From contig NC_049979.1 of NCBI RefSeq assembly GCF_000003815.2, positions 354,036-418,035 on the forward strand: a DNA stretch of 64,000 bases, in the 5' to 3' direction. This document shows, piece by piece, positions 1 through 64,000 of this stretch; within the stretch, counting starts at the first letter, position 1; each line of letters starts with the position of its first letter. This DNA is from Branchiostoma floridae. Taxonomy: Eukaryota; Chordata; Leptocardii; Amphioxiformes; Branchiostomatidae. Both the position numbers and the translations under genes were made by a program. Below the pieces are notes generated by a model. It saw nothing but the letters and a program-made list of their open reading frames with translations, had not been told where the DNA came from and did not search any database.

Positions 1-2110
1 CTTTTAACTTTCTCATTTAGATGACGTAGCGATGAGTTTGGTCGAAGTTGGTTTAGTTTATTGTCTATGGTATTTCAAATTATGTCAATAGAGTGGAAAA
101 CCCGCCTCTAGTCTAGGAGGTAGGAGATAGCGGATTCCCCTGACTTTATGGTACTCTGACGTCATCAGGCTTTGATGTCTGTTAAATTTGAGACTAGTAA
201 TATGTAGCGGAGATACTCTGGTGTTAACAGACTGAGTTTGGTTGAAGTTGTATGTTTAGTTTATTGTAAATGAATCTTTTAATTAGGACAATAGGGTGGA
301 AAACCCGCCTTGACTTCCTAGGCCTTCTGACCGCATATGTCAACTATATGGCACCCCAACGTCATCAGGCTTTGATGTCTGTTAAATTTGAGACAAGTAA
401 TATATAGCATAGGCACTTCGGTGTAAACAGAAGTCGTTTGGTTGAAGTTGTATGTTTAGTTTATTGTGTTTTAATCTTTTAATAAGGGCAATAGGGTGGA
501 AAACCCGCCTGGACTGCCTTCTGACCGCATATGTAAACTTTATTGCACCCTGACGTCATCCGGCTTTGTTGTCTGTTAAATTTCAGACTAGTAATATATA
601 GCATAGGCACTTCGGTGTAAACAGAAGGAGTTTGGTTGAAGTTGTACGTTTAGTTTATTGTGTATGAATCTTTTAATTAGGACAATATAGTGGAAAACCC
701 GCCCTGACTTCCTTTTGACCGCATATGTCAACTTTATGGCACCCTGACCTCATCAGGCTTTCATGTCTGTTAAATTTGAGACTAGTAATATGTAGCGGAG
801 ATATTCTGGTGTTAACAGACTGAGTTTGGTTGAAGTTGTATGTTTATTAGTTTATTGTGTATGAATCTTTTAATTAGGACAATAGGGTGGAAAACCCGCC
901 TGGACTTCCTTCTGACCGCATATGTCAACTATATGGCACCCTGATGTCATCAGGCTTTGATGTCTGTTAAATTTGAGACTAGTAATATATAGCATAGGCA
1001 CTTCAAGCAAACTCCTTCAGTTTACACGCGAAGTTGTATGTTTAGTTTATTGTGTATGATTTTATTAATTAGGTCACTAGTGTGGAAAAATCTTAACGAC
1101 TTCTTTCTAACCGCATATGTCAACTTTATGGTACTCTGACGTCATCACGCCTTGATGTCTGCTAAATTTGAGACTAGTAATATGTAGCATAGGCACTTCG
1201 GTGTAAACAGACGGAGTTTGGTTGAAGTTGTATGTTTGGTGTATTGGACAATAGAGTGGAAAACCCGCCCTGACTTCCTTTTGACCGCATATGTCAACTT
1301 TATGGCACCCTGACGTCATCAGGCTTTGATGTCTGTTAAATATTGAGACTGGCAATATATAGCATAGGCACTTCGGTGTAAACAGAAGGAGTTTGGTTGA
1401 AGTTGTTTGTTTAGTTAAATGTGTATTAATTTTTTTAATTAGGACAATAGGGTGGAAAACAAGCCCTGACTTCCTTCTCACCGCATATGTCAACTTTATG
1501 GCACTCTGACGTCAACACGCCTTGATGTCTGTTAAATTTGAGACTAGTAATATATAGCATAAGCACTTCGGTGTAAATAGAAGGAGTTTGGTTGAAGTTG
1601 TATGTTTAGTTTATTGTGTATGATTTTATTAATTAGGTCAATAGTGTGGAAAATCCGCCACGACTTCTTTCTAACCGCATATGTCAACTTTATGGTACTC
1701 TGACGTCATCACGCCTTGATGTCTGCTAAATTTGAGACTAGTAATATGTAGCATAGGTGCTCCGGTGTAAACAGAAGGAGTTTGGTTGAAGTTGTATGTT
1801 TAGTTTATAGGACAATAGAGTGGAAAACCCGCCCTGACTTTCCTTCTGACCGCATATGTTAACTTTATGGCACCCTGACGTCATCATGCTTTGTTGTCTG
1901 TTGAATTTGTCACATGGACTACGTAGCGGATACACTTCGGTTAGAACAGAAGGAGTTTGGTCGAAGTTGTATGTTTAGTTTATTGTTTAATTGGGTCAAT
2001 AGAATGGCAAACTCGCCCCATCTGTCTCCCGATCGCATATGTCAACTTAATGGCAACGCTGTGATGTCTGTTAAATCTGTGCGTCACTTTAATCTTAGTT
2101 GCCCGCTCTC
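1..2110. repeat. Tandem satellite, unit about 195 bp, about 11 copies
   Basis: The landmark GTGGAAAA recurs near 93, 297, 497, 691, 888, 1082, 1257, 1452, 1647 and 1821, with a degenerate copy near 2004. The period is about 195 bp, and two shorter units of about 175 bp carry internal deletions. Each unit also carries a segment resembling GACGTCATCAGGC. The array starts before the window. Short ORFs that cross it on both strands are by-products of the periodicity; I see no gene. Confidence 0.95.
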
Positions 2111-3417
2111 TAATACTGATTATCACTTAGGCCCGCTGTGGGTCGTTAATCAAATCATGTAAAATTTTATTGGTTTTGTAAAACGTAGGGTTTTTCAAGA
2201 CCCTATTTGCTTTTCTGCTAGTGATTTGGCGGTAGTTCATGAGATTGTCGCTAGGTTTTGTTTTCTAATGTCTAATTTGCACTTTATAGATGAAATGTTA
2301 CTTTCTAATATCATCTATATGTGAATTCACATTTGATGAGTTGTTACAGAAGATTTGAAGCAATATCCGATATGCATTGAGTGCCATGGACGCTTTGGGG
2401 CGAATTTTGGAAATTTCAGTTCCTTCGAATCGGTATCTGAATGGGTAGCTATGTTCGGTCTTATCACGAATCGGCGGCTGAATGGGCGGCTACGAAAGGG
2501 CGGATGAATAGGCGGCCAACTTCAGCTTGGTGACCCTTCGACCCTACCAGAAAGGAGAGCCACCTTGCGATTACTTCCGTCAGATACTTTGCATTTGGAC
2601 ATTGTTGACGTGTAACCTGGTAAACGTTACGGGAATACTGTGTTCAAGACGCAAGTAGTAGTTACGTCGCACCAAGGAGCTTTTACCTTGGTCGCACATA
2701 GAAATGTTCACATTACAGCATCATGGATTGCATCAATCGCTTTAATCGGTAGATGTCGCATGTGAGTGTCTCATACTAGTATCAGTGATGACAGCATCAA
2801 CACGCTGTATATTGAAAGACATAATGTTGATTTCACAACGACTGAATAAAATTATGATATGCCTAATTTTGTATAGTCAAAAGCCTAATACTTAAAGCTT
2901 TCACAATGCAATCATTCAGCAACAGTGTAACTTTAACGTAAAGAATCCCGAAAATATTAAATACTAGTACTCCCATGCGGTTTTTGCTGACGTTCCACGC
3001 TCAACAGATGACCCGGCAACTTGGTGGTTTGTGACATGTACTGTTTTTACAATTTTTCATTCAAATGTTCCGTTCAAAATACCTCACGGGGCGTTGCTAT
3101 CACTCTTTATGTCTTGGTAACGGTTTACACAAACACATTGTGTCCCAACTACAGGAACACAAGGTGTGTATGTCCATCTCTGTATGTCCCAACTGAGCAC
3201 GAGACAGTTGTCGCTCATGCATGGCTGCCAATTTATTCATTTGACCACTGCTGTCAAACCAAGGAGGTTGAATCCTTGGTCAAACATATCATCTATTGTT
3301 AGAGTAGAGTAGAGTAGAGTATACCAGATTTAACATTCGTCAATTACTAAGTAAAATAACAGAATTCAATTCCTTTGATAGAAATTTGGATGTAGGATAC
3401 CCAGCCAACTTGTCAGG
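2111..3417. other. Gene-free stretch upstream of the MAJIN homolog
   Basis: I found no exon-like ORF with splice signals here. An AGAGT microsatellite (about four units) lies at 3301-3321. The promoter and any 5' untranslated exon of the MAJIN homolog should be in this stretch, but I see no TATA box or other element I could defend. Confidence 0.5.
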
Positions 3418-6400
3418 ATGTCTAAACTGGAAACATTCAAGTTGCCGAACCAGGACACTCGGCTCATCAAGTGTAACAACACAGTCTACAAGTTCAAGCT
3501 GCAGTACAGAGATGGGTAAGAGCATACGTCATATAAGTGCTATAAATCATTGTTTTAGACATTGTTTTAGTACAGTTGGCTTGTTTCTGTTAAAAGATAT
3601 TATGTAATATGAAATGAATGGCATCACATTTGATTTCACCAATCACTTTGTACATTGCAGTGATCCAAAGGTATACCTACAACAAGATTTTTTTGCAGGG
3701 AACAGCCTATCAATGACCACTTCCTATCACATTACAACACCCTGCTCAATGACACTGTAACTTGTAATACTGTGAACTGTTTAATGTGCCCACATTATGT
3801 AAAGATAAAGCAAACAGTAAACTACTGGCAAGCCAGTATCTTTACTCCAATGTTCAGGTCGGAAAATGTTTGACTGTAGACTGAAGCATTTTTTTCTACA
3901 ATCTCAGGTCCAACCGACTCCCCTGTGATGTAGCCACCATGCAGCAGGAGATGGAGGTACACAGTTCAGTTCATCAGTACAAATGTAATCGCATTCCCAT
4001 ACGATATGAAGCAATCTTAGATCAAGCAAGTCTATCGTAGATATGACACGTAAGAGAGGTACAAGAGGAACCAACAAAAATCACGTGCTCCATCTTTTCA
4101 GTCAGGTAGTAAATTTATCATTTTTTTCACCGGCATCCTGTGTTATAATATTATGCCTTATTTATCTTTCAGAATGTGGTTCGCTGTTTGTTACAAATGA
4201 AGGAAGACCTACACCCTGTTCGTACAGACCACTTTGTCATCTATCCATGTATCCTTTTGTATTGCAAGAAGGCAGCAGCTCTGACTCTATGTTGGGATAG
4301 GTTTCTGCTGGGGCAGCAAATTGAGCAATATGTGAGTCAATTGTGATAGACTAGCCATGTCTTGAGCACCAGTAGAATCTGTTACAAAATTGTGAAAATT
4401 TTTTCCCATTGTTTGGATCTTAACATGTGCATAGTTATTACAGCCGGTGTCAATGGGTGGCTGTAACTGAAGAGTGTGATACATGTATCATCATTTTTCT
4501 GTGGAAATATATTGTACAATTATTACCACTTAACAAACCTTATCAGAAGTTATAAAATAGTAGTTTATCAACTACTGTAAATGCATTTAAGTTTGCGGGG
4601 ATTTAATTTCGCGGTTGCAGGAAAAAGGACTTTTCGCGTTGGTTTGAAATTCGCAGTGAAGAGGCTACAGCAAAAACCGCGAACATTAAACCACTGCAAA
4701 AGTTTCTGCATTTACAGTAAATTGTCGTTGCTTTGCCATACTGCTGCAATAGAGCAAAGAAATTTTTAAAAAAGTGTAAGGGTTACTTAGATGGCTTGCC
4801 ACTGTAGTATTAGCACCTTCACCCTGGTACAGACAAACGGTCCTGGGGGACAGCAGGAAAGCTGAAGTTCTACCAGGGTCAGACAGAGCTGCAGGCGTAC
4901 CCCTATGTGCTGTATGTGTACGTGGAGCCCACCTGTAAGGTCCAGGCTCAGGCCCAGAAGTGTTCGTCAGACCCAACATTTCCTGCTGTGGGTGATGGTG
5001 ATGATGACAAGAATGAAGAAGTGCATGAGGGGAGGGAGACACACAGGGTAGGCTGATACCCTTTGACACAATGTTGTTCACTTTTACTTATAATTTAGTT
5101 ATATAGCATGGATAAGAAGTGCATAAGCATATATCATGAATTGTTTATTTGCTTGCTTATTTGTTTAATGAATTTTTATCTGCTCAAAATTTGACATTGT
5201 CCAATGTGAAATCAATATGCCAATTATAAAATAAAGTGTGATAATTCCTCCTGTCTTGTTACCTGCAGAGACATAAACCTAAACTAACCCAGGCTGACAT
5301 CCATGAAGTTTTGAACACAGAGTTTGGACATGTCTTCACTCCGCCTCCGAAGAAGGTGAAAAGGTGTGTCACTGGAACTCTTAGTTGTCAATCAGAGCGT
5401 GTGCAATTAGATTTCTCCTGGTTTTCTGATGAATGGCAACATTATCTGTAGTTCCTGCTTTTATTTATCTTTTTCTTTGTCAATCTTTTAGGATAATCCC
5501 TTCAGTCCTTGCTATAGCCTTTCTTCCACTGTTACCTTTGTTGAATAGCAATTTTGCTGACAATAATTTTGCAAAACTGGTTAAGATACGTTATACCTCT
5601 GTTAAATTTTGTGCAATTGTTTCTACTTACTTAATAGTGTGTTAATGATGATACACAGAGAACAAAACTTGCACTTTGGTAGCTGATATTCCACCAGCTT
5701 GATAGAGTCCCACACAGAACCACCCATTATAGTATATAAAGCACAATTTTTTTTTCTTTATAGGAAACATATAAGACAGAATAATGTGAAAGAAAGGCAC
5801 CCGACGGCTCAAGAACCAGAAGCCATTGGCCAGAATAAGGTATGGTTCAAAGATCTGTTTCAACATCCTTAAAGAATCAATCTGAAAACATTCAGCCTTC
5901 ATACATTTTGGAGCTGATGTATTTACAAAGAGACTGGTCAAGAAGGTTACTCACAGTTGATGCTGCAGAAACAATATCTGTGCTTTTCTAGTTTTAAAGT
6001 TTATACAAATACCTGTACCTATGTTATTCTATCCATTGTTTTCTCCCCTCCAACATGTAGGAAAGACCTGTAACTCCGCCAGAAGGGATACCTCCAGGAC
6101 CTATACCTCCAGCAGAAGAGATGCCCCCCGGCCCCAGCAGTGTGCCGACCCGGAGCACCAGCAGGAAGGCCTACAGGCTGGGGAGGAGGCACAGGAGCGT
6201 AGACACGCCCATCAGTGGGCGCCCAAGGAGGGGTGAGTCAGCTTGTCTCTACCGGAGATTTCAGTTTGTGTAGGAGAAAATGGTTAAAGGTGAAACAAGG
6301 GTTGGTTTTTAAAAACACCCCGGCGACGTTAGGTAGATGATAATGTTGAAAATCAGTATCTTTATCAACATAAGTAATAAGAAAATGTAATACATCTATT

Positions 6401-9400
6401 GGATTTCATAACAGTACTTTAAACACACGGCGGATGTAACAGAGAAAGAGGGAAACATCTATTGATGACAATTATGCAAATTGAAGACCCCATTTGCATT
6501 ACTAATAAGAAAATGGAAAGTTCCATAATGGTGTATTATAGTAATGCCGTCTCCGCTACGGCTCACGAAAAATTGGAAGGCCTGACTAAAATTCACTTAC
6601 GGAAAATAATCACTTCCTCCGTATGATTTACATCAAATGAAATAGATTCCCTGCGAATTATGGGAAATCAAAATAGCCTGACCAGGCCTTACGGGAAGGA
6701 GCATACAGACCCTAGGTAATTGTCAGTTGTCTACGTTTTGACAACTATGCCCCTACAGTTCCAGAATCAGTTAGAGGGCTCAAACCTGCCCCAACAGAAG
6801 CTATCTGCCACTTAAATGACAAGACCATATCATGTTCAGGACAAGATTGTTATCAACGCCGTTCAACGGTTGGCGTTCCCTAGAAAAATTAGAAGTTTGT
6901 AAAGTTATGATTGTAACGCAAAGACACGATGCATATGGATCCAAATGTATGAGATAAAGTGAAACATTTAGAAAAGAACTAGACTTGAGCAGGGTGTTGT
7001 GTTGTCATTACAGTTAGAGAAGGAATGGGGAGTAAGGGGGAACGTAGTTTATATATAGGTAAAATTGGGGCCCCCGATATGTCGACACAAATCTAAATCC
7101 GAACAGAGGACAAAGGGATAAGGAATTTAGTACTATCCCGAGATGCTTTGCGAGAGGAAGGGTCTAAATACAGAGCACACCATATGCTCTCACTCGAGTT
7201 TAGCCAAGCGGGGAGTAGAAGGACGAGCCCGGAGCCCTGAACTACAGGATATAGGAGACGGGTAGTTATTTAAGAAAAGCAAGAGTGAGATAGAGAAGGC
7301 GTCCGCACAGTCATATACTTGGTCAACTTGCCACTGTACAGACCTTTGGAATTGGCCCTGATATATCGTATTCACATTAATTCCGGAAATGACCTCCTAT
7401 TTTGCATAATTTGTATTTCATTTTGTACAACATTCATTTCATTTGTCTAAGCTACATACAGACCAAAAATCATGAAAATCCGTTATTTCTTTCTTTAGTA
7501 ATCGTCTTCGGAAAGTTTTGACAAAAATTAGATGCAATTTCAACACCAATCGCTGGGGGCCCAAAAGTATGCCCTTCTTTCCTAGCACAACAGCTATCTA
7601 CCAACCATCAATCGTAACCACGGCTTATTCAGAACACGAGATATAAAAAAAAAAACATGTTTCGCTGCAGTTCCAAGTGAAGCCGTTATGGGCCGAAGAT
7701 TCCCGTAATTATTTCCGTTTTTGTCACACGCCACCAACACAGCAAAATCATTCACCATTCAGCAACAGTTCTTTAGTTATCTTGAGTTGACACAAACAAT
7801 CACAGACATACATACACAGGTGAAAATATTACACCCATGAATATTTCAAAGGGTAATAAAGCTGCTTGTCACCATGTAAACAACACGTATCGTAGCATGA
7901 ACATGAACATACTATTACCCAGTATTTGTGTCTTATCTATTACCTGTAATATCTTTTCTGCAAGAAATAGAAAGTTTCTGTATTTCAGTTTAATAAAAAA
8001 AAACTGCTTTGATGGTGAACCCTTGTAGGTCTTTTACGTGATCTATGAGAATTCTTACGTTTGAGCCCCGCGAGCACGCACTGACATGTACGTGTAAGTA
8101 GTGCGTGCTCGGAGTCATGTTTGAACCCCGTTTGAGCGTGCGTGCTCTGAGTCATGTGACCTTCGTTTTGCTAACTATAGACAAGCGTCCCGGGGCACTC
8201 TGTCCCAGTTCTCCCGCCTGATACAAACAAAATGCCGCTAGTCGAAGCAGTGTTTTTCCCGAGGATGATGTTGGTGCACGTAGCCGGGCCAGTAGTTTCG
8301 CCTCAAGGTATCTGGAAGACGAGGAACCACCCCAGGTTAGTGAAAATCGGTACCGGAAAGTTGGTCTAAACGATGCTTTTTTTGCATAGAATAAGGCGGA
8401 ACTCGGAAGCGATTTGTAGTACCGGTTACTGTTAAATACACCGCAATTTTATGACACATTTTCGTCTGCACTTGTACCCCAATATGCCTCATAATTCAAG
8501 GACTATTATAATGCCGACTTCGTGTACAAGAGTTTTTGTTCTCGGCGATGTGTTGTTGATTATCTCTCCTGGTGATTTGCGCGAAAACAAAAAACAACAA
8601 AAAACAAGTTACTTGTAATCTATCCCGACTCGGTCATTCAACAGTATTGTTGGGTGTGTAACAAAGCCCATCACTTGCCCCATTTCAACTTTTGGGATGT
8701 CCATAGACCAAGAATGCATGATCATGCATGCATGATCTGTGTATATTATTTTATTTTTTCTTCGGGTTTGGCAGAAATTTCTTGGGAGAAAAGAAGAAGG
8801 GAATATTATTACCTAACATCCATACTTTTGACGTTTGATCTGTTTCTGTGTTGTTTTATGTTCAAAATTTTATTTGACGTAGAGAAATACAGTTGATACG
8901 TGGTACATCATTCGAACAATAGGTTTATCCATAGGGGATTACGGTATGATCGGGCCACACTCAGGGTGTATACGATTGCAGAGTATAAAAATTGAATTTA
9001 AAGATAGATTTGTTTCTTGGTCTTCAAATTGTGTTCACTGAAACTGTTAATGTCATCTGTGTACAGTCACATTGATTTTGATTCTAGATTACGTAGTATT
9101 CAAGTAGGACTTGTGTTTACTGCAGAACAACATCTGGTTTGTGTAGAACTGGCCCGGATCTAATAGTGGATCTTTGGCCCCCCCGGGGATCAAAGTTGTT
9201 AATTGGATGCAGTCGCTCCCAGGGTCTAACCTACACGTGGGATCCCCACTCACTCCCGCCATCAGATCTTAGGGAGCAGGCTGCATCCTCAGATCAGAGG
9301 TACACAAGCGCTGTCCAAAGTAGTACAAACACGCGAAGGTTTTAGATGTTCGTATTTATTTTTTGTGATATACATATGTATTTGACCAGTGTCAGGATTA

Positions 9401-10836
9401 TGATCGTTGTTTTCTGTGATTTATTGGTTGGTATACAGCTGCCCCAGGTCAGCAGCGGAGGGATGTGAAACGCGGCCCGAAGAGGTCATGGCTTCGTAAG
9501 TACAGTCTAATGTTTGATTATAGCCGTCCTGTACTATGATGGTGATATACACACGTTTTAAGTTTTCCATATATACATGAAATACACCCAAGAAATTGAA
9601 GAATGTGTGTGTCCGGCCGCTGCTGACATCTGCGATTGATTGTGTAATGTTTACTTATTTGCGGACGGAACCTGTGTGATGGAAATATCCCTATCTATTC
9701 AAAAGGATCATACAGAATGACAACAAGGAGGCTTCAGTTAGAAACCTCCATTTTAAACATTTTAGTGTTTTATTAGTTTTTCTTTTCCCTTTAGCAAGAC
9801 GTTTATGAGATGTGTTTTTGGAAGAGTTTGTACGTTTTATTCAATATTCGCACAAGCAACACGCCTAACTGGGGGTAAATATCATTTCATTGATGAATAG
9901 ATGATGATAAAATATTTTTCTCCTTTGGAGTAACAATTATGCACAATGTTATTTCTTGATCTGTTAACGATTGTGGGTTGTCGTGATTTCCCGGACCATC
10001 CGGCATGTCTGGTACTAATTAAGCTGGAATGGCTGCGGGGAGACCGCGTGTGGTCGAGATCAAAACACAAACATACAGTATTCCGTATTTGTGATTTAGC
10101 ATCATAGCTAATCAAAGAGACGGATGGAAACTCATTGAATTCGGGAGAGTTGGAGAGTTTTAGGTCGTATCTTAGAAGAAATGTATATAGCTTGAATAAT
10201 GATTTATCTAATCAAAATCAAATCATGCTCTCAAGAGCTAATTTCCTTAACTGAGAAGAGTTTATAAATATATTGTATTTCATGATGGGACTCTTGGACA
10301 TATGACATACGATACTAAAATTCCTGACATGCATGTAGGAAAAACGGACACACACTATACTATTAGGCTAGCCCCTGATTAAACTTTTTTATATTTAGTA
10401 TATATATATTATGGGAACTTGGTTGCCATGGGCTTTCCTTCGTCTGAGAAGGATAAATCTTCTGTCATATTTGTCAGTGTCTACTTGTATGTTGCTTCTG
10501 TATGTCCGTTGTAATATCGTCTTGTTAGTTCATATTGATTTTTGATTTATTTTGGTTTATTTGTTTAGAGTGATTTGTTGCCCAAAGTCGGAGAAAGTGT
10601 CTCCTATAGCTAGGTTCTGGAGACTTAATATTTGGGCAGCTTGTGCAGACTGGAATATTTGTAACTTGATTAGATGGATACCACAGCTTCTTTGTAAATA
10701 TTTCATTTACTTTGTATCCCATTGTCAGAGACAGTTGAAAGTTTCAATGTTTTGTCCATGTACAGATCAAACCACCGTGGTCTCCAGGGCTCCATCGACT
10801 GCCTTGCTGATGGGAGGACTTAACCGGTCAGTGTGA
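3418..10836 (+). CDS. MAJIN: MAJIN homolog (meiotic telomere membrane anchor), 10 inferred exons
   Basis: Exons inferred from splice sites are 3418-3515, 3908-3956, 4173-4248, 4833-5047, 5269-5363, 5764-5839, 6061-6232, 8181-8335, 9453-9495 and 10766-10836. Every junction keeps phase. The first four exons read as the N-terminal MAJIN core: a start like MSKLETFKLPNQDTR, then VYKFKLQY, a QEMENVVR helix, HFVIYPYK, a Trp, LKFYQG and YPYVLYVYVE. These align in order with the vertebrate core that binds TERB2. In vertebrates, MAJIN with TERB1 and TERB2 ties telomeres to the inner nuclear membrane in meiotic prophase. Exons 5-9 encode a proline- and arginine-rich linker. Exon 8 has an in-frame TGA. 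No transmembrane helix, expected at the MAJIN C terminus, is visible, so the 3' end is unresolved. The first seven exons are the most secure. Confidence 0.75.
4573..4719. mobile_element. Palindromic MITE, TACTGTAAATGCA termini (copy 1)
   Basis: The 147-bp element opens with TACTGTAAATGCA and closes with its exact inverse TGCATTTACAGTA. The interior is full of CGCGGT/ACCGCG motifs. It lies in intron 3 of the MAJIN homolog. Related copies occur at 10967-11179 and 51129-51337. Confidence 0.85.
4833..5047 (+). CDS. MAJIN: MAJIN homolog exon 4, end of the conserved core
   Basis: The acceptor is CTGGTACAG and the donor GTAGGC. The one base left by exon 3 (TATCCAT, then GTATCC) plus AC makes a Tyr codon, so the joined protein reads YPYKRSW, matching the vertebrate spacing to the conserved Trp. 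LKFYQG and YPYVLYVYVE follow, then an acidic, low-complexity stretch. An alternative acceptor 21 bp upstream is also open but would lengthen exon 3 and spoil this match. Confidence 0.75.
6290..7620. repeat. Dispersed repeat, intron 7 of the MAJIN homolog
   Basis: Segments near 6470-6860 and 7380-7600 share ordered phrases with 22540-23080: ATTATGCAAATT, a TTTGCATAAT partner, CAGTTCCAGA, and AAGCTATCTGCCAC followed by a GACC...CATGT block. They are diverged members of one interspersed, non-coding family. No ORF of note is present. Confidence 0.6.
8181..8335 (+). CDS. Candidate MAJIN homolog exon 8 with an in-frame TGA
   Basis: The acceptor is CTAACTATAG and the donor GTTAGT. In the phase inherited from exon 7 the exon is open except for TGA at 8219-8221. 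Beyond it the same frame gives a well-behaved Ser/Asp/Glu-rich stretch ending YLEDEEPPQ, in phase with exon 9. The TGA could be a null allele, a sequencing error, or a sign that a different acceptor or exon skipping is used. Confidence 0.5.
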
Positions 10837-10966
10837 TGTGAGTGAGTGCGCCTGATGAAAGCGCAAACATAGGGATGTAATCAATGCACGACTTGTTGGA
10901 ATATATCAATCAACTAAGGTGATCATGTTGAGATGAGTGTGTGTCCTAAGAGCGACGAAGACAAAA

Positions 10967-11179
10967 TACTGTAAATGCAGAAACTTTCGCGGTGGATTAA
11001 TGTTCGCGGTTTTCGCGGCGGCCGCTTCCCCGCGAATTTAAAACCACCGCGAACATTTTTCCATAACAGTTAGGAGATTACCGTGCATGGTGCTACCGCG
11101 AAATTAAATCCACCGCGAAAAGTCTATTTTCCCGCAACCGCGAAATTAAATCCCCGCGAACTTAAATGCATTTACAGTA
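10967..11179. mobile_element. Palindromic MITE, TACTGTAAATGCA termini (copy 2)
   Basis: The 213-bp element has the same exact 13-bp terminal inverted repeats and CGCGGT-rich interior as copy 1. It is longer because the inverted arms are better preserved. It lies just downstream of the last inferred MAJIN exon. Confidence 0.85.
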
Positions 11180-13137
11180 TCCCTGGCACCCGTAAAGATG
11201 TTCACCATGACTCCACAACCCCGCCACGCCACATACTGCGACTCTTTTCGTTTATTTTCGTTCTCTCTACGTACAGCAGTGCCTACAACATATCTTAGCT
11301 GTGACGAGCATCCAAACAGCCGTACAACGACTGTGTCAAATTTATGAGTTGGCTTTCAATTGGAAGAAACCGCTATTTTCAGTATCAGTGTATCCGTTAA
11401 GTATTTGAAACGGGCGATGTGATCTCTGTGTTTTCTCCCGATCCCAACAGACTGACCATACATACTGGACACGAGTGACAACGTCAAGGTGTTCCTGACA
11501 CCCGTACCTGTGTCCACCAGGACGACGCAGTTCCGCCACAACGTGCACAGGGACTCTTACCACGACAGGGAAAGTCAGTGGAGTCCGTGCAAGTCAGTGA
11601 GACGAGCTGCATCACTGAAGGAGCCGGAATAGACGTCCGTGTGCCTTATAAAGTCGGGAAGGAGCTACAAATCACGCAGAACAGCACCGTCGACAGGAGG
11701 AAGATAATGAGAGGGGAGTGCCAGACCAGTAGCAGATCTAGAATAGCCAATCGATTGCGCTGCTACAACCATAGTGAACCTAAAACTAGTTAGAGAATTC
11801 ACGGACTAGTTTTGAGGTGATTTATACCATTACTGTGCGTTTTAGTGTACTGGGTATACATTGCAGTAGTAGTTGATTGTGCATGTGTATCAAAGAACCG
11901 TACATAAGGTTAACCTCAGCGACGACGGACCGAATCAAACCGGAGATGGATGTAGTAAAGGAGAGAACCGCCATAGGAATGTTCAGTACAATTATTCTGT
12001 ATCCAACCTGTGACCGAAGTTAGCGGGGTCAGCATTATGTAGTAACATCAAAACACTTAAACAGTCTCCCGTGCCAAGTGTACGGAAAACCTTGTCTCTG
12101 CGTCCTTCCTTTATTCTAGCTGTGCTAGTCATAGTCTTCAAAGCAGAATCTAAACAACGTGAAATCCATTGGTTTCATGACTTGTTTGAAATATGTGACT
12201 TATTAACATTTCACAATCAGGCTTTACTTAATATGTATCTTTATAGCCGGTATAACCGCCCTTCGGCGTAACACACCAGCTTCAATTCCAAACGACAATT
12301 ACCTGAAATCACTTCACTTTATATTTTATAGATATCGACATAAAACTGACATATTCGTCTTCATTATTTGTTTTGACCCCGTGAAAGCATATCATCCCAA
12401 AGCTCAAAAGACAAAGGCGAAAACTATTTTTCTACCCTCAAAATCATCCTTTCTATAGCTCCAAACGACAACCACTTGAAGCATTCCATTCCAAATTGCA
12501 AAAAGCACAAGCTTATATAAGAAATAAAAGCTGGGACATATTGATCTTCATTATGATATTCATAAGCATGCGAAACATCGTAACAATCTGTAACAGAGTG
12601 TACTGCCTATGATGTGCAAGGATTGCAGTCATTCCCAGTTATGTGAAAAGACCGTTCCTTAAATCATTAATCCTGACACAAAGAAGACCTAAACAAAGAA
12701 AAATAAACAGCTAGAATGGTCCTCAAATACCACTAACAAAGAACGACACCCCCCGAGTATAGCCAAAAATCAATTCCCAAGGGAATGCGTTCGTGGAATT
12801 TTCTAAATTCTTTCAAAGCGATCGTAATACTGTAGAAAATGCCTCCGCCCCTGAGGCGTCGCCAAAAAAGTGGTGACAATGTTGAAGCCATATCACAGCT
12901 TCTCGAGTTATATTGTCCACAAACAGACACACAAAAATACCAAAACCCGCTACAGAACCCTAGGAAAACGCCATTTTCAAACGTGAACTGCCTTTTCGCA
13001 ACCGCTACACACCTACAAAATATCGCCAAGATCCATCCACAACTTCTCGAGTTATATGATGTTGACCTACATACAGACCCAACAAGCTCTGGGTCCGTCG
13101 ATGTACGAGTAGGTTAGACATCCAGGTAATAAGATAC

Positions 13138-13241
13138 GCCCAAAAAGTAGTTGCTCAAGCAATTGGATATGGTTTTGGAAACTGTCAGACGTTTCCGTTT
13201 CCAAAACCATATCCAGTTGCTTGAGTAACAACTTTTTGGCG
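13138..13241. repeat. Long near-perfect hairpin of about 46-bp arms
   Basis: The left arm 13138-13184 and right arm 13196-13241 are inverse copies sharing the CCATATCCA/GGATATGG core and CCAAAAAGT ends, with a loop of about 11 bp. An imperfect direct repeat resembling AGCTCTGGGTC...CGAT flanks the hairpin at about 13085 and 13244, as expected if the fold-back was inserted and duplicated its target. Confidence 0.85.
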
Positions 13242-13326
13242 AAAGCTCTGGGTCAACCGATTGTATACCCCTCTTCGCAAAGGCAATCAATGAATCTACC
13301 TACTAATCTGGATCTCTGCCCCCCAG

Positions 13327-13540
13327 TCTTGCTGCACTCCCGCCCGGACCGCCACGCCATCGAGTCGTTTCAACTGTCCGAGCAGCAGCGGCTGCAGCAG
13401 CTAGCCTGCCCCACAGCCCCTGGGGTAGCCTGCCCCACAGCCCCTGGGGTAGCTTGCGACACGTCCCCTGGGGGTGACCTGCCGGAGGACACTCAGCCTG
13501 ACCAAGCACAGGAAAAGTCTGTGGTTGGATCTTTTCTTAG
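13327..13540 (+). CDS. Orphan candidate exon, Gln/Pro-rich, function unknown
   Basis: The acceptor is CTCTGCCCCCCAG and the donor CTTAG/GTAAGT. The frame is open throughout, with LSEQQRLQQLA followed by a short in-frame repeat resembling CPTAPGVA (24-bp unit, two full and one diverged copy). It needs one base from a previous exon, as supplied by MAJIN exon 9, so it could be an alternative downstream MAJIN exon. I recognise no domain and no partner exon is certain. Confidence 0.4.
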
Positions 13541-14253
13541 GTAAGTGGGTGAATCACCAATTATAATACTGTAACTACAAGCATCTATCTAACAATCATG
13601 GATTATTTTCGTCTATGTGAGTTAGATTGTTTAAGGTATCGCACCAAGGTAGAAGAGGCACACAGTTGGATTTTTGGTCGTGTTTTTTTTACAATTTTAC
13701 AATGTTTTTTACGCACATTTCTACCTTACGATGTATTTTTGCATGATTCCTAATGTAAGCATGCAAGCATGTATGTTTTGCATGGTTCTTATTGTTAGAT
13801 TGAACTGCTGACTGTTTTGTTGCCCAGAATGCTCATCCATCCTGCTAGACAGCTGTTCAGCGGACAGGATACCAGCTAGGGAGAGGCACTCGCCATCTTG
13901 TGTCAGAAGAAACCTCCTGTTTTCTGCCATTTTTATTGCTTACAAGGAAATTATTTACTGTAGATGTTCAGTGTGCAGACAAAGTTCTTTCTATTGTCCT
14001 GTGATATTTTTGAAAGGCATGACAGAACTATGGATGGTGTATATGTTTTCTACAAAACAAGGGACATGTTGATATGATTACTATGTTATACGTTTTGGAA
14101 ACATTTTTGAATAACTGTCAATGGATAAAATTATTTTCAAGTACATTGAGTCCACAAGTGTGTATTTCAGAGTTGGAACGAACAGGAGCTGGAGTTCTTG
14201 TAGTTGTATATTTTTGTAAAAGTGCTCCTGATGAAGGGACAGTAGATAGGTAA

Positions 14254-14638
14254 GGCCTAGGAAAAAAATGTTGTGTTTCCTGTTTCAGTCCTGAAAAAAT
14301 TAGGGCCGGTAAATTGGGATTCTTTTTTCTGGTAATTTTTTTAGGCTGGCCAAAACTCTAGTGAGACATATTACAAGACAGTTGAACAAAGATGAACTGA
14401 AATGCATGAGGACACTAAGTGTCTTTCAATATGAAACTTTAATTTTGTGCATAATGGATACATTTCTGCTTCATTAGATAGGACAAGCAGCGCTTTACTT
14501 CAATAGGAAGCAGGCCGACTAAAAATTCTAACTGGAAGCTATGTTACTCCTCTGTCCACACCAAAAAAAAGTCTAGAGTCGGCAGTTTTTTTAAGGTTAG
14601 TTGGAAAACAGGAAACACAACATTTTTTCCCCTAGACC
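14254..14638. mobile_element. MITE with about 32-bp terminal inverted repeats
   Basis: The left end GGCCTAGGAAAAAAATG... and the right end ...CATTTTTTCCCCTAGACC are inverse copies over about 32 bp, including the TTGTGTTTCCTGTTT block. The interior (about 320 bp) has no coding potential. I could not define a clean target duplication. Confidence 0.75.
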
Positions 14639-14755
14639 TGAAAACAGTTATCTGTGCTCTGAAAGTAAAGGGTTCTGTTCAATCTAACCCTGCTTCTTGT
14701 CTTTATTTTTGTCCTCTGATTTTTGCAATTCCCTATAAATTACATAACCAAGCAT

Positions 14756-15160
14756 CATCATCATCATCATCATCGCGGGCTGCTTGCCCGGACCAAGTCC
14801 ACCCTCTCCTTCCAGACTTCTCTGTCCCCCATAGCGTTCTTAAGGTCCTCGACCCGAAGCCCCACATCACGTGCAAGTTGGTCAATGTATGTTAGTCTAG
14901 GACGCCCAGCATGTGCACACCCGTGTGTTGGCTTCCACAGTATGAGACAGTTCACTTGCAAGCTCAGCTTTGTTTCTAAAACAATGGCCGGCAAATCTGG
15001 TCCTACGCTCCCTGATGATGGTTGATATGGCAGGAATATTGCCATACAACTGTTCCTTGGTAGGATGTTGCTTCCATGACTTGTTGAGCACAGCCCTCAG
15101 CATACGTGTGTAAATACCATCAAGCTTGCTTTCTAGTTTCCTAGTTAGTGTCCAAGCTAG
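14756..15160 (-). mobile_element. 5'-truncated LINE 3' end (RTE-like reverse transcriptase tail)
   Basis: Minus-strand reading gives the C-terminal tail of a LINE reverse transcriptase in two frames: MLRAVLNKSWKQHPT and IRERRTRFAGHC, then GRPRLTYIDQL and WKERVDLVRAS. The 3' end is a run of CAT/ATG triplets rather than poly-A, as in RTE-type LINEs. An 11-bp target duplication, TAACCAAGCAT, flanks it at 14745-14755 and 15161-15171. The internal frameshift shows it is dead. Confidence 0.85.
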
Positions 15161-15773
15161 TAACCAAGCATAGATTATGTAAATGTTGAAGTAATTTACA
15201 TAATCAGACTATTTCAATCAGACTATTTCACGGAAATATGAGGTCTCCGAACTCTTGTTTGTGCTGAAACATTCCAAAGTCGACAAAATTCGGGAAAGTA
15301 GAAACAAGTTTATTTAGTAGTCTGTACCTCACTTTGTGAGTTAAGCTAATCTAGTTGTTTATGTCCCTGCCATAAGGAGTCTAACAAGGACCGAACCTTC
15401 TTGAAAATAACTCTACATCTAGTTTTTAATACTACAAATATGATACTGTACATTTGAACTATAATTTTCATGTAAATGCAAGTGTACTCTCACAGCCCAA
15501 AGTATACAAATGTACTATGTATGAAACTTGACATCTTACTTCAACAGCAGATTGTAACATCAATATTACTTACATGTAGGTCATGTTGATTTGATTACCC
15601 GTATATGGATGACATTCGTGTACACACAATGGTTAAAAAAGTTTTCAACCATATTGTAAGTCGTACAAAGCAACTGCAAAATGAGCCAAGATATGCTGAT
15701 CACTGGAATTAATTCAATCAATTCCAACACTGCATATTTAGAATCAGTTTTATCCAGTACAGACCACTATGCA

Positions 15774-18700
15774 TCAGCAGTACTTCAGTATGGTGACACA
15801 GGTATGCCCATACAGACCTGTGGGCATGGACCCCACACGATTGAGTGACTGGGTCTCTGGATCAAGGCACAGGACATTTTGGGTAACGCTGTCTTTGTTT
15901 TTGTTACAGCCTCCATAGATGTATACCTTCCCACCAAACACTGTCATTCCAAAGTAGAATGGAATACCTGATGCTACAACACTCCAGATACCGCTGTCTT
16001 TGCCAGGTGTAAAACAGAAAATGTGTGAACCAAGCCCAGCATAGATGCTACCATTGAGAACTGTAGCTGTCACATATTTATCCTTTCCAGGCATATCTTG
16101 CAGTGATCGCCATTGCAAGTCTCCCGGGCTGAAGCAGTACACTGCTGAGGTTGACTTTTGTTCACCATCCATCCCGCCCATCACATATATGCTGCCATCC
16201 AACACTACAGCAGCATGCTGGCACCTTGGCTGTGGAAGAGGTACACCTGCAGTCCACTTGTTCTGGCTTCGGTCATAGACCTCAACAGATGCAAGTGTAG
16301 GTCCACTGAACCCATTCATGTTGCCACCAATTGAATACACTTTTCCATGTAACACTGCTAGCTTGTTACGATACCGTGTTGTGTTCATCTCGGCAAGACT
16401 GGACCAGGAGTTCAGTTCTGACTGGTACAGCAACACTTCTTTGCCAACAGAAATGATAATGTCACTGGTGCCTAGAACAGCCACAGGTACACACACAGCA
16501 TAATGCTTCATTTCAGTCAAGGGAATCCAACTTGTGCTTGTTGGCTCTGTGGAGTAGGTCATTGTGATTGATTTGGAGAAATCATCAAATGTATTGCCTC
16601 TTCTCCTTTTCCCTGCCATCACCACTACTGCCTCCCTCAGACCACTGGCACGGCGGGGACGGGTGCGGGGAGACTGGACCTCTTCTGGGAATAGCTGATA
16701 AGTAAGAGTTTCCGTCACGATATCCTGCAGGTAAGAACAGGTAAGCGATTTGCAGAGAATCGAACGGGGTGAGACTGTTCACGCAGTGAAGGAAATCGCG
16801 CGGGTTCGATTCTCTTCACTTGGATGCGGAGCGCGCACGGCGATGGTGAGCCTGTACTACCGTGCGAAACGATTCCCCGGGTGATGAAACGCGCACGAGC
16901 GCGATTCTCATCACTTGAAGGCGGAGCGCGCACGGCGGTATCAGGACAACTCGGCACCTGGTACAATTCGTCCCCAGTCAATCAGGACAACTCATCCCCT
17001 AGTTTAGGCACCACATATACTCAGTACATCATTTGTGTAGATTGGGCTCGTAGAACACTTTTAACGACCTTGGAGCTCATTTTCACTTTGCTAGGCAAAT
17101 ATTTTCATAGCGTCGGCGAACTTGGGTGCGCTCACTGAGCGGAGCCGCTCACAGTGACCTTGTCGGCCCCGGCCGTCAGTCCACCCGAGTCGTTTCGCTG
17201 TAGTCAAAGCATGACAATCCTAAAAACTAAAAGACATTATGAACCATATTACGTTACTAAGCTTCTTGGTCTTCATGAAGATGCTCTGTTTCTGTATATT
17301 TGAAATACTCGAAGCTTACCTATACGTATTTTGACTCTGACTCTGAGATCGTATACTAGTTTTTGAGTGACTCTTCCGGTCTGGTTCGTGGACATAAAAG
17401 TCGAATTGAAAAATAAAATGAAAGTGTCCAATGTTCTTTCATGGGTGTATATTATCTATAGATACGCATAATTATATTCCTCGCCAAACATTGCCCATAC
17501 TCCAGTAACACAACAGCGGGTTTGCTCACTTACGCTGCGACGTAGCGTTAACAAAACAAGAAAATGGCGGCTTTTCCCACCCTATACCATCATGCACCAG
17601 GCGTGGCAGGAAACTTCGCAGGAAATCGTGTTTTTAATGTGAAATCTTCAGCTGTGGATATGGATATTCCCTGTTAAAAGTTGCCTGGCTGTCGCTCAGG
17701 CGAAAATGTCATACCAAGTAGGTTATGCTTATATAACCTCCTTGGCCATACCTACCGACGTATGAAGTTTACTAAGTCGCAATTTTATTGATCTGGAAGC
17801 TCTAGTCGATTCATGACTTAAAACTTTAACTTTTTTCTTTGCAGGTATTTTATAGCGCCGGCGTCTCGGTGCGTTCTGAGCGGGGCACGATGGCCTTGAC
17901 CTTATCGGACCGCCGAGTCGGCTAGCTGTGTAGTCCTATAAGGCATGACAATCCCAACGACTGCTGTTACGTTTGAAATTTCATACGTAGCCGATTTGTG
18001 AACGGGTCCGGTCATTTTGTTACGGAAACTTTCATTCTAATCTATTTCGTCTTTGTATAAATATCTTCCTTAGTAGTAGTGCATATTAAAGCTAAGTACA
18101 TTTAAAGTCTCAAAGTCTATCAAAGTACCCAATGCTAATAATAAGTACCCTGGAAACATTTTCTAGAAGTTTCCTGACATATATTTCCTATCATCATTTC
18201 CTATCTATCATGTCTTTTCCCGTCTTTGTGGACGTTTCTCCCACAGGCGATTTCCTGTTACATTTTCCTTCAGACGATGTACATGTATGAAACCGCATGT
18301 GTGTATTATTTACTTTTCCAAGTGATTACACATAATTATATCAGTCTCGTTTATATACAGCGCAGTAAAGAACATATAGAAATGATACCGGTACATGAAA
18401 ACCTTTTTTCAGACGGGCGACGCACGCACTTTCGTGGGCATCCTGTCCGTCCCACGCCGTCGATATCGACTATCCCTTCAAAGTGTATATTTTAGACTGA
18501 TACCCATTCTCATCACATTTCTTACAAAACATTACCCATGCACCAGTTTAAAGGGAGAAGACACTAATGTTTGGTGCATTTACTACAAGGCACACAAATA
18601 TTTATTTCTACCGACAACTGATGCTATACCGTCATGCATTGCATGACACGCAGTTGTGCTTTGAAAATTGATTGACGTCGGCGCGGCACATGATACTCGA

Positions 18701-20657
18701 TCAAAGGACCGCCACCCAGTACAACTTCCATGTAGCGAACTTCTGTACTGGGGATTCCCACGATTTAGGGGACGTTCTAATTATAATAGCAGGGGAGAAG
18801 CGTATCAAGATATATCAAATAAACTTTTTACAAAATATAAGTAATTTGACAAACTTCCTTGAATATGGAGCAACATTTAACAACCGTATGAAATATTTAA
18901 ATTGTCACTTTGTTTCCTTTAATAAACTTAACCAGGCACCCATGTGAGACGTTTATCCGCTATAATAATAGACCTTTCCAATTTTTACCGGCTACTTTCA
19001 GTTACTATTTCTAGATAAGTTGATATCCCTTAGTTAATCATCGCTAGATGTATAGCTACATCGGTAGTAGTATATCGGTAGATAGGAATTTGGGTTTTAT
19101 CCGCTGGCTGGTCGTCAAGGGATTTCAAGGGTGCAACTCGGCATGAAGTTTCTGTTCCTGGGTCGGAGCGTCGCCATCGGACGTTCCTGGTCGTCGGGCA
19201 GTGGACCGACGCAGCCATACTCTGAGATTTTAATCTCTGCGTATCTGTTCAAGTTCTGTTGGCTTAACTAACATAACTTCTAGTTCTACTATGTAGTTAG
19301 AAACTGAATACACAGGATAGGTATGATGTATTTGTATATATTTCATGTAACGTTATGAATTTGCAGTGGTATGTAAGGCGGTTATGTAGAAGGTTTTAGT
19401 AGGAAAAAAAACAATGTTGGTGTGACATGAACTATTTGTCTCTGTTTTGTTGCCGACTTACGTGATTAGTAACGTTACTACATTCTCGGCGAAGGGTTAA
19501 ATTCCAACTCAGAAATGAGAAGTAATTCAGAGTGAGTCTTACTATACGTTATCGACAAGTATCGCTGTCAAAAATGTGTCAGCACCCGTACCCAACGTCT
19601 TTCAAAATGACGGGCGTTCGCGCGACGCCTTGAAGTGAAGATACTAGTATTCGAACGTTTAAGTTGTCTAGTAGGCCGGTAGTATTGGCTCACGATCGCC
19701 TTGCGCGCTCCGCCTTAAAGTGATGAGAATCGCGCTCGTGCGCTTTTCATCACCAGGGGAATAGTCTCGCACGATAGTGTAGGCTCACCATCGCCGTGCG
19801 CGCTCCGCATCCAAGTGAAGAGAATCGAACCCGCGCGATTTCCTTCACTGCGTGAACAGTCTCACCCCGTTCGATTCTCTGCAAATCGCTTACCGGAACC
19901 TAGCTCTATCCTGGCAAGATGTGCAGACGGCCTTGTTGGTCTGAACATTCTTCAAAAAATGCATCTTGTCCATGAAGGGGAACCTGACCAGCTCCATCAG
20001 CTCTCTCATCTCCTCCTTCCTCTGCTCATGGTCATGGTCAATCCAGGCCATCACTGCTGTGTACACAGTTTCTTCAGAGGCCTTGAGGTCATCTGATGAG
20101 ATGAGTGTCTTGAGCTGGTCCTTAGTCAAGGAAAGGATCTCGGGTGTTTTGCTAACTGTTTCAAACTCCTCCAAGGCACACGAACTCGCTTTCTTCTCCA
20201 GGTCTGGACAGGACAGCATGTTGCCTAAATGAAGCATCTGCAGACAGTCTTTAGCACTCAGGTTGTTGGATATAAAAGTCACACATGCACCACGCACAGG
20301 TTGGATCCGGAAGAAGTTGGCCCCTTCTAGCAGTTCCACAGCATTGTCTTCTGTGATGGTGACTTTTGACGTGTACATGTAGTCAACAAGCAGCTGGAAT
20401 GTGTCGGGGCTGACTCCATGGATGTCCACCTTACGCTCCTGGCTCTCACGATGCCCATTACAGAACATTGCATGAAAGTACTCACTGCAAGCAGCCAGAA
20501 CGTTGCGGTGGCAGGGGATCTCTTTTCCCGAGACACAAAGGGTAACATCTGTCAGTAGGTTGTTGGAGCGCAATTCCTGCAAGCCCTGCAAGAGGGAGCC
20601 TGCGTGTGGCGTGTGGCAGAAGTCAAATGATGCCTGTGATTGCTGTCCTGCAGCCAT
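15774..20657 (-). pseudogene. BTB-BACK-kelch gene, left arm, split by a DNA transposon
   Basis: The coding sequence runs 20657-19914 (BTB and BACK) and continues 16727-15774 (kelch), a continuous frame of 565 codons once the insertion is left out. The BTB domain (about residues 30-135) has NNLLTDVTLCVSG and PCHRNVLAACSEYF; a BACK helical region follows. The C-terminal half has kelch repeats with YSIGG, YVMGG and YIYGG strands. Such proteins usually act as substrate adaptors for Cullin-3 ubiquitin ligases; the substrate is unknown here. A 3.2-kb transposon sits between the halves with the duplicated target TATCCTG. A shared 3' splice site (TTTTGCAG) 12 bp before the ATG implies a 5' UTR intron. 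I find no GT-AG pair that would restore the frame, so I treat it as disrupted, though otherwise open. Confidence 0.85.
16728..19906. mobile_element. 3.2-kb DNA transposon with about 180-bp terminal inverted repeats
   Basis: The ends are inverse copies beginning near GGTAAGCGATTTGCAGAG and extending about 180 bp through GAACGGGGTGAGACTG and GATGAGAATCGCGC blocks. The outermost 12 bp are only loosely matched. TATCCTG occurs at 16721-16727 and 19907-19913 and once at the empty site in the right arm (in reverse, CAGGATA near 38744), so the target duplication is 7 (perhaps 8) bp. No transposase is recognisable; the element is non-autonomous or gutted. Inside, about 17080-17220 and 17850-17960 are diverged direct copies. 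Confidence 0.85.
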
Positions 20658-21293
20658 TGTGTGCTAATCCTGCAAAACAACAGGATTTAATAATAAGTAT
20701 ACATATATATTACATGATATAATTGACAGTTATCTTCTAGTCGATATAGTCACAGGATCTGAGTAGCTCATATCCAATCCATCATCTCATTAGCTATTGT
20801 CCTGCAAATGTCCATAATATATGCTACAAACAGCACTAGCTATCAGAAGTTCAAAAAATTTCAGAGTGGGGGATACAATTCCAATTTTCCGTGATCACCG
20901 TGCTATTATTTGTTAATATTGTCTTCAAAAGAACAATTGTTATTGCATGCTATACTCTTCTTGTACGGTTTTCTTTTCTTTGTAGAAGGGTTGGGATTAT
21001 TGACAGGATGTTTCTGTCAAGAAGGATGTTTTCCACATGAAACATTATCTCCGTGTCACTTTACAGCCATAGACGTGGGCCCCGTTCATACCAAGCCTTG
21101 CACATACAAACTGAGGTATTTCTGCATCAAATATAATATAATAATATTATAGTACATGTATAATTTATCGGGTGTATTTGCAGCCAGTAGTGTTGAGTAA
21201 TGAGGCTGATTAACGTGGTCAAGGCGCCTCCTCAAGCATGTGACCCCCGTTTTACGTCCATCCTGGAAGACGATTTTGTGTAATTCTTCGTGA

Positions 21294-21406
21294 AGCTACA
21301 GCATCCAGTCGTCCTTGGTTGGTCTTCCATCCAAGAACTGACCGGACTGCACATTGCTTAACTTTCGAGATCAAGGGATTGGGTGTATGCAACGCGCCAC
21401 ACGGCC
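21294..21406 (-). pseudogene. 5S rRNA-derived pseudogene, left arm
   Basis: The reverse strand follows the 5S rRNA order: GGCCGTGTGGCGCGTTG, then CTTGATCTCGAAAGTTAAG (the box A region), then TTCTTGGATGGAAGACC (box C) and a GCTGTAG 3' end. It departs from canonical 5S at many sites, so I call it a pseudogene or a 5S-headed SINE relic. The same sequence sits at the mirrored position in the right arm. Confidence 0.75.
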
Positions 21407-22491
21407 CAATATTTCTATTGCTGGAATATTTGCGGATATGGAAGTTTGATGTCTGGACAGACAAGGTCCAATGTGTCTGGTGGGATGGGCGGGAGGGGGG
21501 CACTGAGCAAGCATGACGCCACCTTTCGTCTTTTGATTAATCTGCAAGGAATGTAGCTTGAACCGGCTTGCAGTTGTAAACAACTTGGACGTCTCACACA
21601 CGATGGTATACATAGCCGAATCCGATTTGCAAGGCTTAGTATGAGTGCAATCACAAACTGAGGGCCTCATTTTGGCTCAGAGGTTCAACTGAAAATATAT
21701 AACCTCCTTGAATTAATCAAGCAGCTTTTATCATAAAACCTCCATGAATGAACAAACAACCTTTAGTTTAAGTAACCTGATACAAGAAATCTGGACCTCG
21801 ATGAAACATTCAAATTTTCTTTGTCATGACAGGACCCATGCACACCCCATGCTGACTGTGTTCTCGGACTGGACGGCTTTTTCCACCAACCCGAAAGCCC
21901 ATCCTGTCACATAAATTTGTTGTGAATATGATCTTGTGTGCTTGTAATTTTTTAGGGTCAGCTTCAAATGGCGATAAAACAAACAAATAGGACCTTGCAG
22001 GGATCAACGTTACACCAAATCCAGTGCAGGTTGGGAGAAAGAGCTTGGTCGTCTTGAAGTTTCCCGTAAAGCAGGGACATAATGAGAAACAGCACACATC
22101 AAGGACGTTATATCACACCAACACACCATGCCAGAATTTCGGAACAAGGAGGTTAAAAAGAGACTTCTCTTTTCAGACAAACACTCAGGATTTTCATCCT
22201 TTTCTTCAACAAATCGGCGTGAACAGTTTAACTTTTGCCCTTAAAAGCACAAGTCTGTACGACAGTTTTTCTTACCTTCACGAAATCAAACCCAGACCGC
22301 CTCTCCCCTGCTCGTCGCAAAAAGGGCGGGAAAGGTCCTGGCGGTCAAAGCGGTTTTTATGGAATAGTCCAATCCAATATAGGGGTTGCGATAACAGTGC
22401 ACACATTGTCTCGGACTTCATCCTCATGTATAGATCAATTTACCATAGTTTATAGATCTTTATAGATATGTACCAAAAGTCTGTACAATGT

Positions 22492-23277
22492 AAACAAGAG
22501 TTCGGAGACCTCATACCTCCATGAAATATTCTGATTATGCAAATGACTTTGACATTTGCATAATTTATGCCTGCTCATGTAGAGTAGAGTAGAGTAGAGT
22601 AGATTCTTCGGTTGGGTAGGAGTACACCTTTCACTAACTTACACAGGTCACAGTGTTTACAGCCTAATCATTTACTACACGTACTAAGAGGAATCAGGAT
22701 ACTTTCAAATTAATTATGCAAATTAGAGACCTATTTGCATAATCAGTATCTGCTTAACTTTCACCTGCCACAAACTACATACGTAACACGTATTTGTCCT
22801 ATATTGGAAAACACTGTGAATATAGATTTTACTCATTAAGTATGCAAATTAAGTCCAAATTTGCATAATTTGCACTTCATTATGTACATCTCTGCCACAA
22901 CTACCTGCATACCAAATACCATGGACATCATTCCTATGTCCCATCATGCTCCTTGGAAGATTTTGACAAAACCGCTCCTGCAGTTCCAGAGCAAGCTGCT
23001 AGGAGGCCCAAATATACACCACTTCTTCCTTACATCAAAAGCTATCTGCCACCAAAAATCAAGACCGTAGCATGTCCAGGTAAAAAGATACCAAAAATTA
23101 AAGTTCTGCTGCAGTACCAAGGTCACACATCAGGGGGCCCAAAATTGACCTTGACCTTCGTCTTCCCAACCCTTCCCACATACCAAATATCATCGTAATC
23201 TATCACGAGGTTCTCAAGTTATGATGACTACAATAGTTACCTCCATTTTTCATGGAGGTAACTACTACATAACGCAC
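22492..23277. mobile_element. Insertion of about 0.8 kb, empty site in right arm
   Basis: The right arm reads continuously across GTATTTGGTGTTTACATTG (near 36190-36208), whereas the left arm is interrupted by about 786 bp at that point with no evident target duplication. One end, AAGAGTTCGGAGACCTCAT, recurs inverted near 15232-15256. It contains an AGAGT microsatellite (22581-22603) and shares blocks with 6470-6860. No ORF of note. Confidence 0.65.
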
Positions 23278-24715
23278 CAAATACATGACAGCCGTCTCAT
23301 GTACTGGACTATTCTAGTACATTTGCTTGAGAGGTTCTTCCTGACCCTTCTTGAGTGGCTACCGTCCTGTTACTCATCACACCTGAAAGGACGTCATGAC
23401 GGAAGGTGGCTGCCAGGTGACTCGTCAAATCTCATGACGATTTCTTTCAACTATTCAACGAAGTGGACTGGTCGTGTGTTCAGTAACGCTTGTCAGTTTT
23501 CTGTGTGTACGTAAATATATCGTCATGTCTCATGACTCACCTTTGACAAACTTCATGAAGTTCCAGGAACTTCAGTCAATCGGAAATCTGTCCCAGAGGA
23601 GCAGCTAGTCAGACGTTGGTAAGTTTTGTCCCTTCCAATTCATTTTGTCCAAAAGATATGTTTCATTTTGGCCCTGTTACGTTCGTCGTACGACCATAGT
23701 ACGATCGCAAACTGAGAACATTTTTTTTATTTGTGGGATAGTCGTTCAAATGTACAAACATTCAGCCACGCCTTGCCTTGGATCCTCGTCGGTGGTTTGT
23801 TGATGTCGCAGCCTGCTTGAAAATTCTACGTCAAAATAGTACGACGGCCCACCGTACGTTTGTTGCGATTTCTACTCCCCCTACCAACCTTGGTTAGCCA
23901 GCGGACGGGAGGCCTTGGTCTGCTATGTGTAAGGGGATTTCGGCTACGCCAGCGTATTGCATGGCTTACCTCAGTTATCCCTTAAGTACATTAGGCCACA
24001 GGTGCCTCAGTGTTGCATATCTGTTACGTTGTTTGTTTGACACCCTTTATTGCATGTAGTTTCAACTGTTCTCTTATAGCTGATTAACTAAACGTTATAT
24101 ACTAGGCTGTACGTGTCCGATACGGTCCTCTATTAAAGCTGTACCTTATTCAGTGAAGGCAAATATTTTGTAATATCGCCAACGCAAATACCGCAAAGTC
24201 GCTTCGTGCTGACCGCCTTGACATAGGTAACGCACGAAAGATTTAAGACAATAGACAGTAAACAGGTCGTGTTTTTCAAAACTACGTCACTGTAATATTG
24301 ACAAAACATCTGTTAACACGACTACGGTTTGGCTTTGTGCCAGGAATGTTCTAAAAATGTCCTCACTTTGCTGTCGTATACCTTTCCTATGACCATGTGG
24401 ACGGGCCCATACTAGCCTGATTAAATCTCACTTATAGTAGCCCGCGCAACATCCGCCGGCCCGGCCCCCTCCGTGGGGAGGGGCCAGTTACAGCCCTGGA
24501 CAGCGGAGTTTGCGTTACACAGACTAGGCCCATACTAACTAAAGAACAATGCCCTACTCCAATCGTACACTGAATGAGAGTGACGTATAACTGAGGAAAT
24601 AGGAATAAATGTTTTACATCCGTTCATATCCAGGTAGAGACCGGTGCCATCAACGCACTTGCAGCTACATAACGTGATAACATTTCTTCGACAGTGTGGT
24701 GTATGTGAAGAGAAG

Positions 24716-27256
24716 ATGCCGCGTGCGACGTCCTGTGCCGTATTCCTGCTGGCCGCCCTGCTCTCATCCTCCCAGGCCCGCCGAGACGCCGCGGTGTGGT
24801 ATGAAGACGTCTCAATACGCGAGGATGCGTCCGTCGGCAGCACAGTCAAGCACCTGCGGGACGTCGTTAACGCCAGCGCTGTAGAAGCAAATGGAACATC
24901 CTGGGCAGTGAACATCACCAGAGGCAACGGTTTGGGACGGTTTGAGGTCGTTCCTGAGAACCTGACGCTCACCGTGGCCGCACCGCTGGACTATGAGTTC
25001 GGCCCGCGGTACAACCTGTCCCTGGAGCTGACAGATACTGCAGACAACAGCGTCTGGCTCGTGAACCTCGTCATAGTGGTCACGGACGTGCCGGGATACC
25101 CGCCGTACTACAACAAGCGGTGCGAAACACCAGTTATTCCTGATGATGGGACGGATGAGAACTATGTGCTGCTGAGGAGTACTGATGGACATTACGATGT
25201 TGTACTTCATCATAGTATCGACCCTGCACATTCTACAACCACACACCAGTACACCGACGACCTTATCCCCGCTTTTCGTGACGGAGCAGCTGATGTTATC
25301 ATGGAAGACTGCTCCTTTCGATGGTGTTTTGCTTTCAGCCCATCGCCATATGATATCAATAAATCATTGCTCGAGACGGCATTTAATGTTCCTGAGAATC
25401 AAGGCAGATTGAACTTTTCATGTAGCGACGGACAGTTCAGAAGTAAGGGTGAGGTTGTAATTCTGGACACTGAATACGGCCATACGTTGCCTGGGTGGGC
25501 ACAAGGTGGTCAGTGCGAGATGGGCATGGCAGAAGGGCTCCTGTATGTTTGGCTTGCAGAGTTTAATGAGATATGGTCTACTTCGTCCACTCGGATACAA
25601 TGTACCGCTGTCGTCGCAATTCACGCATTTGATGTAGCCTATTTGCGAGTCGATATCAAATTTCAGTACGATGTTACAGGATGTCCCGAGGGCAGGTATG
25701 GTCTGTACTGTGACAAAGACTGTACATGTAAGAACGGTGCTCGTTGCCATGGTTTTAACGGTGCGTGTGAGTGCCGCCCGGGATGGAGAGGGAGGGTCTG
25801 TGATATCCCCTGGCCTGAGGTCGTCATCGTGGATAAACCTGGCGATTCAGTCGTGAAGTACATCGGTACCAACCTGACTCTGACCTGCCTGGCTCCACAC
25901 ATCCACGTAGCAAATATGACGTGGGTTTATAAAGCAGAAAAGAATTATTATGAAACGAGAATCATTGAGGAAGGAGCAGTACAAAACAGTTCCATCAACT
26001 TCGAGCCGATCTTAGAGACTGCCAATGGTGAATATACTTGTGTGGTAAAAGCTATAGATGGTGAAGTGATCAATGCGACCTTTATCCTCAACGCTACCAG
26101 ATGCCCGCCTGGCTACTGGGGTACGGGTGAAGTTTGTCGCCAGGTGTGCGACTGTCAGTACGGAGGGACGTGTGACAGGTGGGAGGGTTGTCTGTGTCCT
26201 CCCGGTCGTCATGGAGACAGGTGTGAACATATCTGCGCGCCTGGCGCATTCGGTTGGAACTGCAGCATGAACTGTCACTGTCAGAACAACGCCTCATGTG
26301 ATCCCGTCAATGGCACCTGCATCTGTGCAGAAGGCCAGTGGGGCGACTCATGCCAGAATTTTTACTTTTGCCCTCCCGGTCTTTATGGAGACAGATGTGA
26401 ACACACATGCACACCTGGCACATTCGGTTTGAACTGCAGCAAGGATTGTCACTGTCAGAACAACGCCTCATGTGACCCAGTCAACGGTACCTGTTTTTGT
26501 GTAGAGGGACAATCAGATAGATTTTGTGAGAATGCCCCCAAGCCTGAAAGTAACCGAGTCGTTGTGTTGGCTTCCGTTATCCCTGCCATGTCCATAGTCG
26601 GTTGTATCGTGATTGTGATCCTGGCAAGGCGGCGTAGGCTGCGTACAAATGACACAGCGGACATAGAAATGGAGACCCTCTCACCATGGGAACTTGACAA
26701 ACAGGACATTCATTTCGAGCACATGATCGGCGAGGGAGAGTTCGGACACGTCGTGCGAGGAAGGTTGCGCGTTCCCGAAGGCTACCAGGTTTTGGTGGCC
26801 GCCAAGAGTATCCGGCCCGACCGCATGACAGCGTCGGTTGTCCGCGACTTTCGCCGCGAGATGGACATCCTCGCCAGAATCCACGAGGACAAGAATGGAC
26901 ACCCGAACGTGGTCAAGTTTTACGGGGTTCTGACTAAATCGGAGCCACAGTACATTGTTGTAGAGTACGCGGCTAATGAAGAACTGCGGCGGTACCTGTG
27001 GGGTCTGAGAGAGCAGTTTAAGGTGACAGGACATAGGAGACTGTTAGAACGACTCGGGTTTGCTTCTGGCGTGGCCAGTGGGTTATCGGAGCTGGCACGT
27101 CTGAAGATCGTGCACAGGGACATCGCCGCCCGTAACGTCGTCATCAGCGACAGGAAGGTGGCCAAGATCGCGGATTTCGGGCTGTCGCGCGACGTTTACG
27201 TGTCGTCGGCGTACAAACGTCTACAGCAGCCGGAGGGATGCTGCTCACCTCGTTGA
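24716..27256 (+). CDS. Receptor tyrosine kinase, left copy, kinase C-lobe deleted
   Basis: This is a single-exon ORF of 846 codons from the ATG that starts the signal peptide; an in-frame ATG at 24644 would add 24 unlikely residues. Order: signal peptide (1-21), cadherin-like domain (about 25-130), a divergent region (140-320), one EGF-like repeat, an Ig domain, three EGF-like repeats, a transmembrane helix near ASVIPAMSIVGCIVIVIL, a basic stop-transfer stretch, then the kinase. The glycine loop GEGEFG, the Lys in VAAKS, HRDIAARN and DFG are present. Compared with the right copy, everything from the activation loop to near the end is lost through two deletions, after which the frame shifts and stops at GCCSPR. 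PLKWMALE, the DVWSYG helix and the rest of the C-lobe are missing, so the product should be membrane-bound but kinase-dead. It could act as a decoy, or be a decaying gene. Confidence 0.85.
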   Translation: MPRATSCAVFLLAALLSSSQARRDAAVWYEDVSIREDASVGSTVKHLRDVVNASAVEANGTSWAVNITRGNGLGRFEVVPENLTLTVAAPLDYEFGPRYNLSLELTDTADNSVWLVNLVIVVTDVPGYPPYYNKRCETPVIPDDGTDENYVLLRSTDGHYDVVLHHSIDPAHSTTTHQYTDDLIPAFRDGAADVIMEDCSFRWCFAFSPSPYDINKSLLETAFNVPENQGRLNFSCSDGQFRSKGEVVILDTEYGHTLPGWAQGGQCEMGMAEGLLYVWLAEFNEIWSTSSTRIQCTAVVAIHAFDVAYLRVDIKFQYDVTGCPEGRYGLYCDKDCTCKNGARCHGFNGACECRPGWRGRVCDIPWPEVVIVDKPGDSVVKYIGTNLTLTCLAPHIHVANMTWVYKAEKNYYETRIIEEGAVQNSSINFEPILETANGEYTCVVKAIDGEVINATFILNATRCPPGYWGTGEVCRQVCDCQYGGTCDRWEGCLCPPGRHGDRCEHICAPGAFGWNCSMNCHCQNNASCDPVNGTCICAEGQWGDSCQNFYFCPPGLYGDRCEHTCTPGTFGLNCSKDCHCQNNASCDPVNGTCFCVEGQSDRFCENAPKPESNRVVVLASVIPAMSIVGCIVIVILARRRRLRTNDTADIEMETLSPWELDKQDIHFEHMIGEGEFGHVVRGRLRVPEGYQVLVAAKSIRPDRMTASVVRDFRREMDILARIHEDKNGHPNVVKFYGVLTKSEPQYIVVEYAANEELRRYLWGLREQFKVTGHRRLLERLGFASGVASGLSELARLKIVHRDIAARNVVISDRKVAKIADFGLSRDVYVSSAYKRLQQPEGCCSPR

Positions 27257-28348
27257 TCATGGCCTTTCATGGCAATGAAGTTTCTGCAAACGGCACAAGA
27301 AGTGCTCCTACACGTGTGTTCTGACCGCTAGAACAGTACAGTGCTTACCATACGTGATGCACTTGCTAATTTGTCGCGGACTATAAACAATGGGTATAAA
27401 GCCTGTGCCATCATGCAGTCGAGCTTAGCAGTCAGTATAGACTTTTGATTCAGTTATCTAGTTAGGTATTTAGTTAGATCCATACAATTGGGTACATAGA
27501 CTTGCAGCACTTTTAATGAAACGGAGTCGTTTAATTATGTTAAAGTATAGAATCCAATAGGGCATATTTCGAATTTGTCTGAAAAATTGTGTCTACTTTA
27601 TTGCAATCACACTTAATCAGAAAAAAGAGCTTTACAGTTGAATATCACGACAATGTCCAATTTTGCCGGATGTTAATCAAACAAATTCTTCATCATCATC
27701 ACTGTCGTGCAGAGTTTGATGTCATCTCTTTTAAAACATACCTTTTATCATTGCAATTATGCGGAATAGTCAAGTGGAACATTGTCGCATACATCAGAAT
27801 CAATATCTAAGAATATCTAAGCAAGATGCATTGGATTGTGCTGGGGAAGGTTGAGACTAATGTGGTCCAATGGAGTTATTCCCCAATATTTTAGCGTTGT
27901 AACAGGTTTGACGATATTAGTGAAAGATAACGTAAGGCTGTAGCAGCTGATTAAATGATTATACACAGAATACCGAAAATAATAAGAAGTACAGAATTGC
28001 CAATTACATAGCTAATCATCGAATAAATGTATCAACTGAATTAAAAAAAGCAAATGGTTACAAATTAATACTTGTATGTAGCAACTAAACAAATTACAAC
28101 AGAGAAATAAAACAGCTAACCAAGAGATAACCAGTGGACGAATTGAAGATCAGTACTGTGGTTTAATTGGGTGTGGCTTTTTTGTCAACAAAGTAGATGT
28201 AACATTAGCTACAGTGGGGAGTGGGGCGCTATGGGCAAGGCACTGCTCCCAAACATGCCCGGCACAGCAGCAGAGAACATCAGCAGAGGGCCGTGAACCT
28301 CAGCGGGAAACGCCAGTTACGGGTTATGTAGAAAGGGAGGACGCCACG

Positions 28349-28521
28349 TAATCTCCAAGCAGATCCTACAATGGCATAAGATAGTACCAAACTGGCCAAG
28401 GAGTTTAGTCAGCCAAGAGGTGTCCATTTGCCATGTAGCAAAACACACTCCTAAGCCAGCTTCACTTCTCTGGCAGCTTTTGATACTATCTTATGCTACC
28501 GTAGGATCTGCTTGGAGATTA
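28349..28521. mobile_element. 173-bp MITE with 9-bp target duplication
   Basis: The termini TAATCTCCAAGCAGATCCTAC and its inverse (about 35 bp each) bound a non-coding interior. GACGCCACG flanks it at 28340-28348 and 28522-28530, and occurs once at the mirrored empty site near 30728-30738. A 9-bp duplication is typical of Mutator-like elements. Because the right arm lacks it, it inserted after the segmental duplication. Confidence 0.9.
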
Positions 28522-29539
28522 GACGCCACGGGCCGTTTCTGACGGTGGGAGCGGCTGTTCAGCTGCATAGGATGTGACTACGGCCCGCCAAAGTCTGGCA
28601 GTCCCAGGCCAGTTAGGTGTCGACCCGTCACGTCTGTCTGCCTCACAGCTGGGTGCATGAGGATAGACCAAAAGTCGAACGACAGATGTAATAAGTCCAT
28701 GGGCCAGAGGAAAAATCGGTACCTCCAGGGTGGCAAATTCTCCTTGTTATTTTTGAATAGTAGAAGGCCTGTGGCATATATTTTTATGTGATAGCCATTC
28801 TGGCATGGTAGCTTTATACTGGCTATCAGCCTTCAAATCTATCACCATCTAAATTATCTGGAAATTTCGTGTCTTAAACGGGGAGGGGCAAAAAATTAAA
28901 CATCAATATTTTTCCATGAAAATTCACAGGCTAGTAGAACCTGCTAAGAGGATCATAAAAACATCAATTGATTTTCGATATCACGATTCAACACAAAATT
29001 ATGACCACCTAAAATCGGATATTTTAGTGATTTTCTCGTCAAAAATATATACTTTGCATTCCAATATCGTGCATTTGTTCACATTACCTATGGGGCCTTG
29101 CCTTATGAGTTAGATTTACCGTCCGTATCATTCCTTGCATATCAAACTTTAAATGATCGAAATCCATCAATGAAATCCGGAGATATGAATGTGTGAACAA
29201 TGACACACCTGTCAGCTTGTAGTATATCGTTGCTAAGGCCGTTGCTAAGGCTGTTGCTAAGGAGGTTTCATATCGTATTCCACAACAAAACTGATACAAA
29301 GAAGTTGAAAGAACTAACTTTTCTGTAGTAGGTTTGGGGGGAAAATCAAGTTATGGCCGAAAATTACCGAAATTGCGATGGCTACCCTCACAGATCTGCT
29401 GAAGATACGAACATAAGATGCTTGAACAGAATTACGTTGTACAGTTCTGCAGCACAAGAAGAATTCTGTACTTTACTTTGTGTACAGATGACAAGTGAGC
29501 TGCACGGCAATTTATACAGGCTATAGTCCGTGGCAGTTA

Positions 29540-30412
29540 CGGCCTATGCACTCATATTCATGGCACGGCCGTTTGTTTAACAGATCATTATCAGTGAAGG
29601 AGATGCCACATACAGGTGTATCTGTTGGATCTTGACATTCCGAAACAAGGCAAGGAGCCAATTATCATGCAAGTTCATTCAGTGTTATGCACAGTATCTC
29701 ATTTATAACAATTAAAGACGATATTACCCGTTTAGATAGCTTCTAATTCATTATCAATATCATAAATGTAACCATGTATGATGAAGAAACGGTTAGAATT
29801 GAATAAGTAGATCGAATCGAAACGTGTTGCTATCGCGTTGTAGTAAAACCCGACGCCCCATGGCAGGGTAGAGGTCCTGCTCCAACATTTGCATATATAT
29901 TAGGAGAGTCTTGATAAACAAGGTATTCGACCCTTCCCTTCTTTACCGTCACCCCAGCATGGTCCGTACTATGCTTATTTATGTAAACATTACAAGAAAC
30001 AAAAGCAGAACCGAGCGCTATGCAGATCGCAAATGTTTACTATTTTGTCAGGACCATTGTCGTGCCTGTGCACAATGTTCATGGCATGAATGTTTGTTTA
30101 CCAGATCATTATCAGTGTTGAAGAAGTCACGCACAGGCACATCTGTTAGATCTGGACGGCAAAAACTATGCTTTGGTGTTACGCATTGTATACTATCTCA
30201 TTTAGAAGAAATAAAGACAATCTTACACTTTTAAACAACTGCTACTTCATAATCAATATCATAAGCGTAACTTTGATGAATATAGTGTTGGAATTGAATC
30301 AGAGGGAGATCTGAAGGAAATGTGTTGCTACCGTGTAGCAAAACTCGATACCCCCATGGCAGGTCAGAAGCCCTGCTCCAACATTTGCATGTATACTAGG
30401 AGTCATTTAAGT
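29540..30412. repeat. Diverged direct repeat in the central spacer
   Basis: About 29540-29912 and 30070-30412 share phrases in the same order: ATGGCA, CAGATCATTATCAGTG, a CACA-CAGG block, ATCAATATCATAA, GTGTTGCTA, CCATGGCAGG and TGCTCCAACATTTGCAT. The offset is about 510-530 bp. No ORF explains them; they look like an old tandem duplication inside the spacer. Confidence 0.75.
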
Positions 30413-31892
30413 TCCGTTCGAGACGCGATGAAGATTTCGAGGTCATGTGCCATCATGGTGTCCGACTTGTGGTCAGTAAGGGTCTCCCTTGATTAAGACA
30501 CGAAATTTCCAGACCATTTGGATGGTGATAGGTTTGAAGGCTGATAGCCAGTATAAAGCTACCATACCACTTTTGTTGGTCTATCCTCATGCCACCTCCT
30601 CATACACCCAGCTGTGAGGCAGACAGACGTGACGGGTCGACACCTAACTGGCCTGGGACTGCCAGACTTTGGCGGGCCGTAGTCACATCCTATGAACTGA
30701 ACAGCCGCTCCCACCGTCAGAAACGGCCCGTGGCGTCCTCCCTTTCGCCAATTCGGAAAAACTTGTAACCCGTAACTGGCGTTTCCCGCTGAGGTTCACG
30801 GCCCTCTGCTGATTTTCTCTGCTGCTGTGCCGGGCATGTTTGGGAGCAGTGCCTTGCCCATAGCGCCCCACTCCCCACTGTAGCTAATGTTACATCTACA
30901 CCCACTCAAACCACAGTACTGATCTTCAATTCGTCCACTGGTTACCTCTTGGTTAGCTGTTTTATTTTTTTGTTGTAATTTGTTTAGTTGGTACATACCA
31001 GTATTAAGTTGTAACCATTTGCTTTTTCAATTCAGTTGATACATTTATTCGGTGATGGGCTATGTAATTGGCATTTTTGTACTTATTATTATTTTCGGTA
31101 TTCTGTGTATAATCATTTAATTAGCTGCTACAGCCTTACGTTATCTTTCACTAATATCGTCAAACGTTTACAACGCTAAGAATATTGGGGAATAACGCCA
31201 TTGGACCACAGTAGTCTCAGCCTTCCCCAGCACAATCCAATGTATCTTGCTTAGATATTCTTAGATATTGATTCTGATGTATGCGACAATGTTCCACTTG
31301 ACCTAGATCACACCTGCCGCCTATTCCGCATAATTGCAATGATACAAGGTATGTTTTAAAAGAGATGACATCAAACTCTGCACGACAGTGATGATAATGA
31401 ATAATTTGTTTGATTAACGTCAAATATCCGTGAAATGTAATCGATAGAAATCCGGCAAAATTGGACATTGTCGTGATATCCAACTGTAAAGCTCTTTTTT
31501 TCTGATTAAGTGTGATTGCAATAAAGTAGATACAATTTTTTCAGACAAATTCGAAATATGCCCTATTGGATTCTAATTATTATTATTACTCTAACATAAT
31601 TAAACGACTCCGTTTCATTACAAGTGCTGCAAGTCTATGTACCCAATTGTATGGATCTAACTGAATACCTAACTAGATAACTGAATCAAAAGTCTATACT
31701 GACTGCGAAGCTCGACTGCATGATGGCACAGGCTACTATTGGACAAAATTATTAGGAAATACACCCATTGTTTATAGTCCGCGACAAATTAGTAAGTGCA
31801 TCCCGTATGGCAAGCATTGTACTGTTCTAGTGGTCAGAACACACGTACTTCACATACTTGTAGGAGCACTTCTTGTGCCGTTAGCAGAAACT

Positions 31893-34766
31893 TCATTGCC
31901 ATGAAATGCCATGATCAACGAGGTGAGCAGCATCCCTCCGTGGCCTCAGCTGGTCTATCTTTTGCAGCAGCTCCTCAGGAGTCGGTCGCTTGGACGGGTC
32001 CACTATCCAGCAGGACCTGATGATGCGGTACACCGACAGCGGACAGTTCTCCGGCTGCTGCAGACGGACTCCTTTCCTCAGCAGCTCCAACAGCGTGCAC
32101 ACGTCCGGGTGCATCGGGCCGCCAGCATAGCGCGGCTCCTCCCCAAAGCTGGCGATCTCCCACAGCAGCACGCCGTACGACCACACGTCACTCTCGCACG
32201 TGTACACCCCGTCCCGTAACGACTCCAGGGCCATCCACTTCAGCGGCAACAGCTCCTCCTCCCCGCCCTGGTTGGTGCGTTTGTACGCCGACGACACGTA
32301 AACGTCGCGCGACAGCCCGAAATCCGCGATCTTGGCCACCTTCCTGTCGCTGATGACGACGTTACGGGCTGCGATGTCCCTGTGCACGATCTTCAGACGT
32401 GCCAGCTCCGATAACCCACTGGCCACGCCAGAAGCAAACCCGAGTCGTTCTAACAGTTTCCTATGTCCTGTCACCTTGAATTGTTCTCTCAGACTCCACA
32501 GGTACCGCCGCAGTTCTTCGTTAGTCGCGTACTCCACAACAATGTACTGTGGCTCCGATTTAGTCAGAACCCCGTAAAACTTGACCACATTCGGGTGTCC
32601 AGCCTTGTCCTCGTGGATCCTGGCGAGGATGTCCATCTCGCGGCGAAAGTCGCGGACAGCCGACGCTGTCATGCGGTCGGGCCGGATACTTTTGGCGGCC
32701 ACCAAAACCTGGTACCCCTCGGGAACGCGCAGTCTTCCCCGCACGACGTGGCCGAACTCTCCCTCGCCGATCATATGCTCGAAATGAATGTCTTGTCTGT
32801 CTAGTTCCCATGGTGAGAGGGTCTCCATTTCTATGTCCGCTGTGTCATTTGTACGCAGCCTACGCCGCCTTGCCAGGATCACAATCACGATACAACAGAC
32901 TATAAACATGGCAGGAATAACGGAAGCCAACACTCGGTTACTTTCAGGCTTGGGGGCATTCTCACAAAATCTACCTGATTGTCCCTCTACACAAAAACAG
33001 GTACCGTTGACTGGGTCACATGAGGCGTTGTTCTGACAGTGACAATCCTTGCTGCAGTTCAAACCGAAGCTGCCAGGTGTGCATGTGTGTTCACACCTGT
33101 CTCCATAAAGACCGGGAGGGCAAAAGTAAAAATTCTGGCATGAGTCGCCCCACTGGCCTTCTGCACAGATACAGGTGCCATTGACGGGATCACACGAGGC
33201 GTTGTTCTGACAGTGACAGTTCATGCTGCAGTTCCAACCGAATGCGCCAGGTGCGCAGATATATTCACACCTGTCTCCATGACGACCGGGAGGACACAGA
33301 CAACCCTCCCACCTGTCACACGTCCCTCCGTACTGACAGTCGCACACCTGGTGACAAACTTCACCCCAGTAGCCAGGTGGGCATCTGGTAGCGTTGAGGA
33401 TAAAGGTCGCATTGATCACTTCACCATCTATAGCTTTTACCACACAAGTATATTCACCATTGGCAGTCTCTAAGATCGGCTCGAAGTTGATGGGTCTGTT
33501 TTGTACTGCTCCTTCTTCAATGATTCTCGTTTCATTATAATTCTTTTCTGCTGGATAAACCCACGTCATATTTGCTACGTGGATGTGTGGAGCCAGGCAG
33601 GTCAGAGTCAGGTTGGTACCGATGTACTTCACGACTGAATCGCCAGGTTTATCCACGATGACGACCTCAGGCCAGGGAATATCACAGACCCTCCCTCTCC
33701 ATCCCGGGCGGCACTCACACGCACCGTTAAAGCCATGGCAACGGGCTCCGTTCTTACAAATACAGTCTTTGTCACAGTACAGACCGTATCTGCCCTCGGG
33801 ACATCCTGTAACGTCGTACTGAAAATTGATATCGACTCCCAATAGGCTAACAGCAAATGCGTGAATTGCGACGACATCGGTACATTGTATCCGATTGGAC
33901 GAAGTAGACCATATGTCATTAAACTCTACAAGCCAAACATACGGGAGCCCTTCTGCCATGCCCATCTCGCACTGACCACCTTGTGCCCACTCAGGCAACG
34001 TATGGCCGTATTCAGTGTCCAAAAATACAGCCTTACCCTTACTTTTGAACTGTCTGTCGCGACATGGAAACTCCAATCTGCCTTCATTCTCAGGAACCCT
34101 CAATGGCGTCTCGAGCAATAATTTATCGATATCATACGAAGATGGGCTGAAAGCAAGACACAATCGAAGGGAGCAGTCCCCCATGACAACATCAATTTCT
34201 CCGTCACGAAGAGTGGGGATTAGGTCGGGGTACTGATGTGTGGTTGAAGGATTTTCAGCGTCGATATGATGATGAAGTACAACATCGTAATGTCCATTAG
34301 TACTGCTCAGCAGCACATAGTTCTCACCCGGCCCATCATCAGGAATAACTGGTGTTTCGCACCGCTTGTTGTAGTACGGCGGGTATCCCGGCACGTCCGT
34401 GACCACGATGACGAGGTTCACGAGCCAGACGCTGTTGTCTGCAGTATCTGTCAGCTCCAGGGACAGGTTGTACCGCGGACTGAACTCATAGTCCAGCGGC
34501 GCGGCCACGGTTAGCGTCAGGTTCTCAGGAACGACCTCAAACCGTCCCAAACCGTTGCCTCTGGTGATGTTCACTGCCCAGGACGTTCCATTTCCTTCTA
34601 CATCGCTGGCGTTAACGACGTCTCGCAGGTGCTTGACTGTGCTGCCGACGGACGCATCCTCGCGTATTGAGACGTCTTCATACCACACCGCGGCGTCTCG
34701 GCGGGCCTGGGAGGATGAGAGCAGAGCGGCCAGCAGGAATACGGCACAGGACGTCGCACACGGCAT
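31893..34766 (-). CDS. Receptor tyrosine kinase, right copy, full length (957 aa)
   Basis: Single-exon ORF. The signal peptide is residues 1-21 and a cadherin-like domain spans about 25-130 (with LDYE and LELTDTADN). A cysteine-poor region of unknown fold covers 140-320. EGF-like repeat 322-362, Ig domain 365-460 with CVVKA, EGF-like repeats 462-602, transmembrane helix about 611-631. The tyrosine kinase is about 660-935: GEGEFG loop, catalytic Lys692, HRDIAARN (795-802), DFG (815-817), activation-loop Tyr823 and Tyr828, PLKWMALESL, DVWSYGVLLWE. All residues needed for catalysis are present. The EGF-Ig-EGF layout recalls Tie receptors and the cadherin-like head recalls RET, but the combination matches neither, so I give no symbol. 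It is the functional partner of the truncated copy at 24716 and diverges head to head from the BTB-kelch copy at 38013. The ligand is unknown. Confidence 0.9.
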   Translation of the reverse strand: MPCATSCAVFLLAALLSSSQARRDAAVWYEDVSIREDASVGSTVKHLRDVVNASDVEGNGTSWAVNITRGNGLGRFEVVPENLTLTVAAPLDYEFSPRYNLSLELTDTADNSVWLVNLVIVVTDVPGYPPYYNKRCETPVIPDDGPGENYVLLSSTNGHYDVVLHHHIDAENPSTTHQYPDLIPTLRDGEIDVVMGDCSLRLCLAFSPSSYDIDKLLLETPLRVPENEGRLEFPCRDRQFKSKGKAVFLDTEYGHTLPEWAQGGQCEMGMAEGLPYVWLVEFNDIWSTSSNRIQCTDVVAIHAFAVSLLGVDINFQYDVTGCPEGRYGLYCDKDCICKNGARCHGFNGACECRPGWRGRVCDIPWPEVVIVDKPGDSVVKYIGTNLTLTCLAPHIHVANMTWVYPAEKNYNETRIIEEGAVQNRPINFEPILETANGEYTCVVKAIDGEVINATFILNATRCPPGYWGEVCHQVCDCQYGGTCDRWEGCLCPPGRHGDRCEYICAPGAFGWNCSMNCHCQNNASCDPVNGTCICAEGQWGDSCQNFYFCPPGLYGDRCEHTCTPGSFGLNCSKDCHCQNNASCDPVNGTCFCVEGQSGRFCENAPKPESNRVLASVIPAMFIVCCIVIVILARRRRLRTNDTADIEMETLSPWELDRQDIHFEHMIGEGEFGHVVRGRLRVPEGYQVLVAAKSIRPDRMTASAVRDFRREMDILARIHEDKAGHPNVVKFYGVLTKSEPQYIVVEYATNEELRRYLWSLREQFKVTGHRKLLERLGFASGVASGLSELARLKIVHRDIAARNVVISDRKVAKIADFGLSRDVYVSSAYKRTNQGGEEELLPLKWMALESLRDGVYTCESDVWSYGVLLWEIASFGEEPRYAGGPMHPDVCTLLELLRKGVRLQQPENCPLSVYRIIRSCWIVDPSKRPTPEELLQKIDQLRPRRDAAHLVDHGISWQ

Positions 34767-37700
34767 CTTCTCTTCACACAGACACCACGCTGTCGAAGAA
34801 ATGTTATCACGTTATGTAGCTGCAGGTGCGTTGATGGGAGCGGTCTCTAACTGGATATGAACGGATGTAAAACATTTATTCCTATTTCCTCAGTTATACG
34901 TCACTCTCATTCAGGGTACGATTGGGGTAGGGCATTGTTCTTTAGTTAGTATGGGCCTAGTCTGTGTAACGCAAACTCCGCTGTCCAGGGCTGTAACTGG
35001 CCCCTCCCCGCGGAGGGGGCCGGCGGATATTGCGCGGGCTACTATAAGCGAGATTTAATCAGGCTAGTATGGGCCCGTCCACATGGACATAGGGCAGGTG
35101 TACGACAGCAAAGTGAGGACATTTTTAGAACATTCCTGGCACAAAGCCAAACCGTAGTCGTGTTAACAGATGTTTTGTCAATATTGCAGTGACGCGGTTT
35201 TGACAAACACACCCTGTTTACTGTCTATTGTCTTAAATCTTTCGTGCGTTACGAACGTCAAGGCGGTCAGCACCAAGCGACTTTGCGGTATTTGCGTTGG
35301 CGATATTACAAAATACTTGCCTTCACTGAATAACGTACAGCTTTAATAGATAGAGGACCGTATAGGACACTTACAGCCTAGTATATAACGTTTAGTTAAT
35401 CAACCATAAGAGAACAGTTGAAACTACATGCAATAAAGGGTGTCAAACAAACAATGTAACAGATATGCAACACTGAGGCACCTGTGGCCTAGTGTACTTA
35501 AGGGATGACTGAGGTAAGCCATGCAATGCGCTGGGTGAGCCGAAATCCCCTTACACATAGCAGACCAAGGCCTCCCGACCACTGGCTAGCCAAGGTTCGT
35601 AGGGAGAGTAGAAATCGCAACAAACATACGGTGGGCCGTCGTACGATTTTGATGTAGAATTTTTAAGCAGGCTGTGGCATTACAAAACCACTGACGAGGA
35701 GCGAAGGCAAGGTGTGGCTGAATGTTTGTACATTTGAACGACTATCCCACAAATAAAAGAATTGTTCTCAGTTTGCGATTGTACTGTGGTCGTACGACGA
35801 ACGTGACAGGGCCAAAATGAAACATATCTTATGGACAAAACGAATTGGAAGGGACAAAACTTACCAACGTCTGACTGGCTGCTCTTCTGGGACAGATTTC
35901 CGATTGACTGAAGTTCTTGGAACTTCTTCACATAACGTACACACAGAAAACTGACAAGCGTCACTGAACACACGACCAGTCCACTTCGTTGAATAGTTGA
36001 AAGAAATCGTCATGAGATTTGACGAGTCACCTGGCAGCCACCTTCCGTCATGACGTCCTTTCAGGTGTGATGAGTAACAGGATGTTAGCTACTCAGGAAG
36101 GATCGGGAAGAAACTCTCACTGCGGCAAACACAGTTAATAATAAAAAAAACGTCACTAGAATAGTCCAGTACATGAGACGGCTGTCATGTATTTGGTGTT
36201 TACATTGTACAGACTTTTGGCATATCTATAAAGATCTATAAACTATGGTAAATTGATCTACACATTTGTGTGAGGATGTAGGCCGAGAGCATTTGTGCAG
36301 CTGCTACCTGAACCCCTATATTGGGTTGGACTATTCCGAAATAATCTTTGACCTCCTGAGACTTCCCGCTTTTTTGCGACGAGCAGGGTTTGGTTGCTAC
36401 TAGGTAAGAAAAACTGCTGTATAGTCAGACTAGTGCTGGTAAGGGCAAAACCTGCTCACGCCGATTTGTTGGAGCCAGAAGAAAAGCATGAAAATCCTGA
36501 GTGTTTGTCTGACCAAGGAGGTCTCTTTTTAACCACATTCTCTGAAATTCTGGGCATGGTGTGTTGTGTGTGTTGGTGTGTGATGTTTCTCATGATCTCT
36601 GCTTTACGGGGAACTTCAAGACGACCAAGCTCTCTCTCCCAACCTGCACTGGATTTGGTGTAACGTTGATCCCTGCAAGATCCTACGACGTATTTGTTTG
36701 TTTTATCGACATCTGAGACTAACACTGAAAAACTACAAGCACAAGATCGGTGACCATATCCACAGCAAAATTATAATATGCGGCGGGATGGGTTTTCGGG
36801 TTGGTGGAAAAAGCTGTCCAGTCTGAAAACATGGTCTGCATGGGGTGTGCGTGTATCCTGTCATGACAAAGATATTTGAATGTTTCATCCAGGACCAGAT
36901 TTCTTGTATCAGGTTACATATTTTCAGTTGACCTTCTGAGCCAAAATGAGTCCCTCAGTTTGTGATTGCACTTAAAACTTTAAGGCCCCATTCATAATAA
37001 GCCTTACAAATCGGATTCGGCTATGTCGCATACCTGAGACCTGATACCATTGCGCCCGAGACGTCCAAATCGTTTACAACTGCAAGCTGATTCCAGCTAC
37101 ATCCTTGCAGATTAATAAAAAATGCAAGGTGGCGTCATGCTTGCTCAGTGCCCCCCTCCCGACCTTCCCACCAGACGCAGTGGACCTTGTCTGTCCAGAC
37201 ACCAAACTCGCTACCAGAATCTGACATATCCGGAAAATATTCCAATGACAGAAATATTGGGCCGTGTGGCGCGTTGCATACACCCAATCCCTTGATCTCG
37301 AAAGTTAAGTAATGCGCAGTCCGGTCAGTTCTTGGATGGAAGACCAACCAAGGACGACTGGATGCTGTAGCCTCACGAAGAATTTCACGAAATCGTCTTC
37401 CAGGATGGACGTAAAACGGAGGTCACATGCTTGAGGAGGCGCCTTGACCACGTTAATCAGCCTCATTATTTAACACTACTGCCTGCAAATACACCTGATA
37501 AATTTTACATGTACCATTATTATATTATATTTGACGCATAAATACCTCACTTTGTATGTGCAAGGCTTGGTATGAACGGGGCCCAAGTCTATAGCTGTAA
37601 AGTTACACCGAGGTAATGTTTCATGTGGAAACTATCCTTATTGCCAGAAACATCCTGTCAATAACCCCAACCCTTCTACAAAGAAAAGAAAACTGTACAA

Positions 37701-38012
37701 GAAGAGTATAGTATGCAATAACAATTGTTCTTTTGAAGACAATATTAACATATAATAGCATGGTGGTCATGGAAAATTGGAATTGTATCCCCCACTCTGA
37801 AATTTTTTGGACTTCTAGTTCTTCTAGAACTGATAGCTAGTGCTGTTTGTAGCATATATTTTGGACATTTGCAGGACAATAGCTAAGGAGATGATGGACA
37901 TGAGCTACTCAGATTCTGTGACTATATCGACTAGAAGATACTGTCAATTATATCATGTAATTTATATGTATACTCATTATCAAATCCTGTTGTTTTTCAG
38001 AATTAGCACACA
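34767..38012. other. Head-to-head intergenic region, right arm
   Basis: This is the mirror of 20658-24715, shorter because it lacks the 0.8-kb insertion. It contains a 5S-derived pseudogene at 37259-37371. The stretch just upstream of each RTK start, including an AGTATGGGCCTAG block near 34948, is well conserved between the arms, which would suit a shared promoter. I see no coding exon. Confidence 0.6.
37259..37371 (+). pseudogene. 5S rRNA-derived pseudogene, right arm
   Basis: It reads in 5S order on the plus strand: CCGTGTGGCGCG, CTTGATCTCGAAAGTTAAG, TTCTTGGATGGAAGACC and GCTGTAG. It is the mirrored partner of 21294-21406, so it pre-dates the inverted duplication. The mismatches to canonical 5S make a functional gene unlikely. 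Confidence 0.75.
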
Positions 38013-38772
38013 ATGGCAGCCGGACAGCAATCACAGGCATCATTTGACTTCTGCCACGCTCCACACGCAGGCTCCCTCTTGCAGGGCTTGCGTTCAGCCT
38101 ACTGACAGATGTTACCCTTTGTGTCTCGGGAAAAGAGATCCCCTGCCACCGCAACATTCTGGCTGCTTGCAGTGAGTACTTTCATGCAATGTTCTGTAAT
38201 GGGCATCGTGAGAGCAAGGAGCATAAGGTGGACATCCATGGAGTCAGCTCTGACACGTTCCAGCTTCTTGTTGACTACATGTACACCTCAAACGTCACCA
38301 TCACAGAAGACAATGCTGTGGAACTGCTAGAAGGGGCCAACTTCTTCCGGATCCAACCCGTGCGTGGTGCATGTGCGACTTTCATATCCAACAACCTGAG
38401 TGCTAAAGACTGTCTGCAGATGATTCATTTAGGCAACATGCTGTCCTGTCCAGACCTGGAGAAGAAAGCGAGGTTGTGTGCCTTGGAGGAGTTTGAAACT
38501 GTCAGTAAAACATCTGAGTTACTTTCCTTGACTAAGGACCAGCTCAAGACACTCATCTCATCAGATGACCTCAATGCCTCTGAAGAAACGGTGTATACAG
38601 CAGTGATGGCCTGGATTGACCATGACCATGAGCAGAGGAAGGAAGAGATGAGAGAGCTGATGGAGCTGGTCAGGTTCCCCTTCATGGACAAGATGTACTT
38701 CTTGGAGAATGTGGAGAGCAACAGGGCAGTCTACACGTCATGCCAGGATATCGTGACGGAAACTCGTAAGTA

Positions 38773-41385
38773 GATGATTTCCAGAACATTACGAGATAAC
38801 TTGAATTTAAGTTTATTGAAAATAGATACCTTTTTTTATGCATTGGCTAGCATCTGCACTATATGGGGGTTCCATGACAATTTTGACGAAAGGTGGACTC
38901 CGATATGTTTGTGGCATTTGACAGATTTAATTACTTCGGTTCCAAGAAAAAGAGGAGGATGAGAAGGGGGATTCGATTTTCTAGAATGACGCATCTCAAC
39001 AGTTTTCGAGGGGTTGTGTTCCATAAGCCATAAATTTGTCCATGATAATATTTTAGAAAGATCAGAGTTAAGTCTGGCAGCTGATGAAGAGGGACTTTCA
39101 ACAACGTCAAGCAATGAGCTGTCATCGGCGAAAAGGAAAGGATGTGTAACAAGTCCATCAACCATATCATTAATATAAACGAGAAATAAAAGGGGCCCTA
39201 ACACAGATCCCTGGGGAACACCTGCGCTTATTTCACACCAATCAGAGCATTGACCATCAATTATGACTCGTTGTATTCTACCGTGTAAATAACTCTGAAA
39301 CCAGTTAAGAATTGGCCCTACCACCCCGTTACGCTGAAGCTTGAATATCAATCCTTGATGCCAGACTTTATCAAAAGCTTTGGAAAAGTCTAAATATACA
39401 GCTCTGACTTCTTTCTTTGAGTCGAGTGATTGACAAATTTTGTTGGAGATATAGACCAGTTGACTAACGGTTGAGTCCCCTCGAATGAATCCTGACTGGA
39501 AAGAGTATAACAAGTTTTGAGATAACAAATGATTATACAAATGTTTGTATACTATCTTTTCAAGAATTTTGGATAGAGAGGGTAATAACGAAACAGGGCG
39601 GTAGTTGGACTATACATGTGGGTCACCTTTTTTGAATATTGGCACAACATTTGCCCGTTTCCAAGCTTCTGGGAAAATGCCATGGCAAAGAGACAAATTG
39701 AACACATACGCAATTTTATCAGAAATAAAAGGGGAAATAAGTTTTAAAAAGCGATTATCAATATTATCCCACCCATATGCTTTGGAAATATCAAGGTCAG
39801 AAATGTACAATTCGACCTCACTAGCTGAGGTTACACAATCAAACAGACGTACATCAGTCAAATAATCAAAGTGCGGTAGGCAGGCATTAGTGTCGTCAAT
39901 TGTCGTCAGACTGGAGAGAAAAGTATTTGTTGAGTGCTGAAGCTTTTTCCCCAGAGTCGGTTATGTAAAGATTGTTACACTTAAGAGGGGGAATAGTACT
40001 CTTCTCTTTACATCTATAAAATTGCTTCACAACGTGCCACCAAGTTTTACTACCTGAGGTAGAATTTGATAAAGAATTTGTTAGACGAGTTTTATAGTTG
40101 GATTTTGCAAGAGTAATTTCATTAACTAATTTATTTCGAATCTTACGATAGGAGGCCCAGAACGAGGGGCTGTTAAACAATTTGGCTTTCTTGTGAATAT
40201 TGTCTCTTGAACTCATAAGTTTTCGCAACTGGGGCGTCATCCAGGGCTTATCTCGTGGTTTAACAGTTACATTTCTGTGGGGAACACATTTATTTTTGGT
40301 CTCAATAATAAGATTAATTAATAATAAAATCTTTTATTCGCCCTACACTTGAATACGGAGACATTATATGGCATGGCTGCACTATCTCCGATTCACAACT
40401 GATAGAACGCATCCAATACGAATGTTCACTTGTTGTCTCCGGTCATATTTATCTATTCTTAAAGAACTTGGATGGGAAAAACTATCAGACCGTAGACACG
40501 TTCACTCTCTTATTTTATTCTACAAAATTATCCAAGGTCTCACCCGTCCATATTTGAGAGAGTTGATACCACCTTTTGTATTAGACTCCACTCATTACGA
40601 TCTACGCAACAAACAAAATATTCAGATACCTATATGTTCTACAGATCGTTTCCAAAGATCTTTTATTCCCTACGCTACTTATCATTGGAATAAACTGGCT
40701 CTGGCCGATCGCTCCTTGAGCCTTCCTCTGTTCAGAAAAAAATTGACCAAATCTGTGCGCCCCGTCCTTGTTTCGTACTTCGCGTCAGGTCCCCGTTACC
40801 CCTGCGCTTTACTCACACGTTTTCGTCTTGGAACCCATAGTTTAAATCAAAGTCTGTTCACCCGTAAACTTGTTGTTAGTCCAGCTTATTCTTGCGGTTA
40901 TCCATGTGAAAGTATCAGTCACTTCATGTTACACTGCCCTAACTACAATCATCAGAGATCTTCCCTCTTCGGCAATTTGAGAAGACTGGTAGGTTTTGAT
41001 ACGGACATCTATCCGACGACAATTTAGTACAATTGCTTTTAAGTGGATCTTCTTTTCTGTCCTCTGCAGACAACTCCAAAATATTAATGTTTGTGCAGAC
41101 TTTCTTAATAGATACCAATCGCTTCAATAATGACTAAACATCATCCTACCAGTCTTAAGGGACTTAGTTAATCATCATATTCTCAGTTTATATCTTTGAA
41201 TCTTCATTTGTTGTTTTTGCTTCAGTGCTTTGCCTACGTGTTATTTTGTTATCTTGTTTTGTTATCTTGTATTTATTTATCCATGTATTTGTATTCTTTT
41301 GCGGTGGCGGCATGAATATAAGTCACGACTTGAGTGTGCCGTCACCATGTCTTGTAAATATATGTTGCAATAAAAAATAAAAAAA
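38773..41385 (+). mobile_element. LINE insertion with inverted 5' part (twin priming)
   Basis: The 12-bp target duplication AACTCGTAAGTA is at 38761-38772 and 41386-41397. The 3' part (about 40331-41385) is in plus orientation and ends in an A-rich tail. It encodes the end of a reverse transcriptase (RPTLEYGDIIWHGC to SISHFMLHCPNY, in shifted frames). The 5' part (38773 to about 40330) is reversed: on the minus strand it encodes YLDFSKAFDKVWHQ, SAGVPQGSVLGPLL and FADDSSLL. The two halves abut where about 20-40 residues of the enzyme are missing. The clade looks like the jockey/CR1 group. Frameshifts show it is inactive. Confidence 0.9.
38836..40240 (-). pseudogene. LINE reverse transcriptase fragments, inverted 5' half
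   Basis: Three minus-strand pieces, 40240-39896, 39861-39610 and 39540-38836, form one reverse transcriptase body broken by frameshifts. The order is: pre-RT region with MTPQLRKLM, then PEAWKRANVVPIFKKGD, then the palm motifs (AGVPQGSVLGP, FADD) and a thumb ending LSWNPHIVQML. Confidence 0.9.
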
Positions 41386-42331
41386 AACTCGTAAGTACCG
41401 GCTGTTCCCATGAGAGGTCCAGTCACCCCTCACCCGTCCCCGCCGTGCCAGTGGTCTGAGGGAGGTAGCGGTGGTCATTGGAGGGAAGAAGAGACGAGGC
41501 GATGCAGATGATGACTTCTCCCGCTCCGTCAGAATGACCTACTCCGCCAAGCCAACAGGCACAAGTTGGATTCCCATGACTAAAATGAATCAGCTTACTG
41601 TGCCTATTCCTGTAACTGTTCTAGGCACCAGTGACATTGTCATTTCTGATGGCAAAGAAGTGTTGCTGTACCAGCCAGAACTGAACTCCTGGTCCAGTCT
41701 TGCTGCGATGAACTCAGAGCGGTACAGTAACAAGCTGGCGGTGTTGTGTGGTAAAGTTTATTCAATTGGTGGTAACATGAATGGGTTCAGTGGACCTGCA
41801 CTAGCATCAGTTGAGGTCTATGACCGAAGCCAGAACAGGTGGACTGCAGGCGTACCTCTTCCACAGCCAAGGTGCCAGCATGCTGCTATAGTGTTGGATG
41901 GCAGCATATATGTGATGGGCAGGCGTGATGGTGAAAATCATCCACCCTCAACAGTGTACTGCTTCAGCCCTGGAGACTTGCAATGGCACACACTTAAAGA
42001 TATGCCTGTAACAGCTGATTATGCAACAGCTTCAGTTCTCAATGGCAGCATCTATGCTGGACTAGACTCAAATATCTTCTGTTTTACACCCAGCGAAGAT
42101 GGTGGTCTCTGGAGTATGGTAGCATCAGGTATTCCACTCTTTTTCGGTGTTACCGTGTTCAGTGGGAAGGTTGACATCTATGGAGGCTGTGACCAACAAA
42201 CAGACAAGGGAACCAAAAAAGTATTGTGCCTTGATCCAGAAACTCAGTCACTCAATCGTGTGGGATCCATGCCCACAGGTCTGTATGGGCATACTTGTGT
42301 CACTTGTGTCACCATACTGAAGCACTGCTGA

Positions 42332-43889
42332 TGTACCATGGACTACCCTGCATGAAACTGTAGAAAGCCAGAAGTCATATATTTTGGTTCAAAAGTAAAC
42401 AGTTTGGCATACAGTGGTGTTCGGTAACATAAACCCATACAATAAAGTCCCACTGCATGCAGAGGCACCAATCCCTGTGAATTACTAAGTCTTCCTATTA
42501 ATCAAGCAACGATAGTGATAAGTCGTGGGTACCAGTACGCTGTACCGGTACAAAACCGTTTTTTTCTTCTTGGACCGGCCCGAAAAAATGCACCTGAAAA
42601 AAATCAGCAGTCTGGACTTGGGACCATTTAGAAAATGAACAGACTATACCAGCACCTGTTTTTTTTACCTCACCGACACAAGAAAATAAGGAGTGAAGTA
42701 GAGAGTTGATAGTCAGCTTACCAAGTTTCTACACAGTCAACCTTGGTCTAAGAGCATTCTAAAATGCCAGTAGAAGTCAAACAGATTCCTTTGTAACGAA
42801 ATGGAACATTGTTTCAAGTATTGGTCATTTACATATTTTCACAGACAGATAGGTAGAAAAGGAAAAAGACCTGGTCTGTACCTGTTCCTGAATTTTCTGT
42901 ACTGGTGCCCACCCCTAATAGTAACAGTGATTGAATCAGACTACCAGTAGAAATATTTCAGTATAGAAAAGACAAAGACAGTCAGAGTCGTATCCAGGAT
43001 GTCATGTAGAACTTTATTCATCATTAAGTAAAACTGATCCTTATAAACAATCTACTGTAAAGATTTCAAGTTTCATACAAATAAAGTTGGAGCATTCACA
43101 TGTACATAAACATTTACTTCATATATGTACAATTTTCTATTTTCATACATTGCCTTCAAAAATAGATGAGGAATTATTTTCATAGAGTGGAAGGTTTGGT
43201 TTCTGTCAGACTTTTTAGGGCAGAAACATTAACAACTACATGTATTAACAACTAGATAAGCTTGTCTCAAAATGAGCTACATAGTAGTAAATAAAGTTGT
43301 TTCTACTTTCCTGAATTTGTCCACATTTTCTCCACACAAAGCACAAGGGAGCTTAAGTCATCACACCAGACACAGCACAACATAACTATAAGGCCACACT
43401 GACTTGATTCTATGGATGACATCAATGCGTTGATTTTCGCCTGTTCTAAAAAAAACGACCCACACAGAGGTCAAGGGATAGGTGAAGTGAGGTGAGAAAA
43501 AAAAGTGACCCCATGATACACAATAGCATCCCTGGTCAGTCTGAATTTCATGCTTGCCAGAGGATCTGCTCTCCAGGGTAAGGGGACACATGGTCAGGGT
43601 ATGGGGCCAAAGCGCCTTTGTTCCCCTCTTTCAACAAGATTCGCAATATAAACATGATTGAACTGGCGACGATTATCTCTTACTGGAGGTGAACATCACA
43701 CAAACCAGGCCTGGGAAAGAATGGACTGGGTGTTTAGCCCTGTGATTTTTCTTTTTCCCCGCACACATTAGTTTTGGGGTCTCCAGAGGAAGTCATCCAT
43801 AACATTAAGACTGTGCGGCTTATTATAACCAGCCTGCTAAGGTAGCCATTTGTCGCCAAATTTGTACTGGCTATTTATGGGGCTAGGCA
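42332..43889. other. Gene-free stretch between the inverted duplication and TALPID3
   Basis: Homology between the arms fades just past the kelch stop codons. A candidate MITE lies at 42522-42916. The rest (42917-43889) is AT-rich, with no exon-like ORF or recognisable repeat. Confidence 0.5.
42522..42916. mobile_element. Candidate MITE with GTGGGYACCAGTAC ends
   Basis: The left end CGTGGGTACCAGTAC and the right end GTACTGGTGCCCACCCC are inverse copies over about 14 bp. They enclose about 400 bp of non-coding sequence with CCGGCCCGAAAA blocks. The target duplication is unclear. Confidence 0.5.
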
Positions 43890-44600
43890 GCAGGGAGATG
43901 GATAAAACTCCCTAGAACCCACCCCCAGATATTTCAGATATATCTGAAACTCCCTAGAACCCACCCCCAGATATTTCAGATACGAGGGGCGTGCAAGAAG
44001 TAATGGCCCTGACCCACTTTCAGTCGTCTGATCTAAATGAAATTTTGTATGTGTAATGATTCATATCTCTATGGGTTATGTTGCAAAAGACAGCTCTGAA
44101 CTAATTGTGGTTTCTGATTTACTGGTGTTTGAACTTAGTCAGGTGCGAAATGGACCAGGTGTGAAATGGAACCAGTTGAGTGTCGCGCAGTGATCCGGTT
44201 TTTGTATTTGAAAGGACGCACACCAAAGAAGACTTTTGATGAAATAAATGAAACTTATGGTGATGATGCCCCATCATATGACCTTGTAAAACGCTGGCAT
44301 CCTGAATTCAAACGTGGCCGGAAGTCTGTGGATACAGCTCCCAGACTTGGTCGTCCCTCTTCTGCCATTGATGAGGCATCTGTTGGAGGACCAACCTGGG
44401 GTGTCCTACAAAAACGGTGTCCAGAGCTGCATCAAACGATGGGAGAAATGCATAACTCTGGGTGATTCCTATGAAGAAAATGACTAATATCTGTGCCAAG
44501 TTTCATTAATCTCCTGCTATGGGAAATGGGTCAGGGCCATTACTTATTGCACGCCCCTCGTATATCTGAAACTCCCTAGAACCCACCCCCAGATATCTCA
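43890..44600. repeat. Tandem copies of the TALPID3 terminal codons
   Basis: A unit of about 43 bp, resembling ACTCCCTAGAACCCACC plus CCCAGATATTTCAGATATA, occurs at about 43910, 43950 and 44570. On the minus strand each encodes DISEISGGGF and a TAG stop, so the stop-codon region of TALPID3 is triplicated downstream of itself. A mariner element is inserted in the TA between copies two and three. Confidence 0.85.
43983..44560 (+). mobile_element. Internally deleted mariner (Tc1/mariner) element
   Basis: The termini are CGAGGGGCGTGCAAGAAGTA and its inverse, matched over about 40 bp, with a TA target duplication at 43981-43982 and 44561-44562. The interior encodes only the N-terminal helix-turn-helix end of a mariner transposase (44166-44465: VECRAVIRFLYLKGRTPKK, APRLGRPSSA) and then runs out of frame. 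The catalytic DDD domain is absent. Confidence 0.9.
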
Positions 44601-45087
44601 GATATATCCGACACCTCCCCTGCGCTGTACTCTCCCCCCTCCAGAGAGCTGACAGTGACACTGTCGTTCTCCCCTTGGATGCTGGGTAACGTTAGCGACA
44701 CCACGAGCGACGTTCTACGCGGGTCATCCTCTTCCTTCTCTGCACCACCCACTGGGAGGCTGAAGCTCCGCGCCTGTCTCCCGGCACTGAGTCCTGATTG
44801 GTCAAACCCAGCAGTGGAACCACCTGTTCTTCCCATGCCGAGCCCTGATTGGTTGAGAGTGTCTGGTCCAGAAGCAGAACCACCGGTTCTACCCATACTG
44901 CGCCCAGATTGGTTGAGAGTGTCCAGTCCAGTCGTGGTCCCTCCCGTTCTTCCCAGGTCAGCGCTGTGATCTGATTGGCTGAAAGACTGGGTGAGGTAGC
45001 CAGACTGGATGAGGGCGTCTAAGTTCATCTGGTCTGGAGTGAAGGTCCGGGTGTCCATGTCACTCAAGGTGTGGGTCCCTTGTAGTC
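44576..45087 (-). CDS. KIAA0586: TALPID3 last exon
   Basis: The acceptor is CGTTTCCAG. The exon encodes DMDTRTFTPDQMNLDALIQS followed by an imperfect peptide repeat (TGLDTLNQSGRSMGRTGGS type, about three units), and ends in an acidic GEVSDISEISGGGF tail with a TAG stop at 44578-44576. Confidence 0.85.
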
Positions 45088-48000
45088 CTGGAAACGTATA
45101 CGTCATGTTGGTTAGTCACTGAATAAAGAGACTCTTTTACACTACTGTTCTTTTTTTTCACCGACTGTCTGTCACCGTTCTCAGGACAATACTGCCTGAT
45201 CCACATTGCACAGCGGCATACATGTAGGTGTTGCTACTTATAGATGAGGTACCAAACGTAAAGTTTTTACATATGTACAGTGATTGTTTTATATGGTGTA
45301 TACCAAGCAGTCCCAAATGTAAAGGAGTGTAATACATACATATGTACCATTTACAATATTGATATAAAAATCATCACCTAGAAGTACAGTGGGAGCGCCC
45401 AGTCTTACCCTGCTGGCTTGTCCTGCCTTCCTCTGGCCCCTCGTCTTCAGGCACAGCCTTCACCGTGATCACCCTGGCCGGCCTCGGGTCGGGGGCTCTG
45501 ACCTCCGACCTCTGCTCGCCCCTCGATGCCGCCAGCGGAGTGCGAGAGCGCGGGGAGGGCCTGGGGTCGTCTGCGGACGCGACGCTGATGACCCGGGGGG
45601 CCGAGGCCGGTTTCCGTGACGACGGCCTCTCCAGGTCAGACAGCACCATGGTGTCGTCCTCGGGAGGAACGGTGCGGTCCCCGGGAATGGTACGGTCCAC
45701 CGGAATGGTACGGCCCGCTGCCTCCCCTCGCGAGCCTCTCCCCGCGTCCCGCGCCTCTCCCAAGAGGACCATCTCCGCAGTCTGGGTCAACCTGGGTCGT
45801 TGCCCCTCGCTGACCTCGCCGACACTTGCGTCATTGTCGGCGCCCCCCTGGGCGGCCGTGGCCTTCTCCACCATGCTCCTGACGGGCTGCTGGGCACGTG
45901 CCAGGAGGGCGAGTAAGGGGTCTTTGTGGACACCGCTCAGGGCTTTGGGCAGCAGCTCACCCTCACTAGGAGGCTCCTGGGAGTACAAGACAGAAGACAT
46001 CAAGGCTTTAAGATCAAGAACATCTGTGAAGAACATCCATGAATTTTATGCACAAATCACCAGGATTCAATAGTTACAGCAAATCTATTTCTTAGCCTTG
46101 TGTACAAGGAGATGCTACTGGTATAACCTGCTAGGTCATGTGCAATTGTTGCTACCAATTTCAATAAGAAACATGCATAAACGCATGATAAGATGCATGT
46201 AAGTTATGTGATATTAGTAGAACCCCATGTGATACGGCAGGTTATCACCCGGTCCAAAATACCCGTATTGAAAATTATCGTGGCCCAAGTATGATATAAC
46301 AAGCATTACAGGAAACACCTGTTCATTCATACCTTTCACTGTATTTTTGAGAATCTTAATAAATAAGTTATACATTGTCTCAGGCACTACGCCTCCTGCA
46401 GAGGAGGATGCCTGGAATTCAATGGAGGACTGATAAGGATGCTGACCTGCTCGTGGTCCATCTCCTCAGCCCCCTCCAGTGTGCTGGCCAGACTGCTGTC
46501 ACCTGACCTGTCTCCTACACCAACCCCGCCTGCAACACCTGTGCAACAGCATTAGGGCATCAGCTTTTAAGTTCATCTGTGTTGGGAGACGTGAATCTGA
46601 AGCAGGTTTAATCTGGGTTTAATATACTACTATCCCTCAAAAGAGAAGGAGTATGCCATAAACTTTCTGCAACATCTGTAACGTATCTTATTTGTAATTG
46701 TATATGTAAAGTACAGGTAACTTTTAATAGGAAAATGTAATAGGAAAGCTCTGCAATTCAGCCCTTAGGCTGCAACCAAGCTTTCAATCCATGTTGTTCT
46801 TGGAAGTAAACCAGTCTACTACTACAGTATAAGCCACTTAATTGCACACCATATTTGCCAGTTATCTGGCTGGACTGCCCTGGTTTGGGATTTGGAGATT
46901 CCATGCAGTTAAGAGAGGTGTCCGGTAATCAGTTGTGCAATTAACTGGCTTCTACTGTACTTATACTACTACATATAACTGTCTTCGAAAAAGGAGTCGA
47001 ACCCAATAACTCAGGATCTAGAGTAGGCTTTTACTAGCTTTAGATTAGAGTAGACACTTGTGATATTGTATTTTACACTGTTTGAATCTTTTATGTTACC
47101 TGCAATTAGCCCATGGGCAAGAATTTGCAATAAACTTGAATTACTATCTGCATAAGATGACATACAAGACTCTTTATCTACAATCAAGATAAATGCATGA
47201 TATATACAATTTTATTATACTTTTATGCTTTATTAACAATCAGAGGATATCAGTGACTGTCACCTTCCCTGAGGCAATGCTTATAGGTGTATACATATCT
47301 TCGTTGTGAACAAACAACCCTGTTATCCAGTAATTTCCCAACCCGATGAAATGAGCTTACCCTGTAGGCCGCCTGCAGCTCCGGCCTGCCCCTTACTGAA
47401 CAGCCACTCCCCCTCGGACAGGGACACGTCTGCCGTCTCCGTAACCGTGGTGATGGCGGAAGAACTGCTGGACTCCGAAGGCGGAGGGGAGTGTTCGGAA
47501 GACGATGGGGGGGACTCCATGGGAGGGGGGAGGCTCTTTGGTGTGACGGGGGGAGGAGGAGGCTGCACCAGGCTCGTTGGTTCCTCAGTTGGGGACACTG
47601 ACATCTCACTGGTGGATAAAGGCATAGGAAAAGACAAATTGATTATTGGCAAGCAACAAACAAAAACTCTGTTAGGAAGCTTCTTTGAAAATCAAATCCA
47701 GACTGCATTGCAATTTTTGCAATGTAGTCTATCGATGCTGGGAGCTGCATTTTCCGTGCCTCCTATTTCTGTCATAAACTGCCTCCCAAAATCTACTTGG
47801 AAAACAGATACTTTGTACTAGGTTGTTTTGCAGCACCTGAATTCACTGCAGAAGTTAATGCATTTTTCTGGCTGCCAGAAGCAACACATCTGCTTGCAAT
47901 TGTCTAGTTCGTTACTGAGACTGGGAGCATTGAAGAGACAGAAGCCCTGGGGTGGCCGCTGCGAGTTTAATGTTTACCGTTTTCAGTTGTGCACAAGGAA

Positions 48001-51000
48001 ACCCGCCAAAAACTAGAAGGAAGCCGCCAACACCCAGGGCCAAGAGGAGAAATAGGTGGCAGACATGCGCAATTGGTTCGACGGAAGCGATAAGAGCGAC
48101 ACCCCGTGCAGCTGTGTAACAGGGGGGACAGGCGTTTGGCATGGTCAGTTAGCACTACATCAACCCCCACTGTTACAGCTGCATGAGAAGCAACCCTGCA
48201 CTCTATAACAAACCAGCAGGTGCAAGGAACAAGGAACAACGCTGCGATCATGAATCATGCTAGATTAAACTTGCTACATGACATAAAATNNNNNNNNNNN
48301 NNNNNNNNNNNNNNNNNNNNNNNNNNNNNNNNNNNNNNNNNNNNNNNNNNNNNNNNNNNNNNNNNNNNNNNNNNNNNNNNNNNNNNNNNGCTCAAGAAGA
48401 CCACAGAAGTCTGGTCTATGTGGACAGGTCACTGTAAACAGAACCTTGAATGCCTGTGTCAATGGGAGAATTTATCTGAGGGACAACCAAAAAGGGGTCA
48501 TAATTGCCAGGTTGTCCAAATCTTATATAGTGTACCTAGTTTATTACACTGCAGAGAGTGATTATAGTCAGATTTTTCTTCCATGCCCAGGTTTGATACT
48601 AATTTCTACTTCAAAACACCTGAGAACCAAGGAGACATGAAACTTTCTCTCTTATTTACTTCTTTGTTTCTTTTCATTTCTTTATTATTGAACCTTTAGT
48701 CATTTAGTTGCTCTTATTGTTGTATGTGTGTACTTTTTTTTGGTAAAATTTTTGTTTGAGGAGAAGACCTGGACAAGCAATGTTGCTTTTTGTCTTTGTA
48801 TCTTCGCATAAAAAAAAGAACATGAAGATAAACTGTTGAGGCCTCACCTGGTGTGATGAGTGTCTCGTGTAGATTCTCCGTCTCAGACTCCACGGGGGAG
48901 GGTTCAGGTGTGCTGTGGGGCGTGGCCTCGGGCGTTGCCACGGGAGACGGACCGCGCGGTGGGCTGGGGACGGGGCTGGCCTTCGGAGTGGGCTGTGGGG
49001 TGGGGATAGGGCTGACCTGGAAACGAGAGGAAGGACATTGTCAAAGGGATACATGTATGTCAAGCAGCCGTGTCTTAAAGATTTGTATTGTAAGTTAGCA
49101 AGATGTTGATTAGTTTTTTTGTACGCTTAAAACAAGGGCTGATAGTTTTAATTCTGCAGTACAGAAAAATTACAAAGACATTTTGCAGTCCCAAATAAAA
49201 ACCCTGCAAACTGTCAAGATTTACAGTATTTTGGTTTTGTTTTGTTTGGTTTAATTTAGATCTCCATTAGTGACAGATACGTCAGTATTCTTCCTGGAGT
49301 CCGGGTGAATGATGTAATCACCATGTGGCTGATACGAGACGGAGGTTCGCCAGGCCTCCATCCAGGTGATTTGTAGTTAACTCCAGACAGAAGGATTTGC
49401 ATGCCCCTTCTCTTATTTGAAAGGTGTGGTAGGTTCTGTAACGTGCGTGGGGTTTGGCTCTCCCCAAACACTTGGCACTTACATGTTTGGGTGATGTGTG
49501 ATCAGGGGAGGGTTCCCTGCGCGGCTGTGCAGGTGGAGGAGGGGGGGTCGCCCGCTGTCTCTCGTGCTGACCCATCATCGCCGCTACCCTCTCCTCCAGA
49601 ACCTCCCGCACCAGCCTCTGCACCAGCGCCATATCCACGGCAACCCCCGCATCAACAAACAGCTGCAGCCCTGCCTGGCCAATCGCTGACACTGCGGGCA
49701 AAGGTTACACATCCAGGTAAACAATAATTAAAAACACTAATCTACAACAGATAAGGTACGGAGATTACTTCCATCGCTTTTTCTGTACCACTTGAACATC
49801 CACAACAGATAAGATACCGAGATTGGACAGAAGAGTTTTCTTTTAAACAACCAGTTTTTCACACCTGCTGACATTTCAATGGCTGTCAGACATCTTCCTC
49901 AGAGCTTCAGACATCGAAATGTCAGCAGGTGAGAAAAACTAGTTGTGCAAAAGAAAACTCTTATGTCCTATGATCTACCAACCTGATGAAATTATTTTCG
50001 GAAGATACAGGGATTAATTCCAGACATTTTGTGTGACATCCTTCACTCTTCTTCAGGATCAGTAGAATGTCAATTTTTATATTCAATGAGGCAATCTGAC
50101 ATGGCAGTCTTTAGAAGTCACAAGCTTAAGTCTGCTTCCAATGGTCCGTATTGCTTTCAATTTTGCTGATGTTAGATGTATATAAAGCATACAAAACTGG
50201 ATTTCAGGCTAAAGCAAGTGCCTTCTGCAGGAACATACAGAAACTGCATTGCAGAATCACAGACATGCGCACAGAGAGACAGACAGAGACAAAAAGAAGT
50301 GTAGTTTTGATAGTACAATGTACAATGTATATGAGGAGTTTTCAACAGCGATACACTGCATGAAGGCATGGAACTCTCCTCTCTAACACAAGAGTGTAAC
50401 GTTATAGCCATATGTATACCTGTACCTGTACCTTCCTACGAGGGTGCAGGGATTAAAAAAATCAGGAAATTGGTCAGGGGAATCAGTCCATGCTTATGTT
50501 AAGATCTGGCTGTGCAGCTGACCAACTCGTTTGGTAGCAAAAGTCCCCTTTCAAATTATTCTCCCTATAATAGCCAGTGTAGTTTCAGTCTAGAAGAGAC
50601 TAGCCATAGTTTATGTACCTGTACCAGGATCCCTTGTGTCAGCGTCCCCTGCAGAGCTCCTGAGTCAGAGGGTTCGGCAGGTTCTGCCTGCCGCTGGGCG
50701 GGGGACAGCTGGTTGATGATTTGTGCCATCAGTTCTGCCTCAATCCTGGAACAGTGAAAAAAGGACCAAGTTTCAAAGAGATCCATCACAAACAACAACC
50801 TCATCATGATCAAAAACCTTATTTTTTTGAGGAGAAAATTCCACCTCACAACAAAATGGACCAACTCAGCATTGACTTAATACCAACACAAGCCCTGTTT
50901 TTCATGACCAATCATGTATGAGCAACATATGACCAAAAAGAAAAGACTAAACTATAGTACAGGAGCCCAAGGCTTCTTTGCTAAAAGCATTGAACCATAA

Positions 51001-54000
51001 GCAAAGCTGCATATTACTATTTGGAAAAATATCATGCTTCTCCTCAATTAAGGAGGACAAAAATTGAAGATTTCATAACTGTGTAAAATACATTGAGCTT
51101 TTGTAAATTTCTCATTAATTCTGTCGAATACTGTAAATGCATTTAAGTTCGCAGGGATTTAATTTTGCGGTAGCGGGAAAAGGGACTTTTCGCGGTGGCT
51201 TTAAGTTCGCTGTAACACCATAGACTGCAAACTAATACCATAACAGAAAAATGTTTGCGGTGGTTTTAAGTTCGCGGTGAAGTGGTCACCGCGAAAACCG
51301 CGAACATTAATCCACCACGAACATTTCTGCATTTACGCATTTTCCAGCCTAGCTTATGCAACTTTGGACCCAGGCCGTGACAACCTTCCCACTCTGAGTG
51401 AGCAACTTTTGACGGTCCCAAGCCAAGCCAACTTTCCCATCTGGCCAGTGGGTACACTATCTTCTGCTTCACATCCTGCCACTCTACAGTATGCAACTAA
51501 CTGCAGACACAAAGCCTAAACCAGGCTCCGCAGATTGCTAGAAATTGTAGACATTGGCTATGGGACCGGTGAGGTGAGGTGAAGCCAGATATGCTAGGAG
51601 GGGTCAATTGGTGAACCAACACCCGTAGCATTCACTCTATTTGGCCAATTTTTACTACATGTACCAGTAGTATTTCCAGTGATCTTTAGAGCCTTGTAGA
51701 CACACACCAAGACCAACAAACACACAGACCAAAACCACTACCTCCACATTTTCACCCACCATTCCACTGCCCTGGTCTCCACCTGATTCCTCCTCCTGAG
51801 CTCCTCAGCCATCGCTTCAGAGGAGGGCTGTACCACCTCGCGGGGGAGGGGGTTGTGGGGGGAAGGGGGGGCCGTGGTACTCCCTCCCCTCCCCCCTCGT
51901 GTCACCCTCCACCATCAGGCCTGTGCCCGGCTGTTTCAGGTCACGTTCTATCTCATCCTAAAAAGAAAGGATCACAAATAACAATCATTTATGATGGATA
52001 AGAATATAGGCTGCATCAAAGAGCTGGAAAAAATCAAAATCTAATATTTGGTATTAAAAATTTCACGTCACGCTCTATCTCATCTTCAAAGGAAAAGTAT
52101 TACAAATAACAATCATTTATGGTGAATATGAATATAGGTTGCATCACAGAGCTGGAAAAGATGAAAATTTAATATTTGGTATAAAAAATGAGGCAGTAGG
52201 TGTTGAGACTCCTGCTTTGTTCCCTTTTGGTTACTCTAAGACATCAAAGACCTTCTACTGTGTTTGAGAACCTTAATAAATGAATAATAGATAAATAAAG
52301 TTCTCAGCTCAGTTCCCCCTTCAGATATTGCCTACAATCCTTAACAATCTTTAACCTTACATCATTGTCATTCACAACCCATCTTCAAAAACCTGTTAAA
52401 AAAATCATTATTAGATAATCAAACATTTAATTAATCTCCCATTCATTGTCAGTTGTTACATTTCTTTCAATGTTATATTCTTATTACATCATTTCATTCA
52501 TTTTGCCGTTATGATATTGCATAAGTTATCAATTATTGAACTATTATGATTTATTTCCATTTTGTTAATTGATATAATTCTTTTGGTTATATTATTGTCT
52601 AATGTTTAATTTTACACGTCTATTCAATCTTGTTACTTTGGAGGAAGACTTTGTACAAGCCACGAGGCTTTTTTCTTCCCCCCTGCACGTACTTTCTTCC
52701 TTTAACTTGTTTTATGTTAACTTTTTAAAGATTGTGCAAAATAAATAAAGTCAAGTAAATAAAGTCAAGTCAATCCTCTCATACCACTGAGTACCGAGTA
52801 CCAACTACCCTGGAAGCCAGAGTACCGTGAGGCAGCTACTGTGCTTTTAGCTGGCCCTTAGAGACATGCCTTGTAAATTGGCGGTGACAATTAGCTGTCT
52901 CTGGCTGTCCAGCATAGCTAACAATGTGTAACATGTTGAATAAAATTGATTGTTGATTACATCTGAGGCACAACTTTTAAATGAATCAGCTTACAAAAAA
53001 GAAATTCAGAAATAAAAAATTCTTACCATCTCCTCTGCTTCCTCCTCCGCATCTCCTCCATACTGATCAAACTCTCTGTACTCTGTGTCTTCAGGTGGCC
53101 CAGCTGGTTGCTGCAGACACAGAACAATGTGTTAGAATTAAAGCTTATTACAGGAAGCAATGAGAAATCTAACAAGTTCACATTCTATGCTGCAGTTTGT
53201 CTTTCATCCACAAGGTGGTGTTGCAAATCCATTCCTGTCTACTGATAGCAAATGCTTAAGATGGGCTTACAATAATACATAACGTTCTTAAAGTTTAAAG
53301 TTGCCTGTGCATCTGTAAAAGATGCTTAGGGGTGGCGCCCATCTCCATTTCTGTAGCCCTTGGGCCACACATTTGTGCAAGCCACTACAGCAGGGGTCTA
53401 GTCTGCTAGTAGACCTTAAACTTCTTGGCAAAGCTAAAAATCCTTGGCGTAAGTAATACAGGTGAGTCTGAGGTGTCCCATACCTGGTCTGCTGGAGGCA
53501 TCTCAGGAGGGAAGGTGGCTTTAGCGGCAGTGTCTGAGGCCGGGCTGTGTGGGACACTGTCTATGTCAACAGCTGGCATCACCTGTAGAAAAGGACCATG
53601 ATGGTTCAGTTCTTAACATGTTCCTTCAGAAAGTAGCACATTTCAATGATGATAATCGTACACTTAAAAAAGTTTGGATATGTACATGTAATCAATCTTA
53701 CCGGAAAAAAATCATTTCCCCCTGTGGTTCAGGAGAACAAAACAGGCCTTGACTGAAGAAAACTTTACTGTACATATAGCAAAATGGTTTCTACTACATA
53801 GCTGCAAGTTTTTAAAAAGTGTTTCCTGGGACATCCAAGTACACACACCTGGACTGAGAGTTTCGGTTTACGAGCGTCCTTGTCCGTCACCATGGTAACA
53901 GTGGCCACATTGGGCCTGGTGGTGCCCTGAGTCCGGTTTGGTAGAGCAGTCAACGGTACGGCCTGGAAACAGGAATGAGAAGCAAAAAAAAAAAGAATGT

Positions 54001-57000
54001 TAGCAAGACAATATGAACAAGAAATCAAGATGTCATACGTGCACTTGTGTAAAGTACAAAATGTATGTTATACTCTGTTGAGTTTTTGTGAGTTTTTTCA
54101 TTCATTTATAATTTCATGTTAATTCTGTCTGTATTTTCCTGCCAGCTTGCAGGACCCACTTTGGACCAGGGCCAAGCCGTTCCATGCTGCCTGTGAGAAG
54201 AGTCTATGGTCATAGTTAAAACTTACCTGAGTGTGAGAAGAAAACTGACCTGAGTGTGAGAAGAAAACTGACCCGAGTGTGAGAAGAAAACTCACCTGAG
54301 TGTGAGAAGAAAACTCACCTGAGTGTGAGAAGAAAACTCACCTGAGTGTGAGAAGAAAACTCACCTGAGTGTGAGAAGAAAACTCACCTGAGTGTGAGAA
54401 GAAAACTGACCCGAGTGTGAGAAGAAAACTCACCTGAGTGTGAGAAGAGTCTATCCTGGGTGCCCCCAGGGGTATGGCCATGGGGATGAGCTGCCCCTGC
54501 TGGGGGGTGGGGGCCGCTCCCCCAGGGTAGGGGAGCCCTGCCTGTGGGTAGGGGGCTGCAGGGGAGAAGTAGTACTGTGCCGCAGTACCGGCGGCTCTGC
54601 CAGGTGGCGGCTTCTCCTTGGTCTGAGTCTTCATGGACTTCATAATGGTGCCTGAAGAAAAAGAGAAAGTACTTCGACATTTCAGACTTCTTACAAGTAT
54701 CAAATCTATTTGTTGCTTCTTGGATTTTTTTCAACTCTTGAGCTGAAGTGGAGGTACAGACATGTTACCTTTAGTATCTACAGCCTTGGTCCTGGGTTAT
54801 GTTACCTTTAGTATCTACAGCAGGACTGGGACTGGGAGCCTTGGTTCTGGGTTATGTTACCTTTAGTATCTACAGCAGGACTGTGTCTGGGAGCCTTGGT
54901 TCTGGGTTATGTTACCTTTAGTATCTACAGCAGGACTGGGTCTGGGAGCCTTGGTCCTGGGTTATGTTACCTTTAGTATCTACAGCAGGACTGGGAGCCT
55001 TGGTTCTGGGTTATGTTACCTTTAGTATCTACAGCAGGACTGGGTCTGGGAGCCTTGGTCCTGGGTTATGTTACCTTTAGTATCTACAGCAGGACTGGGA
55101 GCCTTGGTCCTGGGTTATGTTACCTTTAGTATCTACAGCAGGACTGGGTCTGGGAGCCTTGGTACTGGGCTATGTTACCTTTAGTATCTACAGCAGGACT
55201 GGGTCTGGGAGCCTTGGTCCTGGGTTATGTTACCTTTAGTATCTACAGCAGGACTGGGAGCCTTGGTCCTGGGTTATGTTACCTTTAGTATCTACAGCAG
55301 GACTGGGTCTGGGAGCCTTGGTACTGGGTTATGTTACCTTTAGTATCTACAGCAGGTCTGGGAGCCTTGGTACTGGGCTATGTTACCTTTAGTATCTACA
55401 GCAGGTCTGGGAGCCTTGGTCCTGGGTTATGTTACCTTTAGTATCTACAGCAGGACTGGGTCTGGGAGCCTTGGTCCTGGGTTATGTTACCTTTAGTATC
55501 TACAGCAGGACTGGGTCTGGGAGCCTTGGTCCTGGGTTATGTTACCTTTAGTATCTACAGCAGGACTGGGTCTGGGAGCCTTGGTACTGGGTTATGTTAC
55601 CTTTAGTATCTACAGCAGGTCTGGGAGCCTTGGTACTGGGCTATGTTACCTTTAGTATCTACAGCAGGTCTGGGAGCCTTGGTACTGGGCTATGTTACCT
55701 TTAGTATCTACAGCAGGACTGGGTCTGGGAGCCTTGGTCCTGGGTTATGTTACCTTTAGTATCTACAGCAGGACTGGGTCTGGGAGCCTTGGTCCTGGGT
55801 TATGTTACCTTTAGTAGCTACAGCAGGACTGGGAGCCATGGTCCTGGGTTATGTTACCTTTAGTATCTACAGCAGGACTGGGTCTGGGAGCCTTGGTCCT
55901 GGGCGGGGGTGAGTTGAAGTGGAGATACGGCTGCTTCTCAGTGGTCCTGTGAGGGTGGTGTCGGGCCTTGCCGTACACGCGGGTAAGGTAAGTCTCGTCC
56001 TGCTCATAGAAGGGCACACCTCTCGTCTGCTTGGGCTAGGAGGAGGCAATGAAAAAAAAGGTACTGCTGAACTGAATCCCCTTGCATAGTTTTGTCAGGT
56101 TGGTATAAGTCACTGGTTAAGAGTTCAATACCTTGCTCATATTTTGCCAACCTACCTTTGGATAATACTGACCGGATTTACTTATCACTACATAAAGTGA
56201 CTAAAGATATTTACTTTCATACTCTGTTTTTGTTGGTATCATTTATAGTTTTGGAGGCTTATCAACAGACATGTACCGTTAGTGCTCCTCTAAAAGTAAC
56301 AGGAGAAATACACTCGGCACAAAAAGTTTGGAATATCAACTTAGGTATGTCATATTTCCGTTATTTATGCATCAATTTCAATGTATTATATATCAATAGA
56401 AAGCTTGTGTGATTTTCTTTCCTATGGTATCAAACTTATCTTGATTGTAAACACATGAAACGAGTACAAGACCTGCTTACATGAGTGGGTCACGAAAAAA
56501 AAGTGCCCAAATTCCCCTGCTTCTGTTCAACACTGTATCGCCCTGTTGATATTGGCCCGTGTGTCACTGGTTCAATCAATCCTTTTTTCACCTCACATTT
56601 GGTATACGGAACATACAAGGTTTTAGCACACTTAGAGTAGAGTATATCCCTTTCGATAGTCGGATGGACATCAAAGCGCGGATGCGGCAAGGAGGACCGC
56701 ACGCTGACACGACAAGAGTAACTTTCGGCATTTGGTGGTGGACTGTGGAGGCAGCGTCATGGTGTGGGGTGGTATAACCGCCATAGGAAAAACAAGACTC
56801 GTCATCATTCCAGGCAACTTCAATGTGGTGAGATATAGGGACACCATCCTCCATCCAGTAACAATATCCTACCTCTTCAATATTGGACCAAATGCCATTC
56901 TGCAAGATTACAACACCAGTCCACACAAAGAAAGGACCATTGGATGCTGGAGTACAGTCTTAGGGAATAGCCTTCCTATGGCTTATGGCTAGCACTCGAT

Positions 57001-60000
57001 TGATCACCTCTTGCCATGGTTCAGATTTTTGGCTTGAATAAAGAGTAGCAGTAGCTTTGATTGACATGTCCTGTTTATTCAACTTGCCTTCATTCACAAG
57101 TCAATACCGACGGAAGAAAATGAGCAGCATGGAGTGATTGACTTTAGTAGGGTAATTTCGGCACTTTATCTTTAGGACCCCCTGTACGTAAGCAGGTCTG
57201 GTGCTCGTTCCATGAATTTACACTCATAAGATACTCTCTTCAGATATGCTAAAAAGAAACTTAGATGTTCTGTATACCAAACGTTAGGTGAAAAAGGGAT
57301 TGATTGAATCATTGTCACCCGCGGCCATAACAACCGGATACAGTTTTGAACAAAAACGGGGGAATTTGGGCACTTTTTTTTCGTGACCCACTCACGTTAG
57401 CAGGCCTAGTGTATGTTCCGTGAGTTAACAATGAAAATGAATTTCATACCATTGGAAAGAAAATCATACAAGCTTTCTATTGATATATAATATATTGAAA
57501 TTGATGCAGAAACAGCAAAAATATGATCAACCGAAGTTGATATTCCAAACTTTTTGTGCTGAGTGTAGATACTATTAGACTTGGTAAGTAGTAGCTACCT
57601 CAATACATTACTCTTAGCAATCGGTACTTACCTTTGGACTACTTGTAACCTTTTCTTTCACTGGAGGTTTTCTAATCTTCTCCTCAGACTTCCCCGGGGC
57701 TTTTTCCTTCCCCTTGGTGCTTGCTGCCTTTGGAGGCCTCCTCAGCCCAGTGTTGATCCTGGGTTGCGCTCGTCCTCTGCCTCTGCCTGCCCTCGGTACA
57801 GACTTCTCAGGCACACTCGGCCCTGGGTCACGTTCAGGCACTTGTTCCTCCACAAAGGACACCTTCTTGGGCTTTGGGTTTTTCGTCAAGTGTTTCATGA
57901 CTTCATCCTGTTGGAAGGTGAGATGATATTATAAAAGGTAACACAATTTCACATTTATCCGCAGGGTAACCTATATCCATTGTATATAAAAACATATCTT
58001 GGATATCAAGTCAATGGAGGGTGGTTTCTAACCAGTGTTTTCGAAATATTGAGTTTGAAACCACAGTACGTCAACCTCACATCCCTAAATACCCTGTTTG
58101 TAAGAGCAACGGATATAGGTTAACCCGCGGATTGAACTAGACTGTTATATGTAAATTGGCAAAATTATTTGAACTAAATATTTGAACTAACAGGAAAAAG
58201 TTGGCTACATGTATGAGAAGCCCTCCCATAGGGCAATAACTCTCTTGTTGAAGTGATTTTGACCTTCTCCCTACTGCCTATCTAAGCTGGGAACCATCCT
58301 ATGTTCACTGCTGCTACCCGTCTGGGGAACTGGATATTCAAATCTTCTGGCCGTGATATCAGTTAATGACCACATTAAGGAATGGGTTATGGAGTGCCAA
58401 TCAGCCCCATAGTTCAAAATTGAATATTCCAGGTGATAGAGACATCCCCAGATACTTCCCCAGATAGAACAGTAGAGAAGCAAATGTATATAATGAACGT
58501 TGGAGCAAGAACGGCTGTATGATATAGTGTACAATAAACATTGGAGCAAACTGTTACCCGGATGGTACCCAGGCTACTGTCTAACCCCATACCAATTATA
58601 GAGAAGTTGTAGCCAAACAACTACTTCAGCGTGCTTAAGGTTAGGTATCTAGTACAGGGTACTTAAGGTTAGGTATTTAGTACAGGGTACTTAAGGTTAG
58701 GTATTTAGTACAGGGTACTTAAGGTTAGGTATTTAGTACAGGGTACTTAAGGTTAGGTATTTAGTACAGGGTACTTAAGGTTAGGTATTTAGTACAGGGT
58801 ACTTAAGGTTAGGTATTAAGTACAGGGTACTTAAGGTTAGGTATTTAGTACAGGGTACTTAAGGTTAGGTATTTAGTACAGGGTACTTAAGGTTAGGTAT
58901 TTAGTACAGGGTACTTAAGGTTAGGTATTTAGTACAGGGTACTTAAGGTTAGGTATTTAGTACAAGGTACTTAAGGTTAGGTATTTAGTACAGGGTACTT
59001 AAGGTTAGGTATTTAGTACAGGGTACTTAAGGTTAGGTATTTAGTACAGGGTACTTAAGGTTAGGTATCTAGTACAGGGTACTGAAGGTTAGGTATCTAG
59101 TACAGGGTACTTAAGGTTAGGTATTTAGTACAAGGTACTTAAGGTTAGGTATTTAGTACAGGGTACTGAAGGTTAGGTATCTAGTACAGGGTACTTAAGG
59201 TTAGGTATTTAGTACAAGGTACTTAAGGTTAGGTATTTAGTACAGGGTACTTAAGGTTAGGTATCTAGTACAGGGTACTGAAGGTTAGGTATCTAGTACA
59301 GGGTACTTAAGGTTAGGTATTTAGTACAAGGTACTTAAGGTTAGGTATTTAGTACAGGGTACTTAAGGTTAGGTATTTAGTACAGGGTACTTAAGGTTAG
59401 GTATCTAGTACAGGGTACTTAAGGTTAGGTATCTAGTACAGGGTACTTAAGGTTAGGTATTTAGTACAGGGTACTTAAGGTTAGGTATTTAGTAAAGGTA
59501 CCTCCACTTCCGGAGTCAGCTGGTTGATCATGGCATCTACCTCCCTCCTGATGCGTGCCCGGTCTGCACTCGGCCTGCAAAACATGTCACAACATCACTC
59601 AAACAGGACTGGGTCAGGACAACATCACTCAAACAAGACTGGGAACATCACACATACAGGACTGGGTCAGGAGAACATCACACATACAGGACTGGGTCAG
59701 GAGAACATCACACATACAGGACTGGGTCAGGAGAACATCACACATACAGGACTGTCTGCACTCGGCCTGCAAAACATGTCACAACATCACACAAACAGGA
59801 CTGGGGCAGGACAACATCACTCAAACAAGACTGGGAACATCACACATACAGGACTGGGTCAGGAGAACATCACACATACAGGACTGGGTCAGGAGAACAT
59901 CACACATACAGGACTGGGTCAGGAGAACATCACACATACAGGACTGTCTGCACTCGGCCTGCAAAACATGTCACAACATCACACAAACAGGACTGGGTCA

Positions 60001-61457
60001 GGACAACATCACTCAAACAAGACTGGGAACATCACACATACAGGACTGGGTCCGGAGAACATCACACATACAGGACTGGGTCAGGAGAACATCACACATA
60101 CAGGACTGGGTCAGGAGAACATCACACATACAGGACTGGGTCAGGGGAACATCACACATACAGGACTGGGTCAGGAGAACATCACACATACAGGACTGGG
60201 TCAGGAGAACATCACACATACAGGACTGGGTCAGGAGAACATCACACATACAGGACTGGGTCAGGAGAACATCACACATACAGGACTGGGTCAGGAGAAC
60301 ATCACACATACAGGACTGGGTCAGGGGAACATCACACATACAGGACTGGGTCCTTGGCATTATCTGTATCTGTATTTATGGTACAGACAGTTTAATTGCG
60401 AGAATCATATTAATACACAGATGATTATATTGTGTAAACTTGCAATGTATATAGTAACCACTCAAGAGACCTTTCCCTCACTCACTTGCTCGCTCATTTG
60501 CTCGCTCACTCACTCACTGCTCTTCTACAAAGAGAAAGCCTGGGTACCATCCAGATAGTAGTTCGCTCCTATGTTCGCTTCTGCTATCCGTCTGGAGACG
60601 TGCGCATTCAAACCGTTTGGTGGTAAAATCAGTTAATGAGTGAATCAAGGAATGGGTTCTAGAGCACACATTCGATGACAACAGGACAGAGGGCTTGTCT
60701 GGTGTTGGAACACCGTTTGAACGAGCGCTTGAACCCATTCCATAATTCGCTCATGTGTAGGGACAAATCAGTGCCTGCGTCCAAAATTTGGATGATTCCA
60801 GACGTTAATATGGTCCCCGTTCCCAGACGGAAACACAGAGAAGCAACTGTATATAGTGTATAATGAATGTCAGAGCTAGAAGCGACTGTATATAGTGTAT
60901 AATGAACGCCGGAGTGAACTGCTTTTCCAGATGGTACCCAGGCTCGGTCATATCTGCATCATTAGAAAGGACCACCAACAAGTAGCAAGGTTGTCAGTGG
61001 TCAGTAGAGCAGGTTTAACTGAATATCAGTGAACAGGATTGTCATGCAGAGGTTGCCAGTAATATAGATAAAGCCATGTTGTTGCCCCAGTGACTGTGTA
61101 GGCAGTAGAAGCCTGACCCTTACCCCTGCTGGTACAGGCTGTCCATGAGCTGGTACAGCTGGGACTTACCCCTGCTGGTACAGGCTGTCCATGAGCTGGT
61201 ACAGCTGGGACTTACCCCTGCTGGTACAGGCTGTCCATGAGTTGGTACAGCTGGGACTTACCCCTGCTGGTACAGGCTGTCCATGAGTTGGTACAGCTGG
61301 GACTTACCCCTGCTGGTACAGGCTGTCCATGAGTTGGTACAGCTGGGACTTACCCCTGCTGGTACAGGCTGTCCATGAGTTGGTACAGCTGGGACTGGTC
61401 CTTTGCTCTCACCACAGCCTCCAGGTTGTCCTCCAGGTAACGCCTGCTGACAGTCAC
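44576..61457 (-). CDS. KIAA0586: TALPID3 / KIAA0586 homolog, 3' two thirds, 16 exons
   Basis: Exons in transcript order: 61457-61354, 59574-59502, 57907-57632, 56035-55858, 54651-54434, 53962-53849, 53582-53484, 53110-53027, 51957-51760, 50745-50619, 49691-49483, 49016-48848, 47597-47361, 46538-46447, 45976-45409, 45087-44576. TALPID3 is a centrosomal protein needed for ciliogenesis and Hedgehog signalling. Signature stretches are LEAVVRAKD, RIRREVDAMINQL, YLTRVYGKA with YLHFNSPPP, GQLIPMAIPLGAPR, IEAELMAQIINQL, IGQAGLQLFVDAGVAVD with VREVLEERVAAMMG, the PTPQPTP proline run, and SLSEGEWL. Phases agree at all junctions except two, described separately. About 1,090 residues are recovered; vertebrate forms are about 1,500-1,650, so the N-terminal part lies beyond 64000. 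Introns carry tandem arrays at the splice sites, plus Tc1 and MITE insertions. Confidence 0.9.
45409..45976 (-). CDS. KIAA0586: TALPID3 exon with EPPSEGELLP and a charged linker
   Basis: The acceptor is GTACTCCCAG and the donor GTAAGA. It opens with EPPSEGELLPKAL and DPLLALLARAQQPV, then a long Arg/Pro/Ser-rich, probably disordered linker containing a short repeat (RTIPVDRTIPGDRTVPPED). At 568 bp it is the largest exon found. Confidence 0.85.
46447..46538 (-). CDS. KIAA0586: TALPID3 small acidic exon
   Basis: The acceptor is TGTTGCACAG and the donor GTCAGC. It encodes GDSSLASTLEGAEEMDHEQ and joins both neighbours in phase. Confidence 0.75.
47361..47597 (-). CDS. KIAA0586: TALPID3 proline/serine exon ending SLSEGEWL
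   Basis: The phase of the previous exon selects the acceptor GAGATGTCAG over the one 13 bp upstream, which would put the exon in another frame. It encodes PTEEPTSLVQPPPPP, a serine run and TVTETADVSLSEGEWLFSKG. Confidence 0.8.
48290..48389. other. Assembly gap (100 N)
   Basis: Exactly 100 undetermined bases, the usual placeholder for a gap of unknown size, in a TALPID3 intron. ORFs drawn across it are meaningless. Confidence 0.99.
48848..49016 (-). CDS. KIAA0586: TALPID3 PTPQPTP exon
   Basis: The acceptor is CGTTTCCAG and the donor GTGAGG. It encodes VSPIPTPQPTPKASP, PEATPHSTPEPSP and a final VESETENLHETLITP, matching the proline-threonine run of vertebrate TALPID3. Confidence 0.85.
49483..49691 (-). 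CDS. KIAA0586: TALPID3 exon with IGQAGLQLFVDAG
   Basis: The acceptor is TTGCCCGCAG and the donor GTAAGTG. It encodes the well-conserved IGQAGLQLFVDAGVAVD and VQRLVREVLEERVAAMMG. It needs one base from the preceding exon, yet the exon at 50745-50619 ends in phase 0, so a small exon is probably missing between them. Confidence 0.85.
49826..49972. mobile_element. Palindromic MITE-like element
   Basis: AGAGTTTTCTTTT and TTTTTCACACCTGCTGACAT on the left are matched by their inverse copies on the right (AATGTCAGCAGGTGAGAAAA, then AAGAAAACTCT). The result is a hairpin of about 147 bp with a loop of roughly 30 bp, in a TALPID3 intron. Confidence 0.8.
50619..50745 (-). CDS. KIAA0586: TALPID3 exon with IEAELMAQIINQL
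   Basis: The acceptor is ACTGTTCCAG and the donor GTACAT. It completes a Trp codon with the previous exon (VEW, then IEAELMAQIINQLSP), which fixes the reading frame on both sides. Confidence 0.85.
51129..51337. mobile_element. Palindromic MITE, TACTGTAAATGCA termini (copy 3)
   Basis: Same termini and CGCGGT-rich interior as the copies at 4573 and 10967. The right end is worn (TGCATTTACGCA). It lies in a TALPID3 intron. Confidence 0.8.
51760..51957 (-). CDS. KIAA0586: TALPID3 exon with an apparent one-base frameshift
   Basis: The acceptor is TTTTTTAG and the donor GTGGGTG. The entry frame gives DEIERDLKQPGTGLMVEGD. The exit frame gives REVVQPSSEAMAEELRRRN and QVETRAVEW. The two are one base out of register and meet in runs of G/C at about 51840-51900. 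Both ends agree with their neighbouring exons, so this is more likely a homopolymer error than true gene decay. Confidence 0.8.
53027..53582 (-). CDS. KIAA0586: TALPID3 two small exons (53582-53484, 53110-53027)
   Basis: The first exon encodes VMPAVDIDSVPHSPASD and FPPEMPPADQ. The second encodes QPAGPPEDTEYREFDQYGG and a run of Glu. Both are whole-codon exons (33 and 28 codons) with standard GT/AG ends; the acidic composition suits the disordered middle of TALPID3. Confidence 0.8.
53849..53962 (-). CDS. KIAA0586: TALPID3 38-codon exon
   Basis: The acceptor is CTGTTTCCAG and the donor GTGTGT. It encodes AVPLTALPNRTQGTTRPN and VATVTMVTDKDARKPK, in phase with both neighbours. Confidence 0.8.
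54227..54450. repeat. 23-bp minisatellite on a TALPID3 splice donor, 10 copies
   Basis: In transcript orientation the unit is GTGAGTTTTCTTCTCACACT plus CAG. It begins with a donor, contains a pyrimidine tract and ends in an acceptor-like CAG. The first copy overlaps the end of the exon at 54651-54434. The most distal copy carries the strongest donor, GTAAGT. Confidence 0.95.
54434..54651 (-). CDS. KIAA0586: TALPID3 exon with GQLIPMAIPLGAPR
   Basis: The acceptor is TTTTTCTTCAG. It encodes GTIMKSMKTQTKEKPPPG, AAQYYFSPAAP and QQGQLIPMAIPLGAPR, then IDSSHTQ from the repeat-derived tail at the donor. Confidence 0.85.
54760..55905. repeat. 49/55-bp minisatellite made of exon end plus donor, about 20 copies
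   Basis: Each unit reads, in transcript orientation, CCAGGACCAAGGCTCCCAG, CCCAGTCCTGCTGTAG and ATACTAAAG/GTAACATAA. This is the last 45-50 nt of the exon at 56035-55858 together with its splice donor. Long units have an extra 6 bp (GACCCA type). The array fills most of the intron. Confidence 0.95.
55858..56035 (-). CDS. KIAA0586: TALPID3 exon with YLTRVYGKA and YLHFNSPPP
   Basis: The acceptor is CCTCCTCCTAG and the donor GTAACA. It encodes VPFYEQDETYLTRVYGKA and EKQPYLHFNSPPPRTKAPRP, a stretch well conserved in vertebrate TALPID3. Its 3' end is the template of the downstream array. Confidence 0.9.
56311..57565 (+). mobile_element. Tc1-like transposon relic with about 220-bp inverted repeats
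   Basis: The ends CACTCGGCACAAAAAGTTTG and its inverse lie next to TA duplications (56309-56310, 57566-57567), with imperfect inverted arms of about 220 bp. The interior (about 56730-56990, plus strand) encodes Tc1 transposase phrases: GGSVMVWGGITAIGKTRLV, VIIPGNFNVVRYRD and NAILQDYNTSPH. The N-terminal DNA-binding part and the start are lost. Confidence 0.9.
57632..57907 (-). CDS. KIAA0586: TALPID3 basic exon (VSFVEEQVPERDP)
   Basis: The acceptor is CTTCCAACAG and the donor GTAAGTAC. It encodes DEVMKHLTKNPKPKK, VSFVEEQVPERDP and a long Lys/Arg/Pro-rich linker (GRGRGRAQPRINTG). It spans 92 whole codons. Confidence 0.85.
58630..59500. repeat. 28-bp minisatellite at a TALPID3 donor, about 31 copies
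   Basis: The unit is GGGTACTTAAGGTTAGGTAT plus TTAGTACA, with T/C and G/A variants. In transcript orientation the array starts at the donor of the exon 59574-59502 (GTGGAG/GTACC), and each unit repeats a GTACC. Confidence 0.95.
59502..59574 (-). CDS. KIAA0586: TALPID3 exon with RIRREVDAMINQLTPEVE
   Basis: The acceptor is TGTTTTGCAG and the donor GTACC. It is a 73-bp exon, in phase with both sides. It is bounded by repeat arrays on both flanks; part of its 5' end is duplicated within the upstream array. Confidence 0.85.
59590..60356. repeat. 30-bp minisatellite with three copies of a splice acceptor
   Basis: The unit is GAACATCACACATACAGGAC plus TGGGTCAGGA. A higher-order unit of about 187 bp adds TGCACTCGGCCTGCAAAACA at 59566, 59755 and 59943. 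That is the acceptor and first exon bases of the TALPID3 exon at 59574, so two extra acceptor copies exist upstream. The 344-codon ORF across it is a by-product of the 30-bp period. Confidence 0.95.
61123..61400. repeat. 46-bp minisatellite of exon end plus donor, 6 copies
   Basis: In transcript orientation each unit is 41 nt of the end of exon 61457-61354 (TCCCAGCTGTACC...CAGCAGGG) plus GTAAG. Copies start at 61123, 61169, 61215, 61261, 61307 and 61353. Each offers an identical splice donor. Confidence 0.95.
61354..61457 (-). CDS. KIAA0586: TALPID3 exon with LEAVVRAKD (most 5' exon found)
   Basis: The acceptor is CTGTGCTCAG and the donor GTAAGT. It encodes VTVSRRYLEDNLEAVVRAKD and YQLMDSLYQQG, matching the coiled-coil-rich central part of TALPID3. 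Upstream exons are not visible in the remaining 2.5 kb. Confidence 0.85.
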
Positions 61458-61562
61458 CTGAGCACAGGTACAGAGGTTAAACACCTGAGCACAGGTACAG
61501 GGGTTACACACCTGAGCACAGGTACAGGGGTTACACACCTGAGCACAGGTACAGAGGTTAAA
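61450..61562. repeat. 27-bp minisatellite on a splice acceptor, 4 copies
   Basis: In transcript orientation the unit is GTGTGTAACCCCTGTACCTG plus TGCTCAG, and it runs into the acceptor of the exon at 61457. Each copy ends in the same TGCTCAG/GTG acceptor. Confidence 0.9.
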
Positions 61563-61789
61563 CAGACTTGTATTAGATGTCTTCTGAGCTTAAAGTGAAA
61601 GTGTACATATAGCTAGCTCACTGAAGAGAAGACAGACACTACGTACAGCAGTATTTACAAGTTCTTTGTACCAGGAAGTTTCCCTAGCACAATGAACTAT
61701 GGACTATGGCTTAGCATCCCATCCTGAGGACTGCAACCCTTTAAGGTCGTATGTTGGGTGAGTGACACAGTCGGAGTTAAACTCGAGGT

Positions 61790-63510
61790 TGGACAGCAAT
61801 ACAGCTAGTGTGAGGTCATTTGGAATCAGGGACAGCAATGAAGCTAGTGTGAGAGACATTCAGCACCAGCTCAGGTAAGTTACGGCCTGTGATTCGATGA
61901 AGCTTGCCGAGGAGTGAAAAAGGGCGCGGTCCCTCAAGGTTACCAGGGCGATGGAACCGAACATGAAATTCGAACCACTGCGTGTCCGCAGTTGACCCCG
62001 CTTGACCACAACGTTGCAGAACGGTCCAATGTCATAATGTAACGATACATTGCGAAAACAGGAACTCACTATGTATGGGGCACACTCACCACTTTTGGTA
62101 AAACGTCCAAATGCTAACCGTATTAGATATTGATGAAGAATGTATCAAATATTGACATAATTCGATGCCTGTGACAAAAAGAGGCCCTCGCGGAAGCCGC
62201 ATAATGGTACCGTCCGAGCCCCGTTCGATCGAACGGCCGAACCCTTGGGTTGTGAAATGGCGGGAAAACGACAGCGGCGCTGGCAGCGGTTCTGAAGGAC
62301 CGTTACCATCGCATTTACGGGCTTCGTCCTCGGTGACAACAGTACTTTTTTTGACAATATAGACAAATTCGTATTTATAATCCCTTTTAAAAGAAATTTA
62401 TCCATCGCTATTTGGTTTGATCATGAGAGGATTTCCTCTAGAGCGGATTATTGACCAAAATGGAGAAAAAAACTCCATTTTACCAATTTTTTACCCCAAA
62501 AAAGTTATGATGAATTAATATACAACAAAATAGCGACGGACAAAATAAATCTACTTGAGTTTATCTGTCATCCTGTGAAATATGAGGGTCCAGAACGTTG
62601 TCTCCACCGAGGACAGGGCACATGAAATGAACCTAATATTTTTTAACCAAAATGTGTGTTTTTTAACCCAAAAATCTATCATATCAACATAATTTGTCCG
62701 GTGTTTTATTTCATTTAATTACTACTAGCACCTTGTGAAATTTCATTGCAATACGACAATGCTATCGAATTTTACAAGCATGTACCCATTTTACCATGTA
62801 TACCGCAGTGTCACATGCCGTAATTGACCAGAGAGGGACAGCAATGAAGCTAGTGTGAGAGACATTCAGCACCAGGGACAGCAATGAAGCTAATGTGAGA
62901 GACATTCAGTACCAGGGACAGCAATGAAGCTAGTGTGAGAGACATTCAGTACCAGAGACAGCAATGAAGCTGGTCTGAGTTATTCAGCACCAGGGACAGC
63001 AATGAAGCTAGTGTGAGAGACATTCAGTACCAGGGACAGCAATGAAGCTAGTATGAGAGACATTCAGTGCTCGTGTGAGAGACATTCAGTACCAGGGACA
63101 GCAATGAAGCTCGTGTGAGAGACATTCAGTACCAGGGACAGCAATGAAGTTAGTGTGAGAGACATTCAGCACCAGGGACAGGAATGATGCTGGTGTGAGA
63201 GACATTCAGCACCAGGGACAGGAATGATGCTGGTGTGAGTTATTCAGCACCAGGGACAGCAATGAAGTTAGTGTGAGAGACATTCAGTACCAGGGACAGC
63301 AATGAAGCTAGTGTGAGAGACATTCAGCACCAGGGACAGCAATGAAGCTAGTGTGAGAGACATTCAGCACCAGGGACAGCAATGCAGCTAATGTGAGAGA
63401 CATTCAGCACCAGGGACAGGAATGAAGCTGGTGTGAGTTATTCAGCACCAGGGACAGCAATGAAGTTAGTGTGAGAGTCATTCAGCACCAGGGACAGGAA
63501 TGTTTCTAGT
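61790..63510. repeat. 40-bp minisatellite split by a transposon
   Basis: The unit is GGGACAGCAATGAAGCTAGT plus GTGAGAGACATTCAGCACCA, with about two copies before 61870 and about 16 after 62833. No exon touches it in this window; an exon just beyond either end cannot be excluded. 63511-64000 shows no recognisable feature. Confidence 0.9.
61870..62833. mobile_element. Inverted-repeat transposon inside the 40-bp array
   Basis: The left end CTCAGGTAAGTTACGGCCTG and the inverse of the right end (CTCTGGTCAATTACGGCATG) match at about 18 of 24 positions. The interior (about 960 bp) has a GC-rich block at 62190-62320 and no transposase. Repeat units resume on both sides. Confidence 0.75.
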
Positions 63511-64000
63511 GTGATGGTTATTCAGTGACAAAGAAAGAGGCACTAACATGGGTGGGTGTTAGACGCCCATTCCTCGTTAAAGGGGCAAATTGCTGTCGCA
63601 CATAAGCAGCGGGCCACAGTTTTCTTTAAAGACACAATGACTACGTATTTTGCCCTTTTCCGTTACAAGTACATGATAGTAATATGCTAAGCAATGTTTT
63701 CCCACCATTGTTAGTTGCCTTTTGGTCGTCCCGGGTAAGGTTTTGCTTAGAAACACGCTAAAAACACGTGTCGGAAATGCTATAAAGGTGAATATCGTGG
63801 CATTCTGATAATGAAAAGACGTTAGTTCTTTAAATTTTCAGTCATAATTTACATCAACCTCTTAGGCCGGCTTGTCACGTGTTGATGAACTTGTCCAGCA
63901 GACGACCTTTTTACGTCAGATGCCGTTTTATTCTTGTCGCCAACTTTTGTATAATTTACGTTACCGAACTTCTGTTGGGTGTAGTTCGCTTACGAAAAGA

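Follow-up and report, generated by a model that had tools for sequence, protein, structure and literature searches.

Minisatellites on the exon-intron junctions of the lancelet TALPID3 gene as further examples of amphioxus mirages

The TALPID3 gene

The window, a stretch of 64,000 nucleotides from Branchiostoma floridae (contig NC_049979.1, positions 354,036 to 418,035), carries a gene on its minus strand that an initial annotation, made from the sequence alone, had named TALPID3. This identity is borne out, as the protein translated from eight in-frame minus-strand exons matches the Pfam family TALPID3 (E=1.6e-48). Counted from exon A as far as its last open frame, the gene covers 44576..61457, corresponding to profile positions ~388 to 1261. 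The exon at 44576-45115 has an open frame and no Pfam match, and an exon at C1:428.0 kb has no Pfam support of its own, the match starting at residue 28, which is the last residue of that exon. In the exon model, all on the minus strand, donors were placed at 61353/61354 (exon A), 59501/59502 (exon B), 55857/55858 (exon D) and 54433/54434 (exon E), and acceptors at 61457/61458 (exon A) and 59574/59575 (exon B). The gene also contains 60-bp and 18-bp coding repeats in open frames (44817-44931, 45666-45713). Rfam returned no matches on the window at gathering scores, and a transposon-like open reading frame at 56708-56992 matched no Pfam family.

Tandem arrays on splice junctions

Arrays were called with TRF, so that copy numbers are those of one assembly, and donors and acceptors were scored with hand-entered splice-site matrices. 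Every array named in the initial annotation was recovered. Between 53,027 and 63,514, six of the seven arrays lie on splice junctions; five contain the junction and one begins exactly at a donor. The array across the donor of exon E (54218..54448, minus strand) has a 23-bp unit of 14 bp exonic and 9 bp intronic sequence in 10 copies by TRF, with 10 donor-like GT copies, six of them CAG|GTGAGT. Across the donor of exon D (54764..55903, minus strand; TRF span 54782-55903) lies a 49/55-bp array, x21 by TRF, in which splice-site scoring found AAG|GTAACA in 22 copies. The array at the donor of exon B (58627..59498, minus strand; 28-bp unit, ~31 copies) is in register with intron base +1, where it starts; it ends by TRF 3 bp outside the exon and does not span the junction. 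Its first copy alone, one of ~31, scores as a donor, and usable donors are thus not multiplied by this array.

At the acceptor of exon B (59562..60352, minus strand) TRF found 30-bp units inside a 192-bp higher-order unit. The 30-bp unit, which had been described as lying on the junction, is itself intronic, whereas the surrounding 192-bp unit holds the acceptor with the first 13 bp of exon B, so that the acceptor is present in three copies. Exon A is flanked on both sides: a 46-bp array of six copies crosses its donor (61119..61396, minus strand; unit of ~41 bp exonic and 5 bp intronic sequence) with six donors that keep the splice signal, and a 27-bp array of four copies holds its acceptor (61455..61564, minus strand; TRF), with four acceptors that score. 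The seventh array (40-bp unit, TRF, 62834..63514) touches no modelled junction. A tandem duplication absent from the initial annotation (128 bp x2, 86% matches, 51934..52189, minus strand) crosses the acceptor of an exon whose start lies near 51957, with ~24 bp exonic by an exon border read by eye, and two further TALPID3 donor arrays lie upstream at C1:427790-427990 and C1:547415-547940. The unit sequences had been called unrelated, but not all of them are so: the 55-bp and 30-bp arrays have one 12-mer in common, in the same orientation, and this 12-mer occurs nowhere outside the arrays in 234 kb.

Consequences for the reading frame

Frame analysis revealed that use of a distal donor copy would lead to a premature stop in 34 of 35 cases (exon A 5/5, exon D 21/21, exon E 8/9), and the two additional acceptor copies of exon B would do the same. 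At the acceptor of exon A, by contrast, the three extra 27-bp copies preserve an open frame and would add 9 aa each. The idea that the copies are equivalent splice sites thus holds only in part. As a distal donor would in almost every case bring a stop codon, it is predicted from the frames that splicing should use the exon-proximal copy. The donor is kept in 22 copies of the 55-bp array and varies in the 23-bp array, where 3 of 10 are weakened by splice-site matrix scoring, and hence there is no consistent purifying signal.

Placement of the arrays relative to chance

All following tests on TALPID3 concern a gene that was picked because of its arrays. In the placement test the seven arrays were positioned at random without swallowing exons, with 4000 trials per setting. 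On average 0.4-1.3 of the seven touched a junction, compared to the six observed; at least six never occurred in 4000 trials in any one of the six settings with 4 or 10 bp slack, and five junction-containing arrays had P=0.00025 in the three strict settings. Measured by plain coverage, the excess is only about twofold: arrays make up 12.3% of TALPID3, and of the 35 modelled junctions 9 fall inside or directly next to an array vs. 4.3 expected (P=0.023, post hoc), or 8 of 35 in the strict version (P=0.059, post hoc). Array-length coverage alone was rejected as the proper measure, since an array that grows by copying its unit should not engulf unique flanks; results of both measures are kept here. 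Under a unit-length null, in which the seed unit must span the junction and seeding is uniform, 0.5 arrays are expected vs. 8 of 35 junctions observed, which favours seeding at junctions. Outside the stretch originally reported the excess under this null is small, with 3 of 19 junctions (P=0.0026), or 2 of 17 (P=0.025) if the exon revealed by its own array is left out. The placement of arrays at junctions is non-random, as the initial annotation had supposed, and such arrays recur both within TALPID3 and in other genes.

Junction arrays elsewhere in the genome

A restriction of such arrays to TALPID3 was considered and rejected, as junction arrays also occur in DENN-domain, dynein and MFS genes. 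In a blind sample of eight 5-kb stretches, TRF rows were grouped by us into nine array loci. One stretch holds three arrays of donor-junction copies in one gene with DENN support, one of them with a TRF start 63 bp beyond the donor; in a fourth array beside them an acceptor and a coding-looking exon start are repeated, the real exon lying off the stretch. For the other five array loci no coding evidence was seen by eye. Furthermore, two dynein exons 8 kb apart and an MFS exon end at donor arrays; the first dynein exon was recognized by phmmer against PDB (2.7e-6) with no Pfam family, the second as Pfam AAA_7 (2.9e-6) with no PDB match by phmmer. Ten donor-word array loci were opened outside TALPID3: at three, an exon with database support ends at the first donor, at one there is an open exon that matches no family, and at six exon evidence on the strand of the donor word is absent. 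A globin gene in the same assembly has a 158 bp x4.2 array consisting of acceptor and exon start, like the published BflGb6.

Genome-wide, the donor word CAGGTRAGT forms 888 close pairs (15,134 words) vs. 9 for the reversed word (7,039 words), a 46-fold excess per word; among 100 pairs listed, a quarter belong to one dispersed repeat. CAGCTRAGT, with one base changed, gave 295 raw pairs (its reversed form 11) and is a weak control, because all but 11 of its listed places resemble, by eye, one dispersed repeat with 47-bp subrepeats. Clusters outside such families, counted by eye from the listings, numbered 6 for CAGCTRAGT (C1 to C8:1.1 Mb) vs. 19 for the donor word (C1 to C2:33.0 Mb). As single words in 262 kb, CAGCTRAGT occurs 3 times, independent donor words 11 times and reversed words 7 times.

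Relation to amphioxus mirages and other known systems

The initial annotation knew of no described process that places arrays in this way. This is incorrect, since tandem arrays across exon-intron boundaries of amphioxus genes were named 'mirages' two decades ago and are described for Adh3, the globins BflGb6 and BflGb9, troponin C and PGBD5 (PMC3087553, PMC3902484). Mirages and TALPID3 arrays are alike in that donor or acceptor boundaries are spanned and many, not all, copies retain AG/GT. In the lancelet gene studied here the unit spans the boundary in five of the six reported arrays, the 28-bp array being the exception, and splice signals are kept by many but not all copies. Mirage units described there measure 10-72 bp (Adh3), 150-160 bp (globin) and 60 and 108 bp (PGBD5), those of TALPID3 23-192 bp. 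Further traits of mirages are an mRNA left undisturbed, for which the reading frames of TALPID3 predict use of the exon-proximal copy, and variation in length together with somatic instability. Unlike the mirages in these sources, TALPID3 has many per gene (9 of 35 modelled junctions in or abutting arrays), with up to ~31 copies. The TALPID3 arrays thus add one more case to a phenomenon that already has a name.

Intron gain through the internal tandem duplication of AGGT segments (PMC4974935; model in PMC3087553) has the duplication of splice signals in common with TALPID3, where, however, it is existing junctions that are amplified and a new intron is not in evidence. As for ordinary coding minisatellites, the 60-bp and 18-bp repeats of TALPID3 itself have units in multiples of 3 and lie within exons, whereas several junction arrays are not multiples of 3 (23, 28, 46, 49/55, 128 bp).

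Origin of the junction arrays

The TALPID3 arrays are very probably mirages in the sense of minisatellites founded by a junction-spanning duplication and grown in the intron, with the exon-proximal copy spliced. A founding tandem duplication that spans the exon-intron junction would leave an intact junction beside the exon, and all further copies would fall in the intron and be spliced out. If the spliceosome picks the exon-proximal copy, the array could enlarge by slippage or unequal exchange without altering the protein.

Why junctions carry so many arrays could be explained by tolerance alone: duplications would arise anywhere, exonic ones would be purged, and those at junctions would persist no less readily than duplications far inside introns. 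Arrays are indeed common here (47 clusters with a score of at least 100 in 234 kb; 31 assigned to introns by exclusion within the TALPID3 span) and the coverage test is modest. However, random placement yields about one junction array in seven where six were found, the unit-length null falls short of the observation, and donor-word pairs exceed those of the reversed word, which makes tolerance alone rather unlikely. We give close to an even chance to directed seeding, in which the AG|GTRAGT motif, the step in composition between exon and intron or a co-transcriptional structure makes junctions preferred founding sites. The same three tests argue for it, together with the recurrence in TALPID3, in the DENN gene (three arrays, probably a fourth) and in two dynein exons. 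On the other side, the mechanism is a proposal, TALPID3 was chosen post hoc, and CAGCTRAGT also formed pairs, though mostly in one dispersed repeat by eye. Moreover, the donor word stands in arrays that do not look coding on its strand (six of the ten opened loci), and part of its excess may therefore belong to the word itself. The junctions may be favoured, beyond being merely tolerant, as founding sites; that lancelet junctions, donors above all, are such sites genome-wide, with TALPID3, DENN and dynein as ordinary examples, is put forward tentatively, as somewhat short of an even chance.

An assembly artefact, with tandem reads collapsed or stuttered here and there, is a very improbable source of the arrays. 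It is reported that the B. floridae chromosome assembly was rebuilt from existing shotgun data (PMC7269912), that copy numbers at the PGBD5 locus differ between two versions (PMC3902484) and that the BflGb6 array of the draft genome appears aberrantly assembled (PMC3087553). However, the PGBD5 repeats are said to be confirmed by resequencing data (PMC3902484) and BflGb6 has two haplotypes with 6 and 3 units (PMC3087553); in TALPID3, substitutions differ from copy to copy and the higher-order units are ordered. Equally hard to credit is that the arrays represent nascent introns, formed through tandem duplication of AG|GT segments as proposed for amphioxus globins (PMC3087553), as by eye the exons after the arrays do not start with a unit copy.

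A genome-wide survey of mirages was not found in the literature searched, in which most subscription papers were lacking, and a complete tally based on annotation and long reads may thus be new. If junctions are favoured birth sites of minisatellites, the lancelet would be a natural system in which tandem duplication meets splicing. It would bear on how the spliceosome chooses among up to 22 identical donors, and on whether junction arrays contribute to the gain of introns or to changes in exons.

TALPID3 gene model and its surroundings

Eight minus-strand exons with GT-AG borders were modelled that together form one open frame, here called A to H from the most upstream: A (61354-61457), B (59502-59574), C (57632-57907), D (55858-56035), E (54434-54651), F (53849-53962), G (53484-53582) and H (53027-53110). 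The joined protein matches the Pfam TALPID3 profile at positions 391-750 (E=1.6e-48), and later positions, up to the profile end, are matched by the open frames 49318-49704, 47323-47691 and 45374-46045, with exon borders below 51.9 kb assigned by eye. The final open frame, which stops at 44,576, gave no Pfam match. An upstream N-terminal TALPID3 exon is present in the same assembly (Pfam 5.2e-6, positions 82-154; 25.0 bits vs a cut-off of 27; a longer match on the genomic sequence scored 38.6 bits). It is separated from the remaining gene by about 130 kb (C1:418035-547400; C1 is the contig holding the window), a distance that reflects either an exceptionally long intron or misjoined scaffolds; many arrays and, at C1 433-438 kb, a series of long ORFs reminiscent of a mobile element lie within this separation. 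The reading frame shifts within 51780-51957, in a G-rich stretch of the exon starting near 51957, owing to an indel in the assembly or to a border missing from the model, and a 100-bp assembly gap lies at 48290-48389.

The intron between exons C and D contains an element (56309-57567) with 231-bp inverted arms that are 85% complementary. Its internal ORF, which resembles a Tc1/mariner transposase remnant, matched 0 Pfam families. Elsewhere, a protein kinase domain (31959-32786; C1:385994-386821) is encoded on the minus strand within a 972-aa open frame and a Kelch-repeat frame lies at 41414-42331. A 194-bp satellite occurs in two oppositely oriented blocks about 2.7 kb apart (143-1986 and C1:349409-351512), which have 357 common 12-mers, all on opposite strands.

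Tandem arrays at TALPID3 splice junctions

The initial annotation described six arrays that start at or contain splice junctions of this gene. All six were recovered by TRF with limits within a few bases of those reported, and their placement holds: five contain a donor or acceptor, and one is in register with the first intron base. The 23-bp array (54218-54448) contains the donor of E, extends 15 bp into the exon and carries 10 donor copies, 3 of them weakened. The 55/49-bp array (54782-55903) contains the donor of D, extends 46 bp into the exon and has 22 identical donor copies, while the 46-bp array (61119-61396) contains the donor of A, reaches 43 bp into the exon and carries 6 copies. Acceptors are contained in the 27-bp array (61455-61564; exon A, 3 bp into the exon, 4 copies) and in the 30/192-bp array (59562-60352; exon B, 13 bp into the exon), whose 192-bp unit holds 3 true acceptors. 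The 28-bp array (58627-59498) has intron base +1 of the exon B donor as its register, ends by TRF 3 bp short of the exon and offers a single donor only. Further cases are a 128-bp duplication across the acceptor of the next TALPID3 exon (51934-52189; TRF, border by eye), a 134-bp x3.9 donor array at the end of the N-terminal exon and a 30-bp donor array ending an open exon at C1:428.0 kb, which was spotted through its array and is without family support of its own. A seventh array of 40 bp (62834-63514) touches no modelled junction; roughly 1 kb off lies a single detached copy (about 61828-61869, by eye), adjoining plus-strand CAGGTAAGT at 61872-61880.

All chance tests in TALPID3 are post hoc, as the gene was chosen for its arrays. 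When the seven arrays of 53,027-63,514 were randomly placed with swallowing of exons barred (nine settings, 4000 trials), on average 0.4-1.3 arrays touched a junction across the settings; at least six on junctions, with a slack of 4 or 10 bp, were reached in 0/4000 trials, and strict containment by five arrays had P=0.00025. A test of array coverage gave 9/35 modelled junctions vs 4.3 expected (P=0.023; strict, 8/35, P=0.059) and is weaker evidence than random placement. Because an array would be founded by one duplicated unit, unit length is the fitting null for array origin. By unit length, the 31 arrays counted as intronic by exclusion occupy 1.5% of TALPID3 intron, so that 0.5 of 35 junctions is expected vs 8 seen (P=3.6e-8; 9 with the abutting array, P=1.6e-9). 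Outside the reported stretch this test gave 3/19 junctions (P=0.0026), or 2/17 without the 428-kb exon (P=0.025). Tolerance of arrays, which the initial annotation offered as one explanation, would by itself predict no such junction excess over intron interiors.

Predicted consequences for splicing, and published mirages

Exons and array units were translated to test the use of extra splice-site copies. Any distal donor leads to a stop in exons A (5/5) and D (21/21), as do 8/9 in exon E; both extra acceptor copies of exon B introduce stops, and the 3 extra acceptor copies of exon A are in frame and would add 9 residues each. Since distal copies mostly bring stops, functional TALPID3 mRNA should, judging from the reading frames, use the exon-proximal copy, and the array would be removed with the intron. 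This prediction agrees with accounts of other genes in PMC3087553 and PMC3902484, the latter stating that the Adh and troponin C arrays produce no aberrant mRNAs.

The initial annotation knew of no process of this kind, but the same sources already describe arrays on amphioxus junctions as mirages. PMC3087553 traces this name to a 2002 Adh3 paper and reports that BflGb6 of B. floridae has an array of this type, 150-160 bp; PMC3902484 adds troponin C and PGBD5. A globin search of the assembly gave 9 matches, and one (L015) carries a 158-bp x4.2 array repeating acceptor and exon start that resembles the BflGb6 array described in PMC3087553. The TALPID3 observation is confirmed and the phenomenon is of a known kind.

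Junction arrays across the genome

Genome-wide searches covered 513.4 Mb in 431 contigs (C1, 35.3 Mb); B. floridae has 19 chromosomes according to PMC7269912. Copies of the donor word CAGGTRAGT 20-50 bp apart formed 888 pairs (459+429) vs 9 (7+2) for the word read backwards, with 7 and 1.5 expected by chance. Relative to single words (15,134 vs 7,039), this is 5.9% vs 0.13%, a 46-fold difference, which falls to about 34-fold once the share of a single dispersed repeat, built from subrepeats of roughly 50 bp (25/100 listed pairs, by eye), is removed. By eye, two dispersed families occur in C1, in a second contig (C2) and in others, one carrying internal subrepeats close to 50 bp long (CAGGTGAGT...), the other 47-bp ones (CAGCTGAGT...). 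Among the words listed for C1 up to 2.96 Mb, 6 of 49 independent plus-strand donor words are loci with at least four copies lying no more than 500 bp from one another; this plus-strand listing tallies with 5/5 such words in 234 kb of sequence compared.

Ten donor-word array loci outside TALPID3 were examined for coding exons. In three, a supported exon ends at the array: two dynein exons (C1:221.8 kb, PDB phmmer 2.7e-6; C1:230.0 kb, Pfam AAA_7 2.9e-6) and an MFS exon (C1:29.24 Mb, 2e-16). At one the array ends an open exon without family, and at six same-strand coding support was absent, two of these looking coding on the opposite strand (by eye). The donor-word excess is therefore real, but a position at true junctions is demonstrated for just a part of it.

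Eight 5-kb stretches, fixed from a random list before inspection (first halves of items 2-9 of 80), hold nine array loci by our grouping. No coding evidence was found by eye at five; the other four lie in one gene of a single stretch (L036), whose joined exons match DENN (9.6e-11; 3.1e-16 after adding an exon start). Three of these arrays consist of donor-junction copies; by TRF span two contain the donor and the third begins 63 bp past it (random placement gives P=0.03-0.07 for two or more of the three). In the fourth, the repeated segment comprises an acceptor and a start that looks coding, with the real exon outside the stretch. Together, these data hint that junction arrays are common in the B. 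floridae genome and clustered in some genes.
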